Positions 1 to 64,000 of a DNA stretch of 64,000 nucleotides are shown one piece after another. The stretch lies in contig JANPZZ010000017.1 in the NCBI GenBank assembly GCA_024707305.1, forward strand, positions 62,001 to 126,000, written 5' to 3'. The notes below the pieces were generated by a model. The model saw only the letters and a list, made by a program, of their open reading frames with translations. It was not told where the DNA came from and ran no database searches. Within the stretch, counting starts at the first letter, position 1. Every line of letters begins with the position of its first letter. The translations under genes and the position numbers were made by a program. This DNA is from Chitinophagaceae bacterium (GTDB taxonomy: Bacteria; Bacteroidota; Bacteroidia; Chitinophagales; Chitinophagaceae).

Positions 1-219
1 AATTTCTTACAAACTTTATCGAAATTGTACTCACTGAATCACTCACTATTCTTCAACTATTTTAGTAACTGCAAATCGGAAACGAAATTAGGCAATTTCA
101 ATTCAAATATCAATAGCGATACTATTCAATTTGTGTAAAGGAAATACGAACCGTCAAGGGTATAATAAGGTATAATAAATGGAGCCATCCTACCGCCGGA
201 AATATCTTCTAACGGTGAA
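1..219. other. Non-coding flank with one copy of the 19-bp direct repeat
   Basis: No gene is supported in this AT-rich stretch. It contains the left copy of a 19-bp direct repeat (29-47), described separately. It also has a small tandem duplication of the 10-mer GGTATAATAA at 159-168 and 169-178, just beyond the stop of the AbiEii gene. The window begins inside this region, so what lies to the left is unknown. Confidence 0.5.
29..47 (+). repeat. 19-bp direct repeat, left copy (candidate attachment site)
   Basis: The sequence ACTCACTGAATCACTCACT occurs here and, identically, at 4017-4035. Internally it is ACTCACT-GAATC-ACTCACT, so each copy is itself a short direct repeat. The two copies bracket an integrase gene, the AbiE pair and a DUF1016 remnant, an interval of about 3.99 kb. 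Reading them as the ends of a small integrated element is inference. Confidence 0.5.
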
Positions 220-1077
220 TTATTGATCAAGCAATCCTTTCCGGATTTCTGAAATCATCGTCATATTTTCCTGTACAGTATTGTTGAAGTATGCTGTCAT
301 AATCGCACCAATGTCACTATAATCTACATTGGCGCTATTACGTTCCAAAATTCCATCTATAAGCTGAAACAAGGCATCATCTTTAATAACGATTTTTCGC
401 ATTTCTCTTCCCATTACCCTGGCTGCCACATGCAACAGGTCAGTGTTGTCACCTGTAAAAAGATCGAAATGATTTTCCCAGATTTCGTTATCCTGCATGG
501 AAAAATAGTGATGGAGAATGTCGCTGATATCAAGGATATCATCTCTGCGCTTTTCCGGCCGGTCGTTCCAAGCCAGTAGTTTGAGAATAACAATTCCTGG
601 TAGTGTACAAAATTTGAACTGGTGTTTTCCTTCCAGGTTCATTTCTGGCAGGCCGGCGAAATAGATTTCAGCAAAGCCTGGTACATGGACGGTGGTATAA
701 CCTGTTCCTTCCACAGTAACTTTGCGGTCTTCATCTTCAATAGCTCCGAAGGGAAGCAGATCTACCTGCATCCTTTCTTTATAGATCAGCACGAATGCAT
801 TTTCTGCTGATGGCTGAAAGCCTTTTTCTTTGACGAGATAGGCTTTTAATTGTTCATAGACACCTTTATCATTTATGAGGACGGCAAAGTCAACATCTTT
901 GGTGGCCCTCCCGGGTCTTTTTAAATGAATGCCGCTTATCCACACATCGCGGGCAGTAGCACCGACGAGATAGTAATCTAACCCGAATTTGGCGAACCCT
1001 TCTTCCAGATCTGTCAGCAGTAAAGAGATCAACGGGTTTTGCCTGATTTGATCATAATTTATTTTGTAAGTACTCAT
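220..1077 (-). CDS. abiEii: AbiEii-type nucleotidyltransferase toxin
   Basis: This 285-residue protein resembles the AbiEii/AbiGii nucleotidyltransferases, the toxins of type IV-style toxin-antitoxin and abortive-infection systems. The nucleotidyltransferase signature is visible: a GATARD loop at residues 39-44 followed by the acidic pair in KDVDFAV (D61 and D63). A further acidic position lies in QVDLLPFG near residue 106. The later LPGIVILKLLAWNDR stretch matches the lysine-containing helix usual in this family. The ATG overlaps the stop of the upstream AbiEi gene in an ATGA, which implies translational coupling of antitoxin and toxin. The family is thought to modify tRNA or nucleotides; the substrate of this copy is unknown. 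The length is normal and the frame is unbroken. Confidence 0.75.
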   Translation of the reverse strand: MSTYKINYDQIRQNPLISLLLTDLEEGFAKFGLDYYLVGATARDVWISGIHLKRPGRATKDVDFAVLINDKGVYEQLKAYLVKEKGFQPSAENAFVLIYKERMQVDLLPFGAIEDEDRKVTVEGTGYTTVHVPGFAEIYFAGLPEMNLEGKHQFKFCTLPGIVILKLLAWNDRPEKRRDDILDISDILHHYFSMQDNEIWENHFDLFTGDNTDLLHVAARVMGREMRKIVIKDDALFQLIDGILERNSANVDYSDIGAIMTAYFNNTVQENMTMISEIRKGLLDQ

Positions 1078-2047
1078 CGTAAACTTTTTTCTGCGGTTTC
1101 TGTTAACCTCCTGTCACCTTCGCTTACCAAGTCAGCGTAAACCAGTATTGGCGGGACAGTTGTTTCATAGCCAGGAACATCCTCCCAGAATTTTCGGTAG
1201 ACAGTTACCGGTCCATTGTCTTCTGGGAACAGCTTGTACTTTTTGATCATCTCCAAGCGGGTCTCTGCTGTGTATATTGTGAACTTTCCAGGCTGAAGAT
1301 AGTCAGTCAATATATTAGCCGCCGGTTCTCCGCCCCATCTTGTTTTATTGAGTATAATTGGTATGTCTTTCCATCGCAAATAATCATTTTTGTCGACAAA
1401 ATCGAACCTGCCTATCAGCAGGTCGGGTTGAAGTTTCTCTTTGTAAGCCGTTATCCATTTATCCAATAGCTTTTTTTGTTCTGCATCTTGTACCTTTTTT
1501 TATCCAGTTGTACAATAAATCCCATATCCTTTAAACCTGTCATCACGTAATTGATGTTACCAAGTCCGACTGCTAGTCTTTCCGCTATTTCCCGGTAAGG
1601 CAGGTTGATGAATTCTTCGGCCAGCAAAAACTGGAATACTACTCGCAGGCCTGTCTTTGTAAAGGCGCGGTTACGATCAGTGTTGATTCTGGGAAGTGGC
1701 GGCTGGGTATCGATGCAGATATAGGTTCCTTTTTCTTTAAAGAAAATATTACCATTGGCTTCAAGGTAAGCGATGTTCAGGTGCCGCAATTCTTCCTTTA
1801 TTTTCGGAAAAATACGGTATGCTACGATCATAAGGGGGGCATGTCTTTTGGCCAAGTGTTGCAGGTCAGGCAGCTGGTGATGACGAAGCTCGGTTTTTAC
1901 TTCAACGTTAAAAGTCAGTTTATGCCCCTCGAAGGTCAGGATAAGTCTCCCGTCCAGTTCAGGAATGTGCGCAGGCTTCCAATCCCATTTTACATTAGCT
2001 TGATTTTCAAAATTCTGAAGTGCTGCATATATAATGTTTTCTTCCAT
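1074..2047 (-). CDS. abiEi: AbiEi-type antitoxin / transcriptional repressor (frameshifted in this sequence)
   Basis: Two reading frames together encode an antitoxin of about 325 residues. The first (1451-2047) carries an N-terminal region and a winged-helix-like segment (LPYREIAERLAVGLGNINYV). The second (1074-1466) carries the C-terminal domain. The frame is lost at an A7 run near 1479-1485; one extra A restores NKKKLLDKWITAYK. AbiEi proteins bind the promoter of their own operon and antagonise AbiEii by a type IV mechanism. A near-ideal promoter and a repeated motif lie just upstream (2061-2129). The break could in principle be programmed -1 slippage on the A run, but similar homopolymer breaks occur throughout this window, so a sequencing indel is more likely. 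The call rests mainly on the coupled AbiEii partner and domain order. Confidence 0.65.
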
Positions 2048-2060
2048 TTGTTCATATTTT

Positions 2061-2103
2061 AATAATGTACACGAAACGTGAACACGTAAATAATGTGAAC
2101 AAA
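2061..2103 (-). promoter_or_regulatory. Putative AbiEi operator repeats
   Basis: The octamer AATAATGT occurs at 2061-2068 and 2089-2096 (plus strand), each followed by a similar AC-rich heptamer and spaced 28 bp apart. They sit between the predicted -7 element and the abiEi start codon. AbiEi antitoxins are known to autoregulate by binding repeats in their promoter region, so these are reasonable operator candidates. No binding is shown by the sequence itself. Confidence 0.4.
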
Positions 2104-2129
2104 TATACTATTTTTCTGGGCTTATCCAA
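2100..2129 (-). promoter_or_regulatory. Bacteroidota-type promoter of the abiE operon
   Basis: On the minus strand, TTG (2127-2129) is followed by exactly 19 nt and then TATATTTG (2100-2107). This matches the Bacteroidota housekeeping promoter TTG-N19-TAnnTTTG without a mismatch. Predicted transcription would start near 2093, about 45 nt before the abiEi ATG at 2047. The match is exact and well placed, so I consider it well supported. Confidence 0.7.
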
Positions 2130-2155
2130 TATTAAGCTGCCCCACGATACGACTT

Positions 2156-2640
2156 TTATTTTATCCCCGACCAGTTGTTCTTTTCTGACTCGATTTCATA
2201 AAATCTTTGTTTTTCCACATCGTCGATTTTCCTCAATAGGATATAATGTGACCAGCTTAAAGCAAAGCTTTGGGAAAACGCAGACAGTGTTTGCGAAATA
2301 TGGTCACTGGCTTTAGCTGTTTTGGTGCTTCTTGATTCGGTAGATTTCGCAGACGGTGTTTGCGAAATTCGATTGCTATAGATTAGGTAGAATTTCCTGA
2401 AGTATTCAAGGTTGCGATGTGAGAACCCTTTTCCAAAATCCCTGGTCAAATCGACACTTAACTGCTTAAGGGTTTGGTCTGCATATTCGGCTCTTGATTT
2501 TCCGCTCTGTTCATGCTCCACTATCATTCTTCCTATTTCATAATAGGTCAAAATGATAGTGGTGTTTACCTTTCCGTACTATTTGAGCCTTGGATTCTTC
2601 AATTATCAATTTGATTGAATCGTAAAGGCTGCTGCTTTTC
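2156..2640 (-). pseudogene. DUF1016 (YhcG-type) nuclease, decayed N-terminal fragment
   Basis: The readable part (2156-2551) contains the DUF1016 N-terminal domain: YYEIGRMIVEHEQSGKSRAEY, then DFGKGFSHRNLEYFRKFY, then LSWSHYILLRKIDD. The preceding N-terminal residues (SSLYDSIKLIIEESKAQIV) are present upstream but in other frames, so at least two shifts separate them from the domain. The C-terminal PD-(D/E)XK nuclease half is missing: the frame stops right after NNWSGIK, where the family continues for about 200 residues. Loss of half the gene cannot be explained by a sequencing indel, so this is a true remnant. Related genes are common in defence islands and restriction loci. Confidence 0.7.
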
Positions 2641-2665
2641 TTTTAGATTTTTCATATAGCTGGAT

Positions 2666-3912
2666 TTATGATGCAGAATTCAACCTGTCTTTGAGTTTTC
2701 GCATATCCTCACCGACTTTTATATCGAGTACCCGCGCATAGTGTTGGGTCGTAGATATCTTTTTATGCCCTAACATTTTGCTTACAGATTCTATAGGAAC
2801 CCCATTACCTAATGTAACGGTAGTTCCGAATGTGTGTCGGGCCGTATGGGTGGTCAGCGTTTTTGAAATATCGCAGATGTCAGCAATTTCCTTTAAGTAT
2901 GCATTGTATTTTTGGTTGCTTAACACCGGAAGTACTTTATTTGCATTTATACAGGCAGGATCATCTTTATATTTCTTGATAATACCCAATGAAACTGGTA
3001 ACAGGGGGATCCTTGACTTTATTTTTGTCTTTAGTCTGTCAGTGAATATCCAAAGCTGGTCATCAACTCCAACGGATATTTCTGTCCTTTTTAGTTTTTC
3101 GACATCTGCATAAGCCAAACCGGTGAAGCAGCAGAAAACATATACGTCTCTTACCCGGCTTAGTCTTTCATTCCGGATTTCTTTATCGGCGATTGTCTGA
3201 ATTTCCTCTTTGGTAAGAAATATAGGCTCCACATCTTCTTTTTTCATTTCAAATCGGGCAAAGGGGTCATGATCCAACCATCGATTATCCTTACAATAAA
3301 GAATGATCATCTTCAGGATGCTGATATATTTTAGGGAAGTATTATGGCAGCATTTGCGGATGGTCTTAAGCCATAGTTCAAACTGATTTACAAAATCAAA
3401 ATTTAATTGCCGGATATGAATATCATCTGACTTGTATTTCCACCGGATGAATTCCTGTGCGAAACGCTTAGTGCGGTCGTATTTTGTCCACGTGGGTTTT
3501 GAGTAGTCAATGCCAATTAACATTTTTCATCCGCATTGTAATCTTCAAATATTTTGATGATCATTTTTCCGCGCTGGTCTGCGCCCATCAATACGTCTTT
3601 GATCGCGGTAGCTGTTACCAGTTGATGATCTTCAACCAACTTTCGCTTGGCTTCAAAGACCCTGGCCTGATAAGTATCCAGGTAGCTGTTTAACGCCTTT
3701 ACATTCTCTTTTGTACCCGATGCTCTGCCAGCAGACGGGTTCCATCGTGCAGGATCACAGCTACGCTTAACTGATAGCTCTTTAGGAGTGCCATCTACGG
3801 TTATTCGCAGGTAGATAGGGACATCACCTTTCACGTAATTCCTGGGCTTTTTCAAATAGAAAAGCAAACCGAAACTTTTGTCTAGCATCTCAATAGATTT
3901 ACTGGTTAACAA
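2666..3912 (-). CDS. Tyrosine recombinase / integrase (frameshifted in this sequence)
   Basis: This is a site-specific integrase of the Bacteroidota element type, about 415 residues when the frame is restored. The N-terminal part (3517-3912) carries the arm-binding domain (FYLKKPRNYVKGDVPIYLRI). The rest (2666-3523) carries the SAM-like core-binding domain and the catalytic domain. Catalytic landmarks are HTARHTFG (H-x-x-R), MLGHKKISTTQHYARV (His and the nucleophile Tyr), and FTGLAYADV, where this lineage lacks the usual first Arg, as IntDOT-type enzymes do. The break is at an A5 run near 3529-3533; a sixth A gives DEKMLIGIDYSKPTW. The gene lies about 230 bp from the 3' end of a tRNA-Asp gene and inside a pair of 19-bp direct repeats, the usual setting for an integrated element. 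Confidence 0.85.
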
Positions 3913-3984
3913 ATTTCGACTTGCATTTACTAAGAAACAAGATGTTCAGAGATTGAACAACTTGATAACCAAAGGCTTGACGCC

Positions 3985-4040
3985 ATTCCAGTGAGTAAAT
4001 TTTTTGTGAATCGATGACTCACTGAATCACTCACTGGAAT
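3985..4040. repeat. 12-bp inverted repeat overlapping the right direct repeat
   Basis: ATTCCAGTGAGT at 3985-3996 is the exact reverse complement of ACTCACTGGAAT at 4029-4040. The right arm overlaps the 19-bp direct repeat copy at 4017-4035. Close by, GAGTG motifs recur (4042-4065). The cluster lies directly upstream of the integrase gene, which fits a recombinase or excisionase binding region; that role is inference. Confidence 0.5.
4017..4035 (+). repeat. 19-bp direct repeat, right copy (candidate attachment site)
   Basis: This is identical to the copy at 29-47. It sits between the integrase start (3912) and the tRNA-Asp 3' end (4139). If the pair are attachment sites, the bounded element carries integrase, abiE and a DUF1016 remnant. 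No copy of the tRNA 3' end was found elsewhere in the window, so classical tRNA-site integration is not demonstrated. Confidence 0.5.
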
Positions 4041-4080
4041 TTGGAGTGAAAAGGAGTGATTTGGATAAGTACAAAAACAA

Positions 4081-4114
4081 AAAAGCCTGCAATATCAACG
4101 ATTTGCAGGCTTTT
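4081..4114 (-). terminator. Rho-independent terminator after tRNA-Asp
   Basis: AAAAGCCTGCAA (4081-4092) pairs perfectly with TTGCAGGCTTTT (4103-4114) around a 10-nt loop. The stem ends in A and T runs on both strands, so it could stop transcription from either side. It lies 25 bp beyond the 3' end of the tRNA gene on the minus strand, which is the expected place. Confidence 0.75.
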
Positions 4115-4138
4115 AGTTTGTTTTGAGATTGACTTAAG

Positions 4139-4212
4139 CGGACCGGACGGGACTCGAACCCGCGACCTCCGCCGTGACAGGGCGGCATTCTAACCAACTG
4201 AACTACCGATCC
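4139..4212 (-). tRNA. tRNA-Asp (anticodon GTC)
   Basis: The minus strand folds as a 74-nt cloverleaf without an encoded CCA. The acceptor stem pairs GGATCGG with CCGGTCC (one T-G wobble) and leaves a discriminator G. The D arm contains AGTTCAGTTGGTTAGA and the T arm contains GGTTCGAGTCCC. The anticodon loop is CTGTCAC, with GTC complementary to plus-strand 4176-4178. GTC together with a G discriminator identifies aspartate. A terminator follows at 4081-4114. Confidence 0.95.
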
Positions 4213-4595
4213 TTACGAGGTCAAATCCGGAGATTTGATTCCCGTTTTGGGACGGCAAAGATATGGGTTTTAGATAATTACTTTCAAAAAAAATATCGCT
4301 TTTTTTTTCGGAGCTGACCGGAAGGAGTCTGGAAGGATTTACAGATGTAATTAGTGTCTTGGGAGGGCGATTTGATCTCGCGGACAGCAGGGGGACGGAT
4401 GTCGCCAATGGTAATTCCCTAAGTGCATTTGAAGTGAGAAAATCAACACAAATCATTGATGATTTCCTCACATATAGTCGCGGTTTTTGCTAGTTTTGAA
4501 CGCTTAGTCCAATATAGCAGCTAAACAACGGGAGCAGTGAAATATGGAGCTTTTGAAGAGGCGTTAAAAAATTTAAACAGGAGACCAAAGCTATA
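4213..4595. other. Region without a recognisable gene
   Basis: About 380 bp between the tRNA gene and the first defence-gene scrap. Short open frames exist on the minus strand, but one runs through the tRNA gene and none has recognisable protein character. A long T run occurs near 4300. I see no repeat or promoter worth naming. Confidence 0.4.
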
Positions 4596-4763
4596 ATGAA
4601 GCTAATAGACAACAAGTCAACTCGCTTATTTGATGAATTGAAAACTTTACTAACTGAAAATTCAGAGGTATTGATTTGTGCCACCTATGTCAGCATTAAT
4701 TCATTTTTCGAACTAAGCTTCCAGCTTAAGAAAGTAGCTAGTATTGAGAGCTTCGAAATTTGA
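4596..4763 (+). pseudogene. N-terminal fragment of a PLD-like/helicase protein
   Basis: From ATG 4596 a 55-residue frame begins MKLIDNKSTRLFDELKTLL and continues SEVLICATYVSINSFFELS. That pattern resembles the N-terminus of phospholipase-D-like helicases found in phage-defence loci (basic start, then a strand-helix unit). It stops at a TGA at 4761-4763, far short of a full protein. The next sequence encodes the C-terminus of an unrelated protein, so this looks like the left side of a deletion junction. The family assignment is tentative. Confidence 0.4.
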
Positions 4764-5269
4764 GAGACCTGGGTATCCTGCTTCAAAAAGGAAAAGGCCG
4801 GGCTACCTATTATATTCCCGACCTGCTATTTCATAATCCTGAAATTGGGGCCCAATCTGACAACCCTGTCTCGTTATCTGACGACCTCTTGGTCAAACCT
4901 GACGACCTCCTGACCAAACCTGACCACCCTGCGGTCAAACCTGACCACCCCCTGAGCAAATCTGACCAGTTGGAACCGTTGCCTGAAGAACTAAAAGGTA
5001 TAATTGCCGACCTTGGGAAAAAAGTGCTGGACAGGGAAAAAATGAACCAGGCAATATTGCGGCTTTGTAACTGGCGGGCGGTATCTCTCAAGGACTTATC
5101 AGTTTATCTCAATAGGAACGAAAAATACCTTTTGGGATTTGTAACAGCTTTACGGCAAAGCGGCCAAATCACTTATACGATTCCCGAAATGCCCAATCAC
5201 CCTGACCAGGCGTATCAGTCTGTAAATTTCGACAATAAATCCAGCGAAAAACATGAAGATCAAATTTGA
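4760..5269 (+). pseudogene. C-terminal remnant of an AAA_4/AlbA-type ATP-binding regulator with a heptapeptide-repeat linker
   Basis: The frame opens without a proper start (only a TTG at the junction) with GILLQKGKGRATYYI. This resembles the winged-helix end of Schlafen/AlbA_2-type ATP-binding proteins. A linker of seven-residue repeats follows at about residues 33-68 (SDNPVSL, SDDLLVK, PDDLLTK, PDHPAVK, PDHPLSK). A second small helical domain (about 80-160) contains a typical MNQAILRLCNWRAVSLKDL segment. The ATPase part is absent. The frame ends by overlapping the next gene by 17 nt, as in an operon. Together with the preceding fragment it marks a deletion that joined two genes. Confidence 0.45.
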
Positions 5270-6483
5270 AAGTGGACTATCTTATCAGCAGGAAGCTATT
5301 AATGCCATAGTGGATATTTTCCAGGGCCAGGAAGTCTGTACGTCCAATTTCACTGTTTTTTCTCCGGAATACCTGGCTAAGCAAAAGACACTTGATTTTA
5401 ACCAGAAAGGCTACGCCAACAAGCTGCAACTTACCGAAGCCCAAATTTTGGAGAACACGCAGAAAATTCAGCTTCGCAACGGCATGAAACCTTCCCTGCC
5501 GAATGAAGTGGACATCAGGCATCTTGATTTTTCTGTTGAAATGGAAACCGGCACAGGCAAAACCTATGTGTACCTGCGAACTATTATGGAAATGAACCGA
5601 CAATATGGATTCACAAAATTCATTATAGTTGTTCCGTCCATACCGATCAAGGAAGGTGTATATAAAAGTTTACAGATAACAGAAAGCCACTTTAAGGAGC
5701 ACTACAATAACATTCCCTACAAGTATTTTATTTATGATAGCTCTAATCTGTCTGATGTTAGAGATTTCGCTGTCAACGATCAGTTGCAGATCATGGTGAT
5801 CAATATTGACGCCTTCCGCAAAAAGCTTTGAAAACGAGAAGGACGAAACGAAAAGTCAGAACATCATCCACCGGTATAATGATAAATTAGGCTACAAGCC
5901 TTTGCAACTAATACAGGACACCAGGCCAATAGTAATCATTGATGAACCGCAAACAACTTTAAGTACAGAACTCGCCCAAAAGAGTGTAAAGAATTTAAAT
6001 CCTCTCGTCATGCTTCGGTATTCCGCAACACATAAAGAAAAGCTGAACATGATGTACAAGCTGGACGCATTGGATGCGTATAATCGCCAACTGGTAAAAC
6101 AAATATAAGTGGCCTCAGTAAAAGTAGATGGCGCCGCTATAGATGGAGCTTATATCAAATTGGTAAGTGTAAAGAACAAACCAAACATTCGGGCAAAAGT
6201 GGATTTAGATATTCTTCAAAATGGCGAAAGAAAGCGCAAGCCCAAAGAACTAAAAAAGAACGATGATTTACTGGAGATCACAAAGCTGCAACAATATGAA
6301 GGTTTTATTGTGAATGACATTTATACGCAACCAGGCAACGAGTATATTGAATTTATCAACGGAACATTTGAGTTATTGAGCCAGGCTAAAAAAGCTGAAA
6401 AAAACACCGCAGTGTCTCCCAATTTTAAACTCTTTTTGTACAGGATTAAGAGGGCGATTCAGAAACTCGAAATAAAATTCTGA
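5253..6483 (+). pseudogene. Type III restriction enzyme Res subunit, N-terminal remnant
   Basis: The first 190 residues carry a DEAD-like ATPase with Walker A METGTGKTYVYLRT (near residue 98), preceded by the family's FESGLSYQQEAI start. After a frame change at an A5 run (about 5820) come the DEPQ box (IVIIDEPQTTL) and the SATH box (MLRYSATHKEKLN), typical of type III Res helicases. A TAA then stands at 6106-6108, where related proteins read LVKQIEV, so it looks like a GAA-to-TAA nonsense change. The frame continues to 6483 and stops. The second helicase lobe and the nuclease domain are missing (about 410 of roughly 1000 residues), and no Mod methylase is present. Truncation and nonsense change indicate a real pseudogene. 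Confidence 0.75.
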
Positions 6484-6595
6484 TTCATGGTAAATTTTTC
6501 GAGATGTAGAGATTCCTGAATACATCGGGAATCCTGCTCAATCTTTCTCAAAAATTATCTCCGGTAAAACAATTTTGATCTCTTTTTCCATCCCC

Positions 6596-9500
6596 TCATT
6601 CTTCCAGAATACAATAAAATTGACCCGGCCTTTCGTCATTCGGAAGCCCAGCTGTCTTCTGGTTCATGAGTTTTTCGCGGAACCTTTGGGAAAATCTAAT
6701 AATTCGATTGTTTTTGGAATTATAAAGCCCATCTTCACGGGTAACGAGGGAATCGCCGCTGTTCAGTTTAATTAAATGTTCCTGAACATAAGCAAAGTGC
6801 CCAAGGATCACGTCGGAATGTGTCAGATGCATTGCTATCTCGCGAGGCGGGAGATAGGTATTACGATCAACAAAACGTTCAATATCCTCAGCACCGATTT
6901 CGTCGAGCATATTTGTGTTGATATGAACGGTTAAATTAGTCTTCGCCCGTGTCATCGCTACATATAACTGCCTTTTGGCTTCATCGGAGTCAATATTAAA
7001 ATTGTCGAGCACAATATATACATTTTCAAATTCCCGGCCCTTGGCCTTATGAATGGTTGATACAAAAATCGTTTCTCCATCTTCCTGAAAAAATCCTCCA
7101 ACTTCGATTCTTTAATAAACGTTTCAAGATCTGATTTATATTTTTTTCTTCGGATTTGTAGACTGGAAATCTCTCACTATGCTCACGCAAAGATCAAAGT
7201 TTGAACTGTTACGATATCTGTTATAGAGTTTACGTTTGGCATTATCCCATATCTCTTCGCTGATGATGTACACATCATTAGATAAATTGAGTTGATCCAG
7301 AAAATAACGTACTTCCACAAGATTATACAGATTAAATCCGTCGTTTGTCTGAATCAACCTGGCTCTTACTTTATTTTTTAGGAGCAGTCCTGTTACCTGC
7401 GATGCTTCTTCGTTTGTTTTCGTAAGCACACAAGTTGTTCCAGATAGTTCAGCTTTCAGGATGTCTTGAACTAAAGGAGTTACCAGGTTATTACTTGCAT
7501 AACGAATAATTTTGATCGTCCCGTTTTCGGAGTTGATAGGAACAATGGGTATCTCCTTTAATCGGTTCGGAATCTTCTGTACAAAATTGTTAGTTAATTC
7601 AACCAGGTTCGCTTTACTCCTGTAATTCTCAACCAACTCAAATTTGACTGCGCCATGCGTTTCAATCAGGTCAATCATGTATTTTGAATGGGATCCCCTG
7701 AACTCGTAAATATTTTGATCGTCATCGCCAACCGCAATCACTCGCATATCCTCGTTGTGGTCTATCAACGCCCTGATTAGTTCAAATTCATCCGCTGACA
7801 TGTCCTGCGCCTCATCTATAACAAGTACTGTCTTTGTTATTCGACTTGCTTCTACGTCCTTACTTTTAATTTTTTCAACAGTTTTTTTCAGAATCAACTC
7901 CGACTTTTCGAGGCTTCCGACTTTTCCCAACAGGTCGAAACAATACGAGTGAAAGGTTTTTATCTCGATAAAATTGGCAGCACCTCCAATAAGTTTGACC
8001 AGGCGTTGCTTAAACTCCGTTGCTGCGGCTCTGGAAAATGTAACCATGAGTAATTGCTCATGCTTCACGTCTTCCATTAGCAGGAGCGAGGCAAGTTTGT
8101 GCACCAGTATTCTCGTTTTGCCACTTCCGGGTCCCGCAGCCACTACAATGTATTTCGATTCACTATCATTAATGACTTTCAATTGGGTGGGCGATAAGTT
8201 GCCAAAAAGCTGCCTGAATTTTCCCGGCGTGATTTTAAGTTTAAGCTCATCACCTTTGCTGCCCGGGAAATATTTCCTCAAGAAGAAGCTATAGTTTAGA
8301 TGAAAGTAATCGTCTACAAATTGCAGCGCATCCTTGTAATCGCTAATCATTTTTTTCGCATACTCACCCACGATATGAATCTGTTGCACCTTTTGCTCGT
8401 AAAAAGTGTTGAGTTTCTTGTAGTCGTCCTTTGTGTATTTCTTGTAATTGTCAAGTTCAATCCTTTCAATTGAGAGACGATTATACGAAACCAAAAATCC
8501 TCCCTCAATTTCAATCGAATTAATCCTGGAAAGGTAAAATAAGGCGTCTTCAATATCCCCAATTGAAACGTTCAACCCGAAAAAGTTTTTGCCGGGATTC
8601 ATATTCGGATTTCAAACCGTGAACAGAAAATTCAACCAAAACTTCGTCTTGTCCGTCGCTATCATCCATTTTTTTATTGGTTTCGCTTTTAGAAAAGAGG
8701 CTTTCGACTATGAACTTTGCTAATTCGTGTCGCTTTCTCATTTTTTCTTCGAGCTCTTCTTTCGTGTATAGGTTTGCAATTGCAATGTGGTTCTTTGAAT
8801 TTTCTAAGTGCTGCCTTTTTACCCAACTCTTAATTGCCCAAATGTTGATTAAGGTCTTAATCTTGTTTGTATTTACATCCGTACAGCCATTCGACTCTGC
8901 GACTTCATTTAGTTCTTTAATGTGGTATATTTTCTCGTCGTTTTCTAATTCATTTAGCAGGATGGCTTCTAGTTTTCTATAAGAGTCAACGATTTGTAAC
9001 GACTTGTTTTTATTATCGCCTCTTTTAATAAACGCCGTCAGGTCTTTTGCATCTGCAAGGATCTTTTCCTCTCGAAGGAGATTTACAATTTCTATTACCT
9101 GCTCTTTGGGAATACCTAAATGGTCGCTTATATAATCAATTCTTGACTCTGCAACTTCGTCATTTAAGTGTTTGATGCTTTTGCTGGAAAATAGCTTTTT
9201 TATTATCCTGATAGCGTTTACTTTTTGCTGCTCCTCAAATTTCGTTGACGCTTTTATTTTATCGATAGCTTCCTGTGCATTTCTTGATAATATGCTATTC
9301 GCGAATACGCGGGGCATATTTTGTCCTCGCCTTAGGTACCCTGCATCTTCCAGTGCCGCTATCGCTGTGGTAACCCTGGTCTCGATTTCCCTTACGTTTT
9401 CGTCCCAACCAGCTTTTCTGGCAATTTCTAACGCGGAGCTTGAGACAGACGATCTAAATTTTGTTATGTCTTTTATCGCCCGCCATATCTGCTGTATCTC

Positions 9501-11363
9501 TTTTATGGAAAGTTTGCTTTGATTCAGTAGGATGAAATGTTTACCGAGATCCTCTTCGTTAAATAGAACAAAGCAATCAGCTCTTGGAATTAATTTTTCA
9601 TCTCTCCCGGCGCGGCCAGCTTCCTGAATATAGTTTTCTAAAGAATCTGATATTTCGTAATGGATCACCATTCCCACGTCTTTTTTATCGACTCCCATTC
9701 CGAATGCAGAAGTTGCAACCATTATCTGCACATCACCCGCAATAAATGCGTTCTGGTTTTCGATTTTTTCTTTTGAATTCATTTTGCCGTGGTAGGGTCT
9801 TGCATCATAACCGTCTTTGTTGAGTTTTTCCGCCAGATCGAAAGCTTTCCTGGTTCTTGAGACATACACAATGGTTGGGCAGTTCTTTTCTTCAATAAGA
9901 TTTCGTAGTGTCTGGTACTTATCTTCTTCCTCGCCTTTCTCAAAAACTTTGTAATTTAAATTGGTTCTCGATGCATTGGCTGAATATAACTCCAGGTCTA
10001 AAGAAAGCTTTTCCTTAAAATAGCCTCGAATATCTTCAATTACGTTTTGTTTAGCTGTTGCTGTGAAACAAGAAACGGGTATCGCTTCTTCAAGGTTTTT
10101 ATTTACCTGAATTTGTTTTATGAAATCACCAATATATAGATAATCGACTCTGAAATCCTGGCCCCATGATGAAAAGCAATGAGCCTCATCGATTACGAAG
10201 CGAGCAACTTTTCTTCCTAAAATCAACCGTTCGATTGTTTTTGAACGCAAAGATTCTGGTGAAATATAGAGAATAGAAGCAGACCCGTCTTCAACTCTTT
10301 CAAACGCCTTTGCTCTTTCAATTGGATCGAGCAATCCATTTATCGTTACGGCATCCGTGATACCAATACTTTCAAGGTTGTCAACCTGGTCTTTCATTAA
10401 TGACTGCAAAGGCGAGATTACGACTGTAAGTGCCCTTGTATTTTCGCCACACATCAACGCTGGTAACTGGAAAGTGATTGACTTTCCTCCTCCTGTAGGA
10501 AATACTGCAAGAATTGATTTGTCGTCAACGGCTGCTTTCACAGCTTTTTCCTGCAATGGCTCACCACCATAAGTTCTGTATGAATCGTAGCCGAACCATT
10601 TCTTCAGTCCTTTATAAATATCGAGTGCTCGATTACAATATCCACATCCGGTTATGCAAGGTTTGTTTCGTAATCGAAACATGAGCTGCTCAACTTTCGG
10701 ATAGTTTTTTAAAACCCATGGTGGAGTAATTGATTGGTTTTTCCTGTGTTCGATGAAAGAGTTTAGAAGCGAAAGACAGTAAGCCAGTTCAATAGGGTGT
10801 TCTTTAATGATTTTAGCTATGTCTACATTATCGCAGATTTCATTGTCGAAATGACTTCGAATTAATTCTTCCAGGTTTAATTGTTCCGTTGAATACCGCA
10901 AAAAGCGGAAAAACGATTGGAATTCTATTTTGTCATTTAACAAAAGATAATAAATCTGCTGAAGATGTGTGCTAATTCCTTTGAAAGTTGCAACCTCGTC
11001 ATAAAACAAATCCTTTGCTTTAATTGAGTCGTTTAATGGATTGTTTGTTTCTTCAGTTTGTAGCTTATCATCTTTTAGTAAGGAGTGGTAGGGTTTGGTA
11101 GGGAATAGCAGCGGCGAGAGGTATAGAGTGTCGATTACGCTCGCATTACTTATTCCTGCACCATCTAGAGCCTGACCAATATATTTGAGATCATGATTCA
11201 GGATGTTGTGCCCGCAAATGAACTGGGAGCCCTTGAGGAATTGCACGAACTCGGCTACGGATGGCTTGTGGAAGGAACTGCCATCGTTTTTGATGCCTCC
11301 AATGTCTAATACCCTTCGACTATTGGGCTCGATTTCCGTATCAATAAATACTATTGAACTCAT
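6596..11363 (-). CDS. Exonuclease-RecQ-UvrD fusion helicase, about 1,590 aa (frameshifted in this sequence)
   Basis: One long gene encodes three machines in series. Residues 1-170 resemble a DnaQ/DEDD 3'-5' exonuclease: FIDTE (D8, E10), GHNILNHDLKYI (51-62) and NPLNDSIKAKDLF (108-120). A cysteine cluster CITGCGYC follows at 236-243. RecQ motifs are complete: Walker A PTGGGKS (289-295), IDEAHCFSSWGQDFR (391-405) and the YIQEAGRAGRD box. From about 940 a UvrD/Rep-type helicase follows: VAAGPGSGKTRIL, VLVIDEAQDMSADEF, VGDDDQNIYEFRGSH, VENYRS, then STIHKAKGREFENV and LYVAMTRAK. Three frame breaks, near 8575, 7137 and 7085, each sit in A or T runs and each is repaired by one base. The gene is intact at both ends and stands alone. 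A role in DNA repair or phage defence is inferred from domains and location. Confidence 0.75.
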
Positions 11364-11607
11364 TGGGTTAAAAGGACTCCTGCAGATGTCTTACTCACAA
11401 AATAGAAAAACATACGGATAAGTCATAATGCAGGAACCAGGAAAATTGCGGGCCCTCCGGCAACTTAAGAAAAACGAAAAATGCGAGGTCGCGATTAGAT
11501 AAATACCCTTCCCAAGGTATATCCAATATGAACCAGACCCATTAATATTAGCGCTGCTAAATAATATACGCGAAAAACGGATTTCCATTAAATGAAAGGC
11601 GATGAAT

Positions 11608-12830
11608 ATGAAATTTAGACTCTTGCTGGCCCTGTCAATCGTGTGTAACGCCGCTGCGGCCCAGATAAAATACTCCACAGCCATCCCCGAACCCAAATCT
11701 TCTTTTTTTACGCCTGTCATTTTTTTAAAGCGAAAGATGTTTCCGGCCCCATCACCACCCAGGATGCTAACGCTTATAATGAGATTGAATGGATGGAGAA
11801 GATTGTTAAGAGTGTCGTTAACGTAACGGGGCTGCAAAACAAGATTAAGCTGATATCGCAACCGGGTTCTGATAATTGCAGTGCGTTCTGTTATGAAAAT
11901 GGCATTGGCAGTGATCGCTATATCGTTTTTGATCGTTTGTTTTTAGAACGGTTTGAAAAGATCACCAATAAATGGTTTGTGGTGGGTGTGGTTGCGCATG
12001 AAATAGGTCACCACCTCAACGGGCATACCATTGGTGGTTTTGGCAGCCGCCCCGATAATGAACTGGAGGCAGATGCATTTGCCGGATTTGTGATGCAGAA
12101 AATGGGTGCAACAATCCGGGAAGCCGAAGCGATCTTCTCCTTCCTCGATCCTAACCAGGGTCCGCCTTCGCATCCCATTCGTGAAGAACGATACCTGGCC
12201 ATTCAACGCGGATGGAATAACGCGGCAAATAGTGTTGGCTATGCCAACCTTCGCTTTAATGAGGCTGATAACAGCCAGATGGCATTGCGACTTTACTATA
12301 GCGCGCTAAGCACCGATGACGACCAGGAAAAGTTAACATTATTAAAACGCGCAAATAGATTATACGGCGGCAATGCCAGCATCAACTCAGCACTGGGTAT
12401 GGCTTATCTTGAAACAGGGCAGCTGGATAGCGCCGGTAAATACACAGCGTTAGCTATAAAACAAACAGGATTTCAGGGTTTACTTTGGTTGAATCGCGCG
12501 AAATATTACCTGAAGAAAGAAGATGATGAGAACGCTTTTTCATGTTTGGACAACGCGATTTCCTATACACCGATATTGCCCGAGGCCTATTACTTAAAGA
12601 GTAAAATTTTAATCAAATACAACGAGTATGCAGCGGTGATGGAACATACACTTGTAGGTGTTGCCATGAACCCCGGAAAATCGCTGGGTGCCAAATTATT
12701 CCTGCTCCGCGCCGAAGCATCGGCGAAGCTCAACAACAAAGAAGCCGCCCGCGAATATTACCGCATCGCAAAAAAGATGGATCCGGATAGTAAGATGATC
12801 AGTCTGCTGGAGTCGGTGTATGAGTATTGA
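11608..12830 (+). CDS. Secreted M48-type metallopeptidase with TPR repeats (frameshifted in this sequence)
   Basis: The N-terminus (MKFRLLLALSIVCNAAAAQ) is a clear signal peptide and begins in one frame. The mature protein continues from about 11730 in another frame. The change lies in a T7 run at 11720-11726; an eighth T joins the two. The catalytic domain has VVAHEIGHHLNGH, the HExxH zinc motif of gluzincins, followed by NELEADAFAGFVM, whose Glu is the third ligand. From about 12300 on, TPR-like helical repeats follow (ALGMAYLETGQLDSAGKY and AYYLKSKILIKYNEYAA). Such proteins act in the periplasm or at the envelope; the substrate is unknown. The family is M48-like rather than a named member. 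Confidence 0.75.
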
Positions 12831-12868
12831 ACCAAAGGTAAATGAGGGGTGATGGGAAAAAAGCTTTT

Positions 12869-12882
12869 TTGCCAAATGACAA
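12869..12882 (+). promoter_or_regulatory. Putative operator TTGCCAAATGACAA upstream of the Crp-type regulator
   Basis: An imperfect inverted repeat TTGCCA-AA-TGACAA lies 35 bp before the start chosen for the Crp/Fnr-type gene. An improved version (TTGCCA-AA-TGGCAA) occurs before the adjacent aldo/keto reductase gene at 13495-13508. Two copies flanking one regulator suggest autoregulation plus control of its neighbour; this is inference. Confidence 0.4.
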
Positions 12883-12916
12883 ATTCCATCCCAGCCGCTA
12901 TCTCTATCTTTACCAA

Positions 12917-13486
12917 ATGGAAACCTTTATCGAATACATCCTGCAGTTTGGAAACCTGAATAAACAACAAATTGAACTGATCAAAAGCAAGGGTCGGGAA
13001 ATTGAATTGCAGAAAGATGAACTGTACTGGGAGGCGGGGAAGACCGTCAGACAAATAGGATTTCTGACGGAAGGTGTGCTGCGTGTGTATTATTACAACA
13101 ACAAAGGCGAAGAAATCACCCGCTATTTTATCGATGAAAATCATTTGATTTTATCAGGAAACACAATCGACGAAATTTATACACCCGCTGAATATCTTTC
13201 CGCGATCACAATTTGTAAAATGGTAGTTTTCTCCAAACAGGATTGGAAAGAAATACTCGATACCATTGTAGGATGGGATACCATTTTGCAGAAAATTATT
13301 GCCAAACATCATAGTGAGAAGATATCGCGACGAAGTGAACTCATTGCACAGGATGCAACAGAACGCTATCTCGATTTTATACAGAAATTTCCCACGCTGG
13401 TCAACCGTGTTCCTTTGTCATATATCGCTTCCTACCTGGGAATTACACAATCTTCTTTAAGCCGTATCAGAAAAACCATCCGCTAG
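12917..13486 (+). CDS. Crp/Fnr-family transcriptional regulator
   Basis: A protein of about 189 residues with a cyclic-nucleotide-binding-like beta barrel (KDELYWEAGKTVRQIGFLTEGVLRVYYY) and a short C-terminal winged helix (LSYIASYLGITQSSLSRIRKTIR). The start at 12917 (METFIEYIL) is preferred. An in-frame upstream ATG at 12842 would place the operator-like site inside the coding region and adds residues unlike the family. Bacteroidota have many such one-domain Crp-like regulators beside small oxidoreductases, often responding to oxidative or electrophilic stress. Here the next gene is an aldo/keto reductase on the same strand. The effector is unknown and the typical cAMP-binding Arg-Ser pair is not evident. 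Confidence 0.8.
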   Translation: METFIEYILQFGNLNKQQIELIKSKGREIELQKDELYWEAGKTVRQIGFLTEGVLRVYYYNNKGEEITRYFIDENHLILSGNTIDEIYTPAEYLSAITICKMVVFSKQDWKEILDTIVGWDTILQKIIAKHHSEKISRRSELIAQDATERYLDFIQKFPTLVNRVPLSYIASYLGITQSSLSRIRKTIR

Positions 13487-13494
13487 TATTCTTT

Positions 13495-13508
13495 TTGCCA
13501 AATGGCAA
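13495..13508 (+). promoter_or_regulatory. Putative operator TTGCCAAATGGCAA upstream of the aldo/keto reductase
   Basis: A perfect 6-bp inverted repeat (TTGCCA and TGGCAA around AA) lies 57 bp before the ATG of the aldo/keto reductase gene and 8 bp after the stop of the regulator. It matches 13 of 14 positions of the site at 12869-12882. It is the best candidate for the binding site of the neighbouring Crp/Fnr-type protein. Confidence 0.45.
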
Positions 13509-13541
13509 GTGCCTTGCGTTTTTATTGATTCAACTTTGTGA

Positions 13542-14540
<999 letters not shown>

Positions 14541-14559
14541 TGGATGGTGGTGGCAGGCA

Positions 14560-14589
14560 TTTGTCTGGTTCCTTTTTTCCGTACCTTTC
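14560..14589 (+). promoter_or_regulatory. Possible promoter of the S9 peptidase gene
   Basis: TTTG (14560-14563) is followed by 18 nt and TACCTTTC (14582-14589), one mismatch from the Bacteroidota TAnnTTTG element. Transcription would begin near 14596, about 40 nt before the ATG at 14635. The spacing is one short of the optimum, so this is only a moderate candidate. Confidence 0.35.
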
Positions 14590-14634
14590 TGTTCCATCCT
14601 GTACACCATCATCCTCCACTATAAAATTCATCAG

Positions 14635-16686
14635 ATGCGCCCCAGATCATTTTTTATTTTTCTATGCGTGGTCGTTGCCACCCAAAGCTATTCCCAACAT
14701 GTTCCCAGTTTTGAAGAAGTTATCTCCCTGCGCAGCGCAGGTACGATCGCTCTCTCGCCCGATGGAAAAAATGTTGCCTACACCGTGCAATCGACCGATT
14801 GGGCCGACAATAATTTTGACACGGAAATATGGTTGAGCAAAAACAACCAGGAAGCTTTTCAACTTACCAATACTTCCAAAGGAGCCAGTCTCAGTCCAAA
14901 GTTTTCACCAGATGGGCAGTGGCTGGCTTTTTTAAGCAACCGGGGCAACAAAACACAAATTCATGTGCTGAACATGAAGGGTGGGGAAGCACGTGCAGTA
15001 ACACGCGAGGAAGAAAATATTGTATCATTTGAATGGCATCCCTCGGGCACAAAATTTATTTTCTTAAAACCCGAAAAAGAAACCGCTGAGAAAAAACAAT
15101 TGACGAGCCGCTATGGTGGATTTGAAACCGATGATAAAGACTATACGCACGCGCATCTGTGGGAGATTGAGTTCAACCCTGCACAACCAGACCCTTCAGA
15201 ATTTCCCTGCTATGAAACGGTTGATTCATTGAAAGCAAAAGCAGGTTGTATTGAGTGGCCCAAAGCTGTTCGCCTTACCGAAGGTGACTTTACCATATCC
15301 AATTTCCTGGTTTCTCCCGATGGCAGCAAAGTTGCTTTTACGCAGCAACCCGATCAGTCGATCAATTCATTTCTAAAAGCGGATATTTCTATTTTTGATT
15401 TTACCTCTAAAAAAATAACAACGCTGGTTAACAATCCTAGCGCCGACAGGCTGGAAGATTGGTCGCCAGATTCAAAAGAGATTTTGTATGCAACGAGTTT
15501 GAATGATTCGGTGGCAAATTTTTACACGAATGTAAAATTGTTTGCGATAGATATCGAGTCAAAAAAAACGCGGCAACTGGCAGCCGACTTAGATGAAAAC
15601 CTGGGTGGATTGTCCTGGATATCCTCTGGTATTTACGCCTCAGTCTGGAACAAAACCAATCGACCCGTTTATAAGATTGATCCTGCAACTGGTGAACATT
15701 CGGTTTGGTTAAATACGCCTCATCAGATTTTTGAAATTCGGTTTTCAAATAACGGTGATCAAATCGCATTCACCGGAAGAAATGGAGACCAGTTGACTGA
15801 AGTATTTACATCTGCGACAGCAAAGATGAACGCGAAAAAGATAAGTGACTTTACAGGTCAGATAAAAGACTGGAAAGTGGCGCAGAGTGAAGTAATCAGT
15901 TGGAAGAGTAAAGATGGCGAAACGATTGAAGGCGTGTTGCACAAACCGAAGGATTACGATCCAAAGAAAAAATATCCATTGTTGGTTGTGATCCATGGCG
16001 GTCCAACAGGAATTGATACACCAACGCCCGTGCCTGCATATGTTTATCCTATACTGCAATGGCTCGACAAAGGATCACTGGTGTTGCGGGTAAACTATCG
16101 CGGGTCTGCCGGATATGGCGAACGCTTTCGTTCCCTGAATGTAAAAAACCTTGGCGTGGGCGATGCATGGGATGTATTGTCGGGAGTTGACTATCTCGAC
16201 AAAAAGGGAATGATTGATAAAAACAAAATGGGTTGCATGGGTTGGAGCCAGGGTGGATATATCTCTGCGTTTCTTACAACAAACAGTGATGTTTTCAAAG
16301 CCATCTCTGTGGGAGCCGGTATTTCGAACTGGATGACCTATTACGTGAATACCGACATTCATCCGTTTACGCGTCAGTATCTCAAAGCAACACCCTGGAG
16401 CGATGAAGCGATTTATAAGAAGACTTCGCCAATGACCAATATCAACAAAGCGAAAACGCCCACACTTATTCAACACGGCGAATTCGACAGGCGTGTTCCC
16501 ATTGCCAATGCATACGAACTATTGCAGGGCCTGCGGGATAAAGGTGTGCCAACAGAACTAATCATTTATAAAGGCTTTGGACATGGCATTACAAAACCCA
16601 AAGAACGACTTGCTGCTACCTGGCACAACTGGCAATGGTTCAACAAATATATCTGGGGCGAAGAAGTGACATTGCCGGTGAAGTAA
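14635..16686 (+). CDS. S9-family serine peptidase (acylaminoacyl-peptidase / DPP-like)
   Basis: A 683-residue exported peptidase. Residues 1-20 form a signal peptide (FFIFLCVVVATQSYSQ). Residues 30-420 form the WD40/TolB-like propeller, with repeated phrases such as ALSPDGKNVAYTV, KFSPDGQWLAFLSN and LVSPDGSKVAFT. The C-terminal alpha/beta hydrolase domain carries the triad S538 (GWSQGG), D618 (GEFDRRVP) and H650 (FGHGI), with the oxyanion region VIHGGPTG upstream. Such enzymes cleave short peptides in the periplasm. The gene stands alone between an aldo/keto reductase and a membrane protein. The exact specificity (acylaminoacyl versus dipeptidyl) is not determined. Confidence 0.9.
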   Translation: MRPRSFFIFLCVVVATQSYSQHVPSFEEVISLRSAGTIALSPDGKNVAYTVQSTDWADNNFDTEIWLSKNNQEAFQLTNTSKGASLSPKFSPDGQWLAFLSNRGNKTQIHVLNMKGGEARAVTREEENIVSFEWHPSGTKFIFLKPEKETAEKKQLTSRYGGFETDDKDYTHAHLWEIEFNPAQPDPSEFPCYETVDSLKAKAGCIEWPKAVRLTEGDFTISNFLVSPDGSKVAFTQQPDQSINSFLKADISIFDFTSKKITTLVNNPSADRLEDWSPDSKEILYATSLNDSVANFYTNVKLFAIDIESKKTRQLAADLDENLGGLSWISSGIYASVWNKTNRPVYKIDPATGEHSVWLNTPHQIFEIRFSNNGDQIAFTGRNGDQLTEVFTSATAKMNAKKISDFTGQIKDWKVAQSEVISWKSKDGETIEGVLHKPKDYDPKKKYPLLVVIHGGPTGIDTPTPVPAYVYPILQWLDKGSLVLRVNYRGSAGYGERFRSLNVKNLGVGDAWDVLSGVDYLDKKGMIDKNKMGCMGWSQGGYISAFLTTNSDVFKAISVGAGISNWMTYYVNTDIHPFTRQYLKATPWSDEAIYKKTSPMTNINKAKTPTLIQHGEFDRRVPIANAYELLQGLRDKGVPTELIIYKGFGHGITKPKERLAATWHNWQWFNKYIWGEEVTLPVK

Positions 16687-16748
16687 TATATTCGAAGGGC
16701 CACCGATGTTGAAGTAAACAATTCACGAACCTTAAACCACCTAAACTA

Positions 16749-17297
16749 ATGACACCCAGCAACCTGTTTAATATCATTCTGAAAGTATTTGGTCTGTTTT
16801 TTCTGAGAGAAATGGTGATTACATTGCCACAGCTCGCGACTCATCTTCTTTTACTTCCTGACTATGTAAGTGGACAGGGAATTCTCACGCTCACGCTGAC
16901 GTTTATCATTCTTGCTTATTATGCAATGCTGGTTTATTTTCTGGTGTTCAGGACAGATTATGTTCTCGATAAATTAAAATTGGACAAGGGCTTTAGTCAG
17001 GAAGAATTTGCCTTCAATTTTTCGACCAATAAAGTTTTGACAATTGCTTTATTGGTAATCGCAGGCATTATATTACTGTACGAAGTACCCAATCTATGTC
17101 GGGAACTAACTATTTATTTCCAGGATAGGGGGATTTTAGATGTATATAATGAACCCGATTTTTCCTATTTGATCGTTTCCGGAGTAAAGATTGTGATTGC
17201 TCTATTATTAATTGGCGAGAGAAATCGGATTATTGCATTGATCGAAAAGAAACCTACAACGGATTTTGAACCGGATCAGCAAAATAAGAAAAACTAA
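16749..17297 (+). CDS. Hypothetical membrane protein
   Basis: A 182-residue protein with four predicted membrane segments: about residues 12-38, 45-68 (ILTLTLTFIILAYYAMLVYF), 96-116 (VLTIALLVIAGIILLYEV) and 140-160. The C-terminal tail is charged (FEPDQQNKKN). I do not recognise the family. It starts 62 bp after the S9 peptidase and may be independently transcribed. No catalytic motif is visible. Confidence 0.7.
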   Translation: MTPSNLFNIILKVFGLFFLREMVITLPQLATHLLLLPDYVSGQGILTLTLTFIILAYYAMLVYFLVFRTDYVLDKLKLDKGFSQEEFAFNFSTNKVLTIALLVIAGIILLYEVPNLCRELTIYFQDRGILDVYNEPDFSYLIVSGVKIVIALLLIGERNRIIALIEKKPTTDFEPDQQNKKN

Positions 17298-17533
17298 ATG
17301 TATGCGCATATTCATTCTGATGGTTACACTACGCAAAAAAGATGTTACAATCTTTGAAAGATCCTGTTCCAGCCAATGAAAATTACAAAGGATACATTAC
17401 CAGTCATTATCTTGAACTCGCTGCTGATCCTTATAAATACGGATATATACAGTTCAAACAATTTGTTGAAATTTATGAGAATAAATCGCTTCCTGACTTC
17501 GACACGTATGTGACCAGCATTTCCAGGCAGTAA
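17298..17533 (+). CDS. Small hypothetical protein, possibly frameshifted
   Basis: The clear part is a 63-residue frame from 17342 (PVPANENYKGYITSHYLE, then YIQFKQFVEIYENKSLPD) with protein-like composition. An ATG at 17298 opens a frame (MYAHIHSDGYTTQK) that would join it if one A were added to the A6 run near 17334-17339, giving about 78 residues. Given the many homopolymer breaks in this window that is plausible but unproven. No function is recognisable. It ends 80 bp before the tracrRNA terminator. Confidence 0.4.
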
Positions 17534-17612
17534 ATGAGGAACTTTCCAATCCCGTTTTGTTGTATCTGACACCATCACTACATCTTTGGGTGATCCATCT
17601 ATAAAATGAAGA

Positions 17613-17690
17613 ATAAAAATGCCCCGCAGATAGGCGAGGCGCTAAATGTTTTCACAACGGAATAATCCTTATTGTGAATTGCTTTCGAGG
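17613..17690 (-). ncRNA. tracrRNA of the type II-C CRISPR system
   Basis: The minus strand carries an anti-repeat core: GAAAGCAATTCACAA (17672-17686) is complementary over 15 nt to the 5' part of the CRISPR repeat as transcribed from the minus strand. It is followed by TAAGG and a small GGA/TCC nexus hairpin, as in known II-C tracrRNAs. Next come TTGTGAAAACATTTA and a terminator hairpin GCCTCGC-CTATCT-GCGGGGC with a T run (about 17613-17641). The 5' end is uncertain; pairing weakens upstream of 17687. The gene diverges from cas9, whose ATG is at 17785. Function: it pairs with crRNA repeats and is bound by Cas9. No convincing promoter was found. Confidence 0.85.
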
Positions 17691-17784
17691 TAAATATAGA
17701 AAGTTTTCTGGAATTCCAAATACGGCAAACCGTAAAATTAGTCCGAAGAGTAATTTTATCTTAGAACGATCAATTCTGAACATC

Positions 17785-20700
17785 ATGAAAAAAACAATTT
17801 TGGGCCTTGACCTGGGAACGAACAGCATTGGATGGGCGTTAATAGATAAGGAAGAGAATAAAATTCTTGGAATGGGGAGCCGGATAATTCCTATGACGCA
17901 GGATGTAATGGATAAGTTTGGAACTGGAGCGCCAACAGAAACAGGGACAGCTGAACGAACCAGGTTCAGAAGTGTTCGAAGATTGCGTGAGCGTTTTCTA
18001 TTACGGAGAGAGCGCCTGCACCGAGTTCTAAATATTTTAAACTTTCTGCCAAAGCACTATGCAGAAGAAATTGACTTTGATAGGCGTTTAGGTAAATTCA
18101 AAGTTGAAACAGAACCGAAACTTGTTTATGAAAATGGAGAATTCATCTTCAAAGAGTCTTTCCAGGCGATGTTGGGTGACTTCAAACAACATCAGCCGCA
18201 AATTTTAATTAACAAGAAAGGCGAACCGGCACTTATTCCTTATGACTGGACGATTTACTATCTCCGTAAAAAGGCATTGACTCAAAAAATAGAGAAGGAA
18301 GAGCTTGCGTGGATATTATTGAACTTTAACCAGAAACGCGGTTATTATCAATTGCGCGGTGAGGAGGAAGAGGAGAATTCAAATAAGCTCGTGGAATTTT
18401 ATTCTTTGAAAATAGTTGACGTGCTGGCAGACGAACCGCAAAGGGGCAAACCGGAGATTTGGTATTCGTTGATTCTCGAAAACGGGTGGGTTTATAGGCG
18501 GGCAAGCAAAACCCCATTATTTGACTGGAAAGATAAAACAAGGGATTTTATTGTTACTACCGATCTCAATGAGGACGGTACTATTAAGAAAGATAAAGAA
18601 GGAAAGGAAAAACGAAGTTTCCGGGCACCTTCCGAAACCGATTGGACACTAATCAAAAAGAAAACGGAAAAAGATATTGAACAGTCACGCAAAACTGTAG
18701 GCACATATATCTATGACACGCTTTTGGAAAGTCCAAAACAGAAAATAAAGGGCAAATTAGTTCGTACAATTGAACGAAAATTTTACAGGCAGGAGCTAAA
18801 ACAGATTCTGGACAAACAGATTGAACTACAGCCAGAATTGTTCACTAACGATTTACTTAATGACTGTATCAGGGAATTGTACAGTAATAACGAGGTACAT
18901 CAAAAGGCATTGTTGAGCAAAGATTTCTTACATCTTTTCTTAAATGATATTATCTTTTATCAACGACCACTCCGTAGCCAGAAGTCGTCTATCGGTAATT
19001 GTTCTTTGGAATTCCATAAATATAAAGACAAGGATGGCATAGAGCATACACAATTTTTGAAGGCGATACCTAAATCCAATCCTTACTATCAGGAGTTTAG
19101 AATCTGGCAATGGATGTTCAATCTTTCCATTTATAGGAAGGAGAACGACGAAAATGTGACTTCTGATTTTTTGAACAGTACTGAAGATTACGAAAAGCTT
19201 TTTTATTTTTTGAATACAAGGAAAGATATTGAACAGAAGCCGTTGGTAAAGTGGCTGGTGGAAGAAAGGGAAAAAAGAAAAAACCGGGATAAAAGGGAAG
19301 GTATTGAATGCTGAAATTGAAAAATATCGTTGGAATTATGTAGAAGATAAAAAATATCCCTGTAATGAAACCAAAACGATGATAGCCTCTCGGCTGGAAA
19401 AGGTAGAGAATCTACCTGATAGCTTTTTAACGAGAGAGATTGAGCAACGATTGTGGCACATTATCTATTCAATAAATGATAAAGCGGAGTTTGAAAAGGC
19501 ACTCAAAACCTTCGCTCAAAAACACTCTATTGACGACTACTCGTTTGTAGAAGCCTTTAGGAAATTTCCTCCATTTAAAAGTGAGTATGGTTCATTCTCT
19601 GAAAAAGCAATAAAAAAGCTATTGCCCTTGATGAGGCTTGGGAGATATTGGAGTTGGGAAAATATTGATGAATCCACGAGGAGTCGGATTCAAAAAATAA
19701 TCACGGGCGAGTACGATGAAAACATTAAAGACCGTGTGCGTGAAATGGCAATAAAACTTTTGAATGAAACAAATTTTCAAGGGTTACAAGTTTGGCTGGC
19801 TCAATATGTCGTTTACGGCAGGCATTCTGAAGCGGCAATTGCTGGAAAATGGAATAGTATAGATGACCTTGAGAAATACTTAAGTGAGTTTAAGCAACAC
19901 TCTTTGCGTAACCCGATCGTTGAGCAGATTATAACCGAGACTCTTCGGGTTGTAAAAGACATTTGGAAACAATATGGAAGTGGCGGAAAGGATTTTTTTA
20001 ATGAAATTCATATTGAATTGGGCAGAGAAATGAAGCAGACCAGGGAGGAAAGAGAAAGGGATACTAAAAGGGTCACTGAAAACGAAAATACTAACCATCG
20101 TATAAAAGCATTGTTGGCTGAGCTGTTGAATGACGGGGAGGTGGAAAATGTTCGTCCTTACTCGCCTATGCAGCAGGAAATTTTGAAAATTTACGAAGAT
20201 GGTGTACTTAATTCTGATATCGAAATAGATGATGATATCGTTAAGATAAGCAAGATGGCACAGCCGTCATCCAGTGAATTAAAACGATATAAGCTGTGGC
20301 TGGAACAGAAATATAGATCCCCCTACACCGGTCAGGTTATTCCATTAAACAAGCTCTTCACGCCAGAATATGAAATTGAACACATTATTCCGCAGAGCCG
20401 TTTTTTTGATGACAGTTTCAGTAATAAAGTCATTTGCGAAGCAGCTGTAAATAAATTGAAAGATAATTATATAGGGCTTGGTTTTATTAAGCAATTTCAT
20501 GGAATGATCGTGGACTGTGGTCGGGGTAAACAAGTTAAAATTTTCGAAGTGAATGAATATGAAGAGTTTGTAAAAAGACACTATGCAAATAACCGCGGCA
20601 AGCGAACTAAGTTACTGATGGAAGAAGTTCCAGAAAAAATGATAGAGCGGCAAATGAATGATACTCGATACATCAGCAAGTTTATTTCGGGGCTACTGTC

Positions 20701-22100
20701 AAATATTGTACGAGCAGAAAGCAACGACGATGGCGTAAATTCAAAGAATGTCATTCCTGCTAATGGGAGAATTACTTCACAACTCAAACAAGATTGGGGC
20801 TTGAATGATGTATGGAACGATTTAATATTACCGCGGTTTGAAAGAATGAATGTTTTGACAAAAACCACAAACTACACCACATGGAATGAGAAATATCAAA
20901 AGTATTTACCATCCGTACCTATGACAGAATCAAAAAACTTTCAAAAAAAGAGAATTGATCATCGGCATCACGCATTGGACGCTCTTGTGATTGCTTGTGC
21001 AACCAGAGATCATGTAAACTTGTTAAACAATCAGTCTGCTAAGTCTGATACGAAACGTTACGATTTACAGAGCAAATTGCGACTTAAAGAAAAATGGGTA
21101 GATAGCGAAGGAAGAGAAAGGGATAGGTTTAAGGAATTCAGAAAGCCATGGGAATCGTTTACACAAGATGCTAAAAAAAGCATTGGAAAATATTGTAGTA
21201 AGCTTCAAGCAAAACCTACGCGTAATCAATAAGGCTACGAACCACTACGAAAAGTATGTGGATAGAAACGGTGGAAGAGTGAAGGAGTTGGTGGTACAAA
21301 GCGGAACGAATTGGGCAATCAGGAAACCAATGCACAAAGACACTATTTCCGGTAAAGTGGAATTACCGTGGTACAAAACACCGAAGGGAAAAATTCTCAC
21401 TGCTACGAGGAAAAGCCTGAACACATCGTTCGACTTCAAAGCTATCGGAAATATTACCGATACAGGTATTCAGAAGATATTGAAAAACTATCTTGAAGCA
21501 AAAGGAGCTAATCCCGAGGTGGCATTTTCAGCAGAAGGTATTGATGATTTGAATAAAAATATTCGCTTTTATAATGATGGTAAGCCTCACCAACCCATTC
21601 AAAAAGTTAGAGTATTTAAGTTGGGGTCAAAATTCCAGGTGGGTCAAGCGGGCAACAAAAAGCATAAGTATGTCGAAGCTGCCAAAGGCACAAATTTATT
21701 CTTTGCCGTTTATGAAAATGAAAATGGTAAAAGAAGTTATGAAAGTATTCCTTTGAACGAAGTAATAGAGAGACAAAAACAAGGTTTGCCACCGGTTGAT
21801 TTTTTTGGCAGAAAGGGATTTTATCTCTGTCCAAATGATTTGGTTTATATACCGACGGTCGATGAACTACAAAATACGAGTGGAATAGACTTTCGAGACC
21901 TTTCAAAAGAAAAGAAGAATAATATTTATAAAGTTGTGAGTTTTACAGGGAATAGGCTTTATTGTATTCCTTACTCAGTAGCAACTACAATAGTTAACAA
22001 AATAGAGTTTACACAACTAAATAAAATTGAGTTTATTAAGGAAAAGGAGGTCTTAATAAAATTAGAGACAGATAGGTTGGGAAATATTTCTAAAGCATAA
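17785..22100 (+). CDS. cas9: Cas9 endonuclease, type II-C, about 1,438 aa (frameshifted in this sequence)
   Basis: The RNA-guided DNA endonuclease of the locus. The start at 17785 (MKKTILGLDLGTNSIGWAL) puts RuvC-I with D9 at the N-terminus. An Arg-rich bridge helix follows (RFRSVRRLRERFLLRRERL). RuvC-II is IHIELGREM (about residue 742). HNH is EIEHIIPQSRFFDDSFSNK (His about 866). RuvC-III is HHALDALVIACATRD (about 1058). A PAM-interacting C-terminus follows. Size matches the large Bacteroidota II-C enzymes. Two frame breaks occur. Near 19290-19303, restoring one A in each of two runs gives DKKGKVLNAEIEKYRWNY. At an A7 run near 21174-21180, one A fewer gives DAKKALENIVVSFKQNL. Because all catalytic residues survive and the breaks are in A runs, a functional gene with sequencing indels is most likely. 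cas1 follows after 3 bp. Confidence 0.93.
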
Positions 22101-22103
22101 GCA

Positions 22104-23039
22104 ATGATCAAGCGTACTCTCTACTTCGGGAATCCAGCCTACTTAAAACTGAGCAACGAGCAAATGGTAGTGGAGAGTAGTCTGCCTATTGCTGTACGAA
22201 ACGAAGAAGGTGAAGAGATAGATAGAATTCAAAAATCAATCCCGGTAGAAGACGCCGGGATTGTAATTTTAGATCATCAACAGATAACGATCACACAGGC
22301 ACTACTTGCCAGGCTTTTAGCCAACAATACAGCCGTTATTACCTGTGATCAAACACATCATCCTGCTGGTCTGCTACTGCCGCTGGACGGAAGCAGTCTG
22401 CAAAGTCTTAAGTTTCGCTTCCAGATTGAAGCATCGCAACCTTTGAAAAAACAACTCTGGCAACAAACGGTTGTGGCCAAAATCGGGAACCAGGCGGGGA
22501 TGTTGCGATTTCGAAGGGAAGAAAATAAGCTGCTCTTGAAATTGACGGAAAACGTCAAAAGCGGGGATAGCGATAATCATGAAGCGCAGGCAGCGGTTTA
22601 TTACTGGAAAAAATTGTTCCCTGCAGAAATTGGATTTCGTCGTGAACGATACGGCCCGCCGCCAAACAACTTATTGAATTATGGTTACGCGATATTAAGG
22701 GCCCTTACCGCGAGAAGCCTTACTATTAGCGGATTGCTACCCACATTGGGTATTCATCATCGTAGCCAGTATAATGCGTATTGCCTGGCAGACGATATTA
22801 TGGAGCCCTATAGGCCCTATGTGGACTATGTGGTATTTCAATTGGTGCGTGACAATGGTCAGTTCCTGGAAATAACACCTTCAATGAAGAAAGCATTATT
22901 GGAAATCCCGGCGATGGATGTAAAAATGGAAGGTAAAAAAAGTCCGCTAATGAATGCGATGCAGCGGACCACAGCTAGTCTTGCCAAATGTTTTGAAGGC
23001 ACGGCTCGTAAAATGCTTTATCCTGAATTTCATTTATAA
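22104..23039 (+). CDS. cas1: CRISPR-associated endonuclease Cas1 (type II)
   Basis: A 311-residue integrase that, with Cas2, inserts new spacers into the array. The conserved active-site residues are visible: E160 (NHEAQAAVYYWKKLF), H218/H219 (LGIHHRSQYNAYCLADD) and E234 (DIMEPYRPYVDY). Size and the LYFGNPAYLKL start are typical of type II Cas1. It lies 3 bp after cas9 and 3 bp before cas2, so the three form one operon. The frame is intact. Confidence 0.96.
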   Translation: MIKRTLYFGNPAYLKLSNEQMVVESSLPIAVRNEEGEEIDRIQKSIPVEDAGIVILDHQQITITQALLARLLANNTAVITCDQTHHPAGLLLPLDGSSLQSLKFRFQIEASQPLKKQLWQQTVVAKIGNQAGMLRFRREENKLLLKLTENVKSGDSDNHEAQAAVYYWKKLFPAEIGFRRERYGPPPNNLLNYGYAILRALTARSLTISGLLPTLGIHHRSQYNAYCLADDIMEPYRPYVDYVVFQLVRDNGQFLEITPSMKKALLEIPAMDVKMEGKKSPLMNAMQRTTASLAKCFEGTARKMLYPEFHL

Positions 23040-23378
<339 letters not shown>

Positions 23379-23396
23379 ACAGCCATAAAATAAAAC

Positions 23397-23438
23397 AGGA
23401 TCTGAAAACCGTCGAAAAAATCCGACTTTTCAGATCCT
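23397..23438. terminator. Hairpin between cas2 and the CRISPR array
   Basis: AGGATCTGAAAA (23397-23408) pairs perfectly with TTTTCAGATCCT (23427-23438), and GTCG/CGAC (411-414 and 423-426 of the same block) extends the stem inward. It is the main structure in the 105-bp gap between cas2 and the first repeat. It could end the cas mRNA and, on the other strand, the pre-crRNA. No long T run follows on the plus strand, so efficiency is uncertain. Confidence 0.5.
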
Positions 23439-23483
23439 GAATCGATTGGAAATCGTTAAAATTCAATAGCTTATCCTGTTCGT

Positions 23484-26400
23484 GTTGTAAAAGAACTAAG
23501 CTACAGAATAATTTGAAAGCAATTCACAACGGATGCGCTCAATTTATTAACGCTAAAATTGTTGTAAAAGAACTAAGCTACAGAATAATTTGAAAGCAAT
23601 TCACAACACTGTTTTCTGTATTCTTAAATCTGTATTGTTGTAAAAGAACTAAGCTACAGAATAATTTGAAAGCAATTCACAACTAACGCTGTGGGGTTGA
23701 TTCAGTTCATGCCGTTGTAAAAGAACTAAGCTACAGAATAATTTGAAAGCAATTCACAACAATCGGCAGGGGCTATAAGGTTTGATTGATGTTGTAAAAG
23801 AACTAAGCTACAGAATAATTTGAAAGCAATTCACAACCGTAGAAGAACTCGATACGTGGAGCCTCACGTTGTAAAAGAACTAAGCTACAGAATAATTTGA
23901 AAGCAATTCACAACACAGGTACATTAGATGCTATACCGGCATGGTTGTAAAAGAACTAAGCTACAGAATAATTTGAAAGCAATTCACAACGGTAATCCAT
24001 TTGCTCACCAGGTACATACTGTTGTAAAAGAACTAAGCTACAGAATAATTTGAAAGCAATTCACAACGTGTTCGGGGTACAGGTCAGCGTCTTTTGGTTG
24101 TAAAAGAACTAAGCTACAGAATAATTTGAAAGCAATTCACAACCCGCCCCCGGAATATCGGCCGAAGGAGCGGGTTGTAAAAGAACTAAGCTACAGAATA
24201 ATTTGAAAGCAATTCACAACTCGGGGGTCATAAGTCGATAGAATTAAAGAGGTTGTAAAAGAACTAAGCTACAGAATAATTTGAAAGCAATTCACAACCC
24301 TTAGGGCAGATCCCGTAATAACCACCCAGTTGTAAAAGAACTAAGCTACAGAATAATTTGAAAGCAATTCACAACGATTGGCTGCCGGCAGTGCAGTGAA
24401 ATACTGTTGTAAAAGAACTAAGCTACAGAATAATTTGAAAGCAATTCACAACTTCCAACTCCGTTGGCATTTGATGAAGTGGTTGTAAAAGAACTAAGCT
24501 ACAGAATAATTTGAAAGCAATTCACAACATTAGACTGGATAATGTGAACGACATACCAGTTGTAAAAGAACTAAGCTACAGAATAATTTGAAAGCAATTC
24601 ACAACGGGCTGGAAAGTCAGTTGGTGTTGGTTGTGTTGTAAAAGAACTAAGCTACAGAATAATTTGAAAGCAATTCACAACGACATCGACAATAATTGCC
24701 CACATCTTTACGTTGTAAAAGAACTAAGCTACAGAATAATTTGAAAGCAATTCACAACAGGAGGAGCACGGTTACCCAGTTCTTTGTGTTGTAAAAGAAC
24801 TAAGCTACAGAATAATTTGAAAGCAATTCACAACATGCCGCAGTTAGTACGACGCTCGGTAACCGTTGTAAAAGAACTAAGCTACAGAATAATTTGAAAG
24901 CAATTCACAACTTCGTATTGATGTCTCTTACAGCATCTTCGGTTGTAAAAGAACTAAGCTACAGAATAATTTGAAAGCAATTCACAACACTATAGAGTGT
25001 GGAAGATTTTTCGAGACGTTGTAAAAGAACTAAGCTACAGAATAATTTGAAAGCAATTCACAACAGCTTGTTAATACGCTAGCTGCAACCCTGCGTTGTA
25101 AAAGAACTAAGCTACAGAATAATTTGAAAGCAATTCACAACCATTGGCACAACTTCCTACCTTGACAGGCGTTGTAAAAGAACTAAGCTACAGAATAATT
25201 TGAAAGCAATTCACAACTAGGTACGAGTGCTTCCGTCAATTGCCGCGTTGTAAAAGAACTAAGCTACAGAATAATTTGAAAGCAATTCACAACTGTGGCT
25301 ATTGTGCTTGTATTGGCTGTATAGTTGTAAAAGAACTAAGCTACAGAATAATTTGAAAGCAATTCACAACGCAATGCCGGGGTAAGTACGACTGCGCAGA
25401 GTTGTAAAAGAACTAAGCTACAGAATAATTTGAAAGCAATTCACAACCGATGTCGTGATCACGAGCAACGATCCAGCGTTGTAAAAGAACTAAGCTACAG
25501 AATAATTTGAAAGCAATTCACAACCAGGTAGCTGATCACCTTTTCAGGTGCTTCGTTGTAAAAGAACTAAGCTACAGAATAATTTGAAAGCAATTCACAA
25601 CCGTTAGATGGTACAACGGTGAAGTTGGGGGGTGTAAAAGAACTAAGCTACAGAATAATTTGAAAGCAATTCACAACGTGTCATGGGTGTGGGGGTTTAG
25701 GGTTTTGGTTGTAAAAGAACTAAGCTACAGAATAATTTGAAAGCAATTCACAACTACATGGGTGGTTTTGTTGTAGAACTCCAAGTTGTAAAAGAACTAA
25801 GCTACAGAATAATTTGAAAGCAATTCACAACCGTTCCCGTGTGTGTCAAATTCTAACTGCAGTTGTAAAAGAACTAAGCTACAGAATAATTTGAAAGCAA
25901 TTCACAACCGTAGCCGCGGTCTTTACACAATGTTTTTGGTTGTAAAAGAACTAAGCTACAGAATAATTTGAAAGCAATTCACAACATGTCTCGGCGTGTG
26001 TTCGTCCCCTGCCAGTTGTAAAAGAACTAAGCTACAGAATAATTTGAAAGCAATTCACAACTCATTCGCCTGGCGGCATGATAACATTGAAGTTGTAAAA
26101 GAACTAAGCTACAGAATAATTTGAAAGCAATTCACAACGGGGTGGAGAGCGTGCAGACGCCATCATCTGTTGTAAAAGAACTAAGCTACAGAATAATTTG
26201 AAAGCAATTCACAACACATGCTTCACGTTGAATTCGCTATGCCAAGTTGTAAAAGAACTAAGCTACAGAATAATTTGAAAGCAATTCACAACGATAGCTT
26301 CAGGTACGACAAACAACGCAAGTTGTAAAAGAACTAAGCTACAGAATAATTTGAAAGCAATTCACAACGTTGCTGCTATTGCACAGGCAACGCGTTCAGT

Positions 26401-27292
26401 TGTAAAAGAACTAAGCTACAGAATAATTTGAAAGCAATTCACAACTTCTATCCAATGTCTGAATCCTGGCCCTGGCGTTGTAAAAGAACTAAGCTACAGA
26501 ATAATTTGAAAGCAATTCACAACCAGTTAGGGTGGGTGAACTGTCGGTAGAGTGTTGTAAAAGAACTAAGCTACAGAATAATTTGAAAGCAATTCACAAC
26601 TGGGGCGAAGTTGCGGAAATTATGTCTAAGTTGTAAAAGAACTAAGCTACAGAATAATTTGAAAGCAATTCACAACTCCGGGTTAACGGCCTTTGTCGCC
26701 TGAAAGGTTGTAAAAGAACTAAGCTACAGAATAATTTGAAAGCAATTCACAACTTCCTACTCCGTTGGCATTTGATGAGGTTTGTTGTAAAAGAACTAAG
26801 CTACAGAATAATTTGAAAGCAATTCACAACACCGGGCGGGGTGTCAATTGGGACAGACAAGTTGTAAAAGAACTAAGCTACAGAATAATTTGAAAGCAAT
26901 TCACAACTCCTCTTACGATGGCATTGTAGAGTATTTGGTTGTAAAAGAACTAAGCTACAGAATAATTTGAAAGCAATTCACAACGGATTGATTATAACTC
27001 CCTTCGTAAGATGGGTTGTAAAAGAACTATGCTACAGAATAATTTGAAAGCAATTCACAACCGCAACACATAATGCAGCCAGGGAAATGGAGTTGTAAAA
27101 GAACTAAGCTACAGAATAATTTGAAAGCAATTCACAACTGTGATGCTTCCACCTGCAGCGAACGTCGCGTTGCGAAAGAACTAAGCTACAGAATAATTTG
27201 AAAGCAATTCACAACCCTTCGTCTCCGATGTCGTGTAAGGCTTCAGTTGTAAAAGATCTAAGCTACAGAATAATTTGAAAGCAATTCACAAT
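23484..27292 (-). CRISPR. Type II-C CRISPR array, 50 repeats of 47 bp and 49 spacers
   Basis: I count 50 repeats of 47 bp, on the plus strand starting GTTGTAAAAGAACTAAGC and ending TGAAAGCAATTCACAAC, separated by 29-31 bp spacers (period 76-78 bp). Nearly all repeats are identical. Variants start at 25631 (second base G), 27015 (A to T at position 15), 27169 (TA to CG at positions 5-6) and 27246 (position 12 and the last base). Three of these four are among the last four repeats, so the far end looks oldest and the cas2 side youngest. Pairing with the tracrRNA requires crRNA made from the minus strand, with repeats starting GTTGTGAATTGCTTTC, hence the strand given. Two spacers (24453-24481 and 26754-26783) are near-duplicates. 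Confidence 0.98.
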
Positions 27293-27340
27293 TTACATCT
27301 TAGGTTTAGTGCATACAGTGTAAAGTTTGCAATAAAGAGC

Positions 27341-27463
27341 TTAATCGTTATAATCCGGGTAGTTGTAAATAAATTCGATATTGTCGCCGTTTTCCCTTAT
27401 CTTCAGTGAATTCGCATCTCTTTCTGGAGGGCATCGGTTTTTATCTTTCCACCGGGTAATCAT
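27341..27463 (-). CDS. Possible 40-residue protein next to the array
   Basis: From ATG at 27463 a 40-codon frame runs to a TAA at 27341 (MITRWKDKNRCPPERDANSL, then the tail FIYNYPDYND). A purine-rich AAAGAGGAG ribosome-binding-like sequence lies just upstream, unusual in a phylum that seldom relies on such sites. It occupies the gap between the array end and the next plus-strand gene, reading towards the array. It resembles nothing I know. A chance frame cannot be excluded at this length. Confidence 0.3.
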   Translation of the reverse strand: MITRWKDKNRCPPERDANSLKIRENGDNIEFIYNYPDYND

Positions 27464-27567
27464 TTTTTCTCCTCTTTATCGCTGGTGCAGATCGTTTGTA
27501 AATGGCACGAAGTGGCTGACGCAAAAGTTGGCGGCGACGGGTCGATTCTTAATCTAAATCGTTGCTT

Positions 27568-27855
27568 ATGTTATTCGCTAAAAACAACATGAATTATCTC
27601 CATTACCGCTGGGAAATGGAAGAACAACCCGCTGCTGCACTTTTTATGGGTGAGCCCTCACGCAGGATATTCGACCGATTTAACGGTCACCAGGTTTTAT
27701 TCCTGATCAATTGCTGCGCACGCGCCCTGGGCAGGTTTAGCCTGAATGAGGCACAACTGCTCGAAAGCAGGATTGCTTACCAGCTTCCGCTGGAACTCAA
27801 AAGCGAACGCTCCGTATATAACTGGATAATTGATACCCTGAGAAAAACAAGGTGA
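27568..27855 (+). CDS. Hypothetical protein, about 95 aa
   Basis: A protein of about 95 residues (MLFAKNNMNYLHYRWEMEEQ, later HQVLFLINCCARALGRFSLN) with mixed helical character and no signal peptide. The start could be ATG 27568 or the internal ATG at 27589. I do not recognise it. It converges on the FabH-like gene, ending 20 bp from that gene's stop. Codon use and composition look like a real gene. Confidence 0.55.
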   Translation: MLFAKNNMNYLHYRWEMEEQPAAALFMGEPSRRIFDRFNGHQVLFLINCCARALGRFSLNEAQLLESRIAYQLPLELKSERSVYNWIIDTLRKTR

Positions 27856-27874
27856 GGAATCTTCTTCCGCTCCT

Positions 27875-28939
27875 TTAATACCGGTAACACACCGCATTAA
27901 TATTCATTCCGGCGCCAACGGATGCAAACAGAATTACATCGCCGGCCGCGAGTGTGTGCCCCTCCACCTGGTTGCGACGCACCAGATCGTATAGCGTAGG
28001 CACCGTGGCAACGGAACTATTACCCAGCCATTGTATACTCATGGGCATAATGTTGGCAGGTGCTGGGATATCATACATCTGGTACAGGCGTTCGATGATC
28101 GCTTCATCCATCTTCTCATTCGCCTGGTGAATAAATATCTTTTTTATCTCGCTAATGTGAACCCCGCTTTTATCAATACAATCTTTCATTGCCGCAGGCA
28201 CATGCGATAAAGCGTATTCATACACTTTGCGGCCATTCATTTTTATATAACGCACTCGCTCATCACTACCCGGATAATCCGAAGGACCCATATTTATGTA
28301 ATTCACTTCCTGCAGCGAATGCGTTTGCACCGATGCTGCAAGTATGCCGCGACCGTTTGCAGATTCCTGGTACTCCATCACCACCGCTCCGGCACCATCA
28401 CTAAAGATCATGCTGTCGCGATCGTGCACATCCACCACACGCGACAGGGTTTCGGTTCCAATTATCAACGCTTTTTTCGCAATACCTGCTTTGAAAAATG
28501 CATCCGCCTGTATCACACCCTGCAACCAGCCAGGACATCCGAATAAAATGTCATACGCAATACATGCAGGATTGCTGATTCCCAATTTATTTTTGATAAT
28601 ATTAGCAAGCGAAGGAACACCTACGGACTGTATGTTGTTGTGTAAAACATCGCCGAAATTATGGGCAACAATCAGCTGGTCAATTTCTTCGCGGTTCACG
28701 CCGCTGTCCTGTATCGCAGCTTCTGCAGCAATGCTGCCAATCGCCGAAGCGGTAAGTTCGTTCGTAACATAACGACGCTCGTCAATGCCCGTTATCTGTT
28801 TAAATTTTCTAACGATATCCGTTGAAGGTATAGTAAGTTTCTTTCCGCCGGCATAAAACTCCTGCCCGGCAAATGCCTCATTTGTACAAATCTCTGTTGG
28901 GATGTAAGAACCGCTTCCGCTAATGATTGACTGCTTCAT
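27875..28939 (-). CDS. 3-oxoacyl-ACP synthase III family protein (FabH-like)
   Basis: A thiolase-fold condensing enzyme of about 354 residues. The start at 28939 (MKQSIISGSGSYIPTE) is chosen because family members begin so; an upstream in-frame extension looks non-coding. The catalytic triad of FabH-type enzymes is present: C135 (ILFGCPGW), H271 (FIHQAN) and N307 (WLGNSSVATVPTLYDL). FabH condenses acetyl-CoA or another acyl-CoA with malonyl-ACP at the start of fatty-acid synthesis. Bacteroidota often carry extra copies used for branched-chain or special lipids. No other lipid gene is adjacent, so this is probably an accessory paralogue rather than the housekeeping fabH. Confidence 0.85.
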   Translation of the reverse strand: MKQSIISGSGSYIPTEICTNEAFAGQEFYAGGKKLTIPSTDIVRKFKQITGIDERRYVTNELTASAIGSIAAEAAIQDSGVNREEIDQLIVAHNFGDVLHNNIQSVGVPSLANIIKNKLGISNPACIAYDILFGCPGWLQGVIQADAFFKAGIAKKALIIGTETLSRVVDVHDRDSMIFSDGAGAVVMEYQESANGRGILAASVQTHSLQEVNYINMGPSDYPGSDERVRYIKMNGRKVYEYALSHVPAAMKDCIDKSGVHISEIKKIFIHQANEKMDEAIIERLYQMYDIPAPANIMPMSIQWLGNSSVATVPTLYDLVRRNQVEGHTLAAGDVILFASVGAGMNINAVCYRY

Positions 28940-29425
28940 TTTCTGTTTCCATTTTAAATAAAAAAAACACACCGGGAACTCCATGATGCGTTTGTTCATC
29001 AAACTTTCATAAGTACACAAGTGAGTTAATGGCTTGGACGTCGACGGACAGGTTATATAGCGGGCATAAATCTACATCATTTCTGATTCAATTGTTTGCG
29101 AATTGTGGAATAAACTTATTTGACAATTAGAACAGAAATGCAACTAATTTTTGATGCACGTAAAGGGTCGGGCTGATCGGGGAAATGCAAAGGATTTGCA
29201 ACTAAATATTGTTTTTGATCAATACTAAGAATTAATGGGGGACAGGGATTGATGGAAGTGGAACCAATGGAACTTATAAAGATAGTGTCAGTCAACATCC
29301 GGAGTTTACGCATTCGTTTGCGTAAATATTTCCCCGTATTTTTTATAAACAAGTCCTAAAAATTTTCAGGTTTTATGTGACTTTTTCCGCTCGTTTCGTC
29401 TAACTTATAAATTGGAACTTTTGCG
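28940..29425. other. Intergenic region between divergent genes
   Basis: About 490 bp between the FabH-like gene (minus) and the ECF sigma gene (plus). A short minus-strand open frame (29116-29352) lacks protein-like character and is left out. No full TTG-N19-TAnnTTTG promoter was found on either strand. The region must hold both promoters, but I cannot point to them. Confidence 0.35.
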
Positions 29426-29986
29426 ATGACGACGAACGAAGCGTTGACCGATATTGAACTGATTGCCAGAATAACCCGTACTAACGATCCGCACTGGTTT
29501 GGCATTTTATATGACCGCTATTCGAAGCGTGTCTACAATAAATGCCTGATGTTTGTGAAGGATCCAACAGAAGCGGAGGATCTTGCGCATGATATTTTTG
29601 TAAAGGCATTCCTGCACCTCAAACAATTTAGAGGCTCCTCACTTTTTTCTACCTGGCTTTTCTCTATTACCTATAATTTCTGCATTTCATATTTGCGTTC
29701 CCGAAAAGATATATGCGAAATGCCCGAGAATGAGATCGCCTGCGCACAGGACGAAGTGCCGGATGAGGATTTCCTGTCGCTGCGCGTGATGCACCTGGAA
29801 CAGGCGCTGACTGAAATATCACCCCTCGAAAAAATGATCCTGCTGATGAAATACCAGGACGATATGAGTATAAAAGAAATACAGGATGCACTAAACCTTG
29901 GGGAAAGTGCAGTGAAGATGCGATTGAAACGCTCCAAAAACAGGGTAGTGGAGCTTTGTAATAACTATAAACAACCAATAACATGA
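29426..29986 (+). CDS. RNA polymerase sigma factor, ECF family
   Basis: A 186-residue sigma-70 family protein with region 2 (WFGILYDRYSKRVYNKCL, then EAEDLAHDIFVKAFLHLKQF, then FSTWLFSITYNFCISYLR) and region 4 (LEKMILLMKYQDDMSIKEIQ, then LGESAVKMRLKRSKNRV). It directs RNA polymerase to alternative promoters. ECF factors usually work with an anti-sigma factor. Here the next gene starts within the stop codon (ATGA overlap at 29983) but encodes only about 68 residues, not a recognisable anti-sigma protein. Confidence 0.9.
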   Translation: MTTNEALTDIELIARITRTNDPHWFGILYDRYSKRVYNKCLMFVKDPTEAEDLAHDIFVKAFLHLKQFRGSSLFSTWLFSITYNFCISYLRSRKDICEMPENEIACAQDEVPDEDFLSLRVMHLEQALTEISPLEKMILLMKYQDDMSIKEIQDALNLGESAVKMRLKRSKNRVVELCNNYKQPIT

Positions 29987-30190
29987 CAGCTAATAATAAT
30001 AACCCGTTTAAAAGAGATCGAACCTGCGCATGAGGTGCCGGTCCGGTTACGTAATTCGGTGATGCGTGACATTAGTTACCTGCGCTTTTTTGCAGATATC
30101 GCCGACTTGTTTTCATTAAAATATGCGGCCACTATCCAGAACATTTTTATTACTGATACCGGTAAAAATGAAGGAACAAAAAGGAGTTAG
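29983..30190 (+). CDS. Small protein coupled to the ECF sigma factor (frameshifted in this sequence)
   Basis: ATG 29983 overlaps the sigma stop codon. After MTANNNNP the frame is lost at a TTT near 30008-30010. Removing one T gives about 68 residues that include LKEIEPAHEVPVRLRNSVMR and end GKNEGTKRS. Coupling and coherent composition support a real gene. The HEVPVRLRNSVM segment resembles the cytoplasmic start of some anti-sigma or membrane regulators, but there is no transmembrane segment. Function unknown. Confidence 0.45.
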
Positions 30191-30243
30191 TGCAGGGCAT
30201 TTTTCTCTCGTACAAAATTGAAATGTTTTAATGCGTACTGTTT

Positions 30244-31095
30244 ATGGATAATATGAATCAAATTGGTCGAAACTTCTGGGAATCGATTACGGTAATGTGG
30301 TACAAAGTTTTTGCTGCCCTGCCTTCTATTTTGACGGCACTACTTATCATGCTCATTGGGTGGTTGGTGGCCAGGAGCCTTTCCTTTCTGTTATTTAAAG
30401 CCATTCAGGTAAGTAAATTGGAAAGCCTGGTGAGCAAAGCGCTTGGGCGAAGTGTGTCTCATGAAAACGACAGCAAATGGAGCCTTGCCATTGTAGTCAG
30501 GAAGGCGGTGTATTTTACCATCATTCTATTATTTGCTGTGTTTGCCTCAGAAGTGTTGGGTTGGCAGGTAGTAACATTAGAATTAAGCAGGTTGATTGCT
30601 TATCTGCCGCGCATTTTCAGTGCAGTCGTCATCTTCATTGTAGGGTTATATATTGCCGGGTTTATCCGCCACGCAATTCACGCCGGCATACACTCACTTA
30701 ACGTGAGCGGTTCTGGAGTTATCAGTGCCATGGTCTTTTATCTGATCATGACGCTGGTAACCATTACCGCACTTTCGCAGGCTGGTATTGACACCAATGC
30801 CGTTACTGCAAATTTTGTTATTATCATTGGCTCCATCTTCCTGTCATTTGCGCTTGCCTTCGGTTTGGGTGCGCGCGATATCTTACGAAATATGGTAGCG
30901 GGCTTATATACACGCAAAAGTTTTTGCGTGGGACAGCGAATCATAATAGAAGGGGTGGAAGGCACGATTGAAAGAATGAATTCGATCAATTTCATTCTAC
31001 AGGTAGATCAGAGAAAGGTATCCATCCCGGTATCAAAACTGCTGGAAGAAAATGTTGTCATCGTCTCGGAACCGATTGACAAACCTGCTTCCTGA
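30244..31095 (+). CDS. Small-conductance mechanosensitive channel-like protein (MscS family)
   Basis: A 283-residue membrane protein. Hydrophobic segments lie near residues 22-45 (LPSILTALLIMLIGWLVARS), 85-106, 120-140 and 160-215. The last carries a Gly/Ala-rich helix (LAFGLGARDILRNMVAGLY) as in the pore-lining TM3 of MscS. A short beta domain follows (VGQRIIIEGVEGTIERMNSI). The protein is shorter than MscS at its C-terminus, as in the MscS-like/TM_helix subgroup. It probably opens under membrane tension to release solutes. It follows the sigma operon after 53 bp and may be co-transcribed. Confidence 0.8.
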   Translation: MDNMNQIGRNFWESITVMWYKVFAALPSILTALLIMLIGWLVARSLSFLLFKAIQVSKLESLVSKALGRSVSHENDSKWSLAIVVRKAVYFTIILLFAVFASEVLGWQVVTLELSRLIAYLPRIFSAVVIFIVGLYIAGFIRHAIHAGIHSLNVSGSGVISAMVFYLIMTLVTITALSQAGIDTNAVTANFVIIIGSIFLSFALAFGLGARDILRNMVAGLYTRKSFCVGQRIIIEGVEGTIERMNSINFILQVDQRKVSIPVSKLLEENVVIVSEPIDKPAS

Positions 31096-31267
31096 TACCG
31101 GGATGGTTTACGCTTTCGTGTGCACCATTACCTTAGTTAGAACCACGCCGGGGGATTCTTCCCCTGGCTCATTTTTTACATACGGCGCGAATATAAAAAA
31201 TGTTTGCTGGAGATTCTTCATTGGAAACCTGTTGCGATCCGGATGTAATAATCCATTAATCCAGGTT

Positions 31268-33997
31268 TCATTTATACAACTGATTAAATAAAAGCCGGAA
31301 CGTTCCATGCGGTTGCGCGCGGAATGTGATTTCCGGCCCAAATGCATACAATTTTCCAGCGCCCACTTTCGCCCAAAAAGCAGTTACTCCATTTAGGAGG
31401 TATTCCTGCCCCCAGGCCCAGCCGCTGCGCATCGGTTTGCCTGTAGAAAACCATGCAATGGGTTTGATTTCATTCTTTGCAATCGCATCGGGCGACAACT
31501 CAAAAACAGGACTGTTATTGAAATAAACGTCAGCTTCCGATCTCATGCCCCATGCAGCTGCGTCGGTTGAATCAAAGCTGGCGCGTAAAACGCTTCCCGG
31601 TACATAGTATTTATCGTTGGGCAAACGCTGCTCTTTCCCATTCACCAGTTCTGTAAGTTTGTTGCGAACCGGCAGGTTTAAATGATAAGCAAGACCTGTG
31701 CTGCTGCCCATGGTAACGATGTTGCCGCCAGCATCAAGGAATTTTTTCAATTCGGGAATCGACTGCTCCGTGGTAATTCTTCCCAGTTGTGCATGATACT
31801 CTTCCGGAATTCTTGATTTTGCCACGTTGTCCATCATTGGATTTCCACCACGGCTGTTTTCAGATGGAATAGCACCGCCTACGAAAACAATCACATCATA
31901 TTTTGCACGAAGATTACCGGCATCAATTTCAGGCGCATAAATAATTTTTGCGTCGAAATGGTATTGTTCCATCATCCAGCGAATCCAACCCGAAGGCATA
32001 GATCCTCCGTATGTATCCCAGATTGCAATGCGTGCAGGAGAAACCTTTTGCAAACCAGCAGGACGTTTTGAAGCAGCAGTCACCTGCACGCCAAACGCTG
32101 CCGCCGTTTTGTCAAGGATCGTTTTTCCTTTTGCAGGCACAAAGAAATTGCCAACAGTTCCGTTGATACCGCTTGTTACGCGATATACTTCAACTCCCTG
32201 TTTCAGCAAATCGTTTACCGCTACAAAAGAAAAATTATTTCCTGCGTGAAGGATGTAACCCGCAGCTGCATTAGCTGGAATCTTTGCGGTTGCTTTTTGC
32301 AATTCGCCATAGGGAATTGCTTCAAAGGGACCTGTGAAGTCATCGATTACACGATCGAACTCAACTCCCATTTGATAAGCAAGCGTCCAACCTGCAGCAT
32401 CATAAGGCGCTACGGGAGGGCCGCCGGGATATTTGAAATCGTTGGGGTGATCCTGCGGTTCAAACATATCCAATACATGTGGACGGAATGCCTGTGCCGT
32501 TTTCACGATATAAGATCCAGCGGGATACGATTTGCCATTTACGTTAAAAGCTGCTGTTGCTTTATGTACTTTAATACCCGTATAAATAAGTGCGTTAATA
32601 AAACGGGTGGCAGTTGCAAAATCAGTTTGATCGGAAGGGATGATGAATCCGCGGGGATCGCGCCATTCCGGATTTTTCATGATTGTATCATAATGCTTCG
32701 TTAAAGGCATGTTGGGACGCGCATTACTGCGGGAATTCGTAGCCGACTGTTGATCACCTTCTGCCGCTTTGTTAATGGCTTCAATCTTTTTGGGAGAAAG
32801 ACTCCAGAAATCTTTGCTTCCACGTTCGATTGAATTTTTTCCCATTCGATAAATATTAAACAGCAGATCATCGCGATAACGACGCGCATATCCCAGTACC
32901 GCGTAGTTGAGGGAAATAGAATAATCAATCGACTGACGGAAATGCCAGTTTTGCGGCGTCACCGGATTAGGTGTATTTCCATCAGGCAATAAACGTGAGG
33001 TAACCAGTGGAACCATCGACGGAGTAGGATTGCCAATGATTTCTGTCAACAACCCAATCATGTTGTGGAAATAGGTTGTAGTACGGAGGCCTCCATTATA
33101 CCAGGTAGAAAATACAGAACCATTGCGTTGGGTATAACCTGGTTTGTTTTCCGAGTTCAGTCGGTTCACCATTGCAGCACCCAATGCATCCACGCCTGTC
33201 ATCACCAGCGGATCGAATACATAGTTAAATGGATCGCGGTAGGGTGCGCCTGCCACTACTGATCCCGCTGGGCCAGTCTGGTGGTGGTTGTACATGATCT
33301 GTGGTATCCACTCAACAAATAACTGGCGGCCCATGTTCTGCGTTTCTTTCATATTCATCATGAAGAAATCGCGGTTGTTATCGTGGCCGATATATTTTTG
33401 GTATAAACGTGGCAACTGGCTTGTGCTGCGTTTTGTTTTATCTTCATCGCGCATATACCAGTTTGATACGAGTTCCTGACCGTCGGGGTTGGCATGTGTT
33501 AAAAGGATGATTACATTGTCGAGGATCTGCATGGTTTCTGCATCTTTCCGAGAGCTCAGTTGCCATGCGAGCTCGATCAACTGGTGAATACCTACGGTTT
33601 CAGTGGCATGCAAACCGCCATCAATCCATACAACGGCTTTTCCTTCTGCTGCCAGTGCGCGTGCCTGTTCGTCAGTTAAGTCTTCGGCGCGTGCCAGCTT
33701 GCGGGAAATTTCCTGGTATTTCGAAAGATTCTTATGATTCTCGGGAGAGGTTACGATCATCATGTACTGGCTGCGTCCTTCTTCGGTTTTGCCGATTTCG
33801 GTGAGTTGAATCCTGTCGGAAGCAGCATCCAGTTTTTTGAAGTAAGCTTCCGTCTGGGTAAATGTTGCCAGCTGATAATCGTCGCCGATATTGAATCCGA
33901 AATGTTCTTTCGGTGTCGGAATGGTTTGTGCCTGCAGCATCAGCGAGCCAAGAAGCAGGGACGCCAGCAAAAAGCAGTTGATTTTTCGTTGCATCAT
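31268..33997 (-). CDS. Secreted M14-family zinc carboxypeptidase-like protein
   Basis: A 909-residue exported peptidase with a signal peptide (INCFLLASLLLGSLMLQAQ). The M14 zinc-binding motif is WIDGGLHATETVG with H130 and E133. The third ligand lies in the following domain (LLTHANPDGQELV, with later YNHHQTGP). The long C-terminal half is a domain typical of large Bacteroidota M14 proteins (IAIWDTYGGSMPSGW and VIVFVGGAIPSENS, which resembles a glutamine-amidotransferase-like fold). It acts outside the inner membrane. Substrate unknown. The gene is monocistronic. Confidence 0.85.
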   Translation of the reverse strand: MMQRKINCFLLASLLLGSLMLQAQTIPTPKEHFGFNIGDDYQLATFTQTEAYFKKLDAASDRIQLTEIGKTEEGRSQYMMIVTSPENHKNLSKYQEISRKLARAEDLTDEQARALAAEGKAVVWIDGGLHATETVGIHQLIELAWQLSSRKDAETMQILDNVIILLTHANPDGQELVSNWYMRDEDKTKRSTSQLPRLYQKYIGHDNNRDFFMMNMKETQNMGRQLFVEWIPQIMYNHHQTGPAGSVVAGAPYRDPFNYVFDPLVMTGVDALGAAMVNRLNSENKPGYTQRNGSVFSTWYNGGLRTTTYFHNMIGLLTEIIGNPTPSMVPLVTSRLLPDGNTPNPVTPQNWHFRQSIDYSISLNYAVLGYARRYRDDLLFNIYRMGKNSIERGSKDFWSLSPKKIEAINKAAEGDQQSATNSRSNARPNMPLTKHYDTIMKNPEWRDPRGFIIPSDQTDFATATRFINALIYTGIKVHKATAAFNVNGKSYPAGSYIVKTAQAFRPHVLDMFEPQDHPNDFKYPGGPPVAPYDAAGWTLAYQMGVEFDRVIDDFTGPFEAIPYGELQKATAKIPANAAAGYILHAGNNFSFVAVNDLLKQGVEVYRVTSGINGTVGNFFVPAKGKTILDKTAAAFGVQVTAASKRPAGLQKVSPARIAIWDTYGGSMPSGWIRWMMEQYHFDAKIIYAPEIDAGNLRAKYDVIVFVGGAIPSENSRGGNPMMDNVAKSRIPEEYHAQLGRITTEQSIPELKKFLDAGGNIVTMGSSTGLAYHLNLPVRNKLTELVNGKEQRLPNDKYYVPGSVLRASFDSTDAAAWGMRSEADVYFNNSPVFELSPDAIAKNEIKPIAWFSTGKPMRSGWAWGQEYLLNGVTAFWAKVGAGKLYAFGPEITFRAQPHGTFRLLFNQLYK

Positions 33998-34293
33998 TGA
34001 GTTTGGTTTTGGGAATTCATGCGAGTGAAGTGTGAAAATAAGAAAATGCAGAAGAAAACGTGTACATGGCGGGAGACGGCAAACGGGAAACGGGAAACGG
34101 CAAACGGCAAAAGAAAATGAGAAAATGAGAAAATGAGAAAATGAGAAAATGTGGAAATACCTACGTGTATGGTTAAATTTTATCGTACAATCTGTTTAAT
34201 CTGAGCTTTAATCTGTGCAAATCTGTGTGAAATTTTCGTGAAACTTTCGTGAAACTTTCGAGTAGAAGGTACAAAGAGGCGCTCCACTCACAT
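33998..34293. repeat. Intergenic region with two short tandem repeats
   Basis: Four copies of the heptamer AAACGG(G/C) at 34081-34108 are followed by four copies of the octamer GAAAATGA at 34113-34144, plus a partial fifth. Further downstream a GTGAAACTTTCG motif repeats (about 34240-34262). Nothing here looks coding. Such simple repeats expand and contract readily. Confidence 0.6.
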
Positions 34294-35392
34294 TTATCTA
34301 TCTAAAAAAACCGTTTTCCCGGTGGATGCAGATTTCTTCGCTGCCTCGAGAATTTGTACAACAATGAAATTATTATCAGCAGAAGAAAGATCAAACGGAG
34401 CAGGTTTGATATTGCCACGGATAACATCTTTAAAATAAACAAACGGATCGCTGTAGCTGGTATCATTGGGAGCGGCGCGAAGCGTGTCGCTGCTGCGCCG
34501 ATCGTTTTCCATCAACAGCATTTTATCATTATCCAGGCAAAATACATAACCCTTATTGCCATATACTTCCATGTCTTTTTCTTCCAAAAGGCCAGTTCCA
34601 GGAAGCCTGGATAATGACCTGTGTTTTTGGATAAGTGAGAATGATCGTCGCATCATCATCTACTTTTGAATAGATATCAGGTTTCACCTGCTGCGTGATG
34701 GCTGTTACGCTGATGGGCGTTTCACCCTTCATCAACCATGTTGCGATGTTTGCACCATAACATCCGAAATCGGTGAGCGCGCCACCTCCATTCAAAACAG
34801 GATCGGTGAGCCATTCGAGAAATTCGTCACTGCATCCAATTTCTTTGGGACCACTGTGGCCGGTATGAAATACCAGCTTGCGCAGGTCGCCGATTTTTTT
34901 GTCTTCATGAATAAATTGATACGCATCGCGATTGCTGCTGTACCAGGTGGTTTCATAATTGGTGAGCAGATGAATCTTATGCTTCTCAGCGAGCGCCATC
35001 ATTTTTTGCGCATGTTCAAGACTCACCGCCATCGGTTTTTCCACCATCACATGGATGCCACGTGGTGCACAATACTCAACCGTTTTCAGATGATCAAATA
35101 TATTGTTGAAAGCAACAACAGCCTCAGGCTTTGATTTTTCAATCATCTCCTCGAGACTGTTGTAGACAATGTCCATATTATATCCGTAACGCTTGCAATA
35201 CTTTTCCGCCAGCTTACGGTTGGGCTCTGCTATTCCCACAATCTCAATATCACCCTTTTTTTCGCGCCCCATGATCCAGTGTGCATGATCGTGTACCAGA
35301 CCAACCACCGCAAGGCGGAGGGGTTTATCATTGCGGGCAAATAAAGTAAAAGTTAAAAGGAGTACATTAATCAGTAGCAACAGGCGTTTCAT
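34294..35392 (-). CDS. Gfo/Idh/MocA-family oxidoreductase with signal peptide (frameshifted in this sequence)
   Basis: The N-terminal frame starts with a signal peptide (MKRLLLLINVLLLTFTLFA), then a Rossmann domain (LRLAVVGLVHDHAHWIMG) and the family's substrate-site motif MVEKPMAVSLEHA. The C-terminal frame (34294-34659) continues the alpha/beta domain (DMEVYGNKGYVFCLDND). The break is at an A5 run near 34578-34582; one A fewer gives WNWPFGRKDMEVYG. Restored length is about 365 residues. These enzymes oxidise or reduce sugars with a tightly bound NAD(P). Exported members are common in Bacteroidota and often act on glycosides. No neighbour hints at the substrate. Confidence 0.8.
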
Positions 35393-35421
35393 GTTCGGCT
35401 TTTGCCGAATTTACGGAAAAT

Positions 35422-35444
35422 CGATGATCGATGGTCGATCATCG
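35422..35444 (-). terminator. Hairpin after the T9SS-sorted protein gene
   Basis: CGATGATCGA (35422-35431) and TCGATCATCG (35435-35444) form a perfect 10-bp stem with a TGG loop. It lies just past the stop of the minus-strand gene 35448-36407 and before the start of the oxidoreductase. The minus strand then reads ATTTTCC, only a weak T run, so termination is probable but not certain. Confidence 0.45.
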
Positions 35445-35447
35445 TAG

Positions 35448-36407
35448 TTAGTTAATGATGATGCGTTGCGATGGCATGTTGTCTGCTTTTAGGAAATAGA
35501 TGCCGGGTTTGATGCCACTGATTTGATGCGGCTGGTTATTGTTTACCTGAATTTGCCTGATCAGTTTACCATCGGCGGCAAAGAGCGTCAAATTTGTTTT
35601 TCCTTCATTACCTGTTACCAACACCTGGAAGTTCCCATTGTTTGGAATCGGCCAAATCTTTATTAGCTGTTCTGATGCGGATATACCTTTTACCAATCGC
35701 GTTTCGGAATAACTAAATTTTCCATCGATATCAACCTGTTTTAACCGATAGTACGTGATTTCATTTGACGTATTGTTATCATTATAGTTATATTTCAACG
35801 AGAAATTACTATTCCCATCTGGAGATGCACTTTTTACAAAAGCCAGGCTGTCAAACTTTGACTGATGTTGAAATTTCCTTTCTATGGTAAAACCTTTGTT
35901 ATTCATCTCCTGTTTCGTTTCCCATTTCAATTCCACAAGTTGTTGGTTCTTTCGCGTAGCGATAAAGCTTAGACCTGTAACTGGTAAAGCTGTTTCGTTT
36001 GGCGAGTAGGGTTGTAATATACCCTGTGTCAGCATTCGGTTGTTGCCGGTTCGCGGGGCCGTCATGAATTCGCCAAGGGTAAATTCAAGAATGAAATTGC
36101 CTGCCTGTAAGGTCGTTCCTCCATTATCAATTCCCGATGTGCCCATTTGCAAAGTCGCTGGCGGCGGCGGAGGCGGGGGCACCGCATTTTCCGCTGCGGG
36201 TTGTATAAATCCCTGCGTGATCATGTTGCCAGCTGCTGTGGGATGCAGGGTAGTGGTAAACAGTTCTCCCAGACTGGCTTCCAGGTAGATATTGTTTACA
36301 ACACTACTGTTTCCACCGCTGTTCATTGTTTTTGGAGTCAGCATTTGTGCAGATGCGTTCATCCACCCCAACAAACCCAGCAGCAATAGCTGGTATTTTT
36401 GTTTCAT
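35448..36407 (-). CDS. Secreted protein with type IX secretion C-terminal sorting domain
   Basis: 319 residues. A signal peptide (QLLLLGLLGWMNASAQ) is followed by two copies of a short repeat unit: LEASLGELFTTTL with MITQGFIQP, then LEFTLGEFMTAP with MLTQGILQP. A proline run (seven Pro) joins the copies. A fibronectin-like segment follows, and the last 75 residues are a T9SS type A sorting domain (IWPIPNNGNFQVLV, then GIYFLKADNMPSQRIIIN). The protein should cross the outer membrane by the Por/T9SS route and may be anchored at the surface. Its partner upstream (36428-37318) is also secreted. Function unknown. Confidence 0.8.
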   Translation of the reverse strand: MKQKYQLLLLGLLGWMNASAQMLTPKTMNSGGNSSVVNNIYLEASLGELFTTTLHPTAAGNMITQGFIQPAAENAVPPPPPPPATLQMGTSGIDNGGTTLQAGNFILEFTLGEFMTAPRTGNNRMLTQGILQPYSPNETALPVTGLSFIATRKNQQLVELKWETKQEMNNKGFTIERKFQHQSKFDSLAFVKSASPDGNSNFSLKYNYNDNNTSNEITYYRLKQVDIDGKFSYSETRLVKGISASEQLIKIWPIPNNGNFQVLVTGNEGKTNLTLFAADGKLIRQIQVNNNQPHQISGIKPGIYFLKADNMPSQRIIIN

Positions 36408-36427
36408 GTTGATGATTTGAGTGGATG

Positions 36428-37318
36428 TTAACGGATTTCATACGCATAAAAATGACTGCTATGCAATGCGCCCACGGTTACTTCTGCTGTCGCATTAACG
36501 GGAACCACATCAATTTTGATCTGGTCATTTATATAAATATCCAGGAGCGCACTTACAGAAATCGTCGTTTCCTTTTCTAAATGCATGGTAGTAGATGCAC
36601 GCACGATATTGTTTACTTTAATCTGAATCTGCATTGCTTCATTCGCAGCAGGCGTACCCGGATGCGTTACCCGAACCTGTGCGTGGATGTTGAACTTGCT
36701 ATTCACACCGGTTGTCAACACGTTTGTTGATGTGTTGAACCCATATGGTGATGACATTCCGGGAAGCTCTACGTTCTCGAAACTCACCGTTGTACCTGTA
36801 CTGTTAACAGGTATCAACTGGCCAGTGGCTGAACTGGCCTGGAAATAACGGGTGTATCGCAGAAATTTGTCGGCTGTTTTTGCATATTGAGCAATCCAGG
36901 CAAAAGGTACCGACACAATTTGTTGCATTCCCATATCGGTATAAGTCCCACTATTGTTCACATCCAATTCTATTTGCAGGAAAATAGAAAATTCATGATT
37001 TGTCCAGGCTGAATTTGTCATACTACCTGTGACATTGGAAAAAGTATTGCCATCTAACTGGAAACTAAAAAGTCCCACCGGATTTGTTGTAACAGAATGA
37101 ACCGCTGAATAGAATTTCTGTTGGGTGCCTGTTTCCGTTTCAGCAATCAGACTCGCACGTACTTTGATAGGCTGGCTGGCGATAGGCTGCCCTTGTGCGT
37201 TTCTGGCTACACCCTGATAGTTAACTTTATAAGGTACTTCGGAAAAATTTATTGTCTGCGCATTTGTGGCAGATAAAATACAGCAAAGCATGCAACATGT
37301 AAAAATCAATTCTTTCAT
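36428..37318 (-). CDS. Secreted hypothetical protein with a possible jelly-roll C-terminus
   Basis: 296 residues with a signal peptide (ELIFTCCMLCCILSATNAQ). The YKVNYQGVARNAQGQPI start is the one commonly seen in Bacteroidota surface proteins with collagen-like or tail-fibre-like architecture. Residues 30-140 are beta-rich; residues 160-296 (beginning about TRYFQASSATGQLIPV and ending SSHFYAYEIR) resemble a C1q/TNF-like jelly roll. That fold assignment is an impression only. It ends 20 bp before the T9SS-sorted gene on the same strand, so the two probably form an operon. Confidence 0.65.
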   Translation of the reverse strand: MKELIFTCCMLCCILSATNAQTINFSEVPYKVNYQGVARNAQGQPIASQPIKVRASLIAETETGTQQKFYSAVHSVTTNPVGLFSFQLDGNTFSNVTGSMTNSAWTNHEFSIFLQIELDVNNSGTYTDMGMQQIVSVPFAWIAQYAKTADKFLRYTRYFQASSATGQLIPVNSTGTTVSFENVELPGMSSPYGFNTSTNVLTTGVNSKFNIHAQVRVTHPGTPAANEAMQIQIKVNNIVRASTTMHLEKETTISVSALLDIYINDQIKIDVVPVNATAEVTVGALHSSHFYAYEIR

Positions 37319-37507
37319 GTAGATAGGTTAAGTTTGGTTAATGTTTTTTGATTGAGATGTAAAAGTGCAAATGCTGACTGCGAGATAAAAAGTTATTCAT
37401 CTGAAGCGTCTGTTTTTCCGATGCAGGCGTGGCTGAAATTGCGCGAGTTGTGTTGAACCATCCACGAATAAGCTGAAATCGGTGTGGAAAACGAAAAAGA
37501 AAAAACT

Positions 37508-37538
37508 TTTGGATCTTATTTAAATCTCCCTACATTTG
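37508..37538 (+). promoter_or_regulatory. Bacteroidota-type promoter of the GntR regulator gene
   Basis: TTG (37509-37511, within TTTTG) is followed by exactly 19 nt and TACATTTG (37531-37538), a perfect match to TTG-N19-TAnnTTTG. Transcription would start near 37545. That rules out the open upstream reading frame from 37484 and the ATG at 37541 as likely starts, and favours ATG 37565 or 37574. Confidence 0.7.
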
Positions 37539-37573
37539 GTATGTACGAACATATAGACAAGCAAATGAAGAGC

Positions 37574-38302
37574 ATGGATTTTGTCATTGATCACAATAGT
37601 TCGCTGCCACTGCATGTGCAGGTGGAAGAGATGCTTCGCAAGCTGATCGACCAGCCTGAGTACCAGAATGGCAAACTTCTTCCTAATGAAATTCATATGG
37701 CCAAACGGCTGGGGATCTCCCGCAGCACCGTAAGGCAGGCTACCAACAAACTGGTTTACGAACGACTCCTTATCCGCAAGAAAGGGGTGGGAACAAAAGT
37801 TGCTAAAAACAATATTAGTACCTACCTGAACAAATGGACCAGCTTTACACATGAGATGGATGAAAAAGGCATGGCCTTTAAAAATTACAGCATCAAAGTG
37901 AGCATGGTTGTGCCCGATAAGGAAATTCAACAGTTGTTTAATATAGGAGAAGGTGTGAAAGTGCTGAAGATGGAGCGTTTGAAAGGACCGGATTCGGGTC
38001 CCGTGGTGCACTTTATTTCTTATTTCCACCCGCGTACTGGGCTTACTGCTGATGATGATTTCTCAAAACCTTTGTACGAAACGCTGGAGAAGAAGCACCA
38101 TATCGTGGCTTCGTTGTCGCGTGAGGGAATCAGCGCCATCCTCGCTGATGCAAAAATCAGCAAGCAACTGAACGTAAAACCGGGCGATCCCATCCTCTTC
38201 CGTAAGCGGGTGGTATGCGACCCAGGCGACCGGCCATTCGAGTATAACCTCGGTTATTACCGCGCCGACCGCTTCACTTATACTATAGATATCGCCAGGT
38301 AA
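37574..38302 (+). CDS. GntR-family transcriptional regulator (HutC/UTRA type)
   Basis: 242 residues from the start used here (MDFVIDHNSSLPLHVQVEEM); ATG 37565 is equally possible. The N-terminal winged helix has the GntR pattern (GKLLPNEIHMAKRLGISRST, then VRQATNKLV). The C-terminal half is a UTRA ligand-binding domain (ILADAKISKQLNVKPGDPIL, then FEYNLGYYRADRFTYTIDI). Such repressors release DNA when they bind a sugar or sugar phosphate. The gene precedes a co-directional utilisation locus, and a GntR-like palindrome (ATGTATATACAT, 38347-38358) sits in front of the susC-like gene. It probably controls that locus. Confidence 0.88.
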   Translation: MDFVIDHNSSLPLHVQVEEMLRKLIDQPEYQNGKLLPNEIHMAKRLGISRSTVRQATNKLVYERLLIRKKGVGTKVAKNNISTYLNKWTSFTHEMDEKGMAFKNYSIKVSMVVPDKEIQQLFNIGEGVKVLKMERLKGPDSGPVVHFISYFHPRTGLTADDDFSKPLYETLEKKHHIVASLSREGISAILADAKISKQLNVKPGDPILFRKRVVCDPGDRPFEYNLGYYRADRFTYTIDIAR

Positions 38303-38346
38303 AAGAATGATGTCGCGTAAAACGGCAGAAATTTTTGTCTGGTAAT

Positions 38347-38358
38347 ATGTATATACAT
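38347..38358 (+). promoter_or_regulatory. Putative GntR operator upstream of the susC-like gene
   Basis: ATGTATATACAT is a perfect 12-bp palindrome. Its core GTATATAC fits the GT-N-TA-N-AC pattern bound by many GntR-family proteins. It lies 47 bp before the susC-like ATG and 45 bp after the GntR gene. The regulator-operator link is inference. Confidence 0.5.
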
Positions 38359-38404
38359 TCGAACATAAGATTATAAAGATTTATTAACGATTAATGTTTG
38401 CTAA

Positions 38405-41400
38405 ATGAGAAAGACTGCACTTATCTCCAGGCTTAGCCTTCTCGGCTTTGCCATGCTGGTCTTGTTTTCTGGTGCCCTCGCGCAGGAAACGGGACGTACC
38501 ATCACTGGTACGGTTTTAAATGCCTCCGGGCTTCCGCTCGCAGGTGCCACAGTTTCTTTTAAGGATGATGCAAATGCTGTTACTACCAACGCCGAAGGAA
38601 AGTTTTCACTTCCGCAGGTGTCGGGAAAAACAACACTTGTAATTTCATACGTTGGCTACATCACCCGCGAAGTAGCCGTTGGCTCAGGTACACTCGAAAT
38701 TCGCCTGAGTGAAAACCCTTCCGAACTTTCAAATGTCGTAGTCATTGGTTATGGTACAGCGCGCAAAAGCGACCTGACCGGATCAGTGGTTTCAGTACGT
38801 GCGGAAGAACTAAAAGCGGTGCCCGCAACCAGCCTCGACCAGCAACTACAGGGTCGTGCTGCCGGTGTGCAGGTTACACAGATTTCAGGTAAACCCGGCG
38901 CTGAAACTTCTATCCGTATCCGCGGTACAAGTTCTATCAATGCCGGTAACGAACCGCTTTATGTAATTGATGGAATGCTGATCAACAGCGATGGTGCCGA
39001 CCTGAGTGTGGGCGGTACACGCGGTCCCCGCATCAGCCCCATGTCTTCTATTAATCCCAGCGATGTGGAATCCATCGAGATTCTGAAAGATGCATCCGCT
39101 ACAGCCATGTACGGTGCGCGTGGTGCAAACGGTGTGGTACTGATCACAACCAAAAGAGGTCGCTCCGGAAAAGGAACGCTGACACTGGAAACTTACCAGG
39201 GCTGGCAAACTGTTACCAACAAACTGAAAGTATTGAATGCTGCTCAATATGCTGATTTCGTAAACGAAGCACGCATGAATGCTGGTCAGATTCCGGTGTA
39301 CGTAAATCCCCCAAACCTTGGAAAAGGTACCGACTGGCAGGATGAGTTGTTCCGCACTGCACCCATGGCAAACTATCAAATGTCATTTACAGGCGGCAAT
39401 GACCGTACGAAATACAATATCTCTGGTTCTTTCTTCGATCAAAAAGGGATCATCGAAAGCTCCAACTTTAAACGTTATTCTTTCCGCACCAACCTGGAGC
39501 AGAAAGTAAACGATAAAATGACTGTTGGTACTGCAATCACCTACTCTCGTATTTCGAGTACAGGTGTATTGACAAATGGTGGACAGATTGTACCCGGTGT
39601 TGTTACTTCAGCTCTGTTGTTCAATCCTGTTCTTCCTGTATATGATTCTACCGTTGAAGGTGGTTACACGTTTGAAAACGATCGTGGTAAAATCCTCGGT
39701 AACCCCATTGCCGAAGCAAAAGAATATACGTCGTATACTGTGTTATCACGTTTCCTCGGCAATGTATATGCTCAGTATGCGTTCAACAAAAACTTCAGCT
39801 TCAAAACCACTTTCGGTCTGGATGCATATGTTAACAGCGAAAACAGCTACGGTCCTAATTTCCTGAAAAGAACGGAAGCCAGTAATGGTGAAGCATCACT
39901 GGGTAAATCAATTGGAAGTACCTGGTTGAATGAAAACACGCTTAACTACAACAATTACTTTGGCAATCGTCATAGCGTGAATGCGGTGGTAGGTTATACC
40001 ATGCAGCAGTTCAAAAACGAACAGATGTTTGTGTATGCGTTCGACTTCCCTGATAACAGAACCGGGTATCACAATATCGGTACAGCGCTCAATCCACAGA
40101 AGCCTGCTAACAGCGAATCTGAATGGAGTATGATCTCTTACCTGGGTCGTGTTAACTATACACTCGATGACAAGTACCTCTTTACATTAACAGGTCGTGT
40201 GGATGGATCTTCAAAATTTGCAGAAGGAAACAAATACGGTTTCTTCCCCTCTGGTGCTTTTGCCTGGAGAATGTCGAAGGAACGTTTTATGGAAAACATC
40301 AATTCCATCAACGATCTGAAACTGCGTGCGAGCTATGGTGTAATTGGTAACCAGGCAATTCCTCCTTACCAGTCACTGGCCCTGGTTGGTCCTTTTGGTG
40401 AAGGTGTATTCAATGCCGGCAATAGTTATGAAGTGTTTACCGGCCGTGAACCATTGTCGTACGTAAACCGCAACCTGAAATGGGAAACCACGCACCAACT
40501 GGATGTAGGTGTTGACCTTTCAATGTTTGCAAATCGTATCACATTCACAGCCGACTATTACAAGAAACGCACCAACGATCTCTTGTTGTCGAGCCCGATT
40601 CCGTTGACAACTGGTTTCGCATACACATTGTTGAATATTGGTAACATTGACAACTGGGGTATTGATCTCGATCTGCGTACTGTAAACCTGAAAGGGAGTC
40701 TGCAGTGGACATCAGCATTCAACTTCTCAATGAACCGCAACAAAATTGTGAACCTGAATAGTGAAACCGATGTGATTTTGCAAAATGCGATCCTGCTGCG
40801 TGAAGGTGTTTCTATCGGCACATTCTATGGATATGAATTCGATGGCATCTTCCAGTCTGACCAGGAAGCTGCTACCAGTCCTGTGTTAGTAGGGCAGGAG
40901 CCCGGTGGCCCTAACCCTGCATCACGTGCACGTGCTGGTGACCGTCGTTATGTGGATCAAAACAAAGACGGAAAGATTGATGCAAATGACAGAACGATCT
41001 TAGGTTCTGCACAACCGAAGTTTACATGGGGTTTTGGCAATACACTTTCTTATAAGAGCATGGAATTGTCATTCTTCTTCCAGGGTTCACAGGGAAATAA
41101 GATGGCAAACTTCAACAACCTCGACCTGCTTAATTTCAACGGACAGCAGAACATGCTTGCTGAAGCGGGTCTGAATCGTTGGACGCCTGACAATCCAAGT
41201 AATAAATATCCCCGTGCATTATCTGCGGGTAGCCTGGATGTAGGTGTGGTATCATCTGCTATTGTAGAAGACGCATCTTATATCCGTTTGCGCAATGTAA
41301 CATTTGCTTACAACCTTCCAACCCGTTTGGCATCAAAAGCGGGAATGAGCAACCTGAGAGTGTATGTAAGCGGTTCTAACCTGCTCACATTTACCAAATA

Positions 41401-41518
41401 TTCTGGTTACGATCCTGAAGCGAATACATTTGGTCAAAGCACCACATTGTTAGGTCTTGATCTGGGCGGTTATCCGCAAGCGAGAATCTTACAGGTAGGT
41501 TTAAGTGCTACATTCTAA
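38405..41518 (+). CDS. SusC/RagA-family TonB-dependent outer-membrane transporter
   Basis: 1,037 residues. A signal peptide (LLGFAMLVLFSGALAQ) is followed by the carboxypeptidase-regulatory-like domain (ITGTVLNASGLPLAGATVSF). A TonB-box/plug region follows (VVVIGYGTARKSDLTGSVVS, then GRAAGVQVTQISG, LYVIDGM and DASATAMYGARGANGVVLIT). A long beta barrel ends in the aromatic C-terminal strand QVGLSATF. It imports glycan fragments across the outer membrane with a SusD-type lid. It is the first structural gene of the utilisation locus; the SusD partner starts 20 bp downstream. The frame is intact over 3.1 kb. Confidence 0.95.
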   Translation: MRKTALISRLSLLGFAMLVLFSGALAQETGRTITGTVLNASGLPLAGATVSFKDDANAVTTNAEGKFSLPQVSGKTTLVISYVGYITREVAVGSGTLEIRLSENPSELSNVVVIGYGTARKSDLTGSVVSVRAEELKAVPATSLDQQLQGRAAGVQVTQISGKPGAETSIRIRGTSSINAGNEPLYVIDGMLINSDGADLSVGGTRGPRISPMSSINPSDVESIEILKDASATAMYGARGANGVVLITTKRGRSGKGTLTLETYQGWQTVTNKLKVLNAAQYADFVNEARMNAGQIPVYVNPPNLGKGTDWQDELFRTAPMANYQMSFTGGNDRTKYNISGSFFDQKGIIESSNFKRYSFRTNLEQKVNDKMTVGTAITYSRISSTGVLTNGGQIVPGVVTSALLFNPVLPVYDSTVEGGYTFENDRGKILGNPIAEAKEYTSYTVLSRFLGNVYAQYAFNKNFSFKTTFGLDAYVNSENSYGPNFLKRTEASNGEASLGKSIGSTWLNENTLNYNNYFGNRHSVNAVVGYTMQQFKNEQMFVYAFDFPDNRTGYHNIGTALNPQKPANSESEWSMISYLGRVNYTLDDKYLFTLTGRVDGSSKFAEGNKYGFFPSGAFAWRMSKERFMENINSINDLKLRASYGVIGNQAIPPYQSLALVGPFGEGVFNAGNSYEVFTGREPLSYVNRNLKWETTHQLDVGVDLSMFANRITFTADYYKKRTNDLLLSSPIPLTTGFAYTLLNIGNIDNWGIDLDLRTVNLKGSLQWTSAFNFSMNRNKIVNLNSETDVILQNAILLREGVSIGTFYGYEFDGIFQSDQEAATSPVLVGQEPGGPNPASRARAGDRRYVDQNKDGKIDANDRTILGSAQPKFTWGFGNTLSYKSMELSFFFQGSQGNKMANFNNLDLLNFNGQQNMLAEAGLNRWTPDNPSNKYPRALSAGSLDVGVVSSAIVEDASYIRLRNVTFAYNLPTRLASKAGMSNLRVYVSGSNLLTFTKYSGYDPEANTFGQSTTLLGLDLGGYPQARILQVGLSATF

Positions 41519-41538
41519 AACATTAAAGCTTGTAAATT

Positions 41539-43035
41539 ATGAAATCGTTCCGCATACAATTAATCGCAACTTTACTGCTATGCAGTTGGGCTGGCCTGAA
41601 TTTTTCCTGCAAAAAGTTTTTGGAGGAAGATCCCAAAAATCAGGTAACAATTACAAACTTCTATAAAACCGAATCAGATGCCATCGCAGCGGTGAATGCG
41701 ATCTATGCCTACCTGAACTCGGTCGATAACTTCGCTGTAGGTGGTAACACTGCCGGCGTTTATCACAGTTCATTTTGGCTGGCCATTGGTTTAGCATCGG
41801 ATGAGATGTTGAATAACCAACTGGGTGCTTCCAATTTCGATCAGCTTTCCAGTTTTTCGCATACATCCATGAACCCAACGATGGAAGAAATCTGGGGTAT
41901 GCATTATAAAACCATATCACTGGCCAATATCGCCATTGCACGCATTCCCGGTATCAGCATGAATGCTGCGTTGCGGGATCGCCTGGTGGGTGAGGCAAAA
42001 TTCCTGCGTGGTTTAATGTATTTTAATCTCGTAAGAATGTATGGTGAAGTACCATTGCTGCTGGAAGAAAACAATCCGATGTTGCCGAATAAAGCATCAG
42101 TAGATGCGGTGTATGACGCAATCATCGATGATTTGGATGACGCTGCTAACGCTTTACCGCTCAATTATGTGGCTGGTAGTGGTCGCGGACGTGCAACAAA
42201 AGGCGCAGCAAACGCAATGCTTGCGAAAGTGTACCTGACACTGAAAAACTGGGAGCAGGCTTCAATCTACGCGAAAAAAGTAATCGATTCGCAGGAATAT
42301 GAATTGTGGCAGGACTTTGCTGATGTATTCAAACTCAGCAGTCGCGCTGGAAAAGAAGCGATCTTCTCTGTAGGTTTTGGCGATGCAAACGGTGCCATCA
42401 TTTTCTGGGAAGTAGGTCAGTTTAACGTGCGTCTGTTGCCCCGTGAACTAAGTGTGGAAGGCGTTCAGAACTCACAGGGTTGGCAATTCCCCACTATGCA
42501 CCTGTACAACCAGTTTGAAGTGGATGACCGTCGCCGTGAGGTAACTTTCCTTACTGAAATCAATGATCCCAATGGCGCTTATAATATTCGCCCATACGTT
42601 AAAAAATACTGGGATCGCCCAATGGAGCCGCAGGGTAATAACTCTTCGAACGACTTCCCTGTTATCCGTTATGCTGATGTATTGTTGATGTATGCAGAAG
42701 CTGAAAACGAATTAGGACATTCAAATGTGGCGCATGATTATATCAACGAAGTTCGTGAGCGCGCGCGCTTCAATGGTACAACTTACGCAAATGCAGTTCC
42801 CGATTATTCAGGACTCACGAAAGAGCAATTCCGGGATGCAGTTTTGAAAGAAAGAATGATGGAGTTTGTATTTGAAGGTCATCGTTGGTTCGATCTGGCC
42901 AGAACCGGTAAACTGGAAACATTAGTTCCCGTTGCGAAACCAGGCGTAGTACCTGCTGCCCGCAACTACCTGTTCCCACTTCCACAACGTGAAGTAGATC
43001 TGAATCCTAATTTGACGCAGAATACGGGGTATTAA
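41539..43035 (+). CDS. SusD/RagB-family glycan-binding lipoprotein
   Basis: 498 residues with a lipoprotein signal (LLLCSWAGLNFSC, the Cys being lipidated). The family's TPR-like helical scaffold follows (FYKTESDAIAAVNAIYAYL and AKFLRGLMYFNLVRMYGEVP). The C-terminal signature is present (VIRYADVLLMYAEAENELG, then LKERMMEFVFEGHRWFDLAR). It sits on the cell surface and closes over the paired SusC barrel to capture substrate. It begins 20 bp after the SusC gene. Confidence 0.95.
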   Translation: MKSFRIQLIATLLLCSWAGLNFSCKKFLEEDPKNQVTITNFYKTESDAIAAVNAIYAYLNSVDNFAVGGNTAGVYHSSFWLAIGLASDEMLNNQLGASNFDQLSSFSHTSMNPTMEEIWGMHYKTISLANIAIARIPGISMNAALRDRLVGEAKFLRGLMYFNLVRMYGEVPLLLEENNPMLPNKASVDAVYDAIIDDLDDAANALPLNYVAGSGRGRATKGAANAMLAKVYLTLKNWEQASIYAKKVIDSQEYELWQDFADVFKLSSRAGKEAIFSVGFGDANGAIIFWEVGQFNVRLLPRELSVEGVQNSQGWQFPTMHLYNQFEVDDRRREVTFLTEINDPNGAYNIRPYVKKYWDRPMEPQGNNSSNDFPVIRYADVLLMYAEAENELGHSNVAHDYINEVRERARFNGTTYANAVPDYSGLTKEQFRDAVLKERMMEFVFEGHRWFDLARTGKLETLVPVAKPGVVPAARNYLFPLPQREVDLNPNLTQNTGY

Positions 43036-43186
43036 GAGAGTGATGATAAAACTCCGATGACGGATGTCCGATGACGGAAGGTTTCACCACGTGTTGGTTT
43101 GATCTCCCGGCATCCGGGAACAGCATTCAACATCGGTAGGATATCGGACTTCGATCTCTCTAACTTTTAACCAAAAATAAAACGTC

Positions 43187-44965
43187 TTGTACAATTCGAA
43201 TTTTGACAAATTTCCTGAAGTGGTGGTCCATGGTTACAACGGTAGCATGGGCTGGGAGGAGATACGACAGGAACTCACAGGGAAAATTGAAGCGAAGGGG
43301 TCTGGTCCCAGGGTGGTGACCCTGGAATGCTATCATGGTGTGATTATAGAACCAATTGTGAATGAATTAAAAAAATCATTCCCCAATGGGATTTTTATAG
43401 ATGTATCGAGCGCAATGTTGCCAGCGGAAAAACTGAATCAGATTGTTGAGCCATTTGTGACGGATGATCCTGTTTTCGGTTACATGACTTCACTTACCCT
43501 TGCAGATCTTTTTGATGCAGGGAAACTGGAAGCAATGGGCAAAGATGTGGATGCTTCTGCACAGCAACTCACAATTATCTATGGCATTGGCGCATCGCTG
43601 GTGCCGGTAAAATCAGACTTGTTGATTTATGCAGATATGCCACGCTGGGAAATCCAGTTGCGCTTCCGCAGAAATGAAATTGGTAATATCGGCGCCAACA
43701 ACTCCGATGCTGCGTTTGCATACCAATACAAGCGCGCGTTTTTTGTTGACTGGCGAATATGCGACAAGCTAAAACGTAATCTTCTTGACAGAAGTGATTA
43801 TGTTCTCGATACAACACGCCCTGATGAACCCAAGATGGTCACTGGTAATGCTCTCATAGAAGCATTAGAGTCGGTGGTTAAACGCCCCTTCCGTGTGGTA
43901 CCGTTTTTCGATCCGGGTCCATGGGGTGGACAATGGCTGAAAGAAGTGTGTGATCTGAAACGGGATGAAAAGAATTTTGCCTGGGGATTTGATTGTGTGC
44001 CCGAAGAGAATAGTTTGTTGATTCGCTTTGATCATATTCTTTTTGAAACACCTTCTATTAACCTGGTATTCTATCAACCCAAATCGCTGCTGGGGCCAAA
44101 AGTTTTTGAAGCATTTGGTGCAGAGTTCCCCATCCGGTTTGACTTCCTGGATACCATGGAAGGCGGCAACCTGAGTTTACAGGTGCATCCGTTGAAAGAA
44201 TACATCCGCGAAAAATTCGGGATGGCTTATACCCAGGATGAAAGTTATTATTTCCTCGAAGCGCAGGATGATTCTTTTGTTTACCTGGGATTGAAAGAAA
44301 AAATCGTTCCCAATCAAATGATAAAGGAACTGCAGGAAGCACAGGAAGAAGGGGGCTGGTTTGATGCAGATAAGTTTGTGGAGAAGTGGACGATCAAAAA
44401 ACATGATCACGTTTTAATACCTGCGGGCACGGTTCACTGTTCAGGTGCAAACAGCGTGGTTCTTGAAATCAGTGCAACACCCTACATCTTCACCTTTAAA
44501 TTATGGGATTGGGGACGTATGGGACTCGACGGTAAACCACGCCCTATTTCACTGGAACATGGCAAACAGGCTATTCAGTGGGATCGTACAACCGAATGGA
44601 CACGCAACAATATTTTCAACCGCTTTGAGAAAGTTGGTGCAGGTGATGGCTGGGAAGAAGAACGCACGGGGCTGCATACCGGTTCATTTATTGAAACGCG
44701 TCGCCACTGGTTCAGCAAAAAGGTTCCACATAACACCAATAATGTCGTAAACGTCATCAACCTGGTGGAAGGTCGTGAGGCCATTGTGGAAAGTCCAACC
44801 GGCGCCTTTGAGCCCTTTATTATTCACTATGCTGAAACGTTTATCGTTCCGGCTGAAGTGGGAGAATATACCATTCGGCCGCATGGTACTTCTGAAGGAA
44901 GTTCCTGCGCCACACTGAAAGCATTTGTGCGGGAAGATAACCTCATTGATTACCGAATAAACTAA
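43187..44965 (+). CDS. Class I mannose-6-phosphate isomerase-like protein with an extra N-terminal domain
   Basis: 592 residues. The C-terminal 300 are a cupin-type phosphomannose isomerase: zinc-site segments GNLSLQVHPLKEYIREKFG, ESYYFLEAQDD and LIPAGTVHCSGANSVVLEIS are visible. ManA interconverts mannose 6-phosphate and fructose 6-phosphate. The first 270 residues (EVVVHGYNGSMGWEEI and PRVVTLECYHGVIIEPIV) form a separate domain somewhat like a P-loop kinase fold without a clear Walker A; its role is unknown. The start appears to be TTG at 43187, since the frame is closed just upstream and no ATG lies nearby. The substrate may be a relative of mannose. Confidence 0.75.
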   Translation: MYNSNFDKFPEVVVHGYNGSMGWEEIRQELTGKIEAKGSGPRVVTLECYHGVIIEPIVNELKKSFPNGIFIDVSSAMLPAEKLNQIVEPFVTDDPVFGYMTSLTLADLFDAGKLEAMGKDVDASAQQLTIIYGIGASLVPVKSDLLIYADMPRWEIQLRFRRNEIGNIGANNSDAAFAYQYKRAFFVDWRICDKLKRNLLDRSDYVLDTTRPDEPKMVTGNALIEALESVVKRPFRVVPFFDPGPWGGQWLKEVCDLKRDEKNFAWGFDCVPEENSLLIRFDHILFETPSINLVFYQPKSLLGPKVFEAFGAEFPIRFDFLDTMEGGNLSLQVHPLKEYIREKFGMAYTQDESYYFLEAQDDSFVYLGLKEKIVPNQMIKELQEAQEEGGWFDADKFVEKWTIKKHDHVLIPAGTVHCSGANSVVLEISATPYIFTFKLWDWGRMGLDGKPRPISLEHGKQAIQWDRTTEWTRNNIFNRFEKVGAGDGWEEERTGLHTGSFIETRRHWFSKKVPHNTNNVVNVINLVEGREAIVESPTGAFEPFIIHYAETFIVPAEVGEYTIRPHGTSEGSSCATLKAFVREDNLIDYRIN

Positions 44966-44968
44966 CGC

Positions 44969-46327
44969 ATGACATCGCAATTAAGGTTCATTTATCAGTG
45001 TACCATTGTAGCAGCCCTCGGCGGTTTATTATTTGGCTACGATACCGCCGTGGTAGCAGGTGCTATTGGTTTCATTGAAGAAAAATATAAACTCAGCGCA
45101 GCCATGACGGGCTGGGCGGCTTCCTGCGCATTGATCGGTTGTATGATCGGTGCAATGATTGCGGGCGGACTCAGCGACAAACTCGGTCGCCGCAAAGTGT
45201 TGATGATATCAGCATGGGCATTTGCCATTTCATCGGTAGGAATTATGATTCCGCTCGAACTGAATTCATTTATCATCTTCCGGATGATCGGTGGAATAGG
45301 AATCGGTATTGCATCCATCCTTTCACCGATGTATATCTCTGAAATTGCTCCTGCCAGTATTCGCGGTCGACTGATTTCTATCTACCAACTGGGGATTGTA
45401 ATCGGTATTTTGCTGATTTACTTCGTAAACGCAGCAATTGCCGGCATGCATGATCATCAGTGGAATGTGGACATGGGATGGCGCTGGATGTTTGGCTCAG
45501 GGTTGCTGCCTTCTATTTTCTTTATCCTGCTTTTATTGCGCGCACCCGAAAGCCCCCGATGGCTGGCTGCGCAAAATAAATGGGATGCTGCAAACGACAT
45601 TCTCAAAAAAGTGAATGGCGAAGAAAAAGCACAGGAAGAAGCAAGTGCCATCCGTGCATCGCTTTCGGAACAACAGGGTTCGTTTGGCGAACTGCTCAAA
45701 CCCGGACTGCGAACTGCTTTGATCATTGGGGTGGTGCTTTCAATATTAAGCCAGGTTACGGGTATCAATGTGATCATGTATTATGCACCCGAAATTTTTA
45801 AAGCAACAGGTGATGGTGCATCATCGGCATTGATGCAAACGGTTTTGGTTGGCGGTATCAACGTACTGATGACGCTTGTAGCTATCCGTTATGTGGATCA
45901 GCTGGGAAGGAAAAAATTACTGCTGATCGGTGCGGCCGGCATGGCGGTTTGTCTTGGGCTGGTTGGAATGGCTTTTTACCAACAGGCCACAACTGGTTAT
46001 CTCGTACTCGCCGGTATTCTTCTGTACATCTCCTTCTTTGCGATATCTCTCGGACCACTCACGTTTGTGGTGGTAGCTGAAATTTTCCCTAACCATATTC
46101 GTGGACGTGCCATGGGGGTTGCCATCTTTTTTCTTTGGTTGTCGGTATACATCGTTTCACAAACATTCCCTATGCTGCTGGAAGCGATCGGCACCGCTTA
46201 TACATTCTCCATCTATATGGTAATGTCGGTCATCGCATTCTTCTTCATCTGGAAGATGGTGCCTGAAACCAAAGAAAAGACACTCGAAGAAATCCAGGAC
46301 ATGTGGAAAATCAAATCGAAATCATAA
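44969..46327 (+). CDS. Sugar porter, MFS family
   Basis: 452 residues, about 12 membrane helices. Sugar-porter signatures are present: GGLLFGYDTAVVAGAIG in TM1, GGLSDKLGRRKVLM after TM2, APESPRWL, YVDQLGRRKLLLIG after TM8 and the closing VPETKEKTLEEI. Such proteins take up a hexose or pentose with protons (XylE/AraE type). It starts 3 bp after the isomerase stop, so they are co-transcribed, and it provides the inner-membrane step for sugar released by the outer proteins of the locus. Confidence 0.92.
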   Translation: MTSQLRFIYQCTIVAALGGLLFGYDTAVVAGAIGFIEEKYKLSAAMTGWAASCALIGCMIGAMIAGGLSDKLGRRKVLMISAWAFAISSVGIMIPLELNSFIIFRMIGGIGIGIASILSPMYISEIAPASIRGRLISIYQLGIVIGILLIYFVNAAIAGMHDHQWNVDMGWRWMFGSGLLPSIFFILLLLRAPESPRWLAAQNKWDAANDILKKVNGEEKAQEEASAIRASLSEQQGSFGELLKPGLRTALIIGVVLSILSQVTGINVIMYYAPEIFKATGDGASSALMQTVLVGGINVLMTLVAIRYVDQLGRKKLLLIGAAGMAVCLGLVGMAFYQQATTGYLVLAGILLYISFFAISLGPLTFVVVAEIFPNHIRGRAMGVAIFFLWLSVYIVSQTFPMLLEAIGTAYTFSIYMVMSVIAFFFIWKMVPETKEKTLEEIQDMWKIKSKS

Positions 46328-46371
46328 CTAACAATAATAAAACTGCAACTCAACTATTTAAATTAACGATT

Positions 46372-47169
46372 ATGCGGCCATTTATTTCAATCACTGTTAT
46401 TTGCCTGCTCGCTGTAAGCCTGCTGAGCGGTTGCGAAAAAGATAAAGTTGATCCTAATATGCCGGTTCTCAGGCTTACGCCTGATAATGTTATCGGTAAA
46501 TCGGGACGTGAGGTGGATGTTACACTGTTCATTCATGCGCCTAATGGTGCAGGACTGGTTTCATTGTACAAAACCATCAACCTGGAACGCGACAATACCT
46601 TTGGTGGTACTGGCACGATTACCGGCACTCCGGTAAGTGTTGGCAACGACAACTACGAATTTCATTTCTCTTACCAGCTTCAGGGCGATGAAGTAGACAA
46701 ACTGGTAGGCATCAATTTCCGTTTTGAAGACAGCAAAGGTCTCGCAGCGGAAAAAGACCTGACCGTTAACACCACTACTTCCGGCCAACAAATTATGTAC
46801 AGCCGACGCTGGGCTTTGAAAAGCCGTATGTGGACTTCCGTTGCTCCTCCGGAAGAGGACATGCAAGATTGTGAAAAGGATAATATTTATGTTTGGAACG
46901 CCGACAGTACTTACAACGTAATTTTTGGTGCTTCTGCCTGCACGTTTGACGGGTTCAACGTTTTTGACCGCTGGGAATTAAGCGAAGATGAGAAGACCCT
47001 TACGCAGGAGTATTATTCACTCTTCGATCCAAGTGCACGAACCGTTGAAACTTATACTGTTCGTTCGCTTACACGCGACCGTATGGTACTCGAACAATTG
47101 ATCGACCTTACTGTGTTTGGACTTACCGACAAAGAAGTTTTTGTCAGTACATATGAACCAGTACCGTGA
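46372..47169 (+). CDS. Hypothetical lipoprotein of the utilisation locus
   Basis: 265 residues from ATG 46372, where a lipoprotein signal begins (ICLLAVSLLSGC). The in-frame sequence upstream overlaps the porter gene and is unlike a protein start. Beta-rich, with a first domain of Ig-like character (GREVDVTLFIHAPNGAGLV) and a second domain (MYSRRWALKSRMWTSVA, then ADSTYNVIFGASACTFDG) resembling lipocalin-like or DUF-type binding domains of surface glycan-binding proteins. It is probably a surface glycan-binding partner of the SusD protein by position. No catalytic residues can be identified. Confidence 0.65.
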   Translation: MRPFISITVICLLAVSLLSGCEKDKVDPNMPVLRLTPDNVIGKSGREVDVTLFIHAPNGAGLVSLYKTINLERDNTFGGTGTITGTPVSVGNDNYEFHFSYQLQGDEVDKLVGINFRFEDSKGLAAEKDLTVNTTTSGQQIMYSRRWALKSRMWTSVAPPEEDMQDCEKDNIYVWNADSTYNVIFGASACTFDGFNVFDRWELSEDEKTLTQEYYSLFDPSARTVETYTVRSLTRDRMVLEQLIDLTVFGLTDKEVFVSTYEPVP

Positions 47170-47193
47170 TTTTTCATCGACAAAATTTAGATC

Positions 47194-48391
47194 ATGCGAC
47201 AATTTTTTTGGATAGCAATTGCCTGTCTTTTTATTTCCTGTAAATCGGACGGGGATGGAATTAAAAATCCCAACCTTGATTCATTGAATTTTACTGTTGA
47301 GCCTGCAAACGACTGGACGGAACTTTTCAAACGGAAGAGCGGCTGGTTTGGTGGTGATGGCATATTTGCGCTGGTAAAAAGCGGAAACGAAGCACCGGGT
47401 GCTGCTGAAAAAGAAGACGCATTGATCTGGTTTAGCGATACAATGCTGGGAGAGATAATTGGCAATACATTACAGCCGGGATTCACCATGATCAATAATT
47501 CAGTTGCGATCCTGAAAGGAGGTAAACCAGATAGTACCGCTATTACTTTTCATTGGGACAAGGACAACAATGACAAACCCACTGCTTTGTTTATTCCCAA
47601 TACACCAGCTACAAGTGCTGAAGAGTATTACTGGCTGGGAGATGGTTTTGCGAACACTGCACGCAACAATGATATTTATATATTCGGATACCGGATTAAA
47701 AACATTCCCAACCAACCTGTTTTTGGTTTTAAGGAAATGGGGAATACGCTGATCGTTATTCCTGCAGGTGAACAGCCACCCTATCCGGGAAAACGCCAGT
47801 TGGATATTCCTTTCTGGTTGAATCGTCCGGTTGATTCTGTTGGAACTTTTGGCGCTGGTATTTTAGTGAATACTGCTGAAGCAGGTGCTCCTGATCCGGA
47901 TGGTTACGTTTATATCTATGGTTGCCGTGGCATGGCCAAGCAGATCATTGTGGCTCGGGTGATGCCTGCAGAAATTGAATCATTTGATAAATGGAGATTC
48001 TGGAATGGTACAGAATGGGTGGCTGATGCAAATGCGGTGAAACCCGTTGCTGAAAGTGCTTCGAATGAAATGAGTGTAACTCCACTCGGTGATGGACGAT
48101 ATATCATGGTGTTTCAACGCGACGGTGTAGGTAACCTTGTAGGTATTCGCCTCGGCGCTTCGCCTTTTGGTCCTTTTGGTCCGATCCAGAATATCTATAA
48201 CGTATTTGATGATCTGGAGACACCCAATTTTTTTCCCCTACAATGCAAAAGCACATCCGGTGTTGTCAAAACCTGGGGAATTGTTGATCAGTTATAATGT
48301 CAATTCTTTTAAATTCTTTGAAGAAATTGGCACGTATCCTCAACTTTATCGTCCACGTTTTCTAAAGCTGAAATATGAACTTGATAAATAG
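47194..48391 (+). CDS. DUF4185/DUF5005-like propeller lipoprotein (frameshifted in this sequence)
   Basis: About 399 residues when repaired. Lipoprotein signal FFWIAIACLFISC, then a five-bladed propeller pattern (GWFGGDGIFALVKSG, then ALIWFSDTMLGEI, YWLGDGFA and ASNEMSVTPLGDGRYIMVFQ). The last blade is in another frame (PYNAKAHPVLSKPGELLISYN, then LYRPRFLKLKYELDK). The change lies at a CCCC near 48235-48238; three C restore ETPNFFPYNAKAHP. Such proteins resemble glycoside hydrolase propellers and are often found in polysaccharide loci. Activity unproven. It overlaps the next gene by 17 bp. Confidence 0.7.
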
Positions 48392-49874
48392 AACAGGAAT
48401 GCTGTTTGCGACAATGGTACTGACGCTGTCTGTACCATTGTCCGCTTTATCCCAGACTTTGAAATTGGGCAACCATCTGCAATCAAACATGGTGGTACAG
48501 CAAAACAAACCATTAAAATTATGGGGCGATGCGGCTCCGGGCAGCAAAGTGGAAGCACGGGCTGACTGGCTGGCAGGTTGGCGTTCAACCACTGCTGATG
48601 CTAATGGCGCGTGGGAGATTGCTTTACCTGTACCCGCGGCTGTACCCGGCACAGCCACACCCAACGCAATCACCGTTCGATCATCTTCAAATGAAATCAC
48701 CCTTTCAAATATCCTGATTGGCGATGTGTGGCTTTGCAGTGGGCAATCGAATATGGATATGCAGCTAAAGCCTTTTCTACCGTGGCTTTTAGGAACGATG
48801 CATTATCAGCAGGAAATCGCTAATGCATTTTATCCGAATATTCGCCTCTATGACCATGAAACAGATTTTGCTGCAACTCCCATGCGCGATGGCAAAGGAA
48901 ACTGGTCCGTATGTTCACCGCAAACGGTGGGTGACTACAGTGCGGTTGCTTATTTTTTCGCAAGGGATATTTATTTACAAAAAAGAATTCCAATCGGTCT
49001 TGTTGTAACCAGCATTGGGGCAAGTACCGCCGAAGCCTGGACATCGCGCGACACGCTGGCTGCAGACCCCGCGCTAAACAAAAAGTATCTCTATCCATAC
49101 GATACAAGCGCACGTTCGAAAGAAGTGTTGGATGCAACAGTAACATTCGATAAAGTGGCACGACCCACTTTGTTATATAATTCGATGATATATCCTTTGC
49201 GAAACATTTCACTCACTGGATTTTTATGGTATCAGGGTGAATCAAATCGCCATGATGGAGCAATGTATACGCGGCTACTTTCAGCGATGATTCGCAACTG
49301 GCGAAATTTATTCGCCCAGGGTGATCTGCCGTTCTATTATGTACAGGTGGCGCCTTATACCTGGCAGGAAGACAATCCACTGGCGTTTGAATATGCCGAG
49401 TTGCGTGAAGCACAGGCAAATGTTCGCCAGTATGTACCCGCAACAGAAATGGCATTGACGATGGATATTTCAGATCCTTTGGATATACATCCGCGTAATA
49501 AACAGGATGTGGGCCATCGACTGGCGCAAATTGCACTGGCGAAACAATATGGCTTCAGCAATCTTGTGTATAAAGGACCGGAATACGAATCTACGACTAC
49601 CGTAAAAGATACCATCATCGTGCGCTTCAAACAGGAAGGTCTGGGCCTTGGATTAGGAACAAATGACGGACAGGCACCGCGACATTTTTTTGTAGCTGGA
49701 AAAGATAAGAAGTTTCATCCTGCAGTTGCGACCATCCGGAACAATGAAGTATGGCTGTATAGCGATAAAGTGAAAAAGCCTGAAGCGGTTCGTTACGCGT
49801 TTACCAATTACCCGGTTACAAATTTTGGAAATATTGATGGATTTCCTGCCGTTCCGTTTCGTTCATCTTATTAA
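48375..49874 (+). CDS. Sialate O-acetylesterase-like SGNH hydrolase
   Basis: 499 residues with a signal peptide. The SGNH catalytic landmarks are VWLCSGQSNMDMQ (nucleophile Ser) and FLWYQGESNRHDG (block with the oxyanion Asn). The late Asp/His block is probably DPLDIHPRNKQDVGHRLAQIA, shown here as two halves around HPRNK. Family members remove O-acetyl groups from sialic acids or from xylan and other plant glycans. In this locus it probably de-acetylates the imported glycan in the periplasm. It starts inside the end of the preceding propeller gene. Confidence 0.85.
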   Translation: MNLINRTGMLFATMVLTLSVPLSALSQTLKLGNHLQSNMVVQQNKPLKLWGDAAPGSKVEARADWLAGWRSTTADANGAWEIALPVPAAVPGTATPNAITVRSSSNEITLSNILIGDVWLCSGQSNMDMQLKPFLPWLLGTMHYQQEIANAFYPNIRLYDHETDFAATPMRDGKGNWSVCSPQTVGDYSAVAYFFARDIYLQKRIPIGLVVTSIGASTAEAWTSRDTLAADPALNKKYLYPYDTSARSKEVLDATVTFDKVARPTLLYNSMIYPLRNISLTGFLWYQGESNRHDGAMYTRLLSAMIRNWRNLFAQGDLPFYYVQVAPYTWQEDNPLAFEYAELREAQANVRQYVPATEMALTMDISDPLDIHPRNKQDVGHRLAQIALAKQYGFSNLVYKGPEYESTTTVKDTIIVRFKQEGLGLGLGTNDGQAPRHFFVAGKDKKFHPAVATIRNNEVWLYSDKVKKPEAVRYAFTNYPVTNFGNIDGFPAVPFRSSY

Positions 49875-49890
49875 ATGTATTATTATTTGA

Positions 49891-50898
49891 ATGTTGCCTG
49901 AAACAACAATAGCACCCGTGACCATTCGTAACCAACAGCTCGAAATCTGTCTGGAGAACAATGGGGGTGTAATTGGTTCGGTCAGGCATATTTCATCAGA
50001 TGTGAATCCGCTTTCATTTCGTATGGAGAGGGCTGCGGGTTCAGGTCAGTTTTTTACCGGCCATTTTATTTGTGCTCCACGTTGGGGCGATGCGGGTGGA
50101 GATGAAATGGCAAAGGGCGCTATTAAACACGGTGAATTTTGTCATCTTCCCTGGGAAATTTCATATCATACTGATCATGCGATTCATGCGTCGGCGCTAT
50201 CGGAGATTGATGATATTAAAATCGAGCGCGAAATAACGCTTTCTCCCGATTCACCCGTGTGCAGCGTAGTTGAAAAGATTACAAACACCGGGAGGCAGTT
50301 TCGCCCATGTAATCTTGTGCAACACCCTACAATTGCTGCACCTTTCCTTAATGAAAATACACGCATTGATTGTAGTGCATCCTATGGATGGCGGGATATG
50401 GGGCCAGGCGTGGAACCCATTTCTACAGGTGTATGGCCGGAATCACTGAATCAACAAAATAATTGTATAATCCTGAATCACTCAAATCCCGATAACGCAG
50501 GCGTTTATTCATTTCGTGTAAAAAACAACGATACAGCGTGGATGACAGCTTACGATCCCACGTCAGGATTACTGTTGGGTTATTGCTGGAATGCGAATGA
50601 ATATCCTTGGGTTCATCACTGGATTCATGTGGAAAATAATAAAGCAATATATCGAGGGCTGGAATTTGGTACTGCAGCACTACATCAGCCTTTTGAAGTG
50701 ATTGCTGCAAACAATTGGTGGCAATGGTATGATGCGCCGTCCGGTTTTTTTCTGATTGCAGGCGGCTCGCGAATTTTTAGTTATCAATTTTTTCTAGTGG
50801 CAGCTGATAAAGGTTTATACGAAGTAACGGATGTCGCGATAGCAAATGAAAGATTGAAAATAACAGGGAATGCCGGTGACTGGAGCATGACGCTGTAA
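49891..50898 (+). CDS. Galactose-mutarotase-like beta-sandwich protein
   Basis: 335 residues without a signal peptide. The beta-sandwich pattern of the mutarotase-like superfamily is visible (LEICLENNGGVIGSVRHIS, REITLSPDSPVCSVVEKITN and CNLVQHPTIAAPFL, with a His suited to sugar binding). The closing WWQWYDAPSGF motif is aromatic. It may interconvert sugar anomers or bind an acidic sugar. It lies between the esterase and a dehydrogenase gene, so supplying the correct anomer to the dehydrogenase is a reasonable guess. Family membership is by fold impression only. Confidence 0.6.
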   Translation: MLPETTIAPVTIRNQQLEICLENNGGVIGSVRHISSDVNPLSFRMERAAGSGQFFTGHFICAPRWGDAGGDEMAKGAIKHGEFCHLPWEISYHTDHAIHASALSEIDDIKIEREITLSPDSPVCSVVEKITNTGRQFRPCNLVQHPTIAAPFLNENTRIDCSASYGWRDMGPGVEPISTGVWPESLNQQNNCIILNHSNPDNAGVYSFRVKNNDTAWMTAYDPTSGLLLGYCWNANEYPWVHHWIHVENNKAIYRGLEFGTAALHQPFEVIAANNWWQWYDAPSGFFLIAGGSRIFSYQFFLVAADKGLYEVTDVAIANERLKITGNAGDWSMTL

Positions 50899-50912
50899 AT
50901 AAAATATGAGTT

Positions 50913-51669
50913 ATGAAAGAAAAAGTAATAGTAATAACAGGGGGAGCGCGTGGCATTGGCGCTGCGTCGGTTGACGCTTTTATGGATACAGGCGCACGTG
51001 TTGCAGTACTGGATCGCATAAAAGGTGAGTACTGGAAACAAGAGCCCTTTTATCTGGAATGTGACGTAACAAATGAAAAGAAGATTGAAGAATGCATCGC
51101 GAAGGTTTTGGAAAAATGGGGAAGAATTGATGTACTGGTTAACAATGCCGGTATACAACGATATGGCACGGTAACTGAAACCACCAGCGATGCGTGGGAT
51201 GAAGTAATGAATGTGAACCTGAAGAGTATGTTCCTCTGCGCGAAAGCCGTGTTGCCTGCAATGGAAAAAAAGTAAAAGCGGCGCGATCATCAATGTATCA
51301 AGTGTGCAGGCGTTTAATAGTCAGCAACGTGTTGCAGCGTATACAACTTCCAAAACAGCGATTCTCGGTTTAACCCGCAGCATCGCGGTTGACTACGCAC
51401 CTTTCATCCGTTGCGTGGCTGTTTGTCCGGGTACGATTGATACAGAAATGTTGCGTGATGCTATCGCTCTGGCGGAAAATCCGGAGGCAGTATTACGCGA
51501 GTGCGAACAAATGCATTTGCTCAACCGCATTGGTAAACCGGCTGAAGTGGCTGATTTGATTTTGTATCTCAGCTCAGACAAAGCAGCCTTTATGACGGGC
51601 CAGGCCATTCGCATAGATGGGGGACTGGGAGTTGTTATTCAGGGAACCGTTAAAGACGAAGCAAAATGA
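50913..51669 (+). CDS. Short-chain dehydrogenase/reductase (frameshifted in this sequence)
   Basis: About 251 residues when repaired. The nucleotide-binding motif is TGGARGIG (9-16), NNAG follows in [12 protein letters not shown], and the active-site YTTSK provides Tyr and Lys after the SSVQAF Ser. The break is at an A7 run (about 51266-51272); one A fewer gives [16 protein letters not shown]. SDRs of this type oxidise sugars such as L-fucose, galactose or rhamnose to lactones with NAD(P). Its neighbours (mutarotase-like, enolase-superfamily dehydratase, SMP-30 lactonase) are exactly the partners of such a pathway. The stop overlaps the next ATG (ATGA at 51666). Confidence 0.85.
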
Positions 51670-52890
51670 AAATAACAGATATTAAAGCAACAACCGTTGC
51701 AGTGCCCCTTGAAGCACCTATCCGCCACGCGAATGGATGCCACTGGGGACGATTTATCCGCACCATTGTACAGGTGTATACCGATGAAGGAATTGTTGGC
51801 CTGGGTGAAATGGGCGGTGGAGGAGAATCGGCAGAAGCGGCTTTCAAAGGACTGAAGGCCTATTTAATCGGACATGATCCATTGCAACTGGAGCAGTTGT
51901 ACTGGAAAATTTGTAACCCCACTGCTTCATTATACAATAACCGACTGCAGTTACATGCTGCGATTGAATTTGCCTGTATTGATATTATTGGAAAAAAAAT
52001 GGGCATGCGCGCCTGTGATGTTTTAGGTGGTGCTGTTCGCGACAAGGTGCCATTTGCATCCTATCTATTTTTCCGCCATCCCAATGAAAAGACAAATGAA
52101 GGTGGGGAAGAAACGGCGGAACAGATGGTTCGGCATGCGAAAGACCTTTTTGATAAATATGGATTCACTTCACACAAATTAAAAAGCCGGTGTTTTTCAT
52201 CCGGATCATGAGGTTGAAGTTTTTCGTGGTATATCCGAAGCTCTTCCGGGTCATAGGGTGCGAATCGATCCGAATGCTGTATGGTCGGTGGAAGAATCCA
52301 TTCGCATTGGGCAGGCAATTGCTGATTTACCGAATGATTATTTTGAAGATCCCTGTTATGGACTGGAAGCGATGCGTCGTGTGAAATCGCGCATTTCCAT
52401 TCCTACCGCCACGAATACCGTTGTTGTAAACTTTGAACACCTTGTATCCTGTTTCCGTAACGATTCCGTAGATGTTATTCTGCTCGACACTACATTCTGG
52501 GGTGGTTTAAGGCAGGCCTGGATGGCAGGTGTTTGTTGTCAGAAAATGAATCTTGGCATTTCTGTGCATAGTTCTGGTGAATTGGGAATACAACTGGCAA
52601 CTATGTTACACCTCGGTGCAGCGTTACCAGGTTTATCATTTGCAGCAGATGCGCATTATCATCATCTCACCGACGATATTATCAAAGGTGGAAAGATGCT
52701 GTATAAAAATGGAGCGATTGACGTTCCAACTGGACATGGGTTAGGCGTGGAGCTGGATGAAGATAAACTGAAACAATACAACGAATATTTTAAAGAAACC
52801 GGTGGCTATCAGTACGACCGCGATATGGGAAGACCTGAGTGGTATAGTATCACGGGCGACAATAGCCGTTGGGCAACATTACGTTCATGA
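51666..52890 (+). CDS. Enolase-superfamily sugar-acid dehydratase (frameshifted in this sequence)
   Basis: About 408 residues when repaired. N-terminal capping domain ([34 protein letters not shown]), then the barrel with KLKAGVF on strand 2. RIDPNAVW supplies the first metal ligand (Asp), YFEDPCYG the second (Glu) and SIPTATNT the third region. [17 protein letters not shown] carries the late catalytic His/Ser zone. This fits the glucarate-dehydratase/mandelate-racemase group. The break is at an A5 run (about 52183-52187); four A restore [17 protein letters not shown]. It should dehydrate an aldonic or aldaric acid made by the neighbouring dehydrogenase and lactonase. The exact substrate cannot be read. 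Confidence 0.82.
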
Positions 52891-53733
52891 AACAATACGG
52901 AATAGATGATATTGAAATCTGGGCCGATGGGCTGGATCATCCGGAATGCGTGGCCGTACATGCAGATGGAACGCTTTGGGCCGGGGGAGAAGGCGGACAG
53001 ATTTACCACATTACCGCCAGGAACGAATTCAAAGAAGTGGCTAACACTGGCGGCTTCGTGCTCGGACTCGCGTTTTCACCGGAAGGTTGGCTGGCGGTTT
53101 GTGATCTCAGGAAAAAGGCTGTATGGCGTTATGATATCCATTCAGGAGAGCTGAAATTATTTGCACAGGAAGCACACGGCAGAAAGATGATGACGCCCAA
53201 TTTTCCTGTCTTCGATAAAGAGGGAAACCTCTACGTTTCTGACAGCGGTGAGTTTAGAAAAACACAATGGTTGTATTTATAAATTCAATCCACAGGGTAT
53301 AGGTGAAGTATGGCATGAAGGTCCTTTTTCTTTTGCAAACGGTATGTCGCTTTCTGCAGATCAGCAAAGGCTTTATGTTGTGAGCACCTGGCTACCCGGT
53401 GTGGAAGCGATCGACATCAATGCAGATGGAAGTGCCGGAAAACGGTACACCATTGTTGAGTTACCTAAAACCTGCCCCGATGGAATTGCACTGGATGAAG
53501 AAGGAAATATTTACGTTTCCTGTTATGCACCCAATGTGATATACAAAATTGATACAGGTGGCGAATTGCACACATTAATCGATGATTGGGAATCGCACAC
53601 GGTTTGCAATCCCACCAATATCGCATTTGGCGGAGCCGATCATAAAGATTTGTTTATCGCAAACCTGGGAAGATGGCATATCGCAAAATTGCGTCTCGAA
53701 TCTCGTGGTTTGAAACTGATCGGTCAATCCTAA
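52887..53733 (+). CDS. SMP-30/gluconolactonase-family protein (frameshifted in this sequence)
   Basis: About 282 residues when repaired. The six-bladed propeller of SMP-30 lactonases is visible: EIWADGLDHPECVAVHADG, FVLGLAFSPEGWLAVCDL, PNFPVFDKEGNLYVSDSG, then SFANGMSLSADQQRLYVVST and CPDGIALDEEGNIYVSCY (metal-binding Glu, Asn and Asp positions). The break is at an A5 run (about 53258-53262); four A restore FRKHNGCIYKFNP. It would hydrolyse the sugar lactone produced by the adjacent dehydrogenase. ATG overlaps the dehydratase stop (52887-52890). Confidence 0.82.
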
Positions 53734-53767
53734 TAACAATAATTTTTACCCGTATAAATAAACGACG

Positions 53768-56479
53768 ATGAGAAAATGTATGATTCTTATCCTGGCTATT
53801 GTAACTGCTATTGCAGCTCATGCAGGACCCGGGAATATTACGCCCTTTGCAAAAATTACAGCGTCCAGCGAAGATGGTCCCGGCTTTGAAGCCCGCAATG
53901 TCGCCGACGGCATCATTGGTGTGGATGGATTGGGAGAATGGGCCTGCAAAGGTGATACTACCGATTGGGGCTGGATTCGTTTGCCCTGGATACAGTTGAC
54001 ATGGGACCAGCCGCAACTGGTGAATAAAATTGTATTGTACGATCGCGCGCATCGTCGTCATAATATTGCCGGAGGAAAATTATTATTCAGCGACGGTTCT
54101 GTAATCTGGGTAAACCAGATTCCGCCGGATGGTACGGGCAAAGCGATTCATTTCCCAGCGAAAAAAACAGCGTGGATCAAATTTGTTGCACATGATGGTA
54201 CGGGCCGTGAGCTCGGCTTTTCCGAAATTGAAGTATTTGAAGCGCCGGAGCAGGCACGCGATTTTGTATCGCTGGTTGATCCTTATATCGAAACAACCCG
54301 CGGCCGTGATATCTTTTTTGTAACAGGAAGCATGCCCTTTGGCCTGGTAAGCGCAGCACCGCTTACACGTAACAAAAACCAGTATGGTGGTTCCTACAAT
54401 TACAACGAAACAGAAATTTTAGGTTTCGAGCAGATCCATGCGTGGATGGTAGCAGGCCTGGAGATCATGCCGGCCAATGATAAAGTAAACCTGGCGATGG
54501 GTCAACATAGTTGGAAATCAAAATTCAATCACGATGACGAAATCGTTCAGCCAGCTTACCACCGTGTAATGTTGCAGGATCATAAAGTTTGGGTGGAAAA
54601 CACCGCAACCGAACGAGTGAGCTTTTATCGTTTCCGATATACCGAAGCAAGTGAAGCCCGTATGATTGTAAACCTGGGCGGATACGTTACCAACTCTACC
54701 ATGGTGGATGCGAAAGTGCATCGTGTAAGTGACACTGAAATTGAAGGTTCTTTCAGTACGGTAAAAAGATATTGGGGCGGACCTAAAGATGTGCGCATCT
54801 TCTTTGTAATTCGTTTTGATAAACCATTTCGTTCTCTTGATGCCTGGCAGGGTAAAAAAGAAATGAAAGGGCAGCAGGAGTATGCGGGAGATAGCCTGAT
54901 TCTTTCTGCAGCTTACAAAGTTGAAAAAGGAGAAACGCTGCAAATGAAAATTGGATTGTCGTACACAACAATCGATAATGCTCGTAAAAATATGGATGAA
55001 GAATGTGCAGGTTGGGATTTTGATGGTGTGCGTAAATATGCACAGGATACCTGGAATGAGTGGCTGGGCCGCATGGAGGTGAAAGGCGGTACCCGCGACC
55101 AGCGCGTTAAATTTTATACAGACCTCTGGCACGTATTGCTTGGACGTCAGAAAATAAGCGATACCAATGGCGACTATCCTGATCGTACGGAAGGGAAACG
55201 TGATGGCAATTTCACAGATGCTGTTTTCAACATTAAATCGGTACCAAAAACGGCAGAAGGTAAACCTCGCTTCCATATGTACAGCTCCGATGCATTCTGG
55301 CTTACGCAGTGGAACCTGAATATACTCTGGGGACTTGCATGGCCTGAAGTACTGGATGAGTTCTCTGCCTCGCTGGTGCAATATGCCGAAAATGGCGGTT
55401 TGCTGCCACGTGGTCCCTCAGGTGGTGGTTATTCTTATATCATGACCGGAAACCCGGCGGCCAACCTGATAGTTAGCACTTATATGAAAGGGTTGTTGAC
55501 GAAGATAACTGCCAGTAGCGCTTATGAGTCTATCAAAAAGAACCAGATGCCCGGTGGCATGTTAGGTCCGAAAGAAGATGTTGAATTTTATATTAAGAAA
55601 GGCTGGTGGCCAAATAACGCTGGTATCAGCATTGAAGCAAGTTTCCAGGATTGGGGCACTGCGCAAATGGCAGCGAAACTTGGGAAGAAAAAGGACTACG
55701 ATTACTTTATGAAGCGAGCTAATAGCTGGCCAAAACTTTTCAACGATTCATTAAAACTCATTTTTCCGAAAGATAAAAACGGCAACTGGCTGCATAAAGA
55801 TCCCCTGAGTGGTGCAGGATGGGTGGAAGCAAATGCATGGCAGGGAACTTTTGGACTTTCACACGCTCTGCCTGATCTGGTGAAACGCATGGGAGGTGGA
55901 GATGTATTTTGTTCCAAACTTAATCATGCATTTGAACAATCAAAAGCGGATGATTTTGTTTATGGCTACAACGATGGATATGTAAGTTATGCCAACCAGC
56001 CAGGTTGCAGCAATGCACACGTGTTCAGTTATGGTGGCCAACCCTGGCTTACACAATACTGGGTGCGTCGTGTAAAAGAACAGGCTTATGGTGGCGTTAC
56101 GCCCGATCTGGGATATGGTGGTCATGACGAAGACCGGGGTCAAATGGGCGGCGTAAGTGCATTGATGGCAATTGGTTTGTTTAATGTAATGGGCAACCAG
56201 TCTCAAACTCCCGTTTATGAAATCACTTCACCCATCTTTGATGAAGTACATATCAAACTGGATAACAGGTATTACAACGGAAAGCAATTTGCGATTAAGA
56301 CTTACAATAATCAACCGGGACATGATTATATTCAATCCGTAAAACTAAATGGTAAAGAGCATAACAATTTCTGGTTTACACACGAAGAATATGCAAAAGG
56401 TGGATTGCTTGAAATCTGGCTGGGACCTAATCCAAATAAAAACTGGGGTGTGGGTGAATTGCCTCCCGGTATGAAATAA
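53768..56479 (+). CDS. GH92-family glycosidase with N-terminal discoidin-like domain and altered catalytic residues
   Basis: 903 residues. Signal peptide (MILILAIVTAIAAHAG), then an F5/8-type carbohydrate-binding domain at about 25-160 (ITASSEDGPGFEARNVADG) and the GH92 core from about 165 (FVSLVDPYIETTRGRDIFFV, then GGSYNYNETEILGFEQIHAW). GH92 enzymes are calcium-dependent exo-alpha-mannosidases using inversion. At the acid site the family's GNEP reads ANQP here (Q744 instead of Glu). At the base site the family's NDD before SGQM reads DED before RGQM (787-789). These changes suggest an unusual substrate rather than inactivity. The gene follows the lactonase after 35 bp and precedes a ROK kinase. 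Confidence 0.85.
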   Translation: MRKCMILILAIVTAIAAHAGPGNITPFAKITASSEDGPGFEARNVADGIIGVDGLGEWACKGDTTDWGWIRLPWIQLTWDQPQLVNKIVLYDRAHRRHNIAGGKLLFSDGSVIWVNQIPPDGTGKAIHFPAKKTAWIKFVAHDGTGRELGFSEIEVFEAPEQARDFVSLVDPYIETTRGRDIFFVTGSMPFGLVSAAPLTRNKNQYGGSYNYNETEILGFEQIHAWMVAGLEIMPANDKVNLAMGQHSWKSKFNHDDEIVQPAYHRVMLQDHKVWVENTATERVSFYRFRYTEASEARMIVNLGGYVTNSTMVDAKVHRVSDTEIEGSFSTVKRYWGGPKDVRIFFVIRFDKPFRSLDAWQGKKEMKGQQEYAGDSLILSAAYKVEKGETLQMKIGLSYTTIDNARKNMDEECAGWDFDGVRKYAQDTWNEWLGRMEVKGGTRDQRVKFYTDLWHVLLGRQKISDTNGDYPDRTEGKRDGNFTDAVFNIKSVPKTAEGKPRFHMYSSDAFWLTQWNLNILWGLAWPEVLDEFSASLVQYAENGGLLPRGPSGGGYSYIMTGNPAANLIVSTYMKGLLTKITASSAYESIKKNQMPGGMLGPKEDVEFYIKKGWWPNNAGISIEASFQDWGTAQMAAKLGKKKDYDYFMKRANSWPKLFNDSLKLIFPKDKNGNWLHKDPLSGAGWVEANAWQGTFGLSHALPDLVKRMGGGDVFCSKLNHAFEQSKADDFVYGYNDGYVSYANQPGCSNAHVFSYGGQPWLTQYWVRRVKEQAYGGVTPDLGYGGHDEDRGQMGGVSALMAIGLFNVMGNQSQTPVYEITSPIFDEVHIKLDNRYYNGKQFAIKTYNNQPGHDYIQSVKLNGKEHNNFWFTHEEYAKGGLLEIWLGPNPNKNWGVGELPPGMK

Positions 56480-56520
56480 TCGTTTTGGAAACTGTGAAGC
56501 ATTGAAAAAACAAAAACTGA

Positions 56521-57381
56521 ATGAAGCAAAACCTGATCACGGGTATCGATATTGGAGGTACCCATATAACAGTCTGCCTGGTAAATCCGGAGTCGGGCAC
56601 ATTTGAAGAATCCACACTTACGCGTCATGCGGTGGATCCTTCACTTGATGCAAAATCCATCATCTCCGGCTGGGCAAAACCAGTCAAAGAGTCGTGGGCC
56701 AGGGCAGGTGTTGATGCCGCCAGAATCGGTATCGCTATGCCCGGGCCTTTTGACTACGAAAACGGAATCAGCCTGATAAAAGGCCTATCAAAGTATGAAG
56801 CATTGTATGAACTCCCGGTAAAAGATATGTTTGCAGCAGGGTTAGGTATTGCTGCCGCCGACATCCGTATGGTAAATGATGCCACGGCTTATGTGCGTGG
56901 CGAATGTGGAATGGGTTGTGCAAAGGGCGATAACAATGTCCTGGGTATCACACTAGGCACCGGGCTGGGTTCCGCTCTTTACAGAAATGGAGCGTTGGAA
57001 GATGGAGACCTGTATTGTTATCCATTCCGTAATGCAACCGCTGAAGATTTTATTAGTGCAAGATGGTTTCTCAATACATATGAACAACGCACCGGCATGC
57101 GACTGAAAGGTGTAAAAGATCTGGCGGAGCTTGCTGAAACTGATGAAGTGGCAAAAAATATGTTTACAGAATTTGGTGAAACTCTTGCCGCGGTAATCAG
57201 CACACGATATTCATCACAGATGCCTTCAACAATAGTAGTGGGTGGAAATATTGCAAGGGCTTCTGGTCTGTTCTTGCCTGTGGCGAAACAAAAACTGGGA
57301 TTAAACTGTGAATGGAAGCTTGCGATGCTTGGAGAAAAAGCGGCGCTGATTGGTGCGGCTTTTTTATGGGCTGGGGAGTAA
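56521..57381 (+). CDS. ROK-family sugar kinase
   Basis: 286 residues, no HTH domain, so a kinase rather than a NagC-type repressor. The ATP-binding phosphate-1 motif is ITGIDIGGTHITVCLV (DIGGTH). MVNDATAYVRGE carries the catalytic Asp region. GITLGTGLGSALYRNG is the phosphate-2 region and TIVVGGNIARASGLF the adenosine region. The ROK zinc cluster (CxCGxxGC) is not visible, which is unusual for glucokinase-like members but seen in others. It would phosphorylate the imported hexose in the cytoplasm. It is the last gene of the co-directional locus. Confidence 0.82.
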   Translation: MKQNLITGIDIGGTHITVCLVNPESGTFEESTLTRHAVDPSLDAKSIISGWAKPVKESWARAGVDAARIGIAMPGPFDYENGISLIKGLSKYEALYELPVKDMFAAGLGIAAADIRMVNDATAYVRGECGMGCAKGDNNVLGITLGTGLGSALYRNGALEDGDLYCYPFRNATAEDFISARWFLNTYEQRTGMRLKGVKDLAELAETDEVAKNMFTEFGETLAAVISTRYSSQMPSTIVVGGNIARASGLFLPVAKQKLGLNCEWKLAMLGEKAALIGAAFLWAGE

Positions 57382-57391
57382 GGGGTTCAAT

Positions 57392-57646
57392 TTATTCTTC
57401 ATCCCAATCATCAAAAGGAAACTGAAACAATTCACGGGGATGCATCTTATACGCGATTGCCAACTCCAACAGCGTATCAAATCGCATATTGATCATTCCT
57501 TTTTCTATTTTGCTAAGTTTGCTATGATCAAGGTTTGAATCGGTCGCCAGCTGACGTACGCTTGGTACGCGCAATACCTTCTCCCTTCGGTGCCTGAGGT
57601 AGGCACCGAACCGTTTCAGGATATCTTTCTTTCTCGAGGCGTCCAT
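57392..57646 (-). CDS. XRE-family HTH regulator, small
   Basis: 84 residues from ATG 57646 (MDASRKKDILKRFGAYLRHR). The helix-turn-helix is SVRQLATDSNLDHSKLSKIE, then KGMINMRFDTLLELAIAY, a classic Cro/CI-type fold. The C-terminal tail is acidic (FPFDDWDEE). The longer open frame upstream looks non-coding. It converges on the ROK kinase gene with only 10 bp between them. Single-domain regulators like this usually act locally; its target is not evident. Confidence 0.82.
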   Translation of the reverse strand: MDASRKKDILKRFGAYLRHRREKVLRVPSVRQLATDSNLDHSKLSKIEKGMINMRFDTLLELAIAYKMHPRELFQFPFDDWDEE

Positions 57647-57736
57647 TCCGATGTTAATGCGGAAAGGTGCCAGTAATTTGGAAAAAATCTGTGGACGAAA
57701 ACGACCACAATTGTATAATTGTTTAAATTGGAGTTG

Positions 57737-58054
57737 ATGCAAAAGGTGTACTCCATAGTCGATTCGTCGCGCCCGCAACTGGAAGCAATTGCGGCTACAT
57801 TTCTTCCGGCAGAAAAAGCATCTCTATGGTGTCGTAAACAATGCCAGCGTTTTGAATTGCGTATGAAAAGGAGAGGGCTTTCATCTTTATTACAAATTGA
57901 AACGTTAACAGTCAAACATTGGTTGTTTGCTTTCATCAAACAACAACTTTGGGTTCATTACCGGCGAAATCATTTCTGGCAGTTTTGGCGTGTGCGTCAG
58001 TTACGGATATCATTCAATAAAAAACTGAAAGAATCAGTTTTTGGAATACTTTGA
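57737..58054 (+). CDS. Hypothetical basic protein
   Basis: About 105 residues from ATG 57737 (MQKVYSIVDSSRPQLEAIAA, later RNHFWQFWRVRQLRIS). Rich in Arg, Lys and Trp, with no signal peptide or membrane segment. It diverges from the XRE regulator gene, so they may share a promoter region. I do not recognise it. Confidence 0.4.
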   Translation: MQKVYSIVDSSRPQLEAIAATFLPAEKASLWCRKQCQRFELRMKRRGLSSLLQIETLTVKHWLFAFIKQQLWVHYRRNHFWQFWRVRQLRISFNKKLKESVFGIL

Positions 58055-58330
58055 CTTATTATTCTTTCTCTTCATTTAAGGCGTGCTGCAATCCTGCTTG
58101 CAATTGATCCGTATTATTTTATGGATTTCAGAAATATCAAATTTTTGGAATTGCTTATTGTTCGTGATCAAGTTTTCAATATATTTAATGCTTTCGCGGG
58201 CGTGTGCCGGTGGATACTGTTCATTCGGGCAAAATAATTGCAGGACTGCGACCGTTAAGATTAAGTCCTAAAATCGCCGATGGATGCGGGTTATCCGCTC
58301 ATATTGGCAACAATATCCTGATTAGCAGCA
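58055..58330. other. Intergenic region before the L,D-transpeptidase gene
   Basis: About 275 bp. Two short overlapping open frames occur but lack protein-like character. No repeat or confident promoter was found. Confidence 0.35.
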
Positions 58331-59093
58331 ATGAAAAAGTCATTAAAACTTACCTGGCTCCTGGCCATTACATTCTTATTCAGCATTGTCCACTATTCGG
58401 TGGCTGTTGCGCGTGTCGGCACGCCCCTTCGGCTGTCGTCTAATTCGACTACACTTCACCCCGCCTGGAATCTGGAAGATTCGATGGTCTTAAATCTCGC
58501 TCCTGTAAAATCCCTGTACGATAGTCTTCAATTGGATTTGGCGGGCCTTAGTCGCCCGGCTTTTGACTACGCACAAAAGGGCTGGAAGAAATTGAAAGCG
58601 CAGGGCAGGTTGATGAATACATCCGTTCTTGCGATTGTTGATTTCAGTCGCCCCAGCTCTGAAAAACGCCTTTTTGTAATTGATCTCGATAATTACGAAG
58701 TATTACATCACACCTGGGTTGCGCATGGCCGAAATTCAGGTAAGGAGATGGTCACTTCTTTTTTCAAATAAAATGTCTTCCTATCAAAGCAGTCCGGGGT
58801 TTTATGTAACCGGACAAACCTATATGGGAAGCAATGGCTATTCGTTGAAGTTGCAGGGGATGGAATACGGCATCAATGATAAAGCCTTGCGTCGTGCAAT
58901 TGTAATGCATGGTGCCGATTATGTAGATCCATCTTATATCGAATCGCAGGGATATATCGGCCGCAGTCTTGGTTGTCCTGCTGTACCTGTAGATGAGGCT
59001 GAGGATATTATTAATACGCTTCGCAATGGGGCCTGTTTATTTATCTATGTGCCGCATAAATCTTATATCGCGAAATCCTCGCTGATCCGATAA
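58331..59093 (+). CDS. Murein L,D-transpeptidase catalytic-domain protein (frameshifted in this sequence)
   Basis: About 254 residues when repaired. Signal peptide (LTWLLAITFLFSIVHYSVA), then a YkuD-like catalytic domain of the YkuD_2 type: VAHGRNSGKEMVTSF, MHGADYVDPSYIESQGYIG (catalytic His) and RSLGCPAVP (nucleophile Cys). The break is at a T6 run (about 58759-58764); five T restore MVTSFSNKMSSYQSSPGFY. It would remodel peptidoglycan cross-links in the periplasm. It is monocistronic. Confidence 0.85.
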
Positions 59094-59518
59094 TTTTTCA
59101 GCCCTCAATTTTTTCAGGCCAGGGCCTGAAAAAATTGCTGCGATAGGCAGTGCTTCAAATTGCTTTCAGTCCTTTGGGCCTGCCAGCCTTTTCGAAACCC
59201 GCCTTTCGCGTCGCCAGGGTTTCTCTACCATTTCGCCTGCCTGTCGCAGCAAAATGCTTTCAGGCTGATACGCCTGAAAAAATTGCTACGACAGGCAGTG
59301 TTCCAAACTGCTTTCAGTCCTTTAGGGTTGAAAGTTTTTTTGTTTTAGGTAAGGCTGAAAATGCTTTCAAATAGATAAGCCTGCAAGCCTTTTCGAAACC
59401 CGCCTTTCGCGTCGCCAGGGTTTCTCTACCATTCCGCCTGCCTACCGCAGCAAAATGCTTTCGGGCCGATAGGCCTGAAAGCATTTTATTCCGTACTTTA
59501 GCCGCTCATTTTCAGGAT
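59094..59518. repeat. Intergenic region with an A-B-A-B duplicated repeat
   Basis: Two sequence blocks alternate. Block A (55 bp) occurs at 59124-59178 and 59272-59326 with 6 differences. Block B (95 bp, starting AGCCTTTTCGAAACCC) occurs at 59185-59279 and 59386-59480, also with 6 differences. All but one of the differences are G/A or T/C exchanges. The blocks contain several GCCTGAAA/TTTCAGGC-type inverted pieces, so the transcript could fold. No gene is present. This resembles a REP-like or structured dispersed repeat rather than coding DNA. Confidence 0.65.
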
Positions 59519-60490
59519 ATGCCTACAAATGCCAATCGACAATTTCTGGATTTTGAAAAGCCGATTAAAGAACTGATCGATGCTATCGAAACGTCTAAAA
59601 ATCAGCAGAAGAAATCAAATATTGATCTCAGCATGCAAATCACCGCTTTGGAGACACAGATTCTCGAAAAGCGGAAAGAAATAACTGACAATCTCAGCAG
59701 CTGGCAGCGCGTGCAGTTGAGCCGCCATCCCGACCGGCCTTACACTATGAAATACATTACGAAAATGACCGATGACTTCGTGGAGTTATTCGGCGATCGG
59801 AATGTAAAAGATGATAAAGCCATGGTGGGCGGATTTGCAAGTCTCAACGGCGAAACGGTGATGCTAATCGGTCAGCAAAAAGGCATCAATACCAAAATGC
59901 GCCAGATGCGCAATTTTGGTATGGCTAACCCCGAAGGCTACCGCAAAGCACTGCGCCTGATGAAACTGGCGGAAAAATTCAATAAACCCGTCATCACCCT
60001 GATTGATACTCCCGGGGCCTTTCCCGGACTGGAAGCCGAAGAAAGAGGGCAGGGCGAAGCCATTGCGCGGAACATTTATGAAATGATCCGTTTAAAGGTG
60101 CCCGTTATCTGCGTAATCATAGGCGAAGGTGCCAGTGGTGGCGCACTCGGAATAGGGGTAGGCGACAAGGTGTTTATGATGGAAAATACCTGGTACACTG
60201 TAATCAGTCCTGAGAGCTGCTCGTCCATTCTCTGGCGCAGCTGGGATAAAAAGGAAATTGCTGCAGAGCAATTGCGCCTTACTGCCGATAAAATGAAAGG
60301 CTTTGGCCTTATCGACGGCATCATCCCCGAACCCACCGGCGGCGCTCACTGGGATTATGATGAAGCTGCACAAAAACTGAAAGACTATCTCATTCCCGTT
60401 ATCCAGGAATTAAAACAAAAATCAGCCGAACAACGCGTCAACGAAAGAATCGAGAAATTTGGGAAGATGGGATTCTGGGAGGAAGTGTAG
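59519..60490 (+). CDS. accA: Acetyl-CoA carboxylase carboxyltransferase subunit alpha
   Basis: 323 residues, the normal length. It transfers the carboxyl group from carboxybiotin to acetyl-CoA, making malonyl-CoA together with AccD. Family segments are [16 protein letters not shown], then [17 protein letters not shown] and [34 protein letters not shown] carries the crotonase-fold oxyanion loop, and [20 protein letters not shown] is typical of AccA. The gene starts right after the A-B repeat region and is followed by a short minisatellite. Confidence 0.97.
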
Positions 60491-60539
60491 GAGATGGGAG
60501 ATGGGAGATGGGAGATGGTGGATGGTGGATGGTGGATGG
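60491..60539 (+). repeat. Heptamer minisatellite downstream of accA
   Basis: Seven tandem heptamers: four GAGATGG (60491-60518) then three TGGATGG (60519-60539), followed by degenerate GA-rich sequence to about 60565. It begins directly at the accA stop codon. Simple tandem repeats of this type are prone to length change. Confidence 0.75.
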
Positions 60540-60605
60540 TGGGAGAGAGGAGAGATGGGAGATGAATGATTAAACGTTAGCTTAAAAAATAATACAGACC
60601 TTAAA

Positions 60606-61490
60606 ATGGACCTTCGCTCGAAATTTACCGGAACAGGTATTGCTATTGTTACTCCTTTTAATACAGATGGCTCAATTGACTGGAAGAGCCTGGAGAAGCT
60701 GCTTGAATTCTGGATTGCGGGTAAGGTGGAGTATCTGGTAGTGCTGGGTACAACAGGTGAGAGCGCAACGGTTCATGGTGAAGAGAAACAGCAACTGTTT
60801 TCCTTCGTATCAAAGCAGGTAGCTGGAAGAGTGCCGCTGGTGGCTGGTATTGGCGGTTACGACACCCGCGAAGTTCTCCAAGGATTTAATCATTTCAACC
60901 TTGAGGGTTATAGCGCCATCCTTTCTGTGGCACCGTATTATAATAAGCCCAATCAGGAAGGCCTCTATCAACATTATAAAGCACTAAATGATGCCGCTCC
61001 GCTGCCCATTATGATGTATAACGTACCAGCCCGCACGGGACAAAACCTGACGGCTGATACGCAATTACGCATCGCAAAAGATTGTCCTAAGATCTTTGCA
61101 ACAAAAGAAGCAAGCGGCAACCTCGAGCAGGTGATGCATATCATCAAAAACAAACCCGCAGATTTCCTTGTAATCAGTGGTGATGATGCGCTTACGCTAC
61201 CCCTGATCGCTCTGGGTGCAGATGGTGTAACATCTGTAGTGGCCAACGCTTACCCGCTCGACTTTTCTGAGATGGTAAGAGCCTGCCTTCGCGGCGACTT
61301 TGCTACTGCACGTCCACTGCATTATAAATTCACCGATATTATCAATACCATGTTTGCTGAGGGCAGCCCAAGTGGCGTAAAATTCTATCTCGCAGAGATG
61401 GGCCTTTGCCAGCACACGTTCCGTCAGCCCGTATGGCCGGTAAGTGCTTCTTTGCAGTCGAAGATCAAAGGACTCATGGCTGAAATCTGA
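60606..61490 (+). CDS. dapA: 4-hydroxy-tetrahydrodipicolinate synthase
   Basis: 294 residues. It condenses pyruvate with aspartate semialdehyde in the lysine/diaminopimelate pathway. The motifs are clear: TGIAIVTPFNTDGSID, LGTTGESATVHGEE, MYNVPARTG with Y138, and IFATKEASGNLEQ with the Schiff-base K167. Cytoplasmic tetramer in other bacteria. A strong terminator follows at 61527. Confidence 0.97.
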   Translation: MDLRSKFTGTGIAIVTPFNTDGSIDWKSLEKLLEFWIAGKVEYLVVLGTTGESATVHGEEKQQLFSFVSKQVAGRVPLVAGIGGYDTREVLQGFNHFNLEGYSAILSVAPYYNKPNQEGLYQHYKALNDAAPLPIMMYNVPARTGQNLTADTQLRIAKDCPKIFATKEASGNLEQVMHIIKNKPADFLVISGDDALTLPLIALGADGVTSVVANAYPLDFSEMVRACLRGDFATARPLHYKFTDIINTMFAEGSPSGVKFYLAEMGLCQHTFRQPVWPVSASLQSKIKGLMAEI

Positions 61491-61526
61491 TCATTATTTG
61501 TTATATCATATACATAATAGTAGAAT

Positions 61527-61550
61527 CACGGAACCCTGTTCCGTGTTTTT
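61527..61550 (+). terminator. Rho-independent terminator after dapA
   Basis: CACGGAAC (61527-61534) pairs perfectly with GTTCCGTG (61538-61545) around a CCT loop and is followed by TTTTT (61546-61550). It lies 37 bp after the dapA stop. This is the clearest intrinsic terminator in the window. Confidence 0.85.
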
Positions 61551-61618
61551 GCTTTATTAACAAATATTGAACAGTACTCGCAATACTTTTTGGAAACGGA
61601 CTGCGTTTGACCCTTACT

Positions 61619-62125
61619 ATGCGTCAATTCCGTCTTATTCCTGTGATTTTCCTCCTGCTCGCTTTCGCGGGCAACCTCCAAGCACAAAAAGTGGTGGACT
61701 CTGTAAAAGTGTACAATTATCCCGTTCGCGAGGGAGTGGTACATATATATGAACCCAAAACCGTATATGCTTCGTTTAATGCGATGCCTATCATGAATGT
61801 GATGACGGCTTATGATTCCGTTTTCCATTTTGAAGACGGCCTCGTTACAGACGTGCGAAAAGTTGGTAATGTGTATGCGATCTGTGTGGAGAATAAAAAA
61901 CAGGAGATTGTTGTTTACAGCAACATTCGTACTACCACGCTGGAAAAGGGGGAGAAGATAAAACGCGGTGATTATCTCGGATTACTCGATCGCGATTATG
62001 ATGATGAATGGCATGAAGTGGATCTGATGATTTTTCAGAAAGGAAAAGAAATTTCCCATCAAAAAATAATAGACTACATGCGCCGCCATATCTCATCGGC
62101 GCCGCCAGTAGGTCATACCCTGTAA
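61619..62125 (+). CDS. Secreted protein resembling a degenerate LytM/M23 domain
   Basis: 168 residues from ATG 61619, where a signal peptide begins (IPVIFLLLAFAGNLQA). The mature part follows the beta pattern of LytM domains: DGLVTDVRKVGNVYAICVEN, then IVVYSNIRTTTLEKGEKIKR and GDYLGLLDRD. None of the zinc-binding His or Asp residues of M23 peptidases is present, so it cannot be an active endopeptidase. It could be an activator or a binding domain, as EnvC-like proteins are. Its stop overlaps the convergent RNase Z gene by 13 bp. Confidence 0.7.
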   Translation: MRQFRLIPVIFLLLAFAGNLQAQKVVDSVKVYNYPVREGVVHIYEPKTVYASFNAMPIMNVMTAYDSVFHFEDGLVTDVRKVGNVYAICVENKKQEIVVYSNIRTTTLEKGEKIKRGDYLGLLDRDYDDEWHEVDLMIFQKGKEISHQKIIDYMRRHISSAPPVGHTL

Positions 62126-63015
62126 CTTACACCTTCCAAAGCCAGATCGGTATTGGGAAAAACAGCACGTGATTCTGTCAGAAATTCATCCAGCTGGTCA
62201 TATTTGCTGCTGAAATGCCCTAACAGGAGTCTGCCAGCTTCGGCTTTTTTGGCAATCTCTGCAGCCTGCACACTGGTGCTGTGAAACCTTGCTTCAGCAC
62301 GATCGCGCAAATTATCCAGATAAGTTGCTTCGTGATAGACTACATCTGATCCCTGTATGTGTGGGATCATTGCTTCATTGTATTTTGTATCGGCGCAATA
62401 AGCATACTGTCGTCCACGCGGCGCAGCAGTAGTAAGCCATTCGTTGCGGATAACTTCGCCGGCACTGGTTACAAAATCGGCACCTTCTTTCAGCTTATCA
62501 TAAAAATGTAATGGAATCAGGTTTTCTTTAACAGCATCAAGAATCAACTTTCTCGGTTTTTTCTTTTCACGAAAAACAAAACCATAACACTCGATGCGGT
62601 GTTGCGTGGGGAAACATTTGATCTCCACTTTTTCATTATCTACCAAAACCGCTTCGCCGGTGATGGAATGAAAATGCAATGAATAACACAAGGTAGTGTC
62701 GGCCACTTTCATCTGCATTTCGATGATCTCTTTTAATGGGGAAGGGCCATACACATGCAACTCCTGCTGGTGGTTCAGCAGGCTGAATGAATTCAACAAG
62801 CCCACCAGGCCGAAATAATGATCACCATGTAAATGGGAAATAAAAATGTGGGAGATTTTCCCCCTCCGGATCTTGTACCGCATCATCTGTATCTGCGTAC
62901 CCTCGCCACAGTCTACCAGGAAATGCTGTCCATCAAGTGTCACCACCTGGCTGGTGGGATGGCGGTCGAAGGCGGGTACGGCCGAATTATTTCCAAGGAT
63001 TGTGACAGCGAGCAT
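62113..63015 (-). CDS. rnz: Ribonuclease Z
   Basis: 300 residues of a metallo-beta-lactamase fold. ISHLHGDHYFGL (zinc motif HLHGDH at 61-66) is the key signature. LVDCGEGTQIQMMRYKIRRG is the tRNase Z start, and the later YCADTKY, VVYHEATYL and LLLGHFSSKY supply the remaining ligands. It removes the 3' trailer from tRNA precursors, relevant here because the window's tRNA-Asp has no encoded CCA. A STAS-like gene lies upstream on the same strand. Confidence 0.95.
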   Translation of the reverse strand: MLAVTILGNNSAVPAFDRHPTSQVVTLDGQHFLVDCGEGTQIQMMRYKIRRGKISHIFISHLHGDHYFGLVGLLNSFSLLNHQQELHVYGPSPLKEIIEMQMKVADTTLCYSLHFHSITGEAVLVDNEKVEIKCFPTQHRIECYGFVFREKKKPRKLILDAVKENLIPLHFYDKLKEGADFVTSAGEVIRNEWLTTAAPRGRQYAYCADTKYNEAMIPHIQGSDVVYHEATYLDNLRDRAEARFHSTSVQAAEIAKKAEAGRLLLGHFSSKYDQLDEFLTESRAVFPNTDLALEGVSYRV

Positions 63016-63136
63016 CGGGTTCAGGTTTTTTGTTGATGATTACAGCTCGTAAACTCACTGCGCAAGTTATTGATTTTTAGTAAAATTTTGAACCGACTTT
63101 TAACCGTACTTCAAAATATTACACCGGTATCGTTAA

Positions 63137-63520
63137 TTAAAGTGAATCATCGTCACCTAACAGTTCACGCTCTATTTCCTCCATTTGAACAATATCCCAG
63201 GCTTCACTTTCAGTGGGCGTTACATTCATCAGCTCCAGCAATTCCAGTTTGTCGAGGTAATCTTCCACCTCTTTTTTCACACAGCAGATAACAAAAGAGG
63301 CCCCGTTTTCGTAATACTGTTGTTGAATTTCTACCAGTGTCCTGGCAGCATCTTCATCGATTTCGCTGATCTCATCAAGAATAAGTACAACGTTTTTAAC
63401 GTCATTTTGTAGGAAAGGAAGTAAATATTCGGACATTTCGTCTGTCATACTAGCAGTTAATGACGGGCCACCCAGCGTGATGGCATGAAAACGTTCTTTG
63501 GTATCGGTTTTGACCTGCAT
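63137..63520 (-). CDS. STAS-domain-like protein
   Basis: 127 residues with the alternating strand-helix pattern of STAS/anti-anti-sigma proteins (DVKNVVLILDEISEIDEDAA, then LVEIQQQYYENGASFVICC and VEDYLDKLELLELMNVTPTE). The phosphorylatable Ser of SpoIIAA is not evident: the aligned region reads DEISEIDED. It precedes the RNase Z gene by about 120 bp on the same strand, a pairing I have seen in Bacteroidota. The acidic tail ends GDDDSL. The role is unknown. Confidence 0.75.
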   Translation of the reverse strand: MQVKTDTKERFHAITLGGPSLTASMTDEMSEYLLPFLQNDVKNVVLILDEISEIDEDAARTLVEIQQQYYENGASFVICCVKKEVEDYLDKLELLELMNVTPTESEAWDIVQMEEIERELLGDDDSL

Positions 63521-63625
63521 AATACAAATTTGAAGGATTGGAGGGGAATAGCCTAAAAATCCGGGGTTCGCGACAACTTAAATTATCAACATTCCGTTTA
63601 TAAGAGGGAGCGAACAGGAACCAAT

Positions 63626-63633
63626 TATATTTG
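63626..63633 (+). promoter_or_regulatory. Possible -7 element of the clpC promoter
   Basis: TATATTTG matches the Bacteroidota TAnnTTTG element exactly and lies 31 bp before the clpC ATG. No TTG occurs at the ideal 19-nt distance upstream, so this is a partial match only. Confidence 0.4.
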
Positions 63634-63664
63634 TTAATATTGTATCACAACCAATTATCTAAAT

Positions 63665-64000
63665 ATGGATAATAATTTTTCATCCCAGGTAAAAGAGATC
63701 ATTTCGTTCAGCAGGGAAGAGGCTTTACGTTTGGGAAACGACTTTATAGGTACGGAGCATCTGCTTCTTGGGTTAATCCGGGAGGGTGACAATACTGCGG
63801 TCCGCATATTAAAGAGTTTCAACGTGGACCTGTATGAGCTACGCAAAGAAATAGAGCTGGCTGTTAAAGATAAAACTGGCAAAAATATTGCGAACATTAA
63901 CAGTCTTCCTTTAACAAAGCAGGCAGAGAAAGTGATCAGGGTTACTGTTCTTGAAGCGAAAGCTTTGAAGAGTACAACGGTTGAAACTGAACACCTGATG
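63665..64000 (+). CDS. clpC: ATP-dependent Clp protease ATP-binding subunit ClpC, N-terminal part
   Basis: The gene runs off the end of the window; 112 codons are visible. The N-terminal Clp repeat domain is clear (VKEIISFSREEALRLGNDFI, GTEHLLLGLIREGDNTAVRI and LTKQAEKVIRVTVLEAKALK, then TVETEHL). ClpC unfolds substrates for ClpP proteolysis in the cytoplasm. It is transcribed divergently from the STAS-like gene. Confidence 0.92.
   Translation, partial: MDNNFSSQVKEIISFSREEALRLGNDFIGTEHLLLGLIREGDNTAVRILKSFNVDLYELRKEIELAVKDKTGKNIANINSLPLTKQAEKVIRVTVLEAKALKSTTVETEHLM

Follow-up and report, generated by a model that had tools for sequence, protein, structure and literature searches.

Genes at the locus

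The window, the whole stretch of 64,000 nucleotides of the Chitinophagaceae contig that was analysed, carries on its minus strand a gene of about 1,607 codons whose product joins a predicted exonuclease fold to two helicase cores. The ends of the gene were set by tblastn with intact relatives, and the 3' end was also read from the sequence. The first-pass annotation placed the gene at 6596 to 11363; by tblastn and sequence the coding region extends instead to about 6,541. The gene, its parts and its surroundings are listed below in window coordinates.

220 to 1077, minus strand: AbiEii-like nucleotidyltransferase (PF08843, 27.2 bits against a cut-off of 22.5, a weak match)
2666 to 4212, minus strand: tyrosine integrase in two frames (2669 to 3912) and tRNA-Asp (4138 to 4212)
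4760 to 6483, plus strand: convergent neighbour, consisting of an incomplete, multiply broken type III Res (5253 to 6483; REase_III, 2.3e-67 and 3.8e-08) and an ORF without a match (4760 to 5269)
6541 to 11363, minus strand: whole fusion gene
6541 to 6919, minus strand: C-terminal tail, with a frame break between about 6,630 and 6,702
6920 to 8194, minus strand: UvrD/Rep-family SF1A helicase core (PF00580, PF13361), with frame breaks near 7,141 and 7,088
8195 to 9512, minus strand: middle region of mixed helices and hairpins according to the model of a relative, with a frame break near 8,580
9513 to 10607, minus strand: RecQ-family SF2 helicase core, residues 253-617 (TIGR00614, PF00270, PF00271)
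10635 to 10658, minus strand: three-Cys cluster C-x3-C-x2-C between the exonuclease and the RecQ core
10764 to 11363, minus strand: N-terminal DEDD exonuclease fold, from motifs and predicted fold (D8, E10, GHN then D58, N107 then D112)
17674 to 27293, plus strand: CRISPR-Cas locus, with cas9 over two frames, cas1 and an array of 47-nt repeats from about 23,482

The neighbours reported at first reading, AbiE, a type III R-M remnant and CRISPR, are all present, with the qualifications that the AbiEii match is weak and that the CRISPR-Cas locus, with its array of about 50 repeats, begins 6 kb from the fusion gene. The AbiEii-like protein has no PADLOC match at E<=1e-4. The match of the type III Res, separated from the end of the fusion gene by about 55 bases, is limited to positions 1-186 and 273-359 of a profile 989 positions long. 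The ten window ORFs put through a general scan show no GajA.

The tyrosine integrase and the tRNA-Asp gene are additional to these neighbours. The 3' end of the tRNA-Asp gene is not repeated in the window at up to three mismatches, nor, as an exact copy, in the 194 loci fetched. A same-genus genome shares only a 1.6-kb stretch in the 40 kb compared, too little to define an empty site.

Reading frame of the window copy

The gene had been described as a single reading unit of about 1,590 residues. As assembled, however, it contains four frame changes within 4.8 kb, which were located by tblastn with two intact relatives, from the ORFs and from the sequence. Those near 8,580 and between 6,630 and 6,702 are required by the tblastn alignments to both relatives; the two near 7,141 and 7,088 come from the ORFs and the sequence. 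Assembly indels are the likely cause, because this genome also has its rpoB and its housekeeping recQ split. The essential rpoB is spread across two frames and its middle piece has a stop; the integrase and cas9 of the window likewise each occupy two frames. The number of frame changes and the incompleteness of the adjoining type III Res would suit a decaying pseudogene with true frameshifts, a state compatible with any of the functions discussed below. This is nevertheless distinctly unlikely, given the split genes elsewhere in the genome, the open frame of the matched stretches apart from the four breaks, and the location of two of these at A or T tracts six or seven bases long.

Domain organization

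Domain searches and motifs place the parts on one protein in the order predicted DEDD exonuclease fold, three-Cys cluster, RecQ core, middle region and UvrD core, as had been read from the sequence at the outset. PADLOC models cover the window protein only partly (best 25 of 31 and 25 of 40 families).

The N-terminus was modelled with a mean pLDDT of 75.6. The predicted fold resembles Staphylococcus aureus DinG (VIA Z 11.1), a DnaQ domain (10.7) and the Cap18 3'-5' exonuclease (10.2), in a list from which the absence of a family carries no meaning. In a Foldseek search DinG is the sole match at E<=0.001 (6.5e-05), and RNase H-like integrases enter the results from E of about 0.04. Four acidic residues, D8, E10, D58 and D112, are invariant in 36 sequences. 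By these residues and the modelled fold the N-terminus is assigned to the DEDD (DnaQ-fold) exonucleases. No Pfam exonuclease model occurs in the full list of the first intact member or among the best 25 of the 31 families matched by 14 members.

The position five residues before the last Asp, which is His in the DEDDh type, is Asn in 95 of 101 full-length members, Ser in two, His in one and unmatched in three, so that the family departs from DEDDh. The nuclease may thus be inactive, because the usual catalytic His is almost always replaced. The exonuclease part could then be a dead clamp or a sensor of 3' ends, and the protein would act as a double translocase, stripping or remodelling DNA instead of degrading it. 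This possibility, compatible with the other readings of the protein, is given somewhat less than an even chance: the loss of the His speaks for it, but invariance of all four metal-binding acidic residues would be odd for a dead site.

The cysteines C236, C240 and C243 are invariant in the same number of sequences (36), and C-x3/4-C-x2-C is present in 99 of the 101 full-length members. The RecQ core that follows scores 271.4 bits with TIGR00614 (cut-off 219.8), and patterns for motifs I, II, III and VI are found in 98-101 of the 101 members, as expected of a RecQ-type SF2 core. The protein had been credited with a complete RecQ helicase; the core is there, but the rest of a full RecQ is not. 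The TIGR01389 equivalog of full RecQ reaches 311.2 against a cut-off of 640.2, and neither the window pieces nor the first intact member, for all of which the Pfam lists are complete, match a RecQ-Ct Zn or HRDC model. The only HRDC match of the genome lies on another contig.

The UvrD/Rep helicase is borne out by PF00580 and PF13361, both above cut-off. In the window, a 488-aa ORF matches PF00580 with 121.6 bits and PF13361 with 35.8 bits, and a 138-aa ORF matches PF13361 with 21.8 bits, under the cut-off. Both families are matched in 14 of 14 members, and UvrD motif patterns are present in 95-101 of the 101 full-length members; N- and C-terminal domains with their motifs identify an SF1A helicase. 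The middle region, modelled in a relative (mean pLDDT 75.1), has no Foldseek match at E<=0.001. The low-scoring Foldseek entries for this region include winged-helix proteins, which is a lead only.

Homologues and their distribution

The three-part fusion is real and does not represent separate genes. In eight related genomes the long homologue is one uninterrupted frame of 1,601-1,626 aa, and a ninth has one stop. The main gene has at least 1,599 residues in 101 of the 112 gene-called loci; in the other 11 it is shorter than 1,590 aa, in some of them cut by contig ends or stops. The same order of domains in one open frame is found in Bacteroidota, Pseudomonadota, Campylobacterota and a cyanobacterium, and more than 500 genome stretches with a homologue, a lower bound, were obtained in one scan. 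The literature found contains no paper on a RecQ-UvrD fusion of such architecture, within incomplete coverage. The annotated records seen carry a plain RecQ helicase label.

The distribution is patchy. The gene is carried by 15 of 395 genomes of the phylum, its own included, and by nine of 98 relatives besides its own genome. Neither of two same-genus genomes has it, nor does any of 149 other genomes in the order of one carrier, G482. All 10 carriers among the relatives (own genome and nine others) have another RecQ-core match, and replacement of the housekeeping RecQ was rejected on this ground.

In a phage collection none of the 51 matching records reaches 80% coverage of the N-terminal 937 aa; the best 15 match residues 237-700, and a phage origin was rejected. 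Of seven IMG/VR matches, three are long and the other four short and weak; two of the matched contigs, which are putatively viral, hold a full-length gene (1,633 and 1,702 aa).

Genomic neighbourhoods

A survey of neighbourhoods, proposed in the first-pass annotation as a check for defence-gene enrichment, gave a clear excess in two phyla over random stretches of the same contigs, a baseline that does not consist of other island genes. At E<=1e-15 the neighbours at 20 loci of the phylum (146 proteins) match 141 PADLOC families, against 12 for the control stretches (120 proteins). At 25 alphaproteobacterial loci the numbers are 66 (125 proteins) against 11 (121 proteins). The counts are of families, and one protein can match several. 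Among the best 25 families of each neighbour list, some matches are broad or reflect a second RecQ (DpdF, PsyrT, Orf5, methylases). The phylum controls matched mad3, IetA, AriA, RtcR-type, RTasPolA and PDC-M06B, and the alphaproteobacterial controls mad3, mad8, ShosA, PsyrA, PDC-M16A and others; we read the models matched by controls as broad families. Among the best 25 alphaproteobacterial neighbour matches are a type IV REase (in two), LmuA, LmuB, LmuC, Drt4, Drt6, DarG and MzaA.

Neighbours shorter than 110 or longer than 1,400 aa were excluded before counting, and one 1,160-aa, TonB-receptor-like neighbour dropped out of the 147 of the phylum set. The phylum controls, reduced from 159 to 120 proteins, represent 15 of the 16 stretches fetched, spread over 14 of the 20 contigs that carry the cases. 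For the alphaproteobacteria the reduction was from 150 to 125 proteins (cases) and from 145 to 121 (controls). The 25 loci of this group were chosen by hand, for full flanks and varied genera, from the 80 best matches obtained when alpha- and gammaproteobacterial sequences served as queries.

At annotated plasmid loci, a type I R-M system adjoins the gene in Allochromatium, Cas6 lies nearby in Thiothrix, and Scytonema has a helicase-phospholipase D cluster. Among nine such loci, whose gene tables are incomplete, two list no defence or toxin-antitoxin gene and four list toxin-antitoxin genes only. ParA/ParB and replication genes adjoin the homologue in Aliarcobacter, and SSB and ParA genes lie near it in a Bacteroides record. 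The gene mostly stands alone: no neighbour is conserved overall, and the commonest neighbour family occurs at 13 of the 112 loci. Separate genes, or homologues only in core repair contexts, had been named at the outset as what would overturn the initial reading; neither was observed.

Comparison with known systems

The Werner protein, WRN, has an exonuclease N-terminal to its RecQ core, an arrangement shared by the fusion protein, and the WRN RecQ core is among the matches of the latter. In contrast to WRN and the RecQ family, the fusion protein has no RecQ Zn or HRDC model match, has a UvrD motor and occurs in plasmid and island copies. S. aureus DinG also joins an exonuclease and a helicase in one chain and supplies, besides the best Foldseek match of the N-terminus, two of the four best VIA entries. 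The DinG helicase is XPD-like, and DinG, unlike the fusion protein, has no UvrD part.

RecBCD and AddAB, whose logic the protein had been said to resemble, are likewise DNA-end machines that combine a helicase with a nuclease. They are core enzymes, however, whereas the fusion is accessory, and no RecB-type PD-(D/E)XK nuclease is found either in the first intact member, for which all Pfam matches were listed, or among the best 25 of the 31 families matched by 14 members. The RecQ and UvrD families both move 3'-5', unlike the RecB/RecD pair. The likeness was rejected on domain content and on the families of the motors.

In Gabija, a nuclease and a motor of the UvrD type act together in defence (PMC10952713), a combination that the fusion protein resembles. 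The Gabija motor, GajB, is a protein of its own that partners GajA, whereas the UvrD part here is joined to RecQ and the exonuclease; no GajA-like partner is among the neighbour matches listed, and no one partner recurs in most of the 112 loci. Closest in logic is Hna of Sinorhizobium meliloti, according to PMC13381803 a proven single-protein abortive-infection system, found in about 2% of genomes, that has SF2 motifs, a C-terminal PD-(D/E)XK nuclease and 3'-5' ssDNA exonuclease activity, and is reported to be activated by foreign DNA structure or by phage SSB. Both proteins carry a helicase motor and a DNA exonuclease on one chain. In the fusion protein the nuclease fold is instead DEDD and N-terminal, and its two motors belong to different superfamilies; no nuclease of the Hna type appears among all the Pfam matches of the first member.

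Possible function

The leading explanation, to which about an even chance is given, is that the gene, usually a single one, encodes an accessory helicase-exonuclease whose most likely role is to protect the cell from invading DNA, of phage or other origin, by an Hna-like logic. What supports a defence role is context, namely the enrichment of PADLOC families in two phyla and the patchy distribution; to that extent the anti-phage idea put forward initially is upheld. In the mechanism that we infer (activities, polarity, target and defence alike, with the exonuclease fold as predicted), the RecQ and UvrD motors would load on ssDNA 3' ends, gaps or forks of replicating or recombining foreign DNA, and the middle region and Cys cluster would hold the DNA junction. 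Unwinding would deliver a 3' end to the DEDD fold at the N-terminus for trimming or clamping, and replication of the foreign DNA would fail in consequence. By analogy with Hna, the trigger might be a foreign DNA structure or phage SSB, which is a guess.

RecQ and UvrD are repair families, the pairing of an exonuclease with RecQ recalls WRN, and the records label the homologues as RecQ helicases. All this would fit a Werner-like accessory enzyme of DNA repair or recombination, furnished with an additional UvrD motor; it would act on stalled forks or ends, and its presence on islands and plasmids would be incidental. Such a role is rather unlikely, however, for a gene that is absent from two same-genus genomes, has no conserved repair neighbour and lies in defence-rich surroundings in two phyla, in carriers that all possess a further RecQ-core match. 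The partition and replication genes beside the Aliarcobacter copy, the SSB and ParA genes of the Bacteroides record, and the integrase and tRNA adjoining the window copy bring to mind a factor that aids replication, transfer or protection of a mobile element's own DNA. Maintenance or establishment of this kind is quite improbable, since the recurring neighbour families of known make-up include no gene for plasmid maintenance, and 13 of the 112 loci is the most at which any neighbour recurs.

If the fusion protein is a defence effector, it would add an architecture in which a single chain carries two motors from different superfamilies, and would raise the question of what a DEDD site does without its His. 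More tentatively than the defence role itself, it may represent a previously undescribed, widespread anti-invader system made of one protein, with a His-to-Asn DEDD fold serving as clamp or altered nuclease and two 3'-5' motors, HNH-paired in one subgroup. At 12 of the 112 loci a same-strand gene lies just upstream, 14-16 nt away in 10 of these; this subgroup is of Rhodobacteraceae, and in the one member scanned the upstream gene encodes an HNH_2 nuclease.

A broken gene copy and an intact family

The fusion protein of about 1,607 residues is encoded in pieces on the minus strand of the window, between 11,363 and about 6,541, and open reading frames of 937, 488 and 138 amino acids cover most of the gene. 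A tblastn search with two intact relatives as queries places the pieces as follows.

Frames of the window copy (minus strand)
11,363 to about 8,577: first frame
about 8,587 to 6,680 or 6,644: second frame
6,630 or 6,702 to 6,544: third frame

Inside the second stretch, the open reading frames and the sequence reveal that the frame changes twice more, near 7,141 and near 7,088, each time where six or seven A or T follow one another. The single reading unit described in the first-pass annotation is thus not present as such in the window, and we infer it instead from related genomes and plasmid records, which carry the long homologue as one gene and make the inference sound. In the same genome, the essential rpoB (G000:C21:31909-35694) also occupies two frames and has a stop in its middle piece, the housekeeping recQ (G000:C16:172577-174382) is split into frames of 546 and 190 amino acids, and the integrase and cas9 of the window are divided over frames too; rpoC is whole. 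Because these other genes are split, assembly indel errors are the best account of the broken fusion gene.

The fusion gene belongs to a real gene family that is intact in other genomes. The long homologue was found in nine of 98 other related genomes, at 62-75% identity, eight times as an uninterrupted frame of 1,601-1,626 amino acids and once with a single stop. Searching 395 Bacteroidota genomes with a profile of the N-terminus gave 15 carriers, the genome of the window included, from 12 of 171 genera; all copies except that of the window sit in frames of 1,601-1,731 amino acids. The two other genomes of the same genus gave only matches to the RecQ core, and in the order to which one carrier belongs the gene is missing from all 149 other genomes. 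When contigs of bacterial genomes were scanned with queries from alpha- and gammaproteobacteria, 598 candidate stretches contained at least 539 relatives; to judge by record titles, almost all of the best 80 are alphaproteobacterial. Plasmid copies are known in Bacteroidota, Campylobacterota, Cyanobacteriota and Pseudomonadota, and plasmid records, for example from Bacteroides and Aliarcobacter, annotate one single gene. By such similarities the window itself would come from Bacteroidota. The annotated records call the family simply RecQ. No description of the architecture was found in the literature searched, whose coverage was incomplete, and as far as could be seen within it the architecture is new.

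Architecture of the protein

The N-terminal 200 residues bear the motifs D-x-E, GHN-x4-D and N-[ND]-P-x2-D. The first intact member, whose Pfam list is complete, has no exonuclease model match in this region, nor is one present among the 25 of 31 families listed for 14 members. The predicted structure (mean pLDDT 75.6) has Staphylococcus aureus DinG among its best VIA matches (Z 11.1, rmsd 3.3, 149 aligned), with a DnaQ domain (Z 10.7) and Cap18 (Z 10.2) among the other top matches. Judged by their entry names, the best VIA rows are presumably DEDD-type exonucleases and polymerases having such domains. In Foldseek, the single match at E<=0.001 is DinG (6.5e-05). The position of the DEDDh histidine is occupied in the 101 full-length members by Asn (95), Ser (2) or His (1), and is unmatched in three. 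Locus L105, from an alphaproteobacterial Hyphomonadaceae MAG, has the histidine where nearly all others have asparagine.

A C-x3/4-C-x2-C cluster is present in 99 of the 101 full-length members. The RecQ core scores above the TIGR00614 cut-off and below that of TIGR01389, and Pfam scans of the window pieces and of the first intact member gave no RecQ Zn or HRDC match; the "complete RecQ helicase" reported earlier therefore holds for the core but not beyond it. A structure predicted for the middle 485 residues of a Shinella relative shows short hairpins alongside helices (mean pLDDT 75.1, pTM 0.53); Foldseek finds nothing similar to it at E<=0.001. All 14 intact members examined are matched by the UvrD_N and UvrD_C models. 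The number of members that retain a given helicase motif, counted as a simple text pattern accepted anywhere along the protein, ranges from 95 to 101 of 101.

Neighbouring genes

Genes were called in 112 loci by a simple ORF rule. Downstream of the 101 full-length copies, a close same-strand gene is absent in 90 loci and present in six, and no gene was called in five; upstream, the corresponding numbers are 79, 21 and one. The fusion gene mostly stands alone. The most frequent neighbour family occurs in 13 of the 112 loci; the one protein of it that was scanned is an HNH_2 nuclease. Used as a BLAST query, this protein retrieves 12 loci, in all of which the gene lies directly upstream of the fusion gene.

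BLAST relatives of the scanned HNH_2 nuclease upstream of the fusion gene
L079, L082, L083, L087-L092, L095 (10 of 12 loci): same strand, 14-16 nt upstream, Rhodobacteraceae subgroup
L131, L133: same strand, 156 nt upstream

The spacing in the Rhodobacteraceae subgroup suggests a likely two-gene operon. Further neighbour families recur in 10 or 11 loci each and, from their sequences, we take them to resemble an ABC transporter and a LysR regulator. A PLD-ResIII-DUF3427 protein was identified by Pfam near the fusion gene in three scanned loci, L104 and L136 from alphaproteobacteria and L164 from Bacteroidota; its BLAST cluster comprises five loci, adding L130 and L139. On a Scytonema plasmid (L048, 462-8428), helicase, hypothetical and phospholipase D genes lie upstream of the fusion gene, an order that is presumably DISARM-like.

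Defence context and probable function

The neighbourhood survey proposed in the first-pass annotation found that neighbours of the fusion gene match more defence families than control proteins do, in both Bacteroidota and alphaproteobacteria. At a PADLOC threshold of E<=1e-15, 146 neighbours in 20 Bacteroidota loci match 141 families, against 12 for 120 control proteins taken from 15 stretches that lie on 14 of these contigs, and 125 neighbours in 25 alphaproteobacterial loci match 66, against 11 for 121 control proteins from the same contigs; these figures count families, several of which one protein can match, and the controls are random stretches, not islands. Among the 25 listed of the 141 families are type I methylase and specificity subunits, type IV REase, type II methylase, JetA, HEC-06 and PDC-S05, together with the RecQ-like DpdF and PsyrT models. 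The Bacteroidota controls match mad3, mad8, RtcR-type, RTasPolA, IetA, AriA and PDC-M06B models, which are read as broad families. Among the 25 listed of the 66 alphaproteobacterial families are LmuA, LmuB, LmuC, Drt4, Drt6, DarG, MzaA and, in two, type IV REase; the controls there include mad3 (in four), mad8, ShosA, PsyrA and PDC-M16A. Nine plasmid loci carry gene annotation: R-M, CRISPR or a helicase-PLD cluster lies near the gene in three, toxin-antitoxin genes alone in four, and nothing of either kind in two.

Since the gene is patchy, isolated and surrounded by defence genes in two phyla, a defence effector is favoured over a core repair enzyme. The anti-phage role suggested earlier is favoured to this extent, on genomic context, and the protein is probably a helicase-nuclease defence effector. 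Its RecQ and UvrD motors, which we take to be of 3'-5' families, would act on 3' ends or forks, with the predicted DEDD fold at their exit. RecBCD/AddAB, whose logic had been proposed for the protein, is judged a poor model. According to PMC13381803, Hna provides defence by one protein having a helicase and a 3'-5' exonuclease; ATP keeps it as an auto-inhibited dimer and phage SSB stimulates it. Defence is thus possible from one such chain, and the fusion protein likewise combines helicases with a predicted DEDD fold, which may or may not cut in place of its usual histidine having asparagine.

Genes flanking the window copy

Unlike the fusion gene, the neighbouring type III Res gene looks truly truncated, because its matches stop at position 359 of the 989 in the profile and the fusion gene ends only about 55 bases away. 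At 220-4212, a tRNA-Asp adjoins a tyrosine integrase (two frames) and an AbiEii-like gene, a set that suggests an integrative element; no second tRNA-Asp end was found in the sequence searched. A CRISPR locus at 17674-27293 includes cas1 and a cas9 divided between two frames; its repeats, about 50 in number and 47 nt long, are spaced at 76-78 nt.
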